Positions 1 to 64,000 of a stretch of DNA of 64,000 nt are shown here, in pieces. Position 1 is the first letter of the stretch. Each line of letters starts with the position of its first letter. The stretch spans positions 7,066,992 through 7,130,991 of the forward strand of contig JAJEKV010000058.1 of the NCBI GenBank assembly GCA_021234155.1, given 5' to 3'. The translations under genes were made by a program, and so were the position numbers. A model generated the notes under the pieces. The model had not been told where the DNA came from and did no database searches. It saw only the letters and a list, made by a program, of their open reading frames with translations. Source of the DNA: Isoetes taiwanensis. Taxonomy: Eukaryota > Streptophyta > Lycopodiopsida > Isoetales > Isoetaceae.

Positions 1-1470
1 CAGTCTCCTTTTCTCTTACATTGGAAAACATCAAATATCTTAGCATTAATATTCATCACTCATATATAATTCAGTCTCCTTTTCTCTTTTCTCATTGACA
101 CTATTTTTTTTGAAGCGAATTTGTTTGAAGCATCCTAGACCTAGTTAGTTCTGACATGCAAACAAGCTTTGGATGTTTTGAACTCCATCTATATTATATT
201 AGGTCTGCTGCATTTATGCCATGCACTTATCGTGCATTTATAACGGCTAGAAGAATATAATACAAAATTTGTGCACACCTTTTCCCCTGTTTCGTTCGTG
301 CTTTGCCCCTGCTCTGCTCTGGCTATGGCAGATCCAACTTCGGGTGCGGCTAGAGGTCTCAGATATGGCTGGGCCGGGCAAATTTGATGAGAAAACGGGA
401 GATTTAGTACCCGTTTTGCAGAAAACGAGGGACTTTGATTTGGATTTTGTCGCCGCTGCAGCACGGCTATGGTTGGGAACAAAATACGTCCCGTTGTCAA
501 AATTTTTGCAGCGAAAGATTGTTTTGCACAGAACCCATCTCGTCCTCTTCATCGCCATAGCCACGAGCCATGGTTTCGGCAAGCTAGATCGCTGGGGGGA
601 TGCCAGTGCTAGATTCCTCATCGTCGGAGCTAAGCAAAGCTTCTAGATCCTCTGTATTTTCTTGCATAAAACTGCTGCTCCCTTTTTCCTCTTAGCTGTA
701 ACCATTTTCCAAGCTCTGGCTATGGCTTTTCCCTCTTCTCAAGCTCCTGCTTCTTCCGGCGGAATTTTCGTTACCCATCGTTGTTTCCTCCTTGCCCATC
801 TTCCCAATCCCTGCCATAGCCATTTGTTCTCCACCGAATCCCGCCATAGCCATTTTTTACCAGAGGACCCATTTCGCAGACGGATTGAATCCAGCTCCGG
901 CAGATTGAGGAAGCAAATTTTGATTCATAGGGAAGTTGTTTTTCATATCCCATGGATGAAAAAATACCCTGCTCTCATTCCATGTTTGATTGAATATTAT
1001 AAACTGTCTCGCTGAATATTGCTGCAGACTGCCAATACAAATGGCCCCAAAGATTTATCATCTGAGACAACAGATTTTCGACCTGATTTGCCATGTGCTA
1101 GATCAGTTTACTCTTGCAAAAGACCCATCGATTTTTCTGATTTTTTTGCCCTTCTGATTCAAACCCAAATTGTAGAAACAATAGGGGCTCAGAATTTCTC
1201 CAGTAATCCGGATCGCTTATGCAGACTAAGGCATTTGCATGATCTATCACCAGATCAGAGACAAAAATGCACGATTCTGCAAATGCACGATTCTGATTTT
1301 TTGTCTAATTAGGGGGAAAAAAAACTTACAAAGATCAAGAGCTATGGCGGACTTTGTCGAGAGAAATATGATACTTGCATGCAGATGAAGTGTCGTCCTC
1401 TGAGACAGCTTGATCCAGTATTGGCACATACCCTCCCATCATAAATCGATGCCCTATTTTGGAACATGGT
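1..1470. other. No recognisable gene; short direct repeat at the left edge
   Basis: Short ORFs exist on both strands, but none has a recognisable domain and several overlap antisense. A 17-bp direct repeat (starting CAGTCTCC) occurs at 1-17 and 72-88. The stretch 270-900 is richer in GC and repeats CTATGGC-type words, which explains the opposing open frames. I see no promoter or splice pattern supporting a gene. Confidence 0.4.
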
Positions 1471-1473
1471 GTA

Positions 1474-1591
1474 GATAACGTCCTGGCCCAAGGACGTTAC
1501 CGGAAAAAAAAATTGATGCGCGCACGCCCTCGGCATTTTCACTGGCCCGAAAATTTTTTCTCCGGTAACGTCCGAGGGCCAGGACGTTAAC
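1474..1591. repeat. Near-perfect inverted repeat (about 29-bp arms)
   Basis: Arms 1476-1504 and 1561-1589 are reverse complements at 27 of 29 positions, and A/T runs inside each arm extend the pairing. Each arm also contains its own small palindrome, TAACGTCC paired with GGACGTTA (1476-1499 and 1566-1589). The sequence could fold as one long hairpin or as two small ones. It may be the core of a tiny fold-back element. No target-site duplication was identified. Confidence 0.7.
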
Positions 1592-1592
1592 G

Positions 1593-1990
1593 CCCTGGTT
1601 CGAGGGTTTGCTCGAGGGCAGAGGTGCCGGAATAGAAGCAGGAAGGAAGCAGAGGGCCGGAATAGAAGCAGGAAGGTCGGATCTTATTAGCTTTTCTTTC
1701 TAATCCTTTGCTTTGTGGCTCGGATTTGGCCGGAATAGAGTGATATTAGAAGCCCTGGTTCGAGGGTTTGCTCCAGGGCAGAGCTGCCGGAAGCAGAGGT
1801 TCGAGGGTTTGCTGCCGGAAGAGGGATCTTAGGGATCTTAGGGTTCAAGGGCAGAGCTGCCGGAAGCAGAGGGATCTTAGGAGCAGAGGGATCTTAGGGC
1901 CGGATCTTAGGCCGGAAGCAAACTTCTGCTCTGTTTCTTAGGATCTTAGGGCAGCTTCTGCTCTGTTTCTAACTTAGAAACTTCGGATTT
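1593..1990. repeat. Diffuse internal direct repeats (GGTTCGAGGGTTTGCT)
   Basis: The word GGTTCGAGGGTTTGCT recurs near 1597, 1757 and 1798. It is interleaved with repeated GCCGGAATAGAAGCAGGAAG and GGGATCTTAGG words. The pattern looks like a decayed, partly duplicated low-copy repeat. No reading frame of interest runs through it. Confidence 0.6.
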
Positions 1991-2344
1991 TTAGCAAACT
2001 CTGGATCAGTTCGGGCCTGCCCAAGAGATAAACGATGTTCTTGATATTATCCTCGGGTGTTATGAGGATTTCATGCTTAACACTCTAGGATGTTATAGAA
2101 ACAAAGATAAAATGTCTCTACGGTGAAGCCGCATTAGCTAGGGGTAAAGACTTCAATGGACGGCCGAGATTGGATCTCACCGTAAACCTCGAGAACCGAG
2201 GGCGTTAAGGATAAGTGAAGCCGATGGAACAAAATATTTTTTAAAAAATTCCATCCCGCGGAAGCACTAGTAGGAGACCCCGATTATCCGCATACGAGAG
2301 CCCAGATTATCCCCAGACCGGTGGTCGCTTCGTGTCATTTATAC

Positions 2345-2880
2345 CTTCCGGCCGGAATCACAACTTTGCTATTCCGCCAAATGGAATCACCAATTTACGA
2401 TTCTTCGAGATGGAATCACCGCTCATGTATTCCACCGGGCGGAATCACGACCAGATATTTATTCCATGAGAGGCGGAATCACAATCGTGTTATTCCACCG
2501 GATGGAATCACAATCAGATATTTATTCCGCGAGACGGAATCACAATCGTGTTATTCCGCCAGACGGAATCACAACCTTGCTATTCCGCCAGACGGAATCA
2601 CCAACATGTGATTCCGCCGGATGGAATCACCACGTGCTGATATCCCGCCAGGTGGAATCACCATGGTGAAATACCCCCCGGCGGAATCACGTCCGTAAAA
2701 TTTCGCCCGGTGGAATCACCTCGTGAAATACTGCCGAGTGGAATCACCAACAACTTGTAATTCTGCCAGATGGAATCACATACCGTGATATTCTAACCCG
2801 TGGAATCACCGCGTACCATAATATTCTAACCCGTAGAATCACATACCATAATATTCCTTCCCGTGGAATCACCATGGAAT
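2345..2880. repeat. Degenerate minisatellite built on GGAATCAC, units able to form hairpins
   Basis: About 19 copies of GGAATCAC (one final copy reads AGAATCAC) occur at spacings of roughly 28-40 bp, the first near 2354 and the last near 2865. Many units read ATTCCG-ccaga-CGGAAT before the terminal CAC, a 6-bp stem with a 5-nt loop. The array keeps long open frames because the repeat rarely makes stops; the resulting peptides are artefacts. The left part is more uniform and the right part (after 2700) more diverged, as expected when an array is homogenised unevenly. Confidence 0.85.
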
Positions 2881-2963
2881 TTCAAATCGCTCCGGACCTA
2901 TCTGTCTACAGGCCAGGCCACAGGGAGGAAAAATTACCATGGTTCAATCCCAAATTTTCATTT

Positions 2964-3020
2964 GATTCCATAGAAAATGGTTCAAGATAAATTTCCTCTG
3001 ATTCCATAGAAACTGGTTCA
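2964..3020. repeat. Short direct repeat pair
   Basis: Two 21-bp copies beginning GATTCCATAGAAA (2964-2984 and 3000-3020) differ at one base. They lie just right of the minisatellite and share its GATTCC start, so they may be a distant outlier of the same family. Confidence 0.6.
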
Positions 3021-3080
3021 GATGGTTTAGCTAAGCATACATAACCCTGTTCCGGCAATAAGAAATGAAGGATGTTCTCT

Positions 3081-3135
3081 TTGGGCTGGAGGATTCGAAC
3101 CTCCAGGCCAGATCGGCCTCACCAAAGCCTTGGGA
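3081..3135 (-). repeat. tRNA-like pol III promoter module (SINE-like remnant)
   Basis: On the minus strand there is an exact B-box, GGTTCGAATCC (3091-3101), flanked by a 5-bp T-stem (GGAGG/CCTCC). An A-box-like GGCTTTGGTGAGGCC lies upstream at about 3115-3131. The acceptor and anticodon stems do not close, so this is not a functional tRNA gene. A tRNA-derived SINE remnant is the simplest reading. Similar modules occur at 12515, 44436 and 44562. Confidence 0.35.
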
Positions 3136-3206
3136 CAAACTGATAGACAAAAAAAAAACAAACAGGCTTACTTTGTCATCTGTATCAATTCAACACTTAA
3201 TCGTTT

Positions 3207-3276
3207 GCACAGAAGCATTTTAACAGCTTGGGCTTATGAATGCACAGAAGCATTTTAACAGCTTGGGCTTATGAAT
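3207..3276. repeat. Exact 35-bp tandem duplication
   Basis: Copies 3207-3241 and 3242-3276 are identical and directly adjacent. Identity without drift means a recent duplication, or an assembly artefact to be excluded with reads. Confidence 0.9.
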
Positions 3277-4627
3277 GCTTTCTTAATTTGAAAGCAAAAC
3301 CGATAACCAAAAACTGAAAAGGAAGCCTAGCCATATCCCAACGGTTGAGCCTGGTAAGGAAAAGGTTAGATCCATTACTCCATCTTCATAAGGAATGCAG
3401 AGCATGGTAATTATCTTCTTTGCTAAAGTTGAGCCATTGTGTAACTTCCGCGCTTGTCGCTTTTGCTTTAGGGCCGAGGAATTTAAAAAAAGACCTGCTC
3501 TGTTGGGCGATCTGGGAAACAATATCTATGCAGAGGGAAATCAAACCGATTTTTCGCAGATTACAAATGGGTTACTGGGATTCTTGAAAGAAACCGAGTT
3601 TTAAAGCTTAGATCGAAGTCTTGGATGCAGATTGAAGAAGGGTTTTGGGTTTTGGGGTGGGATTTTTTTAACGCAAGCTTCCTTCGTCTCTCTCCCTTGC
3701 ACCTACTCCACCTCTTAATCTTCTGCGAAATCCGGCGCCATGGATCTACGATTTGGGAAGAAATAGAAAATGAAGAAAGATCTATATAGTCACGGCCTCG
3801 GCACGATTGTCCGAAAACCGAATATGCCCACTCGGAATTGATGCACACATTTCTCGAGCTTCGTGAAGCGCCATAACGCGCCATAACCTCCCCGCTCCGT
3901 TCCACCACGCCCATTTTCGAACTAACAAATCCTTACTCCCAAGACCGGTTTTTAGCGCCCAAATCCAGAAAATCTTTAAAACCCTTCTCCAATTCCACCA
4001 CTCCACCCCATTATCCCCTCGATTTGCAAAACTTTCCTTCGCCCAGTGCAAAATTTCTTTGATTTTAGATGAATATACGCCTCAGTCGAGAAGACGCTTC
4101 TGCCTGAAGATCTACAGCTCCATATCCAGGATTAAAGCTAAGCTACAATAGGAAAAAAGAGACCCATCAAGGATCTATTCAATCAGGAGCTTAAATGGGC
4201 CACCGGGTCGTGGTAGAAACCACGATCCGGGTCGCAGGAACTTCATAGCCCAAATTTTGGGAGGATAAAAATAGCAGAATAAGCCTTACTGGGGTAAGAA
4301 TCTGCTCCTCATGCAAATCTGCTCGCTCCCCTTGTTCCATCACCATGTACCTCCTTTTCGCCATGTTCAAGCGGCCCTGTTCAAGCGTTGCGCAGCTTCG
4401 GCTATGGCAGGATGGAAGGAAGACGGCAGGGCAGACGGGAAAAACAGGGGAATTCGATTGAACAGGAAAAATTTTGAATTGTTATTTGAATATTCTACGG
4501 GGAGGTATATTCGACGGCCAGGATCATCTCAGCATACCGATGGCTAGGATCGATCAGAACGTATCTGACAGCTGTCAGGTACGGATAACGGGGTCTCGGG
4601 AACGGAACCCGTTCCCAAGGCCTGGTG
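3277..4627. other. No recognisable gene; one strong hairpin at 4203-4230
   Basis: Several 60-120 aa frames on both strands show no known motif. The only clear structure is an imperfect 12-bp stem, CCGGGTCGTGGT / ACCACGATCCGG, with an AGAA loop (4203-4214 and 4219-4230; one G-T mismatch). A smaller palindrome, GGGAACggaacCCGTTCCC, lies near 4598-4616. Confidence 0.4.
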
Positions 4628-4662
4628 ATTCCGCGGGATGGAATTTTTTGCGATGGAATCAC
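4628..4662. repeat. Isolated unit of the GGAATCAC minisatellite family
   Basis: ATTCCGCGGGATGGAAT (4628-4644) followed by GGAATCAC (4655-4662) has the same hairpin plus terminal word as the array at 2345-2880, about 1.8 kb away. It is either a dispersed copy or a remnant of a larger array. Confidence 0.65.
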
Positions 4663-4851
4663 AATAACCGGGGTAAAAATATTTTCATGCGAAGCAGATC
4701 CCATAAAAAATTGATAGAGGCAGAACAAGAATAGGCCATATCTCTGCCATTGAAATCAGTAGAGTCCAAGCATGTTTTCCAGCAGCACCAGAAAGATCTG
4801 ACATGCTATTCAACCTATAACCAGCATATTTGATGCAGACGACTTGCACAT

Positions 4852-4950
4852 GTCGGATTAGAAGCGACAAGCTTTATGATTATTGAGAGCAAAACAGCCA
4901 GGTCGGATTAGAAGCGACAAGCTTTATGATTATTGAGAGCAAAACAGCCA
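4852..4950. repeat. Exact 49-bp tandem duplication
   Basis: Segments 4852-4900 and 4902-4950 are identical, separated by a single G (period 50). No gene overlaps. This is the second exact short duplication within 2 kb. Confidence 0.9.
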
Positions 4951-5330
4951 TATGCATCTAGCTTCTAGGATAATTTTGCTAAATCCGTTCATTCTTCTCT
5001 TGGCTCTCTTCCACGTTCGAGCATATGCGGCTGTATGTTGTATCACAAAATAAGGTTATGCCCTAAATCGATTCTGTTTTTCTTTTTCTTTTATTTGCTT
5101 CAACCCAGAATGTCCATAATCTTGCCCCATTACGTGGTTGTTTTGTAAGATAAAAATTGTGACTAAAATAGGAAGCCTAGCTTGGGATATCTTTCTTATT
5201 GTTTCTTTCCTGTATTTCATTGTTTTTTTTATAAGTTATATTGTTTCTTTGCTTATTCTAGTACTTTCATGGCTATTTTTTTTATATCTATATATATCCT
5301 TTTCTCTAATTTCTATAACACCTTTTCCTA

Positions 5331-5607
5331 GGCCCCAAAGGGGCCATTTTTTTTTTTTTTTTTTTTTTTGAATTCATACTAACCATTACATCCAACACTT
5401 TAAAATTAAACCCCCCCTAAGACCCCCTTTGGTTTGGGTGCATATTCACACGGGGTGACTCCGGATATCGAGAGCTGTCGGATAGGCATATTTACTCAAT
5501 ATTCCTTGATCTAGACCATAGATAGGGATCCTTTTTTGTGGGGTATTCTTGTACAAATATTGATATATTGTATAACGAGGTTTGCGGAATACTATAAGGT
5601 TTGAAAG
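5331..5607 (-). mobile_element. Truncated copy 1 of a MITE-like inverted-repeat family
   Basis: The sequence starts with a GGCCCC-aaa-GGGGCC hairpin (5331-5345) and a T-run (5347-5369). It continues with the family arm (CCCCCTTTGGTTTGGGTGCA and following) and about 150 bp of interior. It matches the reverse complement of the right half of the copy at 17011-17455 and stops near 5607, so the opposite arm is missing. It has no coding capacity. Confidence 0.75.
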
Positions 5608-6121
5608 GGCCATTAGACAATGCCATCACTGTATCTTAAAATTTGTATTCCATGTTGAGTATCATGAGATCATATCATATCATTAAAACCATCGGAAGTC
5701 CTAAACTTGTGAAGAAATTTAATTTGCCAATGAATATTGTGGTATAACTTCGAGTTAGTCTTACAATTCAGGTGTTTGTATTTAAAATCTCATAAGTATC
5801 ATAGAGAACTCGTCCCTACTATGAAGAAGGGATGAAGGAACCCATACGGGTTGATGAACCCAAACAGATCCCTGAGATAACTCTAGTGAGAGTAGAAACA
5901 AATTACAGAAATTAAGTCTTTATATTATCAGAAAAATATATTACATAAGGAGGGCCTTTTATTAGAGTTGTCCAGCTCTTTCATTCAAGATAAAAAAAAG
6001 TTCAAGGCAGTTTAAGGAAATACCTAGCTCCATTCAAAATCTTAAGGTGAGGTCTCTTTTGGAGATGCCCAGCTCACTTTCATGAAATAAAAACTAAGTA
6101 ACAAAAAAAAAATATTCATCC
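5608..6121. other. No recognisable feature
   Basis: AT-rich intergenic sequence. I see no open frame of note, no repeat arm and no splice-supported exon. Confidence 0.4.
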
Positions 6122-6436
6122 TTAGCCCTCATCCTCCTCGTCCTCCTCTTCGCTTTCTTTCGTCATCTCCTCAAGGATGGCTTCTGCAACATCTTCATCA
6201 TCAGAGGAGCAGAGGGCATTCATGATTATCTGCTTCTTCTCTTCTTCCAATTCTTCCCGCCACTCCTCATCTGCTTCCTCCATTTCTTCAGCTTTTTCGA
6301 TCTCCTTCTCGAGCTCTTCATCAGAATCTGCTGGTGTATGGGGGGACTCACGGCTACCGGTGCTGTTGCTGAGACTTGGATTTCCTGGGTGAAGCTTGCC
6401 CTCAAGAAAGAGCTCGTCGCATTCCTCTGGACTCAC
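6122..6436 (-). other. Acidic Glu/Asp-rich open frame, possible exon or gene fragment
   Basis: A 104-codon minus-strand frame ends in a strongly acidic tail (runs of E and D interrupted by K) after a Ser/Pro-rich start. It has no ATG at its upstream end (the first codon listed is GTG), and the frame continues upstream for several codons, so it would have to be a downstream exon. The acidic composition resembles the tails of chaperone- or chromatin-associated proteins, but I recognise no domain. Simple-sequence bias could equally explain it. Confidence 0.25.
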
Positions 6437-6439
6437 AAG

Positions 6440-6810
6440 GGCCCCAAAAATGAACTTGCATTAATAATCAGCGTGAAAACTAGTATACATATGGTTTTTT
6501 TATACGACATTTCACAATGTCAACAAAAACCATGTGTTTTTTATGGTTTTGCAAAACCATTAGTAGTTCATGTCATATTTTTTGTACTAATTCCAAAGTT
6601 TACAATAGTTTCAAAAAAATCATCATTAGTTTGTAAGATGATTTATAAGCATACATTAAGTTTGCAAAATCATTACTAGTCCATACCACGATTAATTACA
6701 TCAATTCTACATCATCCAATAGTTTTGTGAAATCATCATTAGTTTGGAAGATGTGTTTTACACATAGATTGATTTTGCAAAACCATTGCTAGTTCATAAC
6801 ATATTTAGTT
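6440..6810. repeat. Degenerate repeat with TTTTGCAAAACCATTA core
   Basis: Variants of TTTTGCAAAACCATTAGTAG recur near 6545, 6655, 6725 and 6770, each followed by a diverged TTCAT-A/C-CAT stretch. Units are roughly 55-115 bp apart and heavily diverged. The region is AT-rich without coding potential. Confidence 0.55.
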
Positions 6811-7361
6811 ATAGGCATCTTATATTTTACAGGGTTTCTTGAAGTGAGTGCGAATTTTTAGAGGGTTTTTTTTGGAAGGGTTTAGAGAGTTTTTTAGATT
6901 GTTACATCAAATTCTGCTTTTACCATTGGTTTTGAGGTGTAGACGATGCAATTGAAGACTCCATACTATAGAAAATAACACTGCATTAAAGTATGTAGAA
7001 GTAGTTTAAAAGAAATAGTTTGAAGTAAACTACAGAAGACAAAATACTATAATAATCCATAATAATGTTATGAAAACCTAGACGACATGAAGTCCTCATC
7101 CTTCTTCATTTCGTCATCTACAAGTAGACAACGCCAAGTAGACAACGCCTACGTCTTCTTTCCTTATGAACTGGAGATTCCCTTTTTGACAAAACTGAAG
7201 CTATTGATTCTGCATACACAGGAAGAATGCTAATACGTTAAAAAGGATAAGTAGTACTACCATAATTGCTAAAACCAGATGGCCCAAACCAGATGGTCCA
7301 AACCGAGCTGATTCCTGCAATATTAAAAATGCCAAAACAGGCTAGGCAATGAAAAATGCTC
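6811..7361. other. No recognisable feature
   Basis: AT-rich sequence with short spurious frames. A partial doubling of AAGTAGACAACGCC near 7121-7148 is the only pattern I see. Confidence 0.35.
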
Positions 7362-9025
7362 ATAGAAATGCTCATTAAGTGAAAGCAAGAATGATTGTTT
7401 GCTACATAAAAGACAATGCTACATAAAAGACGAATTCGAAAGAAACAAACAAAGTCTTCAAAGAAACAAACAGATAGTTTGGCTTGCACAGAAATATGGA
7501 GGAGCGCCGCCGCACTATGTCCAGAAGGCACAGGCGTCTTCCAACTAGAGCTGGAGTATGGAGCTGGAGATATATTCAGTTATGCCAGTGGGAAGAAAAG
7601 ATACAGCTGAGGCAATAAATGAGGCAAACGATGATGGAGGCCAAAGACATAGGGATTACAACTTGGTAACACTGCAGCCTGGACCTCTGCCTGCAGCTTC
7701 GAACATCAACCTTAGATATGTTCCATAAGGCGAGTATATGTTCTATTGCCTTCAGAAATACATTCAGAAATGCCTTATGTGTGCTACACTTGCATTTTCT
7801 TTTGGGAAAAATATCCTACATGGATCTACCAGAGTCTAGCTAATTCTTTGTCCCCTGTTAAAGAGCCGTTGTTACTTATGCACCAGTACCTTGTCAAGAT
7901 GGTCTTGATCCTGGGTCCATTCTTAAATGCTGAGCATGCTCATGGAAAGAAGGTTTGCACTATGCCATTCTGGTCTATGTATCATGCCAAGACAGACCTC
8001 TGTTCAAAGCTTGACCAATGGCCCAAGAGTCAAATACAATGAAATTTAGCTATTTAATTCACTTGCCCGTCCGCTAGTAACATGGCCATAACTTAGTATT
8101 GTGTTTATTCATCTGCTACAAGCCCCAAATGCAGACAAAATAAGATTGGGTTTCCCAGGCCATTTCTAGCCTTTCTGCAGGGCAGAACCATGTCACCGCC
8201 AGTTTCCTGTCCTGGTTCTTATGTCATGTTCATATAACAGAAGCCTACTTCCAAGCCATGTCTCTTACTCAACTAATAAGGGAAAGAATTGCTCACAGAA
8301 ATGCTCATTAAGTGAAAGCAAGAATTCGAAAGAAACAAACAAAGTATTCAAAAAAATTGATACCTCTAGTTTGGCTTGCACAGAAACTTGGAGGAGCGCC
8401 GCCGCACTAGGTCCAAAAGGCACAGGCGTCTTCCCAACTAGAGCGGGAGTATGGAGCTGGAGATATATTTTACAAATTTCAGCGAAGACAGTAGAAATAA
8501 GATTTCAGTTATATAATTATCTTAAAGATACATTACTGAACCTGGTTGCATTGGATGTCGAAACTTCTTGAATATTTTTTATGTGCTCCTCAGCTTCAAA
8601 GAAATCAGCACAAATAATTGGAGCAGCGCCGCCGCACTCGGTCTGGAAGACCCCATTCCGGATCACAAAGAAAGATATAAAGTTCGAGAAGAACAATATT
8701 CTTTTCAAAGGAAGACATATCTTGATTAATGAGTCCAGAAAAAAAGCTTAAGACAGATCTATTACCTGTAATAGCGATGTGTCTGGAGCCCCAGCATTCA
8801 GTCCGGACTGCACAAAAACATGGGGAGCCGCGCTTTTCGATCCGGAAGGCGAATTTTTTTGCAAATCAAAAGAAGAAGTACAGAAATCAAAAGAAGAAGA
8901 AGAACCAGTTGCGAAATCTGCAATAGCGATGTGGAGGGAGCCCCAAGGTCAGATTGGCTAGCACAGAAAGAAGGAGGAGCGCCGCCGCACTCGATCTGGA
9001 AGGCACAGGCGTTTCCCACCTGAAC
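7362..9025. repeat. Cluster of five related units around GGAGCGCCGCCGCACT
   Basis: A GC-rich core, GGAGCGCCGCCGCACT, and its flanks recur near 7500, 8393, 8620 and 8973, with a more diverged relative at about 8785-8850, all in otherwise AT-rich DNA. The first two lie in a longer duplicated block (7362-7575 and 8291-8480) sharing about 100 bp upstream. A 16-17-bp tandem doubling (7401-7433) interrupts the first block. On the minus strand the units keep a similar peptide containing CGGAAPP or CGGAPP, so they may derive from a coding exon. I cannot name the source gene. Confidence 0.7.
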
Positions 9026-9439
9026 GTTTGTTTTTTGAAAACTTTTTTTTTCCAAATTGTCACAGTTTTCCAAAGTTTCCAAAGTTTCCAAGTTTTCAAA
9101 AAAAAATGTTTTTAATAATATATCACACCGATATATCGACTTTTTTAAAAATGATTGAACAATTTTAAAGCAAGCACAATTTTCTCTTTTTTCTATAACG
9201 TTTTTCTATAACAATTTTCTATAACGTATATAATTAATGCGGTAAAATTTAAACGGGCAAGAAAGGTACAAATTTAATTATCTTACGAAATTGTAGTAGT
9301 GCATTTCGCTAATTATGATTATTCGTGGCCCAAATTTAATGTGCTAAGGGATTTAATGTGTTAACGGATTTTCTTGTATTAGCATTCTAGTTTCGCAGAG
9401 GGTGTGTTGTCTGTGTAGCACAAACTTTTTCTTCAAGCA
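9026..9439. other. AT-rich stretch with small tandem repeats upstream of the SWIM remnant
   Basis: Contains AAAGTTTCC repeated about three times near 9060-9090 and CTATAAC repeated three times near 9193-9227. No gene is visible. It immediately precedes the ATG at 9440 and would hold that gene's promoter, but I do not see a clear TATA box at the right spacing. Confidence 0.4.
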
Positions 9440-10209
9440 ATGGCTGCAAACGATTGTGAGATTCTTGCTTTCACTGCAAATGACATGATAGTCACATCAC
9501 CAGGTAAACGATTGAGAATGGTATGCACTTTTGAGAATGGAGAATGTCTACTGTCTAGGAAATGGTGTGATAGTTTTCAATTTCGTAATGAAAAATTGTG
9601 TGTTGTGCAATCCACGAGTGGGAGAGGCAGGACGGTCCTTCTTGAAGAAGTTTTGAGTCAAGAGGGTGATAGTGTGTATGTGGCCCTATCATGTAATGGG
9701 AACTTTGTAACAGTCGAAGGCACTCCTATTCCCACTGAGGTCAGCACTCCTCATGCACCTATAATTGTTGACAGTCCGACCCAACATATTCTTGAGAGCA
9801 ATGTAAACATTGTATCCACGTTTCAGACAGTACTTGAAAGTTTTGGATCTAGCAAATTGAAAAGATTGTGTTCATCTGTTTCTGCACCAACATCAGTAAG
9901 ATGTCTACCCTCCCATTACAATGGCAATGTAGTATTCGAGCTGCCTCCAAATGAATTGAGTTCTATGGCAGGCATGGAAAGAAAGGTCGATCCACATCTA
10001 TGGACCAAACCCGAGAAGACAAGCCATTCATTCGATGGCATAGTTAAATATGCCCGGATTTCATGGGCAGAGAGCTGAAAAGGGTATATATTCCATGCAA
10101 ACATTTGATGTACGTATTTGCGAAAGTCCTCAATTATGACCCTAGGTTTTTTTTGGACATCATTCAGCCTGTGTTGACAGATGATGTTCTACATAGGCTC
10201 CTTCCTTGA
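9440..10209 (+). pseudogene. SWIM-type zinc-finger protein remnant, frameshifted
   Basis: An ATG in good context (GCAATGG) opens a 212-codon frame ending at 10078. Shifting frame at about 10047-10051, just upstream of that stop, gives a second frame to the TGA at 10207-10209. This contains CPDF, about 15 residues later PCKHLMYVFAKVL, and then an acidic-hydrophobic tail. The CPDF...PCKH pattern matches the second half of a SWIM finger (CxCx(n)CxH), a zinc-binding DNA- or protein-binding module. The first cysteine of the usual C-x-C is lost at the shift point. The N-terminal 190 residues show no domain I recognise. SWIM fingers occur in MULE-type transposases and in plant host proteins, so the source could be either. 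It ends 1.5 kb before a Helitron 3' terminus and might be captured sequence. Confidence 0.5.
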
Positions 10210-11015
10210 GGAACAACGACAGTTCTTTGTACGAACTTTTTCATATCAAATTCTAATAGTTAATAGTGTGGCTGGTAACCTGCACTGTATATATTAGTGA
10301 ATGTATGCAATACATATATTATTCAGTCCATCTTGATTTTGCTATACGTTGACTCGTACATAATTCATTCTGGTATATGTTCATTCTGATACATGTTACC
10401 AAAAAAATGGCAACTAGTACAACATGCCATAACAAAATATTCTAAGGAATATTCTCTTGTAAAACCCTCTAAGCCATCCACAAAAAAACCCTCCAAATAA
10501 AATTCCCCCTTGAAGTTATCATTAATTTATGAGACAGTTTTTACATTACAATTTTTCAATATTAATTTTGAATGCTTTCACATGCTAGTTGTTGTTATCA
10601 TATATGTTTTTTGAAACATTTTTTCATTATATCTAGTTTTTCTTGTTAGTTAAGAGACCTTGTTGAATTTGCAAATGTGCTACAGTTTTTTAATGTGGTT
10701 ATTTGCTGTTCTTGTTAATAGTTTCTTATAGTTTTTGAGTTGCCTGAAGGGGAAAACCCTTGTGGGGCTTAGAACATTCTCTTGATTCGCAGGTCATGTG
10801 CAAGTCATTTAATGTACAGCTTATTTACCTCCCCCCAAAAAAAAAAAAAAAAAACCCTCTTTTTTGGGGCTTCACGTATTCTTAGATTTTTACATAGATC
10901 ATGCAATTGACCTATTGTTTGGTCATTGATAGGCATTAATAGGTATCATGTTGATCATGGAACAAATAGGTTTGGGGCAGCGACCCTTTAGTAAGGCAAA
11001 TACACTTCTTCATTT
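10210..11015. other. Non-coding AT-rich stretch
   Basis: No open frame of interest. A C-run followed by an 18-base A-run occurs near 10832-10854. Nothing resembles a Helitron 5' end clearly enough to call. Confidence 0.35.
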
Positions 11016-11019
11016 TCCA

Positions 11020-11592
11020 TTTTCAACAGCCAAGTGGAAAATAGTAAAGGGAAATATGAAAGGAAAAAAGAGAATAGGGAAATGAAAAAAGAGAAAAAGG
11101 GGGAAGATCAAAAGGGAAAAAGAAAAAATGCAAGAGAAAACATAGGACAAGGAAAAATGGAAAAGGGGAAAGGGGGCACCAGGATTTGAAAAAAAAGGAA
11201 AAAAGGATACGCGAAAGGGAAAATGGAAAATAAGAATAGAAAAAAGGGAAGAGCGGAGAAGGGCAAAAGGGAAAAAAGAAAAAAGGAGAAATAGGAAGTT
11301 GAAATGAGGGAACATAGAAAAAGGGGAAAGGGAAAAGGGCACGTGTAAGGGGAAAGGGAAAAAAGGAGAGGAAAGGAAAACGAAAAGGAAAAAAGAAGGT
11401 AAAACAAAAATCAGAGAAAAGGGAAGGAAAAGAAAAAGGAAAAATAGGGAGGAGGAAAATGAAAAAAGGAGAAAAAATGGGGAAATGGACAACAATTAAA
11501 AATGGAAAATGGGAAAATGAAAAAAAAAAATAGAAAATGGAAAAGCGAAAAGGGCAAAAGGAAAAGAAAAAAAGGAAGGGAAAGCTGGAAAG
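11020..11592. repeat. 570-bp polypurine tract (G/A-rich plus strand)
   Basis: The plus strand is almost entirely A and G in irregular GGGAAAA words for about 570 bp, with only scattered pyrimidines. The long antisense frames rich in Phe, Ser, Leu and Pro are artefacts of this composition and do not encode a protein. Such homopurine-homopyrimidine DNA can form triplex (H-DNA) structures. It lies directly upstream of a Helitron terminus. Confidence 0.9.
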
Positions 11593-11665
11593 ATTCATTG
11601 TGTAATTTTGTAAATATGAATTATTATAACAATTGCTCAAATATTATTTAAAGTTCTTAGCTTAT

Positions 11666-11693
11666 GCCCAGCAATGCTGGGCACCATTTCTAG
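11666..11693 (+). mobile_element. Helitron 3' terminus (hairpin plus CTAG)
   Basis: GCCCAGCA-a-TGCTGGGC (11666-11682) is a perfect 8-bp stem, followed by ACCATTT and CTAG (11690-11693), then T. Helitrons end in a short hairpin and CTRR and insert between A and T, as here. Two closely related ends occur on the minus strand at 34506-34533 and 54149-54176. The element's 5' end is not identifiable from one copy, so its extent to the left is unknown; the polypurine tract would lie within it. Confidence 0.75.
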
Positions 11694-12211
11694 TAATGTT
11701 ATTATTGCCAGCATTGTCGTTGCTATGTATGCCAAGTAGAAGAGAATGAGAGAGGCAAGCAACTGGGAGTGCGTTTTTTGTACCATGTTGCAGCCACCCG
11801 TGGAGTTCTTTTTAGTGGAATTTTCATTCGCAAAAATGTAGATGTAGCAAAAGAGGTTATCTTGGTTGAACCTTTTTACTCTATCCTCAATTAGTCCATG
11901 GAGTCTATCATGTTGGTGCTGAATGTTATTACATGCATGTGGCTTTCAACAGAGATAGAAGAACTTACTAGACACTTTTAAATTAATTGTTCCCTATATT
12001 AGCTAATGTTTTATATGCTAGTTGTTGGGGGCACGAGTTTAGGAGTATGTTGTGGAAGACCATAATTTGACTCAACCAGACATAGGTCGAAATGTAATGC
12101 CATCAAAAAGTTGTATATCAAATTTATAAGTTCAATATATTAGCACGTAATATGCTCTTAGTCACTTCCCATAGCGCCCTCACTCTCTCTCTAGCGCCCT
12201 GGTCAAAACAG
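11694..12211. other. No recognisable feature
   Basis: AT-rich DNA with no open frame or repeat I can support. Confidence 0.35.
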
Positions 12212-12440
12212 GCGCACTCAGGGTTTTTGATGCTCCAAATCAAAAACTAAAACAGGTGCACTCAGGGTTTTTGATGCTCCAAATCAAAAACTAATCCCGC
12301 AGGCGCACTCAGGGTTTTTGATGCTCCAAATCAAAAACTAATCCCAGAGTACGCCGGCTAGATACCAAGCTCTTGGGTTTTTGATGCTCCAAATCAAAAA
12401 CTAATCTCAGAGTACGCCAGCTTAGATACCAAGCTCTTGT
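12212..12440. repeat. Four-copy tandem repeat containing a TTTTTGAT hairpin
   Basis: A 29-bp core starting GGGTTTTTGATGCTCC occurs unchanged at 12221-12249, 12265-12293, 12312-12340 and 12375-12403. The first three follow GCACTCA; the third and fourth are followed by CAGAGTACGCC. Each core has an inverted pair TTTTTGAT / ATCAAAAA with a 7-nt loop. The unit length changes between copies (about 44, 47 and 63 bp), so the array grew in steps. Confidence 0.9.
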
Positions 12441-12510
12441 TCCCAAGCTACAGAGCAAAAGATCTAATAGCCCAGCCTCCAACTCCTTCCCACTCCAAAA
12501 GAATTTCGGC

Positions 12511-12590
12511 GACAACCGGAATTGAACCCCCCACCCATAGGGTTGAACCCCTCAAACCCCCAATGCCAACCACTAAGGGGGGCACTCTTT
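12511..12590 (-). repeat. tRNA-like pol III promoter module (SINE-like remnant)
   Basis: On the minus strand an A-box-like CCTTAGTGGTTGGCA (12574-12588) is followed about 46 nt later by a B-box-like GGTTCAATTCC (12518-12528). This matches the order and spacing of tRNA internal promoters. Stems do not form a full cloverleaf, so it reads as a tRNA-derived SINE remnant. Confidence 0.4.
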
Positions 12591-12678
12591 GTGATTCCTT
12601 TTTAATCTTTGAATCCCTATATACTTCCTGCGCATTTCTAATTCACTCCGGAGTGCTCGAAAGTTGTAGGCCTCACAA

Positions 12679-13454
12679 ATGATGGAGGGGAATCTGCATG
12701 CGCTGAAGAAGCGGGCACGTAATGGCGAGGGCTCCTCCCCCTCGGAGTACATCACACAGACAGAGGCAATAGATGCCCTGGAGGGAAAGCTGAATGCCAT
12801 TCAGGACAAGCTGACAGATGTGGAGATGCAAAGGGACACTCAACCGGCAACTATTCTCAAGAAACAGTTGGCGAAAGAAAAAGAACGTATTTCGACGTTG
12901 GAAGAACAAATTAGGCCACTGGATGACCGCTTTGGGGTCGGGTCGACTTTGAGCCTTGAGACAAGCACGCTGAGCATCTTGTCACCCAGCTAAGAAGTGA
13001 ATTGACAGCGATGTCCCGCACCCTGAGCGATGCAACTCGACATCTAGATCAGCTCCAACGGCAAATGTCAGAGGACGTGGTACAGCTGCAAAATGAGCTC
13101 AGACAGGCAGTGGCGCAGGTTGCAGAGTTGATTGCCCCAAACGGCCGGTTGGCAGACCAGGAGGCAACAATGTCTGGGATGCAGGGGAGGTTGGACACCC
13201 TAGAAAAGAGACAGCCTGAAAGTCAAGAGGCAGCGCCCAGGCTTTCGGCCCTTGAGAAGAGGATGGCCGAGTTCCAGCGAGAGACGTATGATCTGCGCAT
13301 GCAGATGAAACAGACAAGTACCACCACAGGGGCAGCACCATCACCATGTCCAATACCTGAGGAAGAGGTTGCACAGGGAATTATATGGGTCCTTCGCGAG
13401 GAGAAGGACCGCCTAAGCAAATCTAATCATCCTTATATTGAAGCTCAAACCTGA
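12679..13454 (+). pseudogene. Coiled-coil protein split in two frames
   Basis: ATG ATG at 12679 opens a 104-codon frame rich in Leu/Glu/Lys heptads (about residues 30-80). It ends at 12993 just after coiled-coil character is lost. A second frame, open from about 12960 to 13454, resumes the coiled-coil pattern and ends with a short Pro-rich stretch and a charged tail. The change of frame at about 12945-12960 means one indel in a single ancestral ORF of roughly 255 codons. No enzyme motif is visible. A gag-like or structural coiled-coil protein from a mobile element is possible, but no adjacent pol supports it. Confidence 0.45.
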
Positions 13455-14634
13455 ATGGGAGCGTCAGATTTATCATTCATTTGTAGTGCTAAATCCGTTC
13501 TGTCTTTCAAACTGAGTAGCTCCAGCAAAATTTCTGTTTGTATTTGGGTAAGCCAGATTTGAGGCTTGCCAGAATTGCCAGACCAGTCTATATCAGATTA
13601 CATTTTGATCTTGTAATGCTCCATGCTTCAAAGCATCTACTCACAGCCTTTGTCATTGCCATTTACAGCAGAACTCTGTTTCAATAACGTTATTCAAATA
13701 CAAAGGCAACAAAGCCTTGATAAATTCGTAGGCCATTGTGTATCTTTCTATAAAAAATTCAAATGCAGATAAATGCATACCTATGCAGATCTAAAACTGT
13801 GCATTTGCAAAATCCGTCATTAGCCATCCGTTATCCTGGCTCTTTAAATATCAAAAGCGTCAATGATGCTCTGAATATATGCTTTGGCCAACAAGACTAG
13901 ATATGGCAACCCTGACAAGGTTGTTTAAAGCATAACTCAAGTAGATAGTGTCGTATTTGGCATTTAGACGGCCAAGAAAAACTTACAGCAACAAATTCGA
14001 CACAAGGCAAATCCCGAACTGTATTTTGAGCCCTAAAAATAAAACCAGAAGAGCCCATCTATGCCTTGGTATTTTCGGTGCATCTCTGATATCAAAGTGT
14101 GCAACAGGCCAATCTCATGCACTTACGCCCCATATCTAAATCAGTTCATTTTTGTATAAGAGGCTTCAACGATTTTCTGTGTTATCAGATCATAAACAGC
14201 CAAGTGCATATCAAGAACTGCCATATTCGGCTGCAACCAACAGATCTGAATGTCACTTCTTCTGTACTTGGTGCTACCAAATAATATGCAAATAGATGCA
14301 AATCTGGATGTTGAGTGCCAGTTTTGGCCTCCCTGAACATGGATTCATGTAGCCAGTAGCCATGCATGCGGCCATGTAGCCGCTTGGCCTCAGGCCAAAC
14401 CCTAAATTGATTTCTAATCTATGCCCTAAATCAATTTCTAAAATACTTTGAATCGATTACCAAAAATACCCATTTAAAAGGTAGTTTTAAAACAGTAAAC
14501 ATTTACCATATTTAACTTTTGTGCTACAGCTCCAAATACTGTAAAGGTCAAATATAAGCCCTAGAATCCAACTGGGTATTAGAGTAAATATCTTGAAATA
14601 TGTTGTTTTTTGCCCATGACATCTACGACGAAAG
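13455..14634. other. No recognisable gene
   Basis: AT-rich sequence with short frames on both strands. Near 14401-14445 a CCCTAAATTGATTTCTAA-type word is doubled. No domains, splice-consistent exons or element termini were found. Confidence 0.4.
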
Positions 14635-16620
14635 CCAAAAAGTTTATTAATCAGCTAAAAAGTACAAAATTTACATGTTTCATCTTACTGTGTAAGCACA
14701 AAAAGATGCCACAGAAGCAGAGCCTGGAGCACAATGTACTTACTCCAGAATAGGAGACTAACGATAAGAATCAATTCGAAGATACTGAATCTTGATGCGT
14801 TCCATCATTTCTGATTCAAGGGAGGAACATTCGTAGGCTGTCAATATCTTTTGCTGGGCCACCATAATAACACCGTGTGCAGATGAATTAATCCCCTGAA
14901 AAATGTGGTGTCTGCGACGCTCCCATACCGACCATAGGAGCTAACCGGAACCAAGATGGAATGCTCTTTGCTTAGCTGGAAGCCATGTGTTGGGATAGGA
15001 CGCCAAGAGGATGCATCGACAGTCCAATATACTGTTAAACAAACCCTGTAGCCAGGACCACGCTGGTTGAACCTTAGGACAATCAAAGAGATAATGCTCA
15101 AGAGTCTCAACGTCTGAAAAATAGAGCGGGCATACTGCAGATATGCGAGGATAGCGATGTCGGAAGGCATTAACCCACAGGCACCTGTGGATAACCTGCC
15201 ACCACAGTACAGAGAATTTAGGGTGGAGCAATCTATCCCAAAGCCATCGCCATGTACGACACAAAGTGGGCTGTGGAACCTGTAGGTGCCACCCATCTGG
15301 CAACTGGAGGGGCTCTGGTGCTAAAAGAAGGCGATATACTGATCTCGCAAAGTGCTTGCCTTTGTGAATATTTTCATGATAGTCCCATGGCACCCTTTCA
15401 GCAACACCAACTTGCACTATAAGAGGCAAATTTTCTGCGACCTTCTCCCATAGAGATACATCCCAACTAGAGAGCAGGAACTTTGCTTGAAATTCAGGCC
15501 AAGATAGTAGGCGACCCGCTTCATACCATGCTTGAATAGAGACAACACCTGCAAGAACCCATCGTCTCTGTGTAAGGGGATGAACTGATGCTGCCAATAA
15601 AGGTGATGGGGGGTCTGGAGGCAGTGGTGCCCACCACCATGGAGTCTCCAATAGGGTGTGGATAGAGGGGCATGGCCAGAAAAGATGTTTGACTGCCTCC
15701 CATGCTGTCAACAAGCCACGCAAAAATGGAGAAGCACTCGGAAAAGGTTGCATAGTCTGAAATAGAGCCCAAGGACTGGTTAGACAGCCTTCTTGCCTAG
15801 ATGGATATAGTGACCAAGAGCTTGTCTAAGAAGGCGTGAACCAGGAGAGTCATCCTCACCATTCAAGAGTCTCTAAATGAACTTTGAAATAAGAACTTTG
15901 CTCTGCAGTAAGAAGTCCATCATACCCAGACCACCTGCCCATTTTGGAAGGGTGCACTTCGACCAAGCCACCTTAACCACAACATCTTCCTCAGTACCTG
16001 CCCAAATAAAGTTCCGAACTGTTGCAATGAGCTCACACACTTTGATCTGTGGGGCTAGCAGTAAGGATGCCATATAAACATGGGTGCTGCTAAGGACTGA
16101 CTTGGCCACTGTAATGCGCCCCGCAAGAGACAGCTTTGCAGTGGACCACCAGAACATGTGCTTCTCCAAACCCCTAATGATCTCCTCCCATGCAGCTCCC
16201 ATAGTAACATGGATGCCAACTGGAATCCACGACAACTTGATGGACTGACCATGTGCAAGTAATTTCCATAAATAATCATGAACACAGGCCGGAGCCGGAG
16301 TATCCAATATCCACAAAGTTGTACACTTCTGCCACAAGGACACCGGAAGCGAGTGAAAAATATCTAAGAGCATTTTGGCAACAGGAAGATTCTCAGCATT
16401 AGCGACTAGGAAGAGGAACATGTCGTCTGCATATTGATTGCAAACCTCTTGTGTGCCGTCCTCCATTGCAAGACCATGGAGAAGTCTCTCTGTGGTTCCA
16501 ACGGTGAATAACTGCGACAAAGCCTCTGTAACAATTGTGAAAAGCAATGGTGCTAAAGAGCATCCCTGGCAAATACCACGACCGAGTGAGAAGGCATCTG
16601 ACGGCTCATTCCCCAATAGT
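14635..16620 (-). mobile_element. 5'-truncated LINE (reverse transcriptase C-terminal half plus zf-RVT)
   Basis: The minus strand encodes the second half of a non-LTR reverse transcriptase (about 16616-15873) with GICQGCSLAPL and the catalytic YADD. Next come the thumb-like WW..LSLAGRI region and the zf-RVT region (about 15753-14850), with C-P-L-Y-F and H-Y-L-F-D-C-P zinc-ligand spacing. A TAG at about 14946 replaces an expected Trp codon, and the homologous frame then continues to about 14770. The 3' UTR ends with GATTAATAAAC near 14640. Fingers, endonuclease and ORF1 are absent, typical of 5' truncation during target-primed reverse transcription. The copies at 30102-32629 and 52070-53020 are relatives. 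It cannot be autonomous. Confidence 0.85.
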
Positions 16621-17010
16621 GACCCTTACACATCTGTTGTGTAAAGTGCACCATTGTTATTTCCACATATAGTGTAAAGTACAATGTTGTCTTTTCCACA
16701 GTCTAGGTTCCTTGTCAAGCTCAACTTGTCTAGGTTCCAGTTAAGGGAACCATGGTCTCAACTTCACTATGCAAAACTATAAAGTAATTGCAAAAAAACT
16801 ATTTCAATATGACATTTTAGCAACATCTTCTAAGGCAATATGCCCATAACCTTGTAATATTTTGGCAGATTATGCATACCATCAAGTTAAAAAGTTTATT
16901 TGCGCAAGTTCTAGTATCATGAGAGATCTCTAGATCGCTATTGATTGTCCAAGCGATTTTGCTTAATTGAAGCAAAATAGCATAAAAAACAATCTCAATA
17001 TCATTAATAA
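16621..17010. other. No recognisable gene
   Basis: Between the LINE truncation point and MITE copy 2. Only short repeats of GTAAAGT and TCTAGGTTCC are seen. Confidence 0.35.
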
Positions 17011-17455
17011 ACCAACACATAACTACCATTGACATTAATAAACATAACCATTGGATCCAACACATCTAAATTAAAATCCCCCTTAAACCCCCTTTGGTTT
17101 GGGTGCATATTCACACGGGGGGTGACGTAGGGCAGCGAGAGCCCTCATATTTGTATTTTGCACGTACGAAATCAACACCATAAAGTATTCCAGTTGAAAT
17201 CTTATAGTATTTTGCGAATCTTATTATACAGTATAGCAAATCTTGTACTTGCATACCCCACAAATGAGGAACTTTACGTACGGTGTAGATTAAGGAATAA
17301 GGGGCGAATATGCCTATCCAACAGCTCTCGATGCCCGGAGTCACCCCCCGTGTGAATATGCACCCAAACCAAAGGGGGTTTAAGGGGGATTTTAATTTAG
17401 ATGTGTTGGATCCAATGGTTATGTTTATTAATGTCAATGGTAGTTATGTGTTGGT
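17011..17455 (+). mobile_element. MITE-like element copy 2 with 116-bp perfect terminal inverted repeats
   Basis: Arms 17011-17126 and 17340-17455 are exact reverse complements over 116 bp, from ACCAACACAT to GGGGGGTGAC, enclosing a 213-bp non-coding spacer. Two ORFs through it are artefacts. Just outside the right arm are an A/T-run and the hairpin GGGCCC-ttc-GGGCCC (17477-17491), then an A-run. The same hairpin plus T-run arrangement borders the copies at 5331 and 21960, so it probably belongs to the element. Perfect arms imply recent insertion or conversion between arms. I cannot assign a superfamily; the target-site duplication is unclear. Confidence 0.85.
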
Positions 17456-17596
17456 TATTATACTAAAAAAAATTTTGGGCCCTTCGGGCCCTAAAAAAAA
17501 AACAAACATAAGAACATGTAAGACATTTAAAACATGAAGACAAACAAATTATTTCCATGGCAAATAGATTCAATTGATGATTGCATGTATGCATTC

Positions 17597-17740
17597 TTAT
17601 ATATATGGCATTCAAGTATTACCCATTTTTCTCAAAACAGTCAATAAGCCGCTTAAGAATTTCCTAACACTCTATATATACATGGCATTCAGATATTTCC
17701 CATTCTTCTCAAAGTCCTAATATTAAGCCACCATGACATC
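17597..17740. repeat. Diverged two-copy tandem repeat (about 75 bp)
   Basis: TATATATGGCATTCAAGTAT and TATATACATGGCATTCAGAT begin two successive blocks (about 17600 and 17675), which both continue with CCCATT..TCTCAAA and ..TAAGCC. Moderate divergence suggests an older duplication. Confidence 0.55.
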
Positions 17741-18080
17741 CAATTTGCTACAGTAACAATTTGGCATTCATAATTGCATATTTTGCAACAATAAGAAAAG
17801 AACCGACCATAGTTTTCATCTTCACAAATCATGTGTTTACATCTTATGCATTGGTTTTTACTTCGTAATCCAATTGCTGGAGGATTTTAGCACTCCTCTC
17901 CATCCGGGAGATTTTCCAATGAGCTTGAATAATACGGATACCTTTTAAATATGTTTGAAATATAAAAAGCAAACATGTTCCATGTCATTTACATTAGTCG
18001 AAGAAAAATAACGAGTTTCATGTATGTTGGAAACTTCGATCATTATATATTGTAAAAGTTTTCACAAGCGGTTAACATAC

Positions 18081-18560
18081 CTCCACCAAGCATTCATGAT
18101 CGGCCCAACCGCAAATTTGAAAGTATATCAATGCTATGGTGATAAAAACAGTGACAATGATCAATATGATGAATACAATAAATAAAATACTATAGATCAT
18201 GTACACTTTATGGCCCCAAACACTAGCAAAGATGTAATAGAGCTCAATATAAATTGTAATTGAATGGTAGGAATCTAGCTGTTGCCATCGTGGTATGGTG
18301 TCTTGGGTACCATGGTAAAGGAGGAATCTCCGGGGGGGATTTTGAGGTACGACAGGGTGCTTGAAACTCTGCCTTAGTATTGTTTCTTGCAATGCCACCA
18401 AGTACAAGCAATGGCAAGGTAACTAGCATCCAGATGAGAGTGATTACAACAATGGTTCCAAAAGGAAGGCCAGCTATTGAATTGTAAACTATTGCAACAG
18501 CGTTCACGAAAGCAAATGTCAAAAACAAACAACCATGACTAAGATAAGATTTATACCAAA
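18081..18560 (-). pseudogene. TM9SF (EMP70/transmembrane nine) gene fragment, C-terminal exon
   Basis: The minus strand encodes membrane-spanning hydrophobic segments around [20 protein letters not shown]. These are followed by the family signature [22 protein letters not shown] and, in another frame, [17 protein letters not shown] and two more hydrophobic segments ending in ADHE. That order matches the last third of plant TM9SF proteins, which sort cargo in Golgi and endosome membranes. A single indel near 18260 shifts the frame. A second small lesion at about 18095 replaces the DHEWWW-like end. A GAG/GTATGT donor (about 18080) survives, so this is a piece of an unprocessed gene, not a retrocopy. 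No other exon of the gene is nearby. Confidence 0.8.
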
Positions 18561-18569
18561 CAACTGTCA

Positions 18570-19310
18570 ATAAGACTTCAGTTCACGAAGAACACGAATC
18601 AGAGTTGCACTGTTAACTGCCGAGCACTATTTTCTGCCGGGCTGAGGAGGCGCAAGGGGCTGAAAACGACCTTGGAAGATGCAGACGATTAAACACAATA
18701 AAATCATCTGCCTAGCAAGACATGTTAAGCACTGCTTGCTATGGCTCCTTGCCGAGTTGATCATTCAGCACTTGCCTGCTAGATGGTTCCAGCACTTCTT
18801 CTAGAAACCTTTTGCATAAACACAAGGAATAGATGGGAGAATCTCTTGGACTGGGCTCAAACAGATTGAAAGCATGTTTTCCCAAATCCTCACCTTCATA
18901 TTCTTCGTTGAAAGGCTTAACCAGCATGCCCATCTCTGCAGCTCAAGGCCGAAAACCCCCCTGAAACCCACAAGGCCCACGAAATCCATAGCATTGTTCA
19001 AATTTAAGGCTCTGAAGGAAAAACCAGCTAACCTAATCGAATAAGGGGGCTTGCTACGATACCTCCAAGTCATCTAGAGCAGAGAATCCAGGCATTGCAA
19101 GGTGCATCTTTGCACAGGAAATTGTGAAACAGAACATGCAGGGGGAAGACTGCGGGCGACCTAAAGGCCCCGCCTCGCCCTTTGCTACGCCACAGATGTC
19201 GGTGGAAAAGGGTTTGAACATACCTTGAAGCTGCCGGATCCGCTTTCGTGGTAATCTACCGTCTGCAAGAGCGAATCTCGCTCAGAGCCATTGCCTCACC
19301 AAGCCCTAGA
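18570..19310. other. No recognisable gene
   Basis: Two overlapping minus-strand frames (18739-18933 and 18801-19073) have no domain I recognise. They might be flanking exons of the captured TM9SF region, but no family feature supports that. Confidence 0.3.
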
Positions 19311-19314
19311 TATA

Positions 19315-20005
19315 ACTAAAAGAACCCTAAAATAACCTGGCTCGATGCTTGCATGCTCGATTTGGGATAGTTTTTGAAATCATAGTTGTAACCATTGAAA
19401 AATGCCACTAAAAGTATCGTGAAAGTATGCGCACTCTAGATGTACTGATTAGTACGTCTCATCAAATACGGTCATCAAATCATATAAAAACCTTAGGAAA
19501 AAAAGTACAAAAACACAAAGAAAACCCCCTGTTATTATGCTACATATTGAAGCTTAATTGCTTGATTGAAACAAATAAGCTCAGTTTCACAAAAAAAAAA
19601 AAAAAAAAACCCTACCTTCTTCCATAGAGTGTGACAAAAACCTTGTACTATAATTGCAGGGATGGCAAGACCCCCACCCCACCATTACAGTGGGAGTAAT
19701 GCCATTGCCATACCCTATAGTTATTTAGCCCTGCATATGTAGCATAATAACAGGGGGTTTGCTTTGTGTTTTTGTACACTTTTCACAAAGGTTTTCCTAA
19801 GATTTCATGGCGTATTCGAATAGATGTACTAATGCGTACATCTAGAGTGCACCATTTTTTAGTTGTTTATTTAGCTTTTTTTTTTCAATGGTCCAACATC
19901 CAAGGGCTCACAACAAAAGCCCTCTTTTTATTTCAGTTGCCATTTTCAGAGTTTTGCATGCAAGCATCCTGCCATCATGTTTTAGGGTTATTTTAGGGTT
20001 AGACG
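19315..20005. repeat. Fold-back element with about 115-bp inverted arms (19431-19546 / 19736-19850)
   Basis: The outer ends GCACTCTAGATGTAC (from 19431) and GTACATCTAGAGTGC (to 19850) are exact complements. The arms continue through AAAACACAAAG and CCCCCTGTTATTATGCTACA with about 80-90% pairing. The spacer is about 190 bp and includes an A-run of about 19. A weaker outer pairing (GAACCCTAAAATAACC with GATGCTTGCATGC near 19325-19357, against 19955-20000) suggests an older, larger palindrome. No transposase is present. Confidence 0.75.
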
Positions 20006-21104
20006 AAAGAAGGCAAGAATCGAAAGCAATACAAATGCTGGAGGGTTCGAACATGCTTCAAGATTCAGCATTCGGCTTCAAGAATAAGATTTAACATTGG
20101 GTTTGAAGATCTAGCATTCGACTTTGCTAGTTTATTTTTTCCTTCTCCACTTCACTATTGGCGCACGTCGACCGGCAGTTAGGGTATGGTGGAGCGAAGG
20201 TAAGAACGGCGGCTGTTAGGGTATGGAATGGAATCAAGATCAGAAATAATGACATTGTATTTCCTGCCGGATTGGATTTTGCCACTGCTCCCTTCTGGCT
20301 GCATCTTGGAATCTGCTCCTTTGCTTCCATTGTTCATGAAGAAAGATTTAATAAGTTTCTCCCTCTTGCAGATGCAGTGAAGCAGATAGAACTATGGATA
20401 TGGATATGAAAATGGGTCAGGCAAATGGCAGATGGAAGAACTAGGATAAAACGGCGGCTTGAGCATCCGGTGCATTTCTCTACTCCAGTTGTGCAAGATT
20501 TTTTCGCATGGGAGAGGAAAAGATCAGAAAATGCAGGAAGCACAAATACTGGAAGAACCCTCAGAGCTCTTAGATTCCAGGTTATGTCAGGAGACCTCAT
20601 GGCCATGATTGCAATTTTAAGAAGTGCTTGACCAAAGCAACTTCGTAAAAGGAAAGCTCGCAAAGAATGGTAGCACAACGAAAGGACGCGTCTATAGGTT
20701 TCTAGCTCAAAAGCACAGTTGGCAGAAACCCTTAAGCTGGATTTTAGCCTATTTGGCAATAACAGAGCAACAGCAGAGAGCACTTATTTAGTGCCTTCCA
20801 AGAAGCTTCACCATTCCCTTCCGACCTTCCCTTCGGATTTGTGCTACATTATCGTCTTTCCAAAATTTGTACCTTGAAATTTGTGGTATTGTGCTTTTCG
20901 GGACGGCTTTCGGTCTTGGGCATCATCTGCATCGTACTCTTTATTTCTCATATTATGTGGTAGAATCTCGTGAAAAATCAACATTTGCTTCAAGAAGACC
21001 GGATTTCATCTAATTCTGTGGTCTAATGATATGCTTCATATAGCGATTATTTCAACGCATGAGATACCTCGGTTAATTACATTTCTCATTTCATGTTTCT
21101 ATAT
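20006..21104. other. Unrecognised sequence with overlapping open frames
   Basis: A 149-codon minus frame (20334-20783) and shorter plus frames (for example 20158-20409) overlap antisense. None has a recognisable domain and codon bias is unconvincing. It lies just upstream of the COI1-like fragment and may hold intron or spacer sequence of that fragment. Confidence 0.3.
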
Positions 21105-21690
21105 AGGTGCGAAACATCATTGGAGATGCAGGACTTGAAGTGCTTGGCAACCATTGTAAAAGCTTAGGAGTCTTGATTGAAAATTTAGAGCACCAAAGAT
21201 GGTTTTGTATCACATTGGGGGCTACTTTGTGCGGCTCAAAACTGCAGATGTTTACAAATCCGTTGCAATTTATGCATCAAATATCACCAGATTCAAATTA
21301 TTATCCGCATTCGGTGACATGAGAACCACACCTTCATTTGATGATGGCGTGAAGAATTTGCTAGAGGGATGTTCAAATATGGTTCGTTTGGCTATTTATA
21401 TACGCCATGGTGGACTTACAAATGAAGTTTAGCCCACATTGGCAGATATGGTGGAAAGATTAGGTGGCTTCTTTTGGGCTGTGTTGGAGAGAATAATGAG
21501 GGGTTCAGGCTTAGGAAGCTTGAACTCAGGGATTGTCCTATTACTGAGGCTGGAATTGCAGCCACAGTTAGATCGTTACAATCAGTTAGATCGTTACAAT
21601 CGTTGAGATACATATGGGCCCAAGGCTATGAAGCAAGAAATACAAGTGATTTTTTGCAATGGGGCCTTATTGGAACATAGAATACCCCCC
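21105..21690 (+). pseudogene. COI1-like F-box/LRR gene fragment (jasmonate co-receptor family)
   Basis: After an acceptor-like TATATAG (21098-21104) the plus strand reads VRNIIGDAGLEVLGNHCKSL, the start of a late leucine-rich repeat block in COI1. Further on come DGVKNLLEGCSNMVRLAIYI, GGLT, WLLLGCVGENNEG, LRKLELRDCPITEAGIA and LRYIWAQGYEA in order, matching the COI1 C-terminal repeats. At least three frame changes and a TAG at 21430 break it. About 90 bp near 21170-21260 do not match. An 18-bp exact tandem doubling (about 21568-21603) repeats VRSLQS. COI1 itself is the F-box subunit that binds jasmonate-JAZ; this fragment cannot. The retained acceptor indicates a genomic, unprocessed origin. 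Confidence 0.8.
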
Positions 21691-21959
21691 GAGTTCTTGT
21701 AAAAGTTGTGCTTATTCTGAAGTTGAAGTGCTCAAGTATTTATGTTCATTTCAGAGTTTATGCCCATCCATTTAAGTTGCCTTGCAATTCTATAACACCC
21801 TATGCAAGGCAAATCTTAACTCTATTTACTTGTGGAGATGTTTGATTATTCCCCATAACATATGTATCCAAGATGGCATTTTTTAAATATACGACAACAT
21901 ATGTGCCATGGCAAAGCACATGGTTTAAGTGCTCTTCTTCCAAGTATGATATAATGTTT

Positions 21960-22360
21960 GTTTTTTGCCAGAAGGGCAAAATTTTTTAAAGTTATAATAC
22001 AAACCATTACATTACACACCTTAAAACCCTTAAACCCCTTTTTTGTTTGGGTGTATATTAACACGGGGTGACTTTGGCAAATGAGAGCCCCTATAATTAT
22101 GTTTTGTGCATTACAAAATCAACACCATATAGTATGTTACCTGAAATCTTATAGCATTTTTCAAATCTTGTTATACAGTATCATAATTTCTATACATCCA
22201 TACCCCATAAACGAGGAATTTTGTGGACGGTGTAGATTAAGGAATAATGGGTGAATATGCCTGTTTAACAGCTCTCGTTGCCCGGAGTCACCCCCCGTGT
22301 GAATATACACCCAAACAAAAAAGGGGTTTAAGGGTTTTAAGGTGTGTAATGTAACGTAAC
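21960..22360 (-). mobile_element. MITE-like element copy 3
   Basis: Arms 22007-22072 and 22287-22356 pair almost completely (ATTACACACC to GGGGTGAC, with a 2-base length difference in the G-run). The interior matches copy 2, including AATCAACACCATA and GTGTAGATTAAGGAATAA. A GCC-agaag-GGC hairpin and T-runs lie outside the left arm (about 21960-21986), so its orientation is opposite to copy 2. The terminal 50 bp differ from copy 2, so the two are subfamily members. Confidence 0.85.
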
Positions 22361-22499
22361 AATACAGAGACATAGCATTGTATTATTACAACATGCATTT
22401 GAAGTAGGAATTTCCCCTATACATCGAACAATCTATCATTGAGCTTAGCACTTCCATCTTGCATAAGAGCAGAAACAATATTTTTATAATCAAGATTTA

Positions 22500-22700
22500 G
22501 CCAACTAGCATAACATGGCAACTGCCATTATTAAGGCTCTCCATAGTATTATATCCTTCTCATTAATTTTGTCAAAGACCCTTTGTGCATCCTCCAGTCT
22601 CTTAAACCTTCCATACATGTACACAAGAGGCATGCAAGTGGATATATATGTATCTATAAAGGCAACTCCCATAACAAAACAAACTGCTTATGAACTCCAC
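22500..22700 (-). pseudogene. PPR repeat fragment
   Basis: The minus strand around 22640-22510 reads LVYMYGRFKRLEDAQRVFDK followed by INEKDIILWRALIMA. This is one typical PLS-class pentatricopeptide repeat (LVDMYgkcgslEdArrVFDkM..rdvvsWnamI). Stops follow at about 22505. Complete PPR genes encode organellar RNA-editing or processing factors; this single repeat is a gene fragment. It sits 90 bp left of composite element I. Confidence 0.65.
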
Positions 22701-23010
22701 TTTCTTTGCTTGTAGGCTGAGAAGGAAAAAATGTTGACCGACTTGCTAAAGCCATTTTTTATCTCTTCAACTCTAAGTGTTAATCTCTTGAATCGCATCG
22801 ATCCGAGACATCGGATCGCCATTCTAGAATGGGACGAGCATGCATGTCATGCATGCATGCGGGCGGCGCATGCCCGTGTTGGTTGGGAGTTCGCTATTTC
22901 AGGCGCGTTTCTGCATCCTCGTCTCATCGGCGTTTCCTCTTCTCTCAGCAGTACCTTATTCTCTTTGAATTGTTTCCAGGCAGGGGAGGGGATGGTTTAG
23001 GAGGTGGTCT

Positions 23011-23400
23011 ATGGATTACCAACAGATGGTGGCACTGGCAGATTCTGATGCGCAGAATGGGCAATTGGATGCGGGCTATGCTGCCACTCTGTGGGATGCC
23101 TCTACTCTTGCAAAGCCCAAGACAGAGCACTATCACGCTCAGATTAATCCCGGCCTTGAGCATGGACCCCATCGGTACTTGAAAGCACACATCTCTGTGA
23201 AGAAACGGAGAGCTATTGCCGCCATAAGGACGGGTTCCCATTACCTCAGAATTGAGACAGGTCGCTGGGGGGTGAATGGCGGGCACGGGATCCCCAAGGA
23301 GGAGAGGATATGTCAGTGTTGTGAGATGCACGTGATAGAGGATGAGCACCATGCCCTCCCGGTGCCAAAGATATGCCCATGTCCGAGCAGTGCACATTGA
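23011..23400 (+). pseudogene. LINE-like zinc-finger C-terminal fragment inside composite module A
   Basis: The frame contains RRAIAAIRTGSHYLRIETGR, then CQCCEMHVIEDEHHAL, then PKICPC. This order (R-rich segment, CxxC, IEDExH, C) matches the zinc-binding C-terminus of plant non-LTR retrotransposon reverse transcriptases. The shift to the next frame near 23360 continues weak similarity. No reverse transcriptase precedes it. It exists in module A of copy I but not in module A of copy II, so the modules differ by cargo. Confidence 0.6.
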
Positions 23401-23684
23401 TCTTAGATGCTCACGACATACCGCTACATCGATTACTCGCATCACCTATGGTAGCGTGGGGGAGCTTACATCCTGCGAGATTTGCCGTCCGGACTTGCTC
23501 TTACGGGGCATGGTATTTGAGAGCCCCTTTTGTTAGGGTTTTTCCTCCCAAGTGGGGTTTTTTCATCCCGGTAGTAGGGTTCTCTTGTCTGATTACATTG
23601 TTTGTTTTGGTGTTGGGGTTTTTGGCTTTTTGCATTACGTGTTCCGTCTCATAGGCCTCGGCCTCCGTGGGCGTTAAAATAAAC

Positions 23685-23708
23685 TTCCTTCCTTCCTTCC
23701 TTCCTTTT
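23685..23708. repeat. (CCTT)n microsatellite
   Basis: About five CCTT units follow TTAAAATAAACTT inside module A of composite copy I. A short simple repeat after an A/T-rich end resembles the 3' tail of some LINEs. Confidence 0.8.
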
Positions 23709-24487
23709 AGGCCTTTGGCCTCGTTCTGTGACCCGTCCCTCGATCCTAGTTTGTAAGGAAGTTCTCCGGTAGTCGGGCGGTTTGTTGGTTTCTTGCGAGT
23801 CCCATTCTAGAATCGCATCGATCCGAGACATCGGATCGCCATTCTAGAATGGGACGAGCATGCATATCATGCATGCATGCGGGCGGCGCATGCCGTGTTA
23901 GTTGGGAGTTCGCTATTTCGGTAGCGTTTACGCATCCTCGTCTCATCGGGGCTTCCTCTTCTCTCGGCCGGTACCTTATTCTCTTTGAACCCACCCTCCC
24001 CCTTCTTTGTTTATTGTATTTTGTATAAGTTTACTGTTTATCATGTTTTCCACCCATTTGGGTGATGCTTTTCCACCCACGGGTGATGCTATTCTCTGGT
24101 ATGTTAGGTGTTGTCTCGTTTGTTGTGTTGGTGATGTGCGGAATACAGGGTTGGCGGCGGCAGGAATGTTTTCGACTTCTCCATGCGGGGGTTTTTGGGA
24201 GCGATTCTATGCCCCGGGGATGTCACATAGTTTATGGCGTATATACCATGTGAGTGAAAGGGGTGGGTTTTTTTTCACCCTAAACCGTATGTATAAATAC
24301 GGATAGGGGCTTGGCAAGGGGTTTTCTGGGGGAAAATCTAGTGTAATATGTATACGAGAAGGGGCGTTTAGAAGGCTGGACAAGGCGTATACGGAGGGTT
24401 TTTTGCTGACCCCATTAACGCACGTGGCGTATCACCTTTATAGTAGGTGAAACCCCCGGGTTCTATGCCTTACGTTTGTCTAAGCCC

Positions 24488-24572
24488 CTTGCCGAAGGCT
24501 TATCACTAGGGTTTTTCCTCGAAAACCCGAAAGGGCGGGGTTTTTTAATCCCGGTGATAAGCTTTCGGCAGG
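24488..24572. repeat. 85-bp cruciform in composite module B (copy I)
   Basis: CTTGCCGAAGGCTTATCACT pairs with CCGGTGATAAGCTTTCGGCAGG (outer arms). Between them AAAACCCGAAAGGGCGGGGTTTT forms an inner hairpin. The same cruciform occurs at 27544-27628, and a variant at 34168-34238. Stem conservation despite base changes argues for a folded RNA or DNA role. Confidence 0.8.
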
Positions 24573-25029
24573 TACATCAGCCACTCATCTATTAGCATTG
24601 TATTTTTTTGGGGTCCAAATATAATTGGATTTTCCCTTTATTTTTCGTGGGTAGCTCGCATGTGTGCGGCTACCCACTGTCCACCATTGTAGAAAATCTG
24701 CTGAGATGAATGAGAAGCCTATCTATCGGGCGGTTTGTTGGTTTCTTGCGAGTCCCATTCTTGAATTCATGAGCTAGTGTTAATCTCCTTAAAATTCGGC
24801 CAGAAGCAAGTTAATGTTCTGTAAGCATGGGTTGGGCAGTGATGACCTGGATCTTGTTTGCCATTTCTCATTCCATGTAGGCTTCAAGCTGGCTTTTGGG
24901 TCGTGTGTGTTCAGTACGGTAGAGCAGCTATGGTTCTTAACTAAGCTGTTTCGAACCAAGATGTATTCTTATTCATTAGATTGGAGCGGCCGTCCTTGCC
25001 TTGCCAGTTACCCGGTTGGAACATCGGGA

Positions 25030-25185
25030 TCCAGAACACAGGTGATCGCCAGTTTACAGGGAACAATGTGTTTGGAGCAGTCACCAGCATATCCTGGGTA
25101 TATTTCATCATATACCCAAGATATGCCACAAATCCACATAAACTAGGGTTTGCCCCCTAGGGGCAATCCAAAAATTAAAGTGTCC
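25030..25185 (+). repeat. Dispersed repeat, copy 1 (partner at 63183-63340, minus)
   Basis: Shares with 63340-63183 (reverse) the order TTTACAGG, GTTTGGAGCAGTCA, a GGGTATA..TATACCC hairpin (about 25096-25117), GATATGCCACAAATCCAC-like and CCTAGGGGCAATCCAAAAAT-like blocks. Its size of about 155 bp and lack of coding suggest a short non-autonomous element. Confidence 0.65.
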
Positions 25186-25230
25186 ACATACAGGAAGGGA
25201 ATGTTTAGAAGTTGTTGAACTTCTTTTCAA

Positions 25231-25539
25231 TATATAATGCATTTTCTACCCAGCCCCAATTTATTGCATTATATATGCTTTATCATTCAATTCAATTTTG
25301 TAAATTCAATTCAATTTAAATTGGTCAATCCTTTGCTCCAATAATGCCCCTACAATATATAAGTTGCGCCATTAGTGGGTGCATATATACTCTGGGCCAT
25401 TTATATACAACTAGTCACTTACATATCCCTATCCATGCACAAAAGAAAAAGAATACTGTTACAAACACCCGCACACATTTACTAGCTTGGCAGATAAGTA
25501 TTTCCTTTTTTCGTTATGTGCATGGATAGGGCTATGTAA
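25231..25539. repeat. Two inverted repeats
   Basis: ATATATAATGCA pairs with TGCATTATATAT (about 25231-25242 / 25264-25275). The 21-bp arms 25419-25439 and 25519-25539 (TTACATATCCCTATCCATGC, one mismatch) enclose 79 bp. No gene overlaps. Both are hairpins of unknown origin. Confidence 0.65.
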
Positions 25540-26026
25540 ATAATAGTTTAATCTTAAGATTCATATGAACCTTAACAAGAAGTCATCTTCTTAATCTCTC
25601 CAGATCAGCTAGTAAAGAAGGTCATCTTCTTAATCCCTCGGGAGAGCTAGTAGAAAAGGTCTTCTTAATCCCTCTTCTTTATCATCACTATTTTGGACAA
25701 TTAAAAAATTGTTAGACTTTCCAAAAAATAGAGTAAAATAGACTTTTTAACGTCCATGGAACCAATAGGCGATGGGACCCATATAATGGGCTAGAACAAC
25801 CCAAAACATTACCAAACATAATAATAACATTACAAAGCTTAGGCAAAAGGGCAGATGAAACCATGACTTGGCCTTTAGAGAAGATAATCAAACCAGACTT
25901 TAAATTCTAGGCAATAATATATGGTTCATGCTAAAATTGGTCTTGAAGCTTCAAATTACATGTATGTATTCACGAAGAAAAGAGGATATAACTTAAAAAA
26001 GTTAAAACAAAATAGAGTTGACATAA

Positions 26027-26305
26027 TTAATGGCGAATAATAAAAGAGGTGAGGAATGCAAGGAGCAGGACCAATCCGGCATCCATAGAATGCCCTGCAT
26101 ACAATCAAACAAAGTCAAAGATTAAAAACAAATGAACATCACCAATGAAAAGCATTGAATTAGATATCAGCAAATATTAACCTAATGCTCCGCCTGAAGT
26201 ATGGCCCTTCTTTTTCTTAGCCTCCACAATAACAACTGATGCTAAAATTAGCATCACATAAACTATAGCAATAAGCCTAAATCCTATCTTCCGCCCCATA
26301 GCCAT
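26027..26305 (-). CDS. AG-peptide-like small secreted or GPI-anchored protein, 63 aa, two exons
   Basis: Exon 1 is 26305-26182 and exon 2 is 26094-26027, joined by an 87-bp GT-AG intron (26181-26095) inside a Gly codon; the frame is intact to TAA at 26027-26029. Residues 1 to about 28 form a signal peptide (MAMGRK, then a hydrophobic core ending VVIVEA). A short polar linker follows (KKKKGHTSGGALG), then a C-terminal hydrophobic segment (AGLVLLLAFLTSF) ending IIRH. This is the size and layout of AG-peptides (DUF1070-type), in which the hydrophobic tail is replaced by a GPI anchor at the cell surface. Unlike classical AG-peptides it lacks Ala-Pro dipeptides for arabinogalactan attachment. A TATA box lies 126-136 bp upstream of the chosen ATG. 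The ATG at 26299 would remove two residues. Alternatively it is a tail-anchored peptide of unrelated origin. Confidence 0.6.
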
Positions 26306-26430
26306 ATGATCCAGATCAAAACTAAGAACTAAAAAGGGAAGAAAAAAGAAGAAGCTCAAAACAGGATATATCGTTGTTTCGAATCCCAAAAGGTCGCGTC
26401 TGTTTGGAGAGGCGGAAGGGGAACATGGAC

Positions 26431-26441
26431 TATTTATATAG
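26431..26441 (-). promoter_or_regulatory. TATA box of the AG-peptide-like gene
   Basis: Minus strand CTATATAAATA at 26441-26431 is a textbook plant TATA element. A start site about 30 bp downstream (near 26400) would give a 5' UTR of about 95 nt before the ATG at 26305. This supports the gene as real and transcribed. Confidence 0.6.
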
Positions 26442-26809
26442 AGGGCATTTTCTCACAATTACAGTGTCACAAAATCTATTTGCCTAAGTACTTTTGTGCC
26501 ACCTATAAAACACATAGAGATCATTCTGTGTAGATTTATGTTCCTATATATAAGGAAATGATGTGTTTTTACATATATATATACCGTAACATGCAATATA
26601 TAATATGTATAAATCACAAATTAGTAATTTATTAAATTCAATTGTAACCTAGAACTATTGACAATGAAACCACATTGCACGTAGAATAAACCATGCCATG
26701 ATCAAAACAACACAGGCTAGGCTGGCAAAACCCATATACGTGGTCATGTTCATGTACACATCGTGCAACAAGGAGGGAAGTTTTCTAGCAAAAATAGACA
26801 TTGGTATTC

Positions 26810-27826
26810 AATCCCATCGATCCGAGCCATCGGATCGCCATTCTAGAATGGGACGAGCATGCATGTTTTGCATGCATGCGGGCAGCGCATGCCCGTTTTG
26901 GTTGGGAGTTCGCTATTTTAGGCGTGTTTCTGCTTCGACTTCTCATCGGTACGCTTCCTCTTCTCTCTGAAGCATACCTTATTCTCTTTTGAATTGTTTC
27001 CGGCGGGGGGGCTTCTTCTGCTGGTTTGGTTTAATTTGGCTTTTCTTTCTTCTTTGTCCTTTTCCACTTTTAGCCTTCGATCTGTGACCTTCGTCCTCGA
27101 TCCTAGTTTGTTAAGGAAGTCCTTTGGTATTGGCGGTTTGTTGGTTTCATGCGAGTCCCATTCTAGAATCCCATCGATCCGAGCCATCGGATCGCCATTC
27201 TAGAATGGGACGAGCATGCATGTACGCATGCATGCAGGCAAGCGATGCCCGTTTTGGTTGGGAGTTCGCTATTTTAGGCGTGTTTACGCCCGACTTCTCA
27301 TCGGCGCTTCCTCTTCTCTCTCAAAGATTACCTTATTCTCTTTGAACCCACCCCCCCCCCTTCTTTGTTATTGTTTTTTATCGCGTGGCACGCGGCAGAA
27401 TCAACCCTCCACTCTGGGAGGTTTGTTTTGTCTTGTTGTTTTGTTGGTGATGTGCAGGTACAGGTTCGCGAGCGGCATCTGTTTCGACTTTTCCATTCGT
27501 GGGTTTTGGGAGTGATTTTTATGTCTTACGTTTGTCCAAGCCCCTTGCCGAAGGCTTATCACTAGGGTTTTTCCTCGAAAACCCGAAAGGGCGGGGTTTT
27601 TTAATCCCGGTGATAAGCTTTCGGCAGGTACACTAGCCCAATCTCTGTTAGCATTGTATTTTGTTGGGGTCCAAATGATATAATTGGATTTTCCCTTTAT
27701 TTTTTTAGGTAGTTCGCATGTGTGCGGCTACCCACTATCCACCATTGTAGAAAATCTGCTGAGATGAATGAGAAGCAAGTCTAAGTCGGGCGGTTTGTTG
27801 GTTTCATGCGAGTCCCATTCTAGAAT
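26810..27826 (+). mobile_element. Composite two-module element, copy II
   Basis: Module A is 26840-27169 and module B 27197-27826, again each preceded by the 27-bp linker with GATCCGAG-cca-TCGGATC. Starts (ATTCTAGAATGGGACGAGCA) and ends (GCGAGTCCCATTCTAGAAT) match copy I. Module A is about 660 bp shorter than in copy I and lacks the LINE-like cargo. Module B is about 300 bp shorter but keeps the cruciform and the following CTGCTGAGATGAATGAGAAG stretch. No flanking direct repeat is evident. Copies I and II lie about 2 kb apart in the same orientation. Confidence 0.75.
27544..27628. repeat. 85-bp cruciform in composite module B (copy II)
   Basis: Identical in plan to 24488-24572: outer arms CTTGCCGAAGGCTTATCACT / GGTGATAAGCTTTCGGCAGG and the inner AACCCGAAAGGGCGGGGTT stem. 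Confidence 0.8.
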
Positions 27827-27829
27827 ACA

Positions 27830-29825
27830 CAAATCAAATACGTCCAATGTGACATATCTTTCAACACCCGTAAGGAAAAAAACAAAGGGGTAACGTAGTG
27901 CATTTTCATTTCTTTTTCGTTTTTTAAGTTCTCACTTGTAAAAACATTGAACATGTACCAAGAAACTTATTGTGAATCTAATAAGAATAAACATCTTATA
28001 TTGAGGATAACAAGGGTGAAAGAGTACTAAAAAAACTATATATTAGTACCTTTCATGTACTTACGTGGAAGTGTAAAATTGTATCTTATAAGACTACTTG
28101 TGTAGCATTACCGACATGTTGTAAGGTACTTTTCAATGTCAACAAAAAGCAACTAATATCATCATGTTTGACTAGGACTATTTTCCATTGAGGGCTACAA
28201 AACTTTGAATCATGGTTGTCGCAGATTATCAAGTCTGGTGAAATGATGTTAGCAAATGAGCTCCTTTTGGATGAAGATTATCATGCTATAACCTCTTGCA
28301 CTAAATCTGGCTGTTCAAATTGGTATCTGGCAGCTATGAAGCCCATGATTTAAGGGGATCAATGGCTTCATCTCGTGGGTCTGCAGCATAACCCACTCGA
28401 GTGAGCCATTTACCCTCGCGTGTACTTGTCTTATGCGTATAAACTATCTGAGTGTACTCAAAAGGGTCTTAATGGGCCATGCATACTATACTCATTAGAA
28501 AAAGTACCTAAATTTTGTAATGGTTATGTAGAAGATATACTAAAGGGTAGCTAACGGTTTTACTTGACATAGATTACATTGTTCATTGTCCCATATATAA
28601 TTGCAGTTTCAATGTCCAAATATCCAAAAGATGACCAGGATGAGATTATTCATAACAACTATTAAGCCAAAAGTTGATTATAGTTTTATTTTCTATATAA
28701 GTTAATCTTTGCAATGGGCAAAAGTACTTTATGGGGTATATATATGGAGACAACTAGTGGAACATATGATACGAGATTTTTCCTCATGAATAGTAGTAGA
28801 TAAGGGAGTTTTGCATGACCCTAGGAATGAGTCCCCCGTGTTAACCCCCTCATAGGCCCTACACTACAATCATGGGTAACGTGATAGATTCTCGTTGATA
28901 TTAAAAGCTATAATGTTGAAGTATAGAAAGGGTATAACTGGCTAGAACAAAGTGGCATTATAAGACTAGTGAGATGGATGTGCTTCAATTGTACATTGGG
29001 ATCAATCTCGTCTTACATGGACCCGTAACCAACATTGAAGAAGTAGATAACATGATGTGCAATGGATAGATCAACAACGACCAAGCATTCAAGCGGCCAA
29101 CATGGCATGATGTACATTATGAAAGGTATGATAATTGGCATGGGTGAATATTTAAAGTTTCTTATGCCTTGTGATAAATCTAAAATACATGAATATTGGA
29201 TGCGAATAAGAATGAGATTAAACTTGCGATGCTTAAAAATGCAGACGAATGTCGGGGTGATGCACATATATAAAAAGGGTGTGTTTATAGATTAGCAAAA
29301 AAACACCCCTTGTATTAGAACCCCCTCCATATGCAATTTACCCTAAATGCATATGAAAACACTTCAAAAAAAGAGGGAACCCTAACTTGCACTCAAACAT
29401 AAAATACGGGGACAAATGTCAAACCCCCTTGGATAAATGCTCATAATGCTTCATTAGTTCAATTAGATGGTCAATGTCACTATCTAGCTTCAAAGATAGT
29501 CAATTTTGAATGGTTTTGATGATCTGCAAAGGAGTTCTTATTGAATAATAGATGCTTTTGTATTTGATGTAGTATCCCAAAATTCTACGAATATGATGAA
29601 TTGCTTAATATTACATCTAAGAAAGCAATAACTAGAATAATGACCCTTCATCCATAATGGAGATTTAGAGGTTATATGGCCATTGAGTTCCATAAACCCT
29701 AGGTCGTGTCAACATCTTGAAAAAGGTAGAATGTAACATAAGAAATGCCACACAAAGAAAAGTGGACACAAGGTTACAAAAGTGTTTAATAACAGAGGTC
29801 TAGAAGTACTGATATATAAGTTAAT
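27830..29825. other. Two kilobases without a recognisable gene
   Basis: AT-rich, no frame above about 85 codons, and no motif I can name. No element ends were found. Old, decayed mobile sequence is likely. Confidence 0.4.
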
Positions 29826-29861
29826 TTTTTTTCTTTTTCTTTTTCTTTTTCTTTTTCTTTA
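29826..29861. repeat. (TTTTC)n microsatellite
   Basis: About seven CTTTT units in a row, directly left of the 29.9-33.3 kb repeat block. Confidence 0.85.
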
Positions 29862-30085
29862 CTATTCTGTCAGCATTGATGTGAAGAGGGTGGTTATCCC
29901 CTGTCATCATCGATGCATGGAGGCCGTTTAGTGGGAAAGAAGACTAACTATAGGCTATTGTCTTCACCATAAAATTTGTCTAGGTTCATTATACCTACCA
30001 CTTTCAAACCTAAACATTAAGGCAAGTGGAGACATGATTGTAGGGAATGTGATTTGACTATAATGTTTGTACCACATGTGTATAA

Positions 30086-30101
30086 TGTGAATGAGAAGTT
30101 T
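30086..30101. repeat. Target-site duplication of the LINE, left copy
   Basis: TGTGAATGAGAAGTTT here is repeated exactly at 32630-32645, bracketing the LINE insertion 30102-32629. A 16-bp duplication is typical of target-primed reverse transcription. Confidence 0.85.
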
Positions 30102-32629
30102 TTTTTTTTTTTGAAGAACGTGTTTTACTTCATATTATACACTCAAAATATTACAAAGTACTTCCAGAAGTAAGAAATATCCCTGAAGCATCAATCACTT
30201 TTAGATGATCACTCCATATTGGAAATTTAATACGATCAGGTCAATTGGAGATCTGAAAGCAATTATACAACTTCTTACGAATTTCTTGAAGTACCACCTG
30301 AGAAGAAATATGTTTATCATTAAAGACCTTTCTTCGCCTTCGCTTCCATACACTCCATATTAGCCAAGACTTTGCCATGTGAAATGCAATCCTTTTAGAA
30401 GCAGTCCACTGATTTGGATAAATACCCAAAAGAAAGTGCTGACTATCCAAAGATACTCCAAAAAGAGAATGCAGCCAGGACCTAAGAATACTCAGCTCTT
30501 CACACAAATATAGATAGATAGTATTTTAGCTCCAATGTTTCAATGCACCGCTCACACATTGGGCAAAGTGGGCTTACTCCCGGCTTAAAGCGATGAACCA
30601 TCTCATTAACTCTCAAAGAGCGATGAATCACCTGCCAAAGTAAAACATTTACCTTTGGAGGATTATATTTAGACCAAACAAGGTTCCAGATGGATTGCCA
30701 TTGAGAAGGCAAAGTCTGTAAGTGCCATTTTCGAGAAGGTGATAAAGTACTTGAGGATGTAAGCAATCTGTAGCATGAACTTACTAGCTTCTTGCCTTCT
30801 TTAATACCTTGAACAAAGTTCCAGCATCTCTGATCACCAACCTTCTTAATTAAAGGAAGAGCACTTGCTACATAAGCCCATATACTGATATCTTTATCCA
30901 ACAACCCATATTTTCTCCAAACCATTGCCAAGGAGCAATGTCAATACCAAAATACCCTTTGTTCAATAGAAATAATACCGCTCTCCTCCACCTTGCTTGG
31001 GAATGCGATGCGTAAATTCTACAACCGGGTGTAGTTGTCCATGAGTATACAAAGGCAACCACAAAAAGGGGAAGATGCACGAAGACAAGCTTCCCAATCA
31101 AATGTAATCACTATTTGGACTACCTTCCGGGCCCGAAGCAAGCCTTTCAATCTTGGAGAGGCATGTGAATAAGCTTTCAATGGATATAACAATGCCCAAG
31201 GGAGCTCAATTCTCACACCTCGCTTATGAAAAACCATACACTTCTTCACCGATTGTTTAAGTAACTTCATACCGGTGATGCACAATCATCTTTCAACAAA
31301 CTGAACAATAGCTTAGAAGCTAAGACCTTACCCTGTAAAGAAAGATCCAACATACCAAGTCCTCCTTGTTGTTTAAGCAACATACATTTCTTCCACGCAA
31401 CCTTTCACGATTGCCTCCTTTATCGATTACACGGACAAAATCTCTTATAATCTTTTATATCTCTGCAAACTTAGAATTTGGAGCCAATAGAACCGAAACC
31501 AAATAAATATGTGTATTGTTCAAACCGACTTAGCTACTTGAATTCTACCCGCCAAGGATAACTTTGAGCCTCTCCACCAAATCGGATGCCTTTGTAAATT
31601 TAAGATAATTTCATCCCATGCTTCATTCATGTCAATATCTAGACCAAAAGGGACTCCTAGAAGCTTTGTCTTTGAAGGTACAACCACCTTCCGGGCATAC
31701 TCATATAAAAAATGCGGAACTGCTTCCTTCCCCACCCATAAAGCACTACACTTAGCCCAATTAAGGAGACAACCAGATGCAATTGAAAATATATCCAAAA
31801 GCTTTTTGATTATCTGCACATTATTCTCTTCACCATCCACTAGCAAGAAGGTATCGTCTGCAAACTGATTAACCAAAACCTGGTCACCTTCCACCAATAA
31901 TAATCCCTTTACCAAACCATCCTTTTCAGCCTCATGCAATAGTTTGCGAAAAGTCCTTTACGCCACTATAGTAAACAAAAAGGAGCTAAAGGGCAACCTT
32001 GCCTTATTCCACGTTCAATTGGAAAAAGCACCAAGGGTTCTCCATGATACAGTACTACCCCCTTAGCAGAAATCAACATTTTATGCATCATAGAGCGGAA
32101 ACCAGGCCCAAATCCCAATTTCAAAAGCATGGCATCCAAGAAAGTCCACTTCACACTATCATAAGCTTTAGCAAAATCCAATTTTAAATATAGAAGATTT
32201 TGACCCGAACATTGGGCCCAATGAACTCCCTCATATGCTGCCACTATATTATGAAAAATTTGCCGACCTGGAAGAAAGCCTGACTGAGCCGCATCTATTC
32301 TCAATCCCAAAACCGGTTTAAGTCTTTCTGCATAGGCTTTTGCAATAATTTTATAGATAGTAGATAGAAGAGTTATTGGGCGCCAATCATGAATGCTCAC
32401 AGGTTCTTTCACTTTAGGAATAAGAGAAATCAAACCCGTATTCAAAATCCTATCAAATTGATGTGAAGTACACAAATCTTTGTATGCCTCCATAATGCTT
32501 ACTGACGTCCATTCCCAATACCTTTTAAAAAATTCTACAGGAATACCATCCATACCTGGGCATTTATCTGAAGCCAACTCAAACGTTGCTGCTCGCAATT
32601 CAGACATAGACAGTGGTGCCTCTAACAAT
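30102..32629 (-). mobile_element. 5'-truncated LINE with poly(A) tail
   Basis: On the minus strand the RT fingers and palm start at about 32628 (SDKCPGMDGIPVEFFKRYW, LISLIPKVKEPV, DWRPITLLSTIYKII, LKLDFAKAYDSVKW, RGIRQGCPLAP). They continue in a new frame at 31939 with NQFADDTFLLVDG and WWRGSKLSLAGRI. Near 30931-30241 follow the zf-RVT region (CPMCERCIETLE) and a conserved C-terminus (AKSWLIWSVWKRRRRKVF). A T-run at about 30099-30112 on the plus strand is its poly(A). At least three frameshifts and stops inactivate it. ORF1 and endonuclease were lost by 5' truncation. It is related to the copies at 14635 and 52070. Confidence 0.9.
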
Positions 32630-32645
32630 TGTGAATGAGAAGTTT
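32630..32645. repeat. Target-site duplication of the LINE, right copy
   Basis: Exact repeat of 30086-30101. Removing the LINE and one copy restores the repeat unit seen at 32990-33015 and 33135-33160. Confidence 0.85.
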
Positions 32646-33290
32646 ATAATTGTTTTTTTTAATTCTCTAAAACAGATAACACATGTGTCCTAATTTCTTT
32701 GATGTAAAATAGGGGATTTGTTACCTTTGGGATCTTCAGAGGCTATCACTATACAAAGGGAGAAAAAATGGTGGGTGATGCACATGGATAGTTGTGCAAG
32801 TTGTGACCACCATAGTAATATGGACATTGTCTTTACCATAAAGCATGTCTAGGTTCATTATACCTATCACTTTCAAACCTGCTCAGTCATGCAATTATGG
32901 AGTAAGTATTGGTCATGCAATTATAGACTAAGGCAAATGGAGACATGTTTGTAGGGAATGTGATGTGATTATAATGTTTGTACTAATTCGTCCACTTATG
33001 TGAATGAAAAGCTTATAATCACTTTTTACATTCTCTATAAACATTAAGGCAAACAGAGACATGTTTGTAGGGAATGTAATATGATTATAATGCTTGTACT
33101 AATTCTTTGACATGTGTTTTATGTGAATGAGAAGCTTACAATCACTTTTTACGTTTTCTATTTTCTGTAAACATATAACACATATGCTCTAGCTCATATT
33201 TGTTATTTTCATGTAAAATATGCAATTTGTTACCCTTGGGATCTTCAGAGGCTGCCACTATACAGAGGGAGAAAAAAGGGTAGGATCTTT

Positions 33291-34505
33291 TCCAAGAATG
33301 CAATGGTTGTATTTAGTATGAATAGGACCATCATTCTTGGAAAAGGGAAATCTTTTTTGGCTTAGGCCTCATTTGGATCCTTTCTTCCCTATATACTGTG
33401 TTCTCTCTCTCAGTTCTCATCGGCATTCTCTTTGAGCTGGATCTTTGATTCTTGGTATTAGCTTCCCTCCCCTCCCACCCTTTTCTCTCTTGAGGTCGTT
33501 GAGTGGTTATTTGTGTTTTGGTCAATGTTGCTTGTATAGAAGGATCTATGTATATGTGGTTGCTTAATCCTCTTTGTTCTGATGGTTGTTGTCATGATAG
33601 GTTGGGCCGTGAATTATGGTTTGGTTCGTCATCTTTCATATTCTTTCTCGGTGTAGCATTGTGACTTTCGAGTAGCACATTTGGGGTTCTCTCTTTTTCT
33701 GTGGGGTTATCCCTTCGAATTTTTCCCATTGGTCGTGCTTCTTCTCTCCCTCCCTCCCTCCCTCCCCCCGCTCCCGCTCCCCCACCCAGCATAGCACTTG
33801 TCGCTTCTGGGTAGGCTCCAAGGGGCTCTTCTATTGGATGTTCCTATGTTTTCTTCTTGGTGTAGCTTTATGGCTTCTGGAGTCTTTTTAACTTCCAAAG
33901 TCTCTCTTCTCGACGTAGCATTGTAAGTTTCGAGCTTCTTGTTGGACATTTTTTCATTTTGATGTTCTGATTTCCTCAATCTTCTTTCTCAACTTTGTGC
34001 TTGCCATCGAAATCTTATTCTGTTTTTCATATATCTTCCATTTGGGCTTTTTTCTTCAAGTCGACACTTCGTAATAACTCTAACACTTTGATGGGGTTGA
34101 CACTCTTCGTGGACTATCATGTGTGGATACACCTTCAACAACTTTTTCGTCGGTAACTGCTCTTTCAGTCGGTTATTTATCGTTAGGGTAAACCTGAAAG
34201 GGTGGGGTTTTTTTTTATCCTGACGATAAGTTTCTGACTCGGGACGGTTTTACCTTCGCCAATGTCCTTCGGATCCTCATTCCTTGTTGTGAGATTACTT
34301 GTTGCATACTCTATTTATTGGACCTCAAGGATTGTCTAGTTCCGGGGCATTTGATTCTAGTTTCACTCATTTGGGGTTTATTGTTGTATTCCTATGAGTC
34401 ATTGTACTTATTATTTCAGTCTCATTAATAGAACACCACTTCATTTCATGTTGATGTTTTGTATATAGGACCTTGTCCAAGAATTAGAATGACAATGAAA
34501 GATTA
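33291..34505. other. Non-coding stretch with internal repeats and a cruciform variant
   Basis: TGTAGCATTGTGACTTTCGAG-like words recur about three times (33651, 33860, 33914). A (CCCT)n run lies near 33748-33768. The cruciform variant is at 34168-34238. The right part ends AGTCTCATTAATAGAAC near 34417, resembling a retroposon 3' end. Minus-strand frames here are shadows. Confidence 0.45.
34168..34238. repeat. Cruciform variant related to the composite-element hairpin
   Basis: GTCGGTTATTTATCGTTAGG pairs with CCTGACGATAAGTTTCTGAC across AAACCTGAAAGGGTGGGGTTT. Outer arm bases differ from 24488/27544, but the plan (ATCRTTAGGG / CCYGRYGATAA arms plus inner CCYGAAAGGGYGGGG) is the same. This suggests a shared 3' structure among different elements. 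Confidence 0.65.
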
Positions 34506-34533
34506 CTAGTAACGGTGCCCAGCGTTGCTGGGC
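34506..34533 (-). mobile_element. Helitron 3' terminus
   Basis: Minus strand GCCCAGC-aac-GCTGGGC (34533-34517), then ACCGTTA and CTAG (34509-34506), followed by T in the flank. It matches the 11666-11693 end almost base for base. Orientation agrees with the helicase remnant directly upstream (34803-36754), so this is very probably the end of that element. Confidence 0.85.
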
Positions 34534-34802
34534 ATAAGTTGGATGTTTGTAGTTGTTTTGACCGCAATGAGAGAAGTGTGCACTGACCATTTTTATAACA
34601 AAAATATCCAAAGATAGTAATAGTGCTAAGCCTGGGGATTGTTTAGGAACCTTTAAAGTTATAAGATCAATGAAAAGAGAGTGTAGTATTAACTCTGCAA
34701 TTAAATTTTTATTGTTGGCGTCTTGTAAATTACACATTGAAGAGGTAGTACATCATTACTCATAAGAGATTTAATGTTTTGCTTTGGTGGGTATATGGTA
34801 AG

Positions 34803-36754
34803 TTAATGGGCTATTTCATCCTGTACGATCTCTTTATAGACTACATTTGGAGTGAACCTCCTCTTGTTTTTGAGCAGCGCTCCTTGATTTGCAGTGTCGT
34901 GAATGTATACCTTCACTCCCTGTTGTGTGGTGCACCTTGAGAATGCGACATAGAGTTGGCTATGTGTGAAAACTGGCGTTGGTAGGTAGATGCCAACGGA
35001 GGTCATGGACTGGCCTTGCGACTTGTTGATTGTCATCGAGAATGCGAGTCGCACGGGGAACTGTCTTCGCTTGAAGGGGAAAGGAGGTCACTGTCTGATG
35101 GCTCTAGGGTTATCCTTGGTATGAGGAACCGTGTTCCTTTGTAGGTGCCTGTGATTATCTTTGCATCTATGATTCTTGGGTGCGCTTTGATGACGCGAAG
35201 GCGGGTGCCATTGCAGAGACCGGCCTTCGGGTTCATGTTTCTGAGTAGGATGATGATGGCTCCGTCCTTGATGTGCAGCTTATGCGGTGGCATGCCGGAA
35301 GGGGTTAGGTGGTTGATGAACTCGATTGGGAAGTCCCTTGTAGCATCTTCGCCTTCTGCAATGATGGTGTCTACGCTCGTATATATATGGAGTTGTCCAT
35401 TCAACCTTAAGAGGACCTTATCGTTGATCTTCGGCGTGTCTTCATTCTTTGTTGCCAGGATGGCTTTGTCATACAACAGGTGCACATTTGCCTCTGTTAT
35501 TTCCTTGCCAACGATACTGTCAATCAAGTCATCTTCCACAATGCATTGTTCCGGTATCTCAACCAAGTCGCAGTCGAGCCCTAGCTCATTGTTCATCCGT
35601 TCCCCATTATCAAGACGTAGCAGCCAATTGGAGAAGATTTGCTCGTCTTTTCCGACCCGCATGTTTTGTGTCAACTTGTGGGTCTTGAAGTTGATCCACA
35701 ACGGGCTCCTCTTGACACACTTTGAGATACGTCCTTGTTGCACGCTTGACCACAGGCAACTGCTGTCGAAAATCGCCGCCGGTCAACATTATCATTCCCC
35801 CAAATGGCCTGTCATCCTGGCGTATCTCCCGTAAAAGTCGGTCGACAGCAGTAAGTGCATGCGTGTGTGTCATCCCCATTTCATCCCAGACCATGATGCT
35901 TGCCTTTCTACGTACCTCTGCTTGTTGGCTTGTTGCACGCAGTGCAGAAGTTGCCTCTTGTGTCAAGTTAAGTGGTAACTTGAACGTCGAATGAACTGTT
36001 TGTGCTCCCTTCAAGAGGAGACTGGCAATGCCTGTCCAAGCCACTGATACAACCCCTACGCCACATCCTCTTAATATGCTAATGAGACTATTAAAGAGGA
36101 ATGTCTTGCATGTGCCTCCTGGGCCGTCCACATTGATACATGGGGCTTGATACTGGCTGATTGCATCGAGGATAATATCGGCTATGTGCTTCTGCTCCCT
36201 ATTGAGCTTGTCGTAGTTCTCTTGCCCTTCTTTCAACTCCTTTTCTGCATCAAAGGTGGGTTCGTTTGGGAAGTTTCCTAGAATATCTAGTGTGGTTCGG
36301 CGTCCAAGTTTTTGGCATGTCGTACCGCTCATCCGAAGATGTCATCGATGTCCTTTAGTGCATGGTTATAAGCCTCCTCTGGTGGCATCTTTCGTTGGTA
36401 ATCTTCTGTTAGGCTGTCCTTGAAGAGCTCCCATAGCCGCATTGGATCTTGTGGGTCATTGTATAGGCAAATGAATGCAAATGTTTGACGTAACTGCATT
36501 GGCATCTGGAAGATGCTCGCGTCTTCGAGCGTCTTCTCCCACTCGGCGTCATCTTCTAGTAAGTTGAGCTCTTTAGAAGCTTCCTTGAAAGTTGAACATA
36601 GTTTTCCATTGACAGTGGGCTTCGAAGCTGGTTGCGCGACGAGTTTGACTTGCAAAAGACTTAGTTTGGGCATTCTGGATTTAAGGGGAGGGCATATGCT
36701 TCCAGATGTGCTGCAATCCAATGGCCAAAAAGCCATAATACACGATTTAGCCAT
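34803..36754 (-). pseudogene. Helitron PIF1-family helicase, C-terminal part, frameshifted
   Basis: Four overlapping minus frames (36754-36329, 36332-35610, 35743-35033, 35054-34803) together encode one Helitron-type helicase. The first holds LNLLEDDAEWEKTLEDASIF, the linker before the helicase. The second has motif I NVDGPGGTCKTF, WTGIASLLLKGAQTVHS, motif II WDEMGM and LTGGDFRQQLPVV. The third has WINFKTHKLTQNMR and RLRVIKAHP. The last has TINKSQGQS and LYVAFSRC. In motif I the invariant Gly before Lys is Cys (codon TGC). The N-terminal Rep/HUH nuclease is absent. At least three frameshifts plus the motif I change make it inactive. No host gene cargo is evident between it and the terminus at 34506. 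Confidence 0.9.
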
Positions 36755-37182
36755 AATCTATATCTGTGCTGCAATAAAGAGTATAACAACATTAACATCC
36801 TGTTATAATACCATTGCGCCACACATACACAAGGCAATGTTATAGACCATAGATAATAACAAAGATGGCAAGTAAAAGATCGAAGAAATGACACCAAACT
36901 CTCATTCCACAGATATCGAAATGACGAAATTGAAACACCAGCTGTTCTCCTTTTTTTGTTTGAATAGATGAAAATCTTCTTAAAATGTACACATAGATGA
37001 GAATATTTTATAAAATATACAGAAGATTCCCATTGCTTGGACACCGCTGCTAGAAAGGATCATGGACTTACTTGCCAAGTGAACAAAGGAATTTCTCTAA
37101 AATTTTAGCTCTCCGAACACGTTATGGGAACCCATGTTCATTGATATGTTTAACTCCTTTTGAATTACAACCATTTGCATCT
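36755..37182. other. Spacer between Helitron remnant and SS1 3' end
   Basis: No Rep domain, no clear Helitron 5' end. SS1's 3' UTR lies on the right edge (minus strand downstream of 37183). I see no unambiguous poly(A) signal. Confidence 0.35.
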
Positions 37183-40100
37183 TTATACATAAGGTTTTTC
37201 TGCCTTGATCTGCTGAAATATCTCTTCATATTTCATGGCTGATAATTCCCAAGAATAGTTGCAAGACATGGCGCGATCTATTAATCCCCTCCATAAGTCA
37301 TCATGGTTACGGTATGTGCCAATGGCTGTCCACAATGCCTTGAAAAGACCAAAAGAAAAAAGGGATCCAACTATCAATGAAACACCTAAGTGAAAGAGCA
37401 ATGTATTCAAACAAATAAAAAGGGAATAACTACCCCTATTAATGCCTCCTTAGTGCATGCTGGGAAAGTCCACCTGCAAGAATTAAAATTGTGTTTCAGA
37501 AGAAACAATTCTTCTCAGCTTCAGGCACATTTTCTCCTCAAAAGTCAGAATTTCTCCATGATGAATATGCAAAAACTACAACTGAAGCATAGACATTATA
37601 AATAGAAGATGGAGCATGCAATACCCTGTTCCTGAGCCTTGGCCACCATTGGCATAAGGATCAAAGTTTTGCACTGTGTTCTATAAATAAAACAGTATAA
37701 TGGTTAAATGGCTATACATAGATTCTCAGCATATGCTGATAATTACCCTAAGGCCTCCAGTTGCATGGACAACTGGAATAGTGCCATAACGCATTGCGTA
37801 AAGCTGGGTTAAACCACATGGCTCGAACCTTGAAGGCATCAACAAAATATCACATCTGCCAGTTAAACATATGAAGACATTAATCGCCTTTTGTCAAACC
37901 AAATGAATCAAGTTAATTATTGACTTGAATGATTCTAGTTTTGCTTGAATGAGTTGTTAATTACTAAAATACCCTGCAGTAATGCGATGTGAAAGAGGTC
38001 CACTAAATCCAGCCCATCCTTTGAACTTTGTCGGATATTGACGTTCTGCCTCACCCATCCAAGCCTCAATTTCTGCATTTCCAGATCCGAGCATGACCTG
38101 GAGAAGACAAACATGCATGTGTCAATATGTGCATGTGCGCAATAGGAAAAATGGTAAGCTACCATTTGAATATCATCTGCCATAAGGATGGGTAGAGCGC
38201 GCTGAATAATGTCAGGACCTTTCTGAGCATCAAGACGTCCAATAAATCCAACCTGTAGAGGAGGCACCATACATTAAATGAAGGGTATAATTCACAAAAC
38301 CCAACTAGTAGATGTACTGCAGATTAAACAAATGGTATGTGGCTTTTGTGTACTTACAAGAGGAACATTTGGAGACATGGGTAAACCAAGTTCTTTTTGT
38401 AAACTCTGCTTGCAAATAGCCTGCATTCAAGCCAATATGTAATTTGGAACGAGACCAACAGCGTCATTCTTGCTGTGAGATATCCATTAATTCTATTCCA
38501 AGCACTTCTACATCAATCGCATATATTACTTGATAGATACTGAAGAGGCAGGTGGATACATCACTTCTGTCTTGGTCGACAAAATTGACAGGGCAGAATT
38601 CATACAATCTTATGAGCATGTCATCGTTTCAGAGTGCGTACATACATGGTGTAGAAATACCATAGATGAGAGCATTGGCCTTCGTCACATAAGGACATAG
38701 TGTATTCATTCTCATCCGCAAACTTCAGACAGATAAGTATTTTGAGGTTATATAAGAGGTTAATCTAACCTCAAACAACTTGAGACAATTTTAAAGCCCC
38801 TCATCCTGCAGACTAGCATCTTGAGTTCTAAATCTTGTTTCCATCAAAAGACAAACTTTGTACTGGGGACTATCTACTTTCACTTAACAGATACTAGTAC
38901 TTGGTTTTGAACAAAAACTAACACTGTCTCTCCATGCCTCGCGTCATATTTGTGATGTGATTGCTTGTCTCTTCTCTATAGAATTCAACCAAGACTTGTC
39001 GGACTGAAGACTTATAAAAATGGTATTTATAACGTAAGACTGAACAATCTGTGCAATCAAAATACGTTATATTTACAGCTGCTTTGCTTAATGCAAACAC
39101 ACCCTACCATTTTCTCAAAAAGATTTACCTAGTACCCTTTTCCTTTGGGCTATTATACACAGCCAGTCATCATAATCGTTGCTCTAACCTTAAAAAGACA
39201 AATTAATACTCCAGGCTAAGCATGATACCTTCCCAGCAAGATCATCCTTTGAGTAATTCGCCGATATGTACCGGTCTGTCGCAGGGTTCCATTCATCCAA
39301 ATCAATACCATTTGTGATACCTATGTGCATTCCAAAGTGCTAAATGTTTTAAGGTTAGTCTGTGATAAGAGATTTAAAACCAATATTAGATATTACCTTT
39401 TACTTCAGAAGCACGACTGGCAACTACCTTATACAGATTAACTCCTCCATCTACTGTTTGTATTTCTGAAGCATATCCCTATTGAAACGTAGACCAATAA
39501 CACAGAAGAATACATGATAAGAATATGTCGCATCAAAAGACTCTTATTCCTATGATAGGTCCATCCAACAAGAATTTGCATGTATGCACGCAGACCTCAC
39601 TGACAGCTACAATGCGGTCGGCCGTAACTAGTGCTCCCTTCAGCAGATTTACAGACTCTCCCTTGTCATCAGCATGACGGTTGACCCAAAAAGGATACCT
39701 ATGCTGAAGCTTCTCATACCATTCAGAAGGAAGCCCGATGTCGGGAAAGCTCCAAGGGGGCTCAATACCCTGGCAGAAATGAAAAATCAGAATGATGATG
39801 TCAAAGACTCCTCTTCACATATTGCCAGGTACCTGATATGCAAGATTATGTATCACTAATATACATCGAGATTCAATATGAACGCCCTGCGGTCGATATT
39901 TTGCAGCCAAGAGACTACATATAATGATTGTTAATCCGTTTGAATTCAATGGACCAGGAAGACGTAGCTTAGTAATAGGTGCTTACCTAGGTATAAGAGA
40001 GGCATGCCAGTCGTTTGCCACAAACATACAGCTATCACCATAAGTGGAACCTCTGAGGGATAACACGAGAGGCGCTTCACATGCAGCATAGCAGAGCAGG

Positions 40101-41281
40101 CTAAACCGGAACTGCATGCAAATTGCATTCGATTAGATTAGGAAGAAAAACGAAAGAGAAGAAATGTGATAAACTTCGAACCAAATTATCCTCAAAAACC
40201 CTGTCGCCATCGGCGTATGGTGTTCCTCGTCTATGAAATGAAGGATGATCAACGAAAACCTGGAAAAAAAGGGCAGTCAGCCTAATTATGATCTACCAGT
40301 CTTTTGAAACCAAATAGATGGGCTGAGCAAATACTTACCCAATCGACACCTCCTCTGTATTCATGAAATAAGGATATTTCATGCTCACCTCCGAAGCAAG
40401 AAATTTTGAGTTTAAAGTTGAGGTCGACAGCGTTTGAATACTTTTCATCAGTTACGCCATTGATGTAGCGGGGAGTGACCACCATAGCACGGTGGCCTCT
40501 TGAGGCAAATGCAATGGGCAAAGTTCCGGCGACATCGCCAAGTCCTCCGACCTTGGAATAAGGAGCTACTTCCGCAGAGACGAAAACTATGTTGAAGGTG
40601 GTGTTCTTGGCGGAGGGGCTCGTTTTTTCAGCCTTAACCTCCTTTCCAAGTCCGACAACTTCTTCCACTGACACAAAACAACACAAAGACAAAATATTTG
40701 ATTCTCTATTCCCATTTGCTCTAGAACTACCAATGTAATTTAACATCCCAGATTTTCCAATTATCAATCAAATTATGTTCATCCCTCAAATTATGTTCAA
40801 ATTATGTTCATTACCATTCAACACTATCTCATGATCATGACTTGTGCTGAGCCTCTACAGCTAGACGTAAAAAACAAGACAATGCAATATGAATAGGAAT
40901 CTTCAGCAGCTTCTAAAACTTCCCCAACCATGATTACTGATCATGCATGCAATTGCAGAAACACACCTTCAATCATTCAAGATGCCATCTTCAGACTCTA
41001 CTCTTGTGTAGAACAAATCATGCACAAAAGCATGAAAAATCGATGCTCTATAAAAGAAATTCAAGAAGTCATAACTTGTGATTGCTATACAAACCTTGCA
41101 CTGTAGTTGCTTGTGACACAGCATGTGCAATCCTTCCGCTTCGACTGTAGCTCAATTTGTGGACCTTTAGATTGCAAAGACTTAGCCTAGTGAAGCAGGC
41201 TACATCATTAGAAGTCTTGTTATTCCCATCCAATATGAAGCTCGCAACTCCATTGCGTAAGGATGGAGTTGCCATTGCCAT
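37183..41281 (-). CDS. SS1: Starch synthase I (soluble, plastidic; GT5 ADP-glucose:starch glucosyltransferase), 15 exons, 595 aa
   Basis: Transfers glucose from ADP-glucose to short amylopectin chains in plastids. Exons, 5' to 3' on the minus strand: 41281-41095, 40667-40339, 40259-40182, 40111-39987, 39914-39833, 39769-39596, 39478-39397, 39320-39229, 38420-38358, 38252-38163, 38097-37973, 37855-37747, 37680-37625, 37473-37434, 37338-37183. All introns are GT-AG; the sum is 1788 nt with no stop. Residues 1 to about 60 are a Ser/Arg-rich transit peptide. The GT5 domain starts [20 protein letters not shown] (KxGGL at 101-105, Val where SSI usually has Thr). [31 protein letters not shown] (Glu487) and ATGGLR (506-512) follow in order. 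SSI-specific identity: [22 protein letters not shown]. The usual Asp after GGLR is Asn. Length is normal for SSI. The ATG at 41281 has A at -3 and G at +4; the upstream in-frame ATG at 41335 lies too close to the TATA-like motif. Confidence 0.93.
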
Positions 41282-41344
41282 CCTACTGGTGCACTTGAAT
41301 TCCCTTCCAATTCTGACCTCAATATGGATATGCATGTCGGAACA

Positions 41345-41351
41345 TATTTAT
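41345..41351 (-). promoter_or_regulatory. Possible TATA element of SS1
   Basis: Minus strand ATAAATA lies 64-70 bp upstream of the ATG at 41281. A start site about 30 bp downstream would fall near 41320, between the two candidate start codons, favouring the ATG at 41281. The motif is common in AT-rich DNA, so this is weak evidence. Confidence 0.3.
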
Positions 41352-41409
41352 CTACAGCGGGAAAGTTTCAAAAGACAAAGATATTGTGAAAGAAAAGTCT
41401 TGGACTAAA

Positions 41410-42398
41410 GTCGAGCATTATTGAGTTATTCATCAATAATCAATATCCTTTTTGTGGCATGTGGTGTTGCCAACGATCATCAATTTGTGAACATTATGCT
41501 CCATTGTTATGTGGAGGAATGGGGCATAGGTCATAGGTTCTATGCCCCTAGTATATACTTAGGTTTTGCAATCCGTTGATATACATTTGATGCTTCATCT
41601 AAGGTAGAGGAAACTTACTTGTGGAAAAAAACATTCCATTAGGCTTTTAAATGAAAGAAGACAAATTGTTGGCCGCCATGACTAAGGGGGTGAAAGAGGA
41701 CAAATAATGTCCCACCACAACAATCATGTCTAATAAGTTTGGGCCAAAGCATCTTTAACTTTCATCATTTGTATTCTTCCTATGTCTACTTGGCTTCCAT
41801 AAAGACATTGGTTCATTTAACGACAAAAATAAGTGATTCTCGTTTGGCAAGAAGGTTATAGTTATTCATACCCAAATCTAAGCATTTTGTATTTAGGCGT
41901 ACCTTTTACATCATAGAAGACAACGTGCATATTTTAGCACCAAGCCTAACCATTCTCAATTTAGTTGTACCTTCATATGTTATGTGAAGATATCACCACA
42001 TATTATACAAGTTTTTGTACTATTAATGGACCTATTAGTCATGGTTTATGAAGATCCGAGATAAAATCTAAGCTTAAACATATCAGTACCTAAAGTTGAG
42101 TGTCAAGAATTAAGTTAGAAGAAATCAATAATAGTGGAAGTTGGATCGGTCAATTGTTCTGTCACACAAATGGGAGTATACATCTAGACTAAAGTTGTGA
42201 AATTTTGAGTTAAATCCCTTGCCTGATAGCCATTTGATGATCATCTTCAAATAGGAACTAATATGTTGCATTGCACATTCCACTCCTAATTCCATTGTTA
42301 AAACACTAATCATGTCATCCCTTAGCCTATTAGAAGATTCTCTAGCAGATGTACTATAAGAATTATACGAAATTGACAGATAGTTTGTGATCGAGATT
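41410..42398. other. SS1 upstream region, no other feature seen
   Basis: AT-rich, no open frame of note up to the LTR start at 42399. It presumably holds the SS1 promoter. No element I can name specifically. Confidence 0.35.
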
Positions 42399-43966
42399 TG
42401 TGACGTTCCACATATTTATACGCATATTTAAGTATAAATACATGACACGTCACTATGAATAATTTAATGGCACATTAATTATTCATAAGCTAAGGTTAGC
42501 TATGTTAATAATTAAATTATAAAGGTGGAAACCTAACCCAAAACCCTAATTCGAATTTAGGGCTTATCCTAACATTAAAAAGGGCTAAAATACCAAAGTA
42601 GTTAATTAATGACATGCCACTTGGCCCAAATCGATTGGGCAAGGCAGGGTTTCCATTTTGGACACCCAAATTAGGGCTTTTGTGCCCCAATTCGAATTAG
42701 GAGCAATTGGAGATGGGGGAGGAGGAGCGTGCCCGGGCACCCTTGACCAAATCGAGATTGAGCCATCCCAAGCCCGATTGACCCGGTTAGTCGTAGCTTA
42801 GTTGTGTTATTCATGAGGGGCGCCCTGTTGGGCACTTGTTGTGTGTATTTCTTACGTTTCTCTCGTGTTCTCTATGCTTTTTACCAGTAGGAACTAACCC
42901 TTGATTGCAAAGGTGAGTTCTCCTTATCTCGATTACGTACTTGCTCTTAAATGATGGATTAATAGTTCTTTGCATAGTATTACTCTTGAAATGGGGGAAT
43001 TAAGGGGGTAAGAGACCTCCCGAGCCATGTTTATTAGTATGCTCCTAGGTGGATCCCTCAGTATTTCCCATTATTGCGACCTGTGCACAAGAGACCACCG
43101 AGTCGTGGATGCTATGGAATTGCTTAGCACCAGATAAGGGACGCAGTGGTGAAGTGGGGGTGGGGTCTTGCACGAATATAAAGGCTCCGAGACTCCTACT
43201 GGTGGGCTAGGCACGATAGCCTGGTCACGAGAGGGCCGGGTATGGGTCCGACACTCCTCGGGTGCGGAGGTGTGACCCGTATGGGGCACCCCGTGCTTTG
43301 AGTAGATTAGGGTGAGTAAGTCCGCACGGATGGGGGGCCGATGCGGCATGTATTCTCTAGCTCACCCATGGAACCACTGTGATCCTGGAAGGGGACACTT
43401 CTCTGATCTGCCTCATTGGGCGGGGCTTCATGAACCCTGGAGTAGGCTTGAAGGGTGATACCTTGAGTCTGCGTATCCGGAAGGCTATAGTGACGACATA
43501 GCATGATTGGACTCATCTGCAAAGTGTGCACAGGAGGGGCAGATGGAGTGGACAACCCTAGCCAATGTTCTATGCCAGCCAACGCCATGCCAAGATTCGG
43601 TCTGCTGATCTCTTGAGACCTAGCCGTCAGTCGATCCTCACTGGAGTCTGAGCCGGGGTAGAACCTGGAGTTTGGGGTGTTTTCCTTAGGATTAGATGCA
43701 TCTTCTTTGCCTTTAGTACTTGGATGGGATGGGTTATTTATATATGATTTATGTTGTGTGCTAACATGTATTCACGCTTCCGCAACTTAGGAGTCCCATT
43801 GAAGGCGTGGGCCGAATGACACCTCCGTGTCCTTCACCCGGGCATCTCTCTACGGATGGTCCGAGTTAGACGGAGGGCCCTGCTCATGGTGAGCTGATTG
43901 CCATGGGAGGGGGAAGTCCCCATATGTATACGTCCAGAGCGCCGTATATATTCAGGGAGCGTCACA
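42399..43966 (+). mobile_element. LTR (about 1.57 kb) of an LTR retrotransposon
   Basis: The sequence starts TGTGACG (42399) and ends CGTCACA (43966), a perfect 7-bp terminal inverted repeat with TG...CA ends. One base after the end lies a tRNA-Met-type primer binding site. No gag or pol follows on the plus strand and no second LTR is visible, so this is a left LTR plus leader of an element whose body was lost, or the body is too decayed to see. Confidence 0.75.
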
Positions 43967-43967
43967 G

Positions 43968-43980
43968 TGGTATCAGAGCC
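43968..43980 (+). other. Primer binding site (tRNA-Met type)
   Basis: TGGTATCAGAGCC is the usual plant LTR-retrotransposon PBS complementary to the 3' end of initiator tRNA-Met, placed 1 nt after the LTR end at 43966. It fixes the LTR boundary and the element's plus orientation. A short frame from an ATG at about 44210 could be a gag start but stops after about 16 codons. Confidence 0.8.
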
Positions 43981-44429
43981 ATGATTTTGGTTGACCGGAA
44001 TCATAGCACTGACCGAACCCTAACTCGTTAGTTCGGTAGTTAGGTGGAAGTTTAAGCTAGTGTGATTGTTTAGCTCTTTGATGTTTGGGTTTGTGCTAGG
44101 TTGATGTAGTAGATTGTAAGTTTTAAGAGGTTTAGGGCAACTGAAGGACCCAAGTTTGGAGGGGCTATAACTTTTTGTAGGTAGTTCAGATGAAGGCGAA
44201 AGTGGTTCCAATGGATCGGGCATACCCAAATACCCTAGGAGGGTCATTAACAGGCGGAAAGGAGTAAGGAGGGGCCCCGAAAGTTAACTCGGGGCGCCGC
44301 TTGGTTTTTATCGACTTACAGTCGTGGTAGAAACGCGTATAATGCTGTCGGCGCCCGACCATATAAAACGCGTATTTCCGCCGTATAAAAATTTTAGTAT
44401 TTTTTTATACACATAATTTTTTGATGCCT

Positions 44430-44500
44430 CGACCCAGATTTGAACCCATGAGCTCTCAACTCCAAGCCTAGATGCTTACAACCACACCAAGCTCTCTTGT
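44430..44500 (-). repeat. tRNA-like pol III promoter module
   Basis: Minus strand A-box-like GAGCTTGGTGTGGTTGTAA (about 44495-44477) and B-box-like GGTTCAAATCT (44446-44436) in tRNA order and spacing. No closed acceptor stem. SINE-like remnant. Confidence 0.4.
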
Positions 44501-44559
44501 ATGTAATATTATACATTTATTTCTTATACATATGTGATACTTTGTTTTCTTTGCATACG

Positions 44560-44622
44560 CAAGACTTGAACCCTTGACCTACCAGCACACAACCAAACCC
44601 TTTACCAACACGGTAAGCCAAT
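44560..44622 (-). repeat. Second tRNA-like pol III promoter module, same orientation
   Basis: Minus strand TGGCTTACCGTGTTGGTAAAG (A-box region, about 44620-44600) and GGTTCAAGTCT (B-box, 44572-44562). It lies about 125 bp right of the previous module in the same direction, so the two may be parts of a dimeric SINE or independent relics. Confidence 0.4.
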
Positions 44623-46722
44623 AGTATCCTTGGTTCTCTAGAAAGACTCATGTCTACCATCACTCTTCTCTAAACCAACGCTGTGGCGGCAACAACTCCG
44701 CCGGACTTGTGCAACCATGGTGAGCTAGAAATCACTTAGGAGTTATTATCATCATTACGGAATGTCTCCACAACCATATCGACATACGTTCACGCTGAGC
44801 GATGGGACGGAATTCCTCGGAGTAAGATAGAAACTTCCAAGTTGGATTCTAATCCACTACTCACCTGGGATATTCTTTGGGCGATGATAATAATGTCCAG
44901 TTATCGACGTTCCTAGACCTATAGCTTTAAATATTTTTCCTTTGGTAAATGCCTTGATAACAAAATTTCTTTGAGCCTTGCCATGATTCAATCTATACTA
45001 CATCCATATGCTTTATACTAGACCTTATTCAACGTTATATATTAAGGGTTAAGAAATATCTTATAGACATAATTACAATTAACGTTGTTTCTCTCTAGTG
45101 TCTACGCCTTGACTCGTTTCATTTCCTAGAGAAAGGATCTTTCTTCGCCCAACCAACTAGGGACTGCCATGCAGCACCCCTCTAGACCATGGGTTTGGAT
45201 TCCTTTGATCCTACCACCCTTCAATACTTCTTCTCAATGGTCGTGTTCTTCTTATGGACCACTTCCCCAGATCGCGACACATACTCTGTAACACGTAGTA
45301 AGTGCTTGTGTTAGAACCCCCACAACACTTTATTCTAATTAATCCTGGGTACAAACTCTAGTATTATTTTGTGCCAAACCTCACCGCCTATATGGCTGTG
45401 ATTAATTAGCTGCGCCACGCATATGTCAGATTGACAGCAGCCTACCCTCTTTTGGGGTTCTTCCACCGTAAGGGTCAAGTGGTATCCAACCATTGTTGAC
45501 TAGTCACCTCCTTCTAGGGTATCTAGATATGGTTGGGGCAAAATATTTCCAACCATTCCTTTAGTGCCCAAATGGCGTTAAGTTCCACAAATGAACTTAC
45601 ATATTCCAAGGGGTTATGTGAATATCCCAAAGGACAGCACCACCCGAAGACCCCTCAAGATAGGCCTCCTCTATTCAGAGATTTTGTGTTCAAGTCTCTG
45701 GGGGTCCGTCATATGTCCTCATGGACGCTGCCAATGTGGCATGACGTATAAATGCTATCTATCTATCTATTTATTAAAAATGTCCTTGGTGAATTCAATT
45801 CACCATCTTGTCTTAGGACATGGAAGTCTTCTTCCCTACGCCATGCACCAAATCTTTAAAGAGTTTTTCAGCTCTTGCTGCCTTTCAAGCCGCAAGTCTA
45901 TCTTTGTATATTAGCAATGACCACCCTTCATGTTAGGTAATAACCTTCCTACCCAGGTCGCTAGATATCATTAATAAGGGTCCTTTATTCCTCCTCTTCT
46001 TCTCGATTTTCAGTATTCCGATCCTTACGCCTGCCACAGCGTACACCCTTCATCCTTTGGTTGTGACCTTCATTCAGTAGAGTCACCAATCCATTGACTC
46101 CTTCAGGTTCGTTAACTGCCTTGTGGCTTCTAAGCCGCTATTATATGGCCCCTATATTGTTAACCCACCTATCATTGGGATCTAGAAACATTGGTTTGGT
46201 TATGTTAGACAACACGAACCATATATTATTATATAGAATTTAAAGTTTGATCAATTTGATTATCTGACCTAAAGGCCAAGTCTTAGTTTCATATTGTCCA
46301 AGCTTTGTACTCTTTTCATTAAGTTTGGTAATGTTCTAGGTTGTTCTAGCCCATTGTATGGGTCCCATGGCCTATCGATCTCCATGATGGCTTTGTGTAG
46401 CAGGTAGATACCTAGCCTTTTGAGGAAATTCCTTCTGTTATACATAACTATGACATCTTGAGCTCTGCTTGTTTCTGCAGGTGGTTTGTTATTAACATAT
46501 CTCGGGTATTCAAATGGGCAAACGCAGTCATAGTTGTAGCTATTTCTGAAAACAATCTTGAAGATATTATTTCTAAGTATGAACATATATCTGAGTTGCG
46601 ATTATCAAAAATCGAAAATGCATAAAAATTTAACATTCCTTTCTTTATCTCCTTCTTCGACAAAATTGTCTCTTGCCCACAATCTCCCCCTCGAAAATCT
46701 GTGGTTAGAGGTTTGGGCGAGG
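44623..46722. other. No recognisable gene
   Basis: About 2.1 kb of mixed composition with short frames only. The minus frame 46269-46586 is open for 105 codons but has no motif I know. Confidence 0.35.
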
Positions 46723-46755
46723 GAATAGAATAGAATAGAATAGAATAGAATAGAA
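46723..46755. repeat. (GAATA)n microsatellite
   Basis: About six to seven perfect pentamer units. Confidence 0.9.
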
Positions 46756-47079
46756 AGTTATGGCATACATGGACGACTGAGAAATGCTTGTGAAAAGAAA
46801 GCTTTTAGCCATATTAAGGAGATTTCTTTTCCTGCAAAACAACTAAAAAGGGTTGAAGAGGAGGGGCCCACACACAGACTGTTGATCATATGGATATGAA
46901 ATTTTTCTAAGGTAAGCATGAGAGCATGTCGATCTTAGGCATCTAATTTGAATCGTAATCTACTTGTACTCGCTAACGATTATCCCTTGCTCCAAATGTT
47001 TGCTTGGAAGACGTCGAAAACTAAAAATTCATCTTCCTTCTTTCTATTAGCTCAGCATTCATATAACACCCAAAACACT

Positions 47080-47700
47080 TTCAAATAAAGCAACTGATAG
47101 ATGAGACAATTGAATCGGTGGAGTTTATGGTTAGACAAGGAATTCCAATCAATAGAACCAATGCAAGTTGTGTTATGTAGAATTTTGAAGAATACAAAAA
47201 TCTTCATTTAGGTAAGAGAATGTGGTTAGTTCTTTCCATTGGTGGATTTCAAGTAGATCATGTTCTTAATGATCATCTAATTCGAACATTCTTTTATCAT
47301 GATGCTTTTGGAAGCTAATCGATTATTCAATGACATCTCAAAGTCAACTGGATATATACATGGGCAACAATTCTTTGTGGACATGTTAAGATTGGACAAC
47401 GTGTAACTACGCTTGAATTGTGCTATAGAATGGAAATGAGCCGCAAGATTGACAAGCATCTATATTTTACAGTTTTGAAGGCATATATTATATCTAAAAA
47501 ATTTTGCAAGGAAGGATAATACATCTGCATTTCATTGAATGTGGGTCAGATATTGCTGTAAGAAGCAAACTTGTAGACATGTATAGAAAATGTGAAGGTC
47601 TCATGAAAGCATGCCTACTTTTTATAAACATGCCCAAGAGGAATGTGATCTCATGAAATGCATATTACATTATATGCACAACACAGAAAAGGTTTAAAGA
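47080..47700 (+). pseudogene. PPR (PLS-class) pseudogene, left part
   Basis: Shifting among plus frames, the sequence reads LHLGKRM..SIGGFQVDHVLNDHLI, then TWATILCGHVKIGQR, LELCYRMEM, AVRSKLVDMYRKCEGLMKAC and NMPKRNVIS. These are successive P, L and S repeats of a plant organellar PPR protein. Multiple stops and indels disrupt it. The order continues at 50990-52060 on the other side of a minus-strand LINE, so both pieces probably come from one gene. In life such proteins bind organellar RNA for editing or processing. Confidence 0.75.
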
Positions 47701-47799
47701 AATAGGAAGAAAGAGATACAATAGTGGATACTAAAATAAAATAAATTAATAAGTCATGCCCCTTTGAACCTCAAGGGTCATGGAGCAGCAACACAATAC

Positions 47800-50700
47800 T
47801 TAAATAAAAGATTTGTGTGCATGTCTACCTCTTTATTGTAACATCTTAAAACCTTTTTTTGATTATAGCATACATGATACTGCTCGCGAATATTTTCAAA
47901 AGAAGGACAATATAATAAACTATGAGCTTCATCTTCAACCTGCTACATACCACAAAGCAAAAAAAACACAATCTCCCTTCTTTTGGAATCTTAGCCTGCC
48001 TCCCCGACTCAATATGCAGTGAGCTCGATCTAAATCAAGAAATTACCTATTCCAAATGTGGAGATATATGAGCATGCAAGTCATTTTGACAGGTATAGAT
48101 TAGCATCAGGTTAATGTCATTTTGATAAAAAGCAAGCCTCGAATCCTTTATTGTCCAAAGCTTATCTATAACTAGAGATTGTATCAAGTCCTGAACTCCT
48201 ACAATTGTAACCCGTCACTTTCCCTCAAAAATACTCCATTTTCCTGCCCAAGACATCACATCCTGATACCATTAGTGTTCGGATTCAAGCCCATCTTCGA
48301 TCACCTGCCCTCATCCAATTTTCTCAACCTATTTACAAAATTAATTGTTAGGTAAAGAGCATTTGCTTCTAAAGGTATCATGCCAGGCTCAGCTAACATA
48401 ATTGCAAAAGAAGTTTGTGATTTAACACCCAGCTCCTCATATAAAAAGATTTTCAATATGGATTCAAACTGACGAGGGCCCCCAAATCAGAATGCCATAC
48501 AATAACACAGTCTGCACTAGTGTTTTGAAAAGCATTTTCTTAAGTCTAAAAGTAGTGAAGGAGGCTTTTATGACACCTAGAAAGCATTCCATGAAGGGCT
48601 TCTCTACCACCAACAAGCCTCTTATGCCACACACATTCTTTCCACTTAAATTTTGATAGTACCTCCAATCCCAAATATTTACAGTAATTAACCGTTTCAA
48701 GGAGCTCACCTTTGTAATAGAATGTTGATGCCTTAGAAGACGCAAATATCATTATTTTGAATTTGCGCATGTTTACCTTCATTGTGCGCGTCACAAAAGA
48801 ATTCCAAATTATCAAGGTGTTTATGGAGACCATCTGAATTTTCAGAGGTAAGCACAACATCATCAGTATAAAGAAACAATTGGAAAACAGAGTATTCTAA
48901 ACACGAACATGCCTATCGTCTTACTCTCAACCACTCTTCTAACTCATCAATGTAGAGTCCAAAGAGGGTTGGAGAGAGTGGACAACCTTGTTGGACTCCA
49001 ATTGTACTTTAAACCTCTGTTGGTAATTGAGCTGATAGTTTTGCAAATAACCTCTCTAAGAGAAGAAGGAACTCCAAGACATTCCATGCATGCATGAAGA
49101 CCTTCTCGAGGCACTGCATCAAAGGCATTCGAGCTGTCAGTAAAGAGTCCTTGGCTTTCTTGCCTGCTTTATAAGCAATCTCAAGCTAAGCAAATGATCG
49201 AGAGTGCTATGTTTCTTTTGAAATCCAGCTTGGGCACCAGATCTCTTACTATTAGTATCAGCCCAATCACTAATTTTACTTTTCAATAATCCATCTAGTA
49301 GCTTAGAGAAAGTGTGTCCAACCATGATAGTGCGATATTTGTTTTATATCGTGTTTGTCCCCTGACTTATAAATCGAAATAACCCTGCATTCCTTCTAAG
49401 CTTTTGGCAATCCCTGCTGAACTTCAGCATTTAATGGCTGGTAACTATGTGGATGAGTTCCTTACCACCCCCTTTTTATCGATTCAATAAAGATGCCATT
49501 ACTCATATTCTTCAATTGACAATGCACATTTTCACAAGAAAACAAAATCTTTTATGACATCTAGAATAGGCATGCAATCTAAATTCTCAATATAGTACAA
49601 AGATTTCACAAAATCGAATAAAGCGTCCAAACCAAATTTATCCTAATCAGGCTTATGCAACAAGCTTTTCCAAAAAAGCTTAGATCTTGTTTAAAACAAA
49701 GATCATAGCTCGTCTTCTTTCAAAGAATATATGCTTCTTATCTCTAATTAGATTCCTAAACCACTTGAGTTTAAAACAACAATTTTTTGGAAGGCGAGCA
49801 CGGAGCACGGGCATCACGACATTCTTCATCCCACTAACCATTGCATGGTCATCTAGTAGGAATTCGTTTTTTGGTGCATCCAAAAGTGAAGCAAGAATGC
49901 ACAAAGCAAAATGTCAGAAAGCAAAGTTGAATCATTTTCTAGCATGCCAGTCCATTGCACGCCTCAAGAAGCTTGCTAACTTTCTTCTTGTAATCTCTAC
50001 ACTCAAATTAAAGTCTAATTTGAGTTTAGGCTGATTGTTTTATTTTCTGCAAAATCCAGTTCAATTCAAAAAGTAAGCTTGCATGGTCAGACTCTAGAAC
50101 TTTATCAAGCACTTTTAATGTTTGATGACATTAGATGTTGTTGGGGTGAAAAGGTAATTCATCGTACTCTCACCAAGATGAGAAAAGCATATAAATCTAT
50201 CCGATCTTTTGAATTGCTTATATCATTCAAGATCTATAGTCCACGTTGTGCCAAAATCTTTTAGAAAGTCACCCATGGTACTATTGATCTTGTCTAATGC
50301 TTGCCTTTTGAACGTCTCATTTATCTGCTCCACAAGTCTCATATCATCCAAATCCTCTACTACATGCAATAAAATCCTCAACCACAATCACTTCTCCCTT
50401 ATCCTATAAATGCATCACATCCAAATTCAAATCATGAAATGAATTCTTTTTGTCAAACCCAGCCTGCTCATATACTTTCATGTTCAAAGGTGAAAAGTAA
50501 CATACGGCAATGTAAATTGCTGAATTATTAAAGCAAATTTGCAGCCATATAAATTGTTTCCCTTCATGCTTTTTGAAGACTTACACGACTTGCTTGTATT
50601 CACGCCTGATATATGTAGCTGAATCCAAAATCCCCTTCCCACGTTTGCTTGTTTGACATTCCAAACCGAATCTACAAGGCAATACCCTTCCAAATTAGGA

Positions 50701-50985
50701 AAGGGACGAGTCTGGTGTTCCCAACTTTTCTCCATTAATATCAAGTCAGCTCTATTACAAATCTCTTTTGTAACCTTTTTGCTTGGTTAATGCCATGAAC
50801 ATTCCAAACTAATAATCTCAAGGTCCATTCCTTAGTCCATTCTTTGTTTACCTTAGTCCATTCTTCCTTCCTAGCTTCCAATCATGCAGGAGTTAAGTCT
50901 GGATCAATCCAGATCTTATGGCCTTTAAAGGAAGCCCTATTATGTAATACTTATTTCTTGCTTCCTCGTCCTTCAATTTGACAAG
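47800..50985 (-). mobile_element. Near full-length decayed LINE (endonuclease, RT, zinc C-terminus) inside the PPR pseudogene
   Basis: On the minus strand, in order: an ORF1-like end (ILVKLKDEEARNKYY near 50985-50930); an EEP endonuclease start (LRLLVWNVHGINQAK near 50820) and ADLILMEKSWE; RT fingers QAGFQKKHSTLDHLLSLRLL (about 49240-49160); FYYKGELLETVNYCKYLGLE (about 48720-48650); VLLYGILIWGPSS (48475); and a VEDEAHSLLYCPSFENIREQ-like zinc-knuckle end near 47930. Frames are broken many times, so it is old and inactive. It belongs to a different LINE lineage from the zf-RVT copies elsewhere in the window. It lies antisense to the PPR gene it interrupts. Confidence 0.8.
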
Positions 50986-50989
50986 AATC

Positions 50990-52060
50990 GGCCTAGTCTT
51001 TAGAGTTTTGGAAGCTTGTGCAAACATGGAAACAATAAAGAACGCACAACCAATCTATGACATGATCATAACAAGCAAATTGGAGTCGGAATCGTTGGAA
51101 GCATCTTAGTAGATATATATGCCAATTTGAAGGAAGGACGGAAAGTTTTTGAAATTTTGCAAAACCAAAATGTAGTTTCATGGAATGCAACGATTGTTGG
51201 ATATGCGCAACATGAAGAAGGTGTGCATACATTAATTGAGCAGATGTAAAAAGCCTATATTAGGGAAAATGGAATCACATATTTAAGTATTCTAGGAGCA
51301 AGTGGCAGCATAGGAGCAATTGAAAAGACAGGCGTACCGTGACTAAATAATTCAAAAAGAAATTCAAGTGGATTTCATCACATGTGTCACATTTGTTGAC
51401 ATGTATGCCAGATGTGAAAATTTGGAAGGGGCATCTGATGTTTCTCACAAATTACCACACATGAATGTGGTTGTCTAGGGTGCAATAATTAGAGGATATG
51501 CTCAACATGACGGCCACATGGCTGTAGATTGTTTCAAAAAGATGTTGCAGAAAGGTACAATGCCAAACAACATAACTTTCACGAGTATTTTGATCATATA
51601 TAATCAGACGAGTTTAGTAGCTGAAGGCTGCCATTAATGGCATTACACCAGGCATTGCTCATTGTATGAGCATGGTGAATCCCTTAGGCCATTTTGGTTG
51701 TCTGAATGAGGCAGAGGTCCTCAATTCCATTAGATAGACTGAGATAATGGGTTGGATGTCCTTGCTTAATTCTTGTAAGCTATATGATAATCTGCAAATT
51801 GGGAGGAGTTGCTTTAATCATTTTTTTTTTTAGATTCTAACTATGCGGCAGGATATGTGCTTGCAAACATTTTGAAAACTTGCAGCCACATAGTTTCTGT
51901 CGAGTAAGGTAGGCGCATTTATGAGCAATTGTAAAGGGGCAATTTGCATTCATTGTGGCTGAGGGACCTGAAGATGCCATCTATTAGATGGAGGCAAGAT
52001 TTCAGAATGTAAAAGCAACTTATACACATAAGAAACAAAGCATCTTGGCTTGATACCCTG
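50990..52060 (+). pseudogene. PPR (PLS-class) pseudogene, right part with E-domain
   Basis: Plus strand begins FRVLEACANMETIKNAQPIY. It continues LKEGRKVFEILQNQNVVSWN, ATIVGYAQHEEG, TCVTFVDMYARCENLEGASD, IIRGYAQHDGHMAVDCFKKM and PNNITFTSIL. It then enters an E-domain-like part, GHFGCLNEAEVLNSI, MSLLNSCKLYDNLQIGR and NYAAGYVLANILK. Stops and frameshifts occur throughout, with a T-run at about 51822. The end is reached shortly before another antisense LINE fragment at 52070. The E-domain indicates an RNA-editing type PPR ancestor. Confidence 0.85.
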
Positions 52061-52069
52061 ATGGCAATA

Positions 52070-53020
52070 TCATAGAGTTACTTCAATCTGTGGGCAAGAA
52101 TCCTGTGGCAACAATGCAGCAATACGAGTCCAAATTACTCTATCCCATCTGTACAATAAGAATTTTGTTTTAAATGCTTCCCATGACATGAGATGACCAG
52201 ACTCATACCAAGCTGCAATAGTGCTTATACCAGCTGTTATCCATTGTCTTTGTGTCTTTGGATTACCAACAACACTTAGAGGCACATTCCCAAGAGTGTC
52301 ATGCAAAGGAATCCACTAGTATGGAGTAGTCAGACATAGACCTGACAGTGTCCCAAGCAGCAAACAATGCCTTTAGAAAGGGAGAAGCATTAGGATACAT
52401 ATGTATATGATAAAGCAATGCCCAAGGAAGGAGAGGCTTAATGGTGCCCTTATAAAATGGAAGACAATGCTGAATCGATTGCATCAGTAACCTCAGGCCA
52501 GGAGAATCATCCTTACCCATGAGAATCCTCCAAATAAACTTCGATATCATCACCTTACTTTGAAGGTGAAAATTCAACATTCCAAGACCACCAGATGCCT
52601 TAGATTTAATGCACTTCTCCCAAGCTACCTTGACAACAACTCCTACTTCATTTCCACCCCAAATAGAATTCCTAACGATTCACACAATCTCCTCCATCTT
52701 ATACTGAGGAGCTAATAGAGCAGATGCCATGTTGACATGAGTATTACTAAGAATACATTTAGCCACAGTGATTCTTCCGAGCATGGATAGTTTAGTTGTA
52801 TTCCACCAAAATAAAGTGCTTTTGCAACCCTGTAATAATTTCATCCCAAGCATCTGAACGAAGAGGTGAATTTCGACAGGAAAACCAAGCAACTTCTTGG
52901 TATTTCCATGTAGAAGAATCTTCCATGGATAGACCAGAATACAGGGAGGGATGGGACTGTCCAACGCCCATAAAGCAGTATACTTTCGCCAACGAGTGTC
53001 ATAATGGTTAGTTGGCACGT
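52070..53020 (-). mobile_element. LINE fragment (RT thumb and zf-RVT upstream region), both ends truncated
   Basis: Minus strand frames 53018-52680, 52580-52299 and 52306-52070 align in order with the LINE at 16.3-15.4 kb: TALWALDSPIPPC, FWWNTTKLSMLGRITVAK, LNFHLQSKVMISKFI, WYESGHLMSWEAFKTKFLL. The YADD palm and the C-terminal zinc region are both missing, so it is internally bounded by breaks. It adjoins the end of the PPR pseudogene and may be a second insertion into it. Confidence 0.8.
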
Positions 53021-54148
53021 AGTGTTTGCATAACTAATGATGATGCCTATCATTGGCGAGCTTATGGTGGGTATGTCTTGAAAACATATCATACGTTCAC
53101 CCTAGCTTTCTTTTACCCATTGAATGAAACTTATGTCTAATATCCTTGTTGTTTTAGATGTTTGCAAAATACATACTGCAAGTCAAATTATTATCTGCAA
53201 TGTGTATGAAACCTCCACTAGTGATTTTGATAGGTGTAGTGGACACCACGCATTGATCTAATTTTGCTTTTGAACTTTCGCTTGCAACAATTTGGTATTG
53301 CAATGTGCTAGCTACATGCATGATGCAATGAAACGTTGTGCTTCACCACATTGCTCATATATTAAATACCTTTAAGGACTTGAACGCCTTGAGTTTCCAC
53401 TGTAATTTTTTTGAAAGAACATATACATGTGTCATATGATGGCTCCTTTTTAGGTAGCATTATTTGTGGAATCAGATAGAATGCAGATTTTACAAAGGTA
53501 GGATAATGACTAAAAGGAATACGAGATGGTCCCTCTAGATTCAGATACTCTAATGGTTGCATGAATGGAAACCTTATAAGGGAGCCCAATTTTGTGGAAA
53601 CCTCACATGGATTGCTTTCTTTGGCCTGATTTCCATGATCCATTTGCAGTTTTGGATAGCATCGATGGCAGAGCCGACTTCATCAGTGGTTTCTCGTCAA
53701 GTAATTGATATTTCCAGAGATGTAGTGAACTTCCAAAGATGTTTCTTCTTAGATTAGCTAGGAATTCAGAGGTCTCTAGGTGTGCCGATAAAGAAGACTG
53801 GCCCAAAAAGAAATGGACTGCAGCCGAATTGAACCCTAAGTTTGGGGCATTGATCTTAAACTTGCTGTAGTTTTTTATTCAATGGGTTCTTTCTTTCACC
53901 ACTGTGATAGATTTTCTACTTTGAGGTGTCGTTGCATTGTGTTCATGAATGCTATTAGATAGGAGTTGGAGGCTCTTTTGTGTTTGTGTTGCACTGCCAT
54001 TGCATTATGTTGCACTCATAAGAAATTCGGTGGTGAAGGCCCTGCTACGTGTACAACATCGGCACTCCTATGTATGGAGCCATTGATTAAGATCCAAGAG
54101 CTAAAGACAATTTTGAGTTTTCTTTAATAGTTCAAACTCAATAAAAAA
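53021..54148. other. No recognisable gene
   Basis: Open frames near 53362-53806 on the minus strand have no known motif. The sequence up to the Helitron end at 54149 is unremarkable. Confidence 0.35.
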
Positions 54149-54176
54149 CTAGTAATGGTGCCTGACGTTGCCGGGC
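54149..54176 (-). mobile_element. Helitron 3' terminus, third copy
   Basis: Minus strand GCCCGGCAACGTCAGGC (54176-54160, imperfect stem), then ACCATTA and CTAG (54152-54149) followed by T. Same layout as 11666-11693 and 34506-34533, with a decayed stem. No helicase lies upstream on this strand, so it ends a non-autonomous or truncated Helitron. Confidence 0.7.
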
Positions 54177-54309
54177 TTTAGCTACAACATATGATGTAAA
54201 AATGAGATAGAAGATCATTAGATTTGAATTGGATGGCATTGAGTTGAATTAAATTGGATTGAAATGAATTGAATTTTATCATCCACGGAGACCTTTGTGA
54301 TTTACAAAT

Positions 54310-54870
54310 AGTAGAGAGTTATTACCTTGAGTTGGGCAATATGTTGTTTCTTTGTTGAGAAAAGTAGTCAAAATCTTCTTTCTTAAATGCTCAACGAATA
54401 TACAGTGTTGGATAAATGTCAATCCATGCAATTACAAAGAGAAAATGTAGTACCTTGAGTTGGGCAATGCAGTTTCATATTGTTTGTGGCACTTGCATTG
54501 TGGAAGCTGCTCTTTGGATTGAGCCAGGCTTTATAGAGCAATATGTTGCTTGTTTGTAGAGAAAAGTAGTCAAAATCTCCTTTCTTAAATGTGTGCAACG
54601 AATATATAATGTTGGGCAAACATCAACCCATTCAATTACAAAGAGAAGCATATTATTACATTTGAATTTGGCACTGTAATTTGAGCAATGCAAGAATCCA
54701 ATCCAAATGAAAGATGAAGTAAATAGAAATGTATGACAATAAATTGGGTAATACGTTCAACAAAAATAGTCAAAATGCATGCAAAGAATGTTCATTGTTG
54801 GGTAAACATCAACCTATGCGTTACAAAGAGAACAATGTGATTACCCTAAGTTCGACAATGAGTTTGATAG
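54310..54870. repeat. Three diverged tandem units (about 200 bp)
   Basis: GAAAAGTAGTCAAAATCT, AACGAATATA..TGTTGG, AA..TCAA-CC-ATGC-ATTACAAAGAGAA and TACCTTGAGTTGGGCAAT recur in order from about 54340, 54540 and 54745. They lie inside the presumed Helitron that ends at 54149, next to its terminus, where such arrays are common. Confidence 0.7.
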
Positions 54871-56084
54871 TTTTTGTTTCCAATATGGGTCCTTTTGACT
54901 TTCTCTTCTCTTCTTTTTGCTTTTTAGAGAGAGAATGATGAAATTGGCTTAAAGGTGACCATTTTGGAGCAACTTTTCGAACTTCTCATGTGCATGGTGA
55001 TGGATTATGAAGTGTGTATGTGATGGAGGTGTTTACATGGTGCATGAGCATGAAATATGGAGTGTGTGAGATTTGACCTAGGGAAAAGGACTTTGAGGTA
55101 TGGAAATAGGAGGAATGGGATGAAGAAAGGATATGAGGTGTGAGGATGGATGTGAACAATGCCTTCTTGAGCCAAGAACTTTAAGATAATGTTAAGATCT
55201 CAAAAAGTGACAAAATACCATATTCTTGGGGGGTCTTCCAATCTTTGAATAGGGGTCTTCTCTCTTTGACTTTTCCTTTAGCCTTTGACTCGAGACTTGA
55301 TTCCTTTTGCCAACTTGGATGTTCCTTTTAATGTTCTCCATTGGTCTTCAACATGGTGCTATGACTTGTCTTCATATCTAAACAATGAGCTCCAAAAAGG
55401 AAGGTCTTGTACATGTGACTTGGTCTTCTTGTGATTTCTTGTGAAGTTGTTCTTACATGCTGCCAAAACGTGGCAGCATCATGCTAAGCAAATAGATGGA
55501 GTGTGAAATGGAGGTGGTATTTTTCAAAAGAACTTGCCAATGTGGGAAATGGTTGGTAATACTAAGGGATAAAGAGTGTGTACGGAATCAAGGATGATGG
55601 AAAATAGGCTGTTTGAGTGGTCAGGTGAATATGAATGAATCAAGTGATGGACCTGCATGACAAAATGATAATCTTGTTAGAAATGTGACTGCCATGTGGA
55701 GGTATGGTGGCAGTTTCATCCAGGTTTAAAGGAAATGGAGATGAGAAGAGGGCATGTGATGGATTTTAGCCAACTTTGAGCAGATCATATGTTTGTGAGT
55801 GCTTTGAAGGATGAACCTGCATGGTAAAGTGTGTGACCTGCTATTAGTTTAAGCATGTTTGAAGCTCTGTTTGCTGTTTTTTTGAGAAGCACACATGGTT
55901 AGGAAGCAAGGAAAGTACTGTTGCATAAAAAACGTAAACATAGGCCTAACTAAGTCTGATCTAACAACTCAAACATACAAATGAACCTACAACTACCTAA
56001 TTTCTGTAAATAGGACTATTCAAATAGACTCAAGGCAACATGCTGTTGCCAGTACCTCTTTAAGTGAAGGATATTGAAGGGATT
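54871..56084. other. Region downstream of the gypsy integrase, no gene; LTR not identified
   Basis: On the minus strand this is where a 3' LTR should lie. I cannot match it to the sequence beyond the gag end (61454-63180), and no polypurine tract or TG...CA pair stands out. It contains repeated GAAATATGGAGTGTGTGA-like words near 55010-55070. Confidence 0.35.
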
Positions 56085-57290
56085 TCACAATTCTTGACCA
56101 TCAGTGAGGTCCTTGAGCCAATAAGACTCCCTGCCAGCTTCACCAATGACCTCATAGGGCCCCTCCCATAGATTCTCAAACTTTCCTGCAATCTTTTCCC
56201 TGGCCTTGTTCCATTTTAGCACGAGTTCTCCTGTTTTTATGGTGCCTTGTACCCTGTGAGCAGCATTGAATGATGTCGTATCCTTGGCTTTCTTCAACAA
56301 GACTGCATTTTCAGCATCATACATGTGCTCTTCAAGTTGCATCAGCCTAATGAACCTGTCTTGCAAAGCATCTTCCATTTTGAGGTTAATAACATGTGAC
56401 ATTCTTAAAGAAGGCAACTCTAACTCTATAGGTAGGACAGATTCAATGCTATAAACCAAACTGAATGGGGTATGCTTGGTAGCATGCTTTGTGGTGGTTC
56501 TGTAGGCCCATAATGCATCAATTAACCTTAAATGCCAATCCTTCTTAGACATGCTCACTATTTTTTGCAGAATTGACTTAAGTACCTTGTTTGTTGACTC
56601 AGCCTGGCCATTTCCTTGAGGATAATATGCTGAACTCTTTGTATGCTTGATCTTGAGGGTGCAAAGTAGGTTGTCAATCACTTCATTGACAAATTGTGAA
56701 CCTCTGTCTGATATTAGCTTTAGGGGAATGCCAAATCTGGCACAAATGTTTTCATGAAGGAACCTGGCTGTTGTCAAGGCATTGGCTTGTCTTAATGGCA
56801 CAGCTTCTGCCCATTTTGTGAAGTAATCAGTAGCTACCAATATAAACTCATGATGAGTAGAAGAAGGAGGGTCTATAGGACCTATAAAGTCTAATCCCCA
56901 GACCTGGAAGGGTCCTGGAGATGTTATGGCTGTCAGAGGAGCAGGCTGAAGGATCCTTTTCCCAAAGATTTGGCACTTGTGGCAGCTTCTGATGGTTGTA
57001 AAGCAGTCTTTGAAGATTGAGGGCCAATAGTAACCTGATCTAAGTATCTTTTTGGCAGTTGAGTCAGCAGCAAAGTGGCCTCCACATATACCCTCATGGC
57101 AGGCTTTTAGTACCGATCCTGCTTCAAACTTGTCCACATATCTTAGTAAAATGCCTTCTTTATTCACCCTGCACAAAACATCACCAATTAGTCTGAACTT
57201 CTTGGCCTTGTATTTGAATCTCCTATGCTGGCTCGAGTTGTGATTCTTTGGCAGTTCTCCTCTTTCAAGAAAGTACCTAATAGCCTGTTG
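56085..57290 (-). pseudogene. Gypsy integrase domain
   Basis: Contains the HHCC zinc region (CHEGICGGHF ... SCHKCQ). The DDE core has all three acids: WGLDFIGP (first Asp), LISDRGSQFVN (second Asp) and GNGQAESTNK (Glu). A C-terminal WEGPYEVIGEAG segment follows, and the frame ends DLTDGQEL. The frame is joined upstream to the gypsy RNase H in the same phase, separated only by a TGA at 57291-57293. Integrase inserts the cDNA into the host genome. This is the best-preserved part of the element. Confidence 0.92.
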
Positions 57291-57918
57291 TCAGTCTTCT
57301 TCTTCAAGTAGGCCAACTGTGGCCTCTATGTCAGTGCTATCTAGATCTTCCAAGTCTTCATGCTCAAACAAAACATTAGTGAGATAAGAACTAGGATCTT
57401 TAAATTTATGAGTTACCTGGATGTCTATATCATAATTCTGCACTTTGCAAGCCCACATGCATAGTTTGGCTTTCTGTGGTTTCTTTGCAAAGAGCAGGGG
57501 CAGTGGATTTTGCTTCATGAACACTTGAGTTTTGCTGTTTTGGATCAGGTGTCCCTGTTTGTCAAACAAAAACATCAGAGCTGCTGCACTTTTCTCAAGT
57601 CTGGCATATCTCATTTCAGTATCAGACCAAATCTTGCTGGAAAAGGTCACAATGTTGTTGCATCAAAGCAAGGCCTATAGCCTTCTTGGTCACATTTAGA
57701 TAGGCTTGAAATGGTTCAGACAAGTTTGGTGGTTTGAGCAAGGTTGATTTGCAGATGGCTTTAATGATTGCCTCAAAGGAAGTTTGGCAGGCTTCTGTCC
57801 ATTCTACAGGTATGAACTTACTCTCCTTATTTGAGAACTTTCCTCCCTTGGTCAAGCTTGTGATAGGATAGACTGTATGAGAGAAGTGTGGCATGTACAT
57901 CCTTAAGAAACTTGTCAT
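57291..57918 (-). pseudogene. Gypsy RNase H domain (after RT)
   Basis: The first frame (57918-57622) has the RT connection FLRMYMPHFSHTVYPITSLT and VEWTEACQTSFEAII. A frameshift near 57640 leads to FSSKIWSDTEMRYARLEKSA and the later CKVQNYDIDIQVTHKFKDPS. This is the standard gypsy-type RNase H that removes the RNA template. Together with the separate domain at 58880-59280 the element carries two RNase H domains. Confidence 0.8.
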
Positions 57919-58005
57919 GCCTAGAAAGCTCTTGACTTGCTTGATGGTTTTGGGTGGTGTTAAGTTCCTGAGGGCTTGAATCTTGCTTTCTGCTACCTGG
58001 ATCCC

Positions 58006-58782
58006 CTAATCTGAGACTTCATGCCCAAGCAAATCTCCTTTGGAACAGAAGAAGATGCATTTTCTTGCGTTTAAGCTTACTCCTCCTTTCTTGCACAGAG
58101 AACAGAGTTGTGTGAGGTATGTCATGTGATCTTTTAGCGTAGAATTGACACAAAGATCATCTAAGAAAACTCTGAACAAACTGGGAGCCATATCCTTGAA
58201 AATGGTGTCCATTGCCCTTTGAAATGTGGCAGATGCATTCATAAGTCCAAAGGGCATTCTCTTCATGGCAAAAGTTCCCCAAGGTGTGACAAAGGATGTT
58301 TTGGCTTGGTCTTCTTCCTTGATACTGATCTGGTTAAAACCCGAGAAGCCATCCAAGAATGAATAAACCTCCTTCTTTGCAACTGCCTGCAATACTTCCT
58401 CAAGAAAAGGCAAAGGATAATAGTCTTTTATTGTTGCTTTGTTTAAATCCCTATAATCAATGCGTATCCTAATGGTTTTGTTCTTCTTTTCAACAGGCAC
58501 AATGCAAGACAACCAATCAGGATAAATGATTTCTTTTATGACTCCATCATCCTTCATTTTGAAAAGTTCTTCCCTAATAAGATCTAATAAAGAAGTGTTA
58601 ATTCTCCTAAGCTTTTGCATAACTGGTTTTGATTTTTCTTTTATCTCAATCTCAAATTCACAAACATTCTTATCTATTCCTAACAATTCCTTGTAATCCC
58701 AAACAAAAACATCATTCCAAGTATCAAAGAAGCTTACAAATGCTTCCCTTTCTTCTTCTTTGAACATGTCTCCTACATACAA
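58006..58782 (-). pseudogene. Gypsy reverse transcriptase
   Basis: A 258-codon frame with VCEFEIEIKEKSKPVMQKLR, RIRIDYRDLNKATIKDYYPL, YSFLDGFSGFNQI, FVTPWGTFAMKRMPFGLMNA and the catalytic box VFLDDLCV (DD intact). A TAG at 58006-58008 stops the frame, which resumes downstream in phase (GIQVAESKIQALRNLTPP). Confidence 0.92.
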
Positions 58783-58879
58783 GACCCTATCTTCACCTTG
58801 ACTTCCCTTACCTCCTTTTCAGAGCTTGCATTGATTACCAAGATAGGATAGAGTTGTTGAAGTTCCTCATCCTCCAGAT

Positions 58880-59280
58880 CTTCCTCCTTGATGGCTCCTT
58901 CAGCTAGATGCTCCAAGAGCACATCTCTGCATAGGGAAGCTGCCTCAGAGTTTAGTTCTCTTGGTATGTGCTGCAGTTTCTATTCCTCCAATGCCTGATC
59001 CTTGAGTTTTATCATCTCCTCATGCTTTGCCTGGTATTGTCCTTCATTTTGCCTGCATATGAGTTGAGAATCTCCAAAGACAACAAGGTTACTCACACCT
59101 AGATGGTTAGCTTCTTGAAGTCCTGCAATCAGTGCCTTGTATTCTGCCATATTTGAAGTTAGATTCTGATAGATTCTTCCTACCTTGGCTAACAATCTGT
59201 TATCTTTGTCTTTTAGGATTGCAGCACACGAAGCTATACTTAATTTCTTTGACACACCCCCATCAAATCACATGTAAGCA
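58880..59280 (-). pseudogene. Archaeal-type RNase H upstream of reverse transcriptase
   Basis: From about 59270 on the minus strand: FDGGVSKKLSIASCAAIL (first catalytic Asp, preceded by a TGA where Trp is expected), TSNMAEYKALIAGLQEANHL (Glu), LVVFGDSQLICRQ (second Asp), YQAKHEEM and then LQHIPRELNSEAASL, where the fourth catalytic Asp is Ala. A stop at 58980 splits it. This is the extra aRNH of plant Tat elements, but there it normally follows the gypsy RNase H. Here it lies between protease and RT, in the same orientation and with short linkers. Confidence 0.85.
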
Positions 59281-59407
59281 CTCATTACCTTTTGCATACC
59301 TTTGTGCACTTCCAAGGGCAGGTTCTCCTTCTAAAAACTTCCTTGTGAGCTCCAAGCTGTGTTTTCTTCTCTGATTTTGACAAGCTACTCTCCAATTTGC
59401 CTGGGAA

Positions 59408-59984
59408 TCAGCATCTCCTCTTGAATAAAGTGGTAGGATTCATATCACCAAGTTTGTTAAAAAGTGTAACAGTTCTTTTTCCATCTAAGATGGTACATTC
59501 TCCCTTTGACAAAACTGGTCTTGCATGCACGGTTGATAGCCATCTTCTTCCCAAGAATAAGTCATAAATTTCTGACTTTTCATTAGCTCCCTCAAATGCC
59601 ACCACAACAAAATTTGCAGCTACTTTGATTCCTTCAATATCGAGTTGTTACATCATTCACCATGCCTAAAGGATTGATTCTTGAGTTTGAGAAGGATTTT
59701 AAGATCATAATGGCCTTTTTGTCTACTTCCAAACCACTAAGTTTCATGATATGATGTGGCATGACATTCAAAGGTGATCCTCCATCTAATAATACTTTGT
59801 TTAGGACCCTGTTACCAACTTTTGCAGTGCAGGTGAAGGCACCAGGATCATACTCTTCTTGTTTTAGCATTTGCTCAGCTATATGGTTGGTAAAGACAAC
59901 TTGCTCTTCTCTGGTGAGGTTTACTTGTTCTTCCTTAGACATATCCACAACTTTTTCTCTATAAGAAGGAGCAATTTTGAACAA
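59408..59984 (-). pseudogene. Gypsy aspartic protease
   Basis: Frame 59984-59634 has FTCTAKVGNRVLNKVLLDGG followed by SPLNVMPHHIMKLSGLEV. This is the DGGS variant of the protease active site common in plant gypsy elements. After a frameshift, 59605-59408 continues with VAFEGANEKSEIYDLFLGRR and WLSTVHA. The enzyme cleaves the Gag-Pol polyprotein. Its separation from RT by the aRNH is unusual. Confidence 0.85.
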
Positions 59985-60217
59985 AGTCAGTAGATCTACA
60001 CTAACTTTGGCATTTTTGAGCAGGTATTCAAATTCATCACTGCCCTTTTCAGAAATTTTTGATAGGGAGGAGGGGGTACAACCTGATTCTCGACTTGTTT
60101 TTGTTTTTTAATGTCTGGTTCATGAAGCTCAATCTCTGCCTCCTTGCCTTTGGCGTTGAGGGCTCCTCTTGTGTGCACAGCCATGATTTCTTCTTCTCTT
60201 TCAAAGCTTTAAGCTCC

Positions 60218-60676
60218 CTAGTACAGTGAACAACTTTCTTCTTGCAAGAATCTGATGGAGGAAGAAACCTCAGGTCTTGAAAAATATCTTTCTTCCTGCA
60301 AAAACTTAACAGAAGCACTTGGCTCACTAGCCTTAGATTTTTCTTGCCTAGCAAAATATTCTTTGACACTATATTTATCTTCATAGTGTCCTATAGCTTT
60401 GCAGAAAGCACAAAGGGGACACTCTTTACCATAGTACCCCTTCTTACCACATTTTAGACACGTCCTATACCAGCAATAGTCTGAATAATGGGTGTTTCTG
60501 GTGCAATGAGTACAAGCTGGATAAACTCTCCTCTCTGGTTGGCTGGCCTTCATTTTCATGAGTTGTTTAGTGACCTCAGCCAAGGCCTCAGTGACGTTGA
60601 GATCTGATCTCATGTCTGACTCAGAGCAGTCTGCATCATCAGTCTTAGGCTTCTTTTTTTTCTTTTTGGATGGCAT
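60218..60676 (-). pseudogene. Gag C-terminal part with three tandem zinc knuckles
   Basis: CTHCTRNTHYSDYC is a complete CX2CX4HX4C knuckle. CLKCGKKGYYGKEC follows (His replaced by Tyr), then CAFCKAIGHYEDKY (last Cys replaced by Tyr). Knuckles bind viral-type RNA in Gag. Most plant gypsy Gags have one or two; three close copies suggest duplication, with the second and third now inactive. A Lys-rich run starts the frame. Confidence 0.8.
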
Positions 60677-61453
60677 AGACAGGTATCAGAGCAGAGCCTA
60701 TGTATTCTTGGTCATAATCAGGGAAAAAAGGATCATTGGAAGCCTGCAAGTCATCAGGAAGGTAGGCTAGCATTTCAGAGGCTTCAATGGATCTTGTAAA
60801 AGCCTTATTTATGGTGTCAAAACCTTCTTGCTTGTGCAGCTTCAGCATTTTTCTGTAAACTCGAGGTCTGCTGCTTAATCCCCTTATAAAAGAAGCAACC
60901 AAATGCAAGGTATGGTTAGGCACCTTGTGCACTTGGCGCTTGGTGAGATAGCAATTAAACCTTTCAACATATTGGTGAATTGTTTCACCATTTTTTATAT
61001 GAAAGTTCTGCAGTTCAAAGACCAAATCTTGAGGTTCAAGAAGTCTACCAAACCTGGCTAAGAACTTCTTGACAATCTCCTCCTAGGTGTACTAATCACA
61101 TATTCTAACCAAGCTCTAACCTCTTCATTCTTAAAGCATTTCTTGAATTCAGCAAATTTACCTCACTTTTTGTAGCCATACTCTTAGTAGTATTCTTCAA
61201 AGGTTCTTAGAAAGTTATTGGCATTGATGCTTGGGTCAAACGTAGGAATAGGAGTAGGAATATTGAGTTCAAAAAATGTGCAAGGCATGCTTGAACCATT
61301 TGGTAGGGTAACATGTGGTATTGAAGATGGCTCAGGGTTTTCTGGTCGCTCAGCATGTTCAGTAGCATCAGTAAATCTCCTAGGAGCCATGAGTTCCAAG
61401 ATCCAAGTAAGATCTCGGTAGAACCTCCAAGATGTTGAAGGTATTTCTGGCAA
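60645..61453 (-). pseudogene. Gag N-terminal part
   Basis: Frame 61453-61184 contains MAPRRFTDATEHAERPENPE and FDPSINANNFLRTFEEYY. Frame 61025-60645 has FHIKNGETIHQYVERFNCYL, LVASFIRGLSSRPRVYRKML and AYLPDD. The second stretch is the retrotransposon gag domain (UBN2/Retrotrans_gag type). A frame break near 61050-61180 separates the two. The Met codon of MAPRRF (about 61390) is a plausible gag start. Confidence 0.75.
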
Positions 61454-63180
61454 ACCTTCAACCTCAGTGGTTAAGAACCTCCAGGTTGCTTAAGGCAACC
61501 AATTTGTGGCTAACTTCCTGCACAAATCAACTCAAATTTGCTTGTGAACAAGCTATCCCTAAACAAGAAAAAACTGTTTACAAAATTTTGATTGCCAAAT
61601 GAGATGGGAAGATTATTTTTTGATATGAACACTTTGCAATAGATCCTCAGAAGTTTCTAGAAGATTCCTGCATAGGTCAAAGGCAAATGGTTAACCAAAA
61701 CTAGGTGAAAACACGCCTTCTGACTAGGTCAATTTTTGGTCAATGGAACTGGCAGAAAGCTGAAATTTGCAGATGAGAGAGTGGGAAGAATTTTTTGGAC
61801 TTTCTTTTTATGACACACTCTGACAACTCTGTAGGACATGTGCATCAGGTCAGAATAACAAAAAGATTGCTACTATGTGCTAAGATGTAATTTTCTTGCA
61901 GGTTTTTATAACAGTCTGTAACAGAGTTAAGAGATGAGTTTTTGAAGCAATGCTTAACACAATTTTTTGACTTTAATGACACAGGAAAATTCACAGGAAT
62001 TTGGCACAGGAAAATTCACAAAAGGTAGGAATCAAAGGTAATATATGACTTCAAAAGATAATATAAGACTTTATTGCATCAGATCTTCAAGAAATCTGAC
62101 ACAAGGAGGCAATGCAGGACAAACAAAGGTCATTCCTTAAGTAGGGTGTTGGATCTGATCACTTAAGGCGCTGTGGTGCTCAAAAAATCCCTGAAGCTTG
62201 ACTGTTCTTTTAAACCTGACAATTTCTGGTCGGTTCTTGGTAAAACAGGGTCAGATCTGGCTTCTTCTGCCTGCTAGACCTGTAGAATATTAGTTGAGGT
62301 GTTGTAGCCATGATTGCTACACTGGTACTGTAGAAATTGATGTCCCCTTTTCGAATAAACCCCCTGTGTGGCTCGATTCTTATCTCTGACAGCATCAAAT
62401 GGAGTTTTAACTGTTCTCAGCAAGGTTCTTGGCATGAAAAAGGTCAAATCGGGCCGGTTTGGCCATGATTTGCCTGTTAGTTAGGCTAGAATTTCGGATC
62501 TTGGCATGAATTTTTTAGGGTTCTTGAAAAAACAAGAATGAATATCCCACAGGCTTGCAGAAAAAAGGAGGCTCGGCGGATGGTCCAAAAAATGATGTGG
62601 ATTGGGGGTGGGGGGTGGGGGCGCAATAAAAACCATTTTTTTGCATAAGTGAAATGTGGCACGAACCCCAAGGGCTAGATGTGGTCAAAATGAGAAATTT
62701 TGACCACCTTTTTGTATATTTTTTTGTGGGCCTTCAGGTGGAAAAATCAAAATTTGAAAATAGCCAATTTTATTTTTTGGCCTATTTTCCATGGTGTAAA
62801 AGATGATGTGGCATGAGGGTGATGACTTGGCAATGGTGATGATGTGGCATGGTGATGTGGAGGGTGAGGTGTCAAAGAAAGTTTCCCTAGGTCAAATCTT
62901 GATGAGGTGGAAAAAAGTGTGAATGACACGTGTGAGGTAACTTGGTGATGATGTGGATGAAGTGTGATGATAGGATGGTGAGGTGGCAATAAATTTAGAC
63001 CGTTTAAAAAAGAAATTGATCATACCACACGTGGCATAAATTTAGACCATTTAAAAAAGAAATTGAACAGGCACATAAAATGTACCCTTTCATTTTAACA
63101 TGGCATATGCGTTTCGATTTGCAAAAGCAAGTTTGGATGGGCGAGACTCCATTTCTTGGCATTGGGCGGTGTTGTGGAAA
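61454..63180. other. Presumed leader/5' LTR side of the gypsy element, boundaries unclear
   Basis: Minus-strand upstream of gag. AATAAA occurs on the minus strand near 62075 and a G-rich run near 62607-62625. No pair of LTRs can be matched by eye. A 29-bp near-exact repeat (AAATTTAGACC..TTTAAAAAAG) lies at 62991-63019 and 63038-63066. Confidence 0.35.
62991..63066. repeat. Two-copy tandem repeat (29 bp, one mismatch)
   Basis: Copies at 62991-63019 and 63038-63066, each preceded by GTGGCA(A)T. Possibly inside the former LTR. Confidence 0.75.
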
Positions 63181-63182
63181 CA

Positions 63183-63340
63183 TTTTTGGGTTGCCCCTAA
63201 GGGGTCAAGCCCTCGTTGAGGTGGGTTTGTAGCATATTTTAGGTATATGCCAGTATATACCTAGAACATACCAATGACTGCTCCAAACCCGTCATAGCCT
63301 GTAAAATGGCGGTTGCCCCTGTTGCTGGAGAGGCACTGTG
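63183..63340 (-). repeat. Dispersed repeat, copy 2 (partner at 25030-25185)
   Basis: Reverse complement shares TTTACAGG, GTTTGGAGCAGTCA, the hairpin AGGTATATactggcATATACCT, CTACAAACCCAC-like and TTAGGGGCAACCCAAAAAT with 25030-25185. The hairpin arms co-vary between copies (GGTATA/TATACC versus GGGTATA/TATACCC), consistent with selection or origin as a stem. Confidence 0.65.
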
Positions 63341-64000
63341 GAAACCGTGCATGCAACACCTTGTTTTCATAGCCGATTCTGCCGACTCTGCTACAGGTGC
63401 AATGCGGGTGGATCCAAGCTTCTCATGGTGGATCAAAGTAAGTTCTTCACTTTATATTTCTATAAAATGCGAGCTCCATACCTCAGAAATAAAACCTTAG
63501 GAACTGCACAATACTGTGCTGCCGCAATTGAGACGTAATTGAAGCAGCCATCTCAACCCGACACCTAAAAAAGACAGCAAGCTGAAGCTAGGTCGAATTG
63601 ATCTAATACGAGGGAAGCAATGCAGGCCTTGCATTTTTTGTCCTTCTAGGCCTGTCGCCATGTTATCTGTAGGTTATGTAGGAGTAGTATTGCTTCATGG
63701 TGGTTGCTGAACATGCATTGCCATCCAGAATGAATTTGCCATGCAGGTTAAATATTGCATGTTGCATAGATCTGCCACGGATCCAGGTTAAAGGCATAGA
63801 TTATCATCTATCCTAGACGATTACATTTGAGAATAGTTTATCTCATAATTTACTGCCTGCATCTTGTACAACCCCCCCACCTGACCTGGCACGGATCCAG
63901 ACCATACAATCTGCAAATCAAGGGCTGATGTAATGCCATGTCAGAGGGGGCTGCAAAACGAAGACTACCCGGGTTGAAGACTTTCATGTTTAATATTTCA
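63341..64000. other. No recognisable feature
   Basis: Plus frames at 63306-63538 overlap and have no motif. GATCTGCCACGGATCCAG-like words occur near 63770 and 63889. Nothing further can be supported. Confidence 0.35.

Follow-up and report, generated by a model that had tools for sequence, protein, structure and literature searches.

The window, by which we mean the whole 64-kb stretch of DNA analyzed here, carries on its minus strand a Ty3/gypsy element with gag, reverse transcriptase (RT), RNase H, and integrase in order (Table 1). Pfam searches placed the domains on this one strand in the order gag, archaeal-type RNase H (aRNH), RT, native RNase H, and integrase. The aRNH is directly upstream of the Ty3/gypsy RT, and the native RNase H, then the integrase, come after it, which bears out the sequence-only reading that an extra RNase H precedes the RT while a normal gypsy RNase H follows it. 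That reading had also set the aRNH between a protease and the RT. Its place between gag and RT was recovered by Pfam, whereas the protease was recognized by motif and position, neither of the two protease-region pieces giving a Pfam protease match. With the LLDGGS motif, which we take to be a protease signature, a protease between gag and the aRNH is probable. The Retrotrans_gag match scored 24.9 bits, marginally above the cut-off of 24.1, and no Pfam gag match was found on 60221-60685 or 61187-61489. At the other end of the element, resemblance to the integrase C-terminus extends, by eye, beyond the stop at 56085-56087. Neither the native RNase H piece 57294-57662 nor the integrase piece 56088-57290 gave a Pfam match to RVT_3, and no aRNH was found between these two domains.

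Table 1 Features of the Ty3/gypsy element, with their positions in the window.
Feature	Coordinates	Strand	Evidence
Gag, several frames, with a cysteine-rich, zinc-knuckle-like region	60221..61489	-	Pfam Retrotrans_gag 2.3e-5 on 60648-61082; cysteine motifs by eye
Probable aspartic protease, two frames (LLDGGS...; YDLFLGRRWL...)	59411..60107	-	Motifs and position
aRNH, N-terminal and middle part (FDGG, NMAEYK, GDSQL)	58983..59267	-	Pfam RVT_3 1.9e-15; PDB 3hst, 3aly, 2ehg, 4e19; NCBIfam RNase HI models below cut-offs
C-terminal part of aRNH (HIPRELN...), then a linker to RT, past the stop at 58980-58982	58776..58979	-	Alignment with 7 archaeal-type relatives
Reverse transcriptase	58009..58818	-	Pfam RVT_1 2.5e-24
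RT connection, then the beginning of the native gypsy RNase H; N in place of the first catalytic D	57625..58005	-	Pfam RT_RNaseH_2 8.3e-9; alignments to L002 and L003; weakly Ty3 in 7q5b (E 0.84)
Remainder of the native RNase H (gypsy type) in another frame; S, K, non-D at the catalytic E, D, D positions	57294..57662	-	Pfam RT_RNaseH 8.5e-11; alignment to L002 and L003
Integrase: zinc-binding domain and core	56088..57290	-	Pfam Integrase_H2C2 1.4e-11, rve 5.6e-12

The aRNH is encoded on the minus strand at 58776-59267. The four motifs by which the sequence-only reading had defined it, FDGG (within FDGGVSKK), NMAEYKAL, GDSQL, and HIPRELN, were all found in one frame of the minus-strand translation between 59267 and 58950, FDGG running from 59267 downward and HIPRELN lying at 58970-58950, directly past a stop codon. 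The definition held: the uninterrupted piece 58983-59267 (95 aa) matched Pfam RVT_3 with an E value of 1.9e-15 (57.3 bits, cut-off 21.6), against 0.0034 (18 bits, below the cut-off of 25.8) for Pfam RNase_H. A PDB search with the same piece returned eight sequences at E<=1, headed by Rv2228c, Sulfolobus ST0753/RNase HI, and 4e19, the last of which is presumably haloarchaeal. Five NCBIfam models also reached E<=1, the top three being one for a bifunctional RNase H/acid phosphatase and two for RNase HI (Thmprot, Halo). All five scored below their full-length cut-offs, as expected because the query was only a 95-aa piece. Judged by these sequence comparisons, the aRNH match is far above the chance level.

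The 68-aa piece past the stop (58776-58979) gave no match in Pfam or PDB on its own, and its HIPRELN stretch aligns with the corresponding stretch in all seven archaeal-type relatives. The aRNH and RT open frames overlap at 58776-58818, and therefore nothing lies between them; as the two are in different reading frames, a frame change separates them in this copy.

An RNase H phylogeny, proposed as a check in the sequence-only reading, was built. The tree held 12 rows: the window aRNH piece, all six relatives from plasmid records (E<=0.01), the single relative from a phage record (E<=1e-5), one PF00075-type RNase HI, both gypsy RNase H sequences, and the window native piece (the first 105 aa of 57294-57662). 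Two gypsy elements from a Limnohabitans MAG assembly served as native-RNase H controls, and no RVT_3 match was found in that assembly. The aRNH grouped with all seven archaeal-type rows, its support of 92/89 being below the tool's starred level; the native RNase H grouped with both canonical gypsy RNase H rows (99/97). Forcing the aRNH to join the gypsy rows cost 6.8 log units, a placement that is less likely yet not rejected (p-AU 0.11). Branches are long, those of both window rows included, and for this reason we give the HMM scores more weight than the small 12-row tree. An additional archaeal-type RNase H, which marks Tat elements, is thus found in the Pfam, PDB, NCBIfam, and tree results.

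The Limnohabitans MAG assembly (L001, L002, and L003) holds Ty3/gypsy integrase and RNase H genes, two of them with open frames of 1834 and 1274 aa; these are probably eukaryotic contamination. Among genome contigs, the integrase query gave one distant relative in nine pattern matches, with 31% identity and in a record of this bacterial MAG assembly. For viral contigs, none of the pattern matches to the aRNH, RT, and integrase queries was confirmed as a relative (0/9, 0/24, and 0/3, respectively).

Catalytic residues were read at the alignment columns that we take to be catalytic. The DEDD catalytic core of RNase H is the one named in PMC10508981. In the native RNase H, aligned with L002 and L003, the D, E, and D positions read N, S, and K. 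The last D is unsure in placement; one alignment gives S at this position and another T, and neither gives D. N in place of the first D appears as well in the alignment to L003 alone and, weakly, in that to Ty3. The E that remains in the native RNase H is the neighbor of the catalytic E column, which reads S. In the aRNH, the first three catalytic residues (D, E, and D) are retained at the columns of 7/7 relatives. The fourth is an A where all seven relatives have D, and the aRNH of this copy is therefore also damaged. By its aligned residues, the catalytic core of the native RNase H appears degenerate in this single decayed copy, which fits the published Tat elements with the extra domain, as does its contrast with the aRNH. 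Random decay may contribute to the native RNase H losses, and lineage traits are not separable from it in one such copy.

The element is an inactive, mutated fossil copy, a point on which our analysis goes beyond the sequence-only reading. The aRNH frame is broken by stops at 59268-59270, directly before the domain, and at 58980-58982, within it. Further stops interrupt the RT frame (58006-58008) and the native RNase H-integrase frame (57291-57293 and 56085-56087), gag contains stops too, and repeated frame changes along gag-pol can be read from the translation. Direct repeats of at least 60 bases were absent from 50000-64000, and a sensitive blastn search for a pair of long terminal repeats (LTRs), comparing 61400-64000 with 40000-56200, returned only an inverted 28-base match (E 0.018) and an 18-base match. 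An LTR may have been lost or may be located outside the window, past its end. An inverted pair of 161 bases (63173-63329 and 25030-25188, 74.5% identical) lies near TATA-like and AATAAA-like sequence on the plus strand, seen by eye, and may belong to an LTR of a different element.

Elsewhere in the window, starch synthase I exons were found on the minus strand at 37938-40767 (best PDB match 4hln, with E values of 6.9e-34 and 1e-19 for two pieces; 37938-38273 by eye), and through these sequence matches they identify the window as plant nuclear DNA. Pif1-type helicase pieces on the minus strand at 35036-36341 (PIF1 2.6e-46, Pif1_2B_dom 4.3e-18) probably come from a Helitron transposon. LINE-type RT or zf-RVT fragments, also on the minus strand, were found at 14944-16625 and 31969-32643 (with one RVT_1 match between them under the cut-off) and at 52302-53033 (by eye). 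The tRNA scan of the window and the Rfam scan at gathering thresholds gave no match.

The order protease, aRNH, RT, RNase H, and integrase had been taken in the sequence-only reading for a different and possibly new arrangement, but it has already been published. The available portion of Neumann et al. 2019 (PMC6317226) describes the archaeal RNase H (aRH) at three positions in Tat elements, the one between PROT and RT being characteristic of TatI from club-mosses and TatII from gymnosperms. The same portion places the domain between the native RNase H and the integrase in the angiosperm Tat elements Ogre and Retand, and the earlier statement that the extra RNase H of plant Tat elements follows the gypsy one is true of these. 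In a survey of 92 green plant genomes, Biryukov and Ustyantsev 2023 (PMC10508981) found aRH-bearing LTR elements in 43, all clustering in the monophyletic Tat lineage, and none in algae, which makes a land plant likely as the host of the window. Structure #2 of that survey, with the aRH upstream of RT, occurred in three club-mosses and all gymnosperms studied; ferns had structure #1 only, and three fern species were without any aRH-bearing Tat element. The authors call the aRH tree unresolved and favor a single aRH acquisition followed by recombination between elements, and the separate acquisition suggested in the sequence-only reading is not needed.

The window element is very likely a decayed Ty3/gypsy LTR retrotransposon of the Tat lineage, structure #2 (TatI/TatII type), with the aRNH between protease and RT. 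We read it in this way because its domain order and the degeneration of its native RNase H match the published lineage. Structure #2 (Tat E, F, G, and J), equal in domain order to TatI/TatII, likewise has the aRNH upstream of RT, a native RNase H with a degraded catalytic core after RT (PMC10508981), and the integrase last. Its published hosts are club-mosses and gymnosperms, whereas the window element is one decayed copy assigned from domain order and residues. Structure #1 (Ogre/Retand of angiosperms and Tat D of ferns) shares with the window element the two RNase H types and the degenerate native RNase H, but has its aRNH after the native RNase H and before the integrase, where none was found in the window element.

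Alternatively, the aRNH could be an unrelated later insertion, such as one from an L1 LINE or from a pseudogene of host RNase H, and lie between protease and RT by chance. The accessible text of PMC5348765 describes plant L1 elements whose ORF2 ends, C-terminally, in an archaeal-type RNase H, and LINE-type RT fragments are present in the window. Against this, the aRNH is on the same strand as the RT, in an open frame that overlaps that of the RT, and zf-RVT matched none of the ten element pieces scanned, nor RVT_3 any of the four pieces scanned from the LINE regions 14944-16625 and 31969-32643. A tblastn search of the 64-kb window with both aRNH pieces returned only self-matches at E<1. A degenerate native RNase H, the published state in Tat elements that carry an aRNH, and a domain order equal to that of a published lineage also speak against a chance insertion, which we consider very improbable.

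The element might also belong to a new gypsy lineage outside Tat that acquired an aRNH independently at this position. The assignment to Tat is drawn from domain order and catalytic residues and not from an RT tree, and the oomycete elements Chronos and Archon gained an archaeal-type dual RNase H independently (PMC10508981). Like the window element, these are Ty3/gypsy elements with an additional RNase H of archaeal type; unlike it, they have a retrovirus-like dual RH, with the aRH beside the native one, and live in different hosts (PMC10508981). An outside lineage is equally improbable in our judgment, given that the aRNH position and the native RNase H degeneration are the same as in Tat structure #2, that the starch synthase I exons mark the window as plant DNA, and that the aRH-bearing LTR elements of green plants cluster within Tat.

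In an intact element of the Tat structure #2 type, the Gag-Pol polyprotein would include the aRNH, which would be released from it or stay within it. The RNase H activity of the aRNH would remove the template RNA strand in reverse transcription, and the degenerate native RNase H would remain beside RT as a non-catalytic tether, an idea taken from the cited papers. Such a pair of tether and RNase H would parallel, by analogy, the retroviral arrangement. We infer that intact copies exist and that their aRNH acts in the reverse transcription complex from its upstream position.

As the domain order of the element is already known, the sole possible novelty is taxonomic. That the host of the window is a fern, as the mention of fern elements in the sequence-only reading presumes, and hence that structure #2 Tat elements occur in ferns, is a tentative judgment on our part, which we hold as possible though rather doubtful, and not a measurement. 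No report of elements with the aRNH before RT in ferns appeared among the literature matches listed, which does not prove their absence. In the portions available, PMC12885004 reports a liverwort with domains named TatI, TatII, and TatIII, labels that give no domain order yet hint that such elements may be more widely spread, and PMC9916801 gives Athila and no Tat for Tmesipteris.

Unless its host is a fern, the element is mostly ordinary. Should the window come from a fern, structure #2 would have a wider host range than published, one that takes in ferns. Ferns would then bridge the club-mosses and the gymnosperms, which would favor vertical inheritance of structure #2 across vascular plants, the sampled ferns having lost it or kept it in low copy number. 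Such a host would also help to show how the extra RNase H changed its place in the Tat polyprotein.
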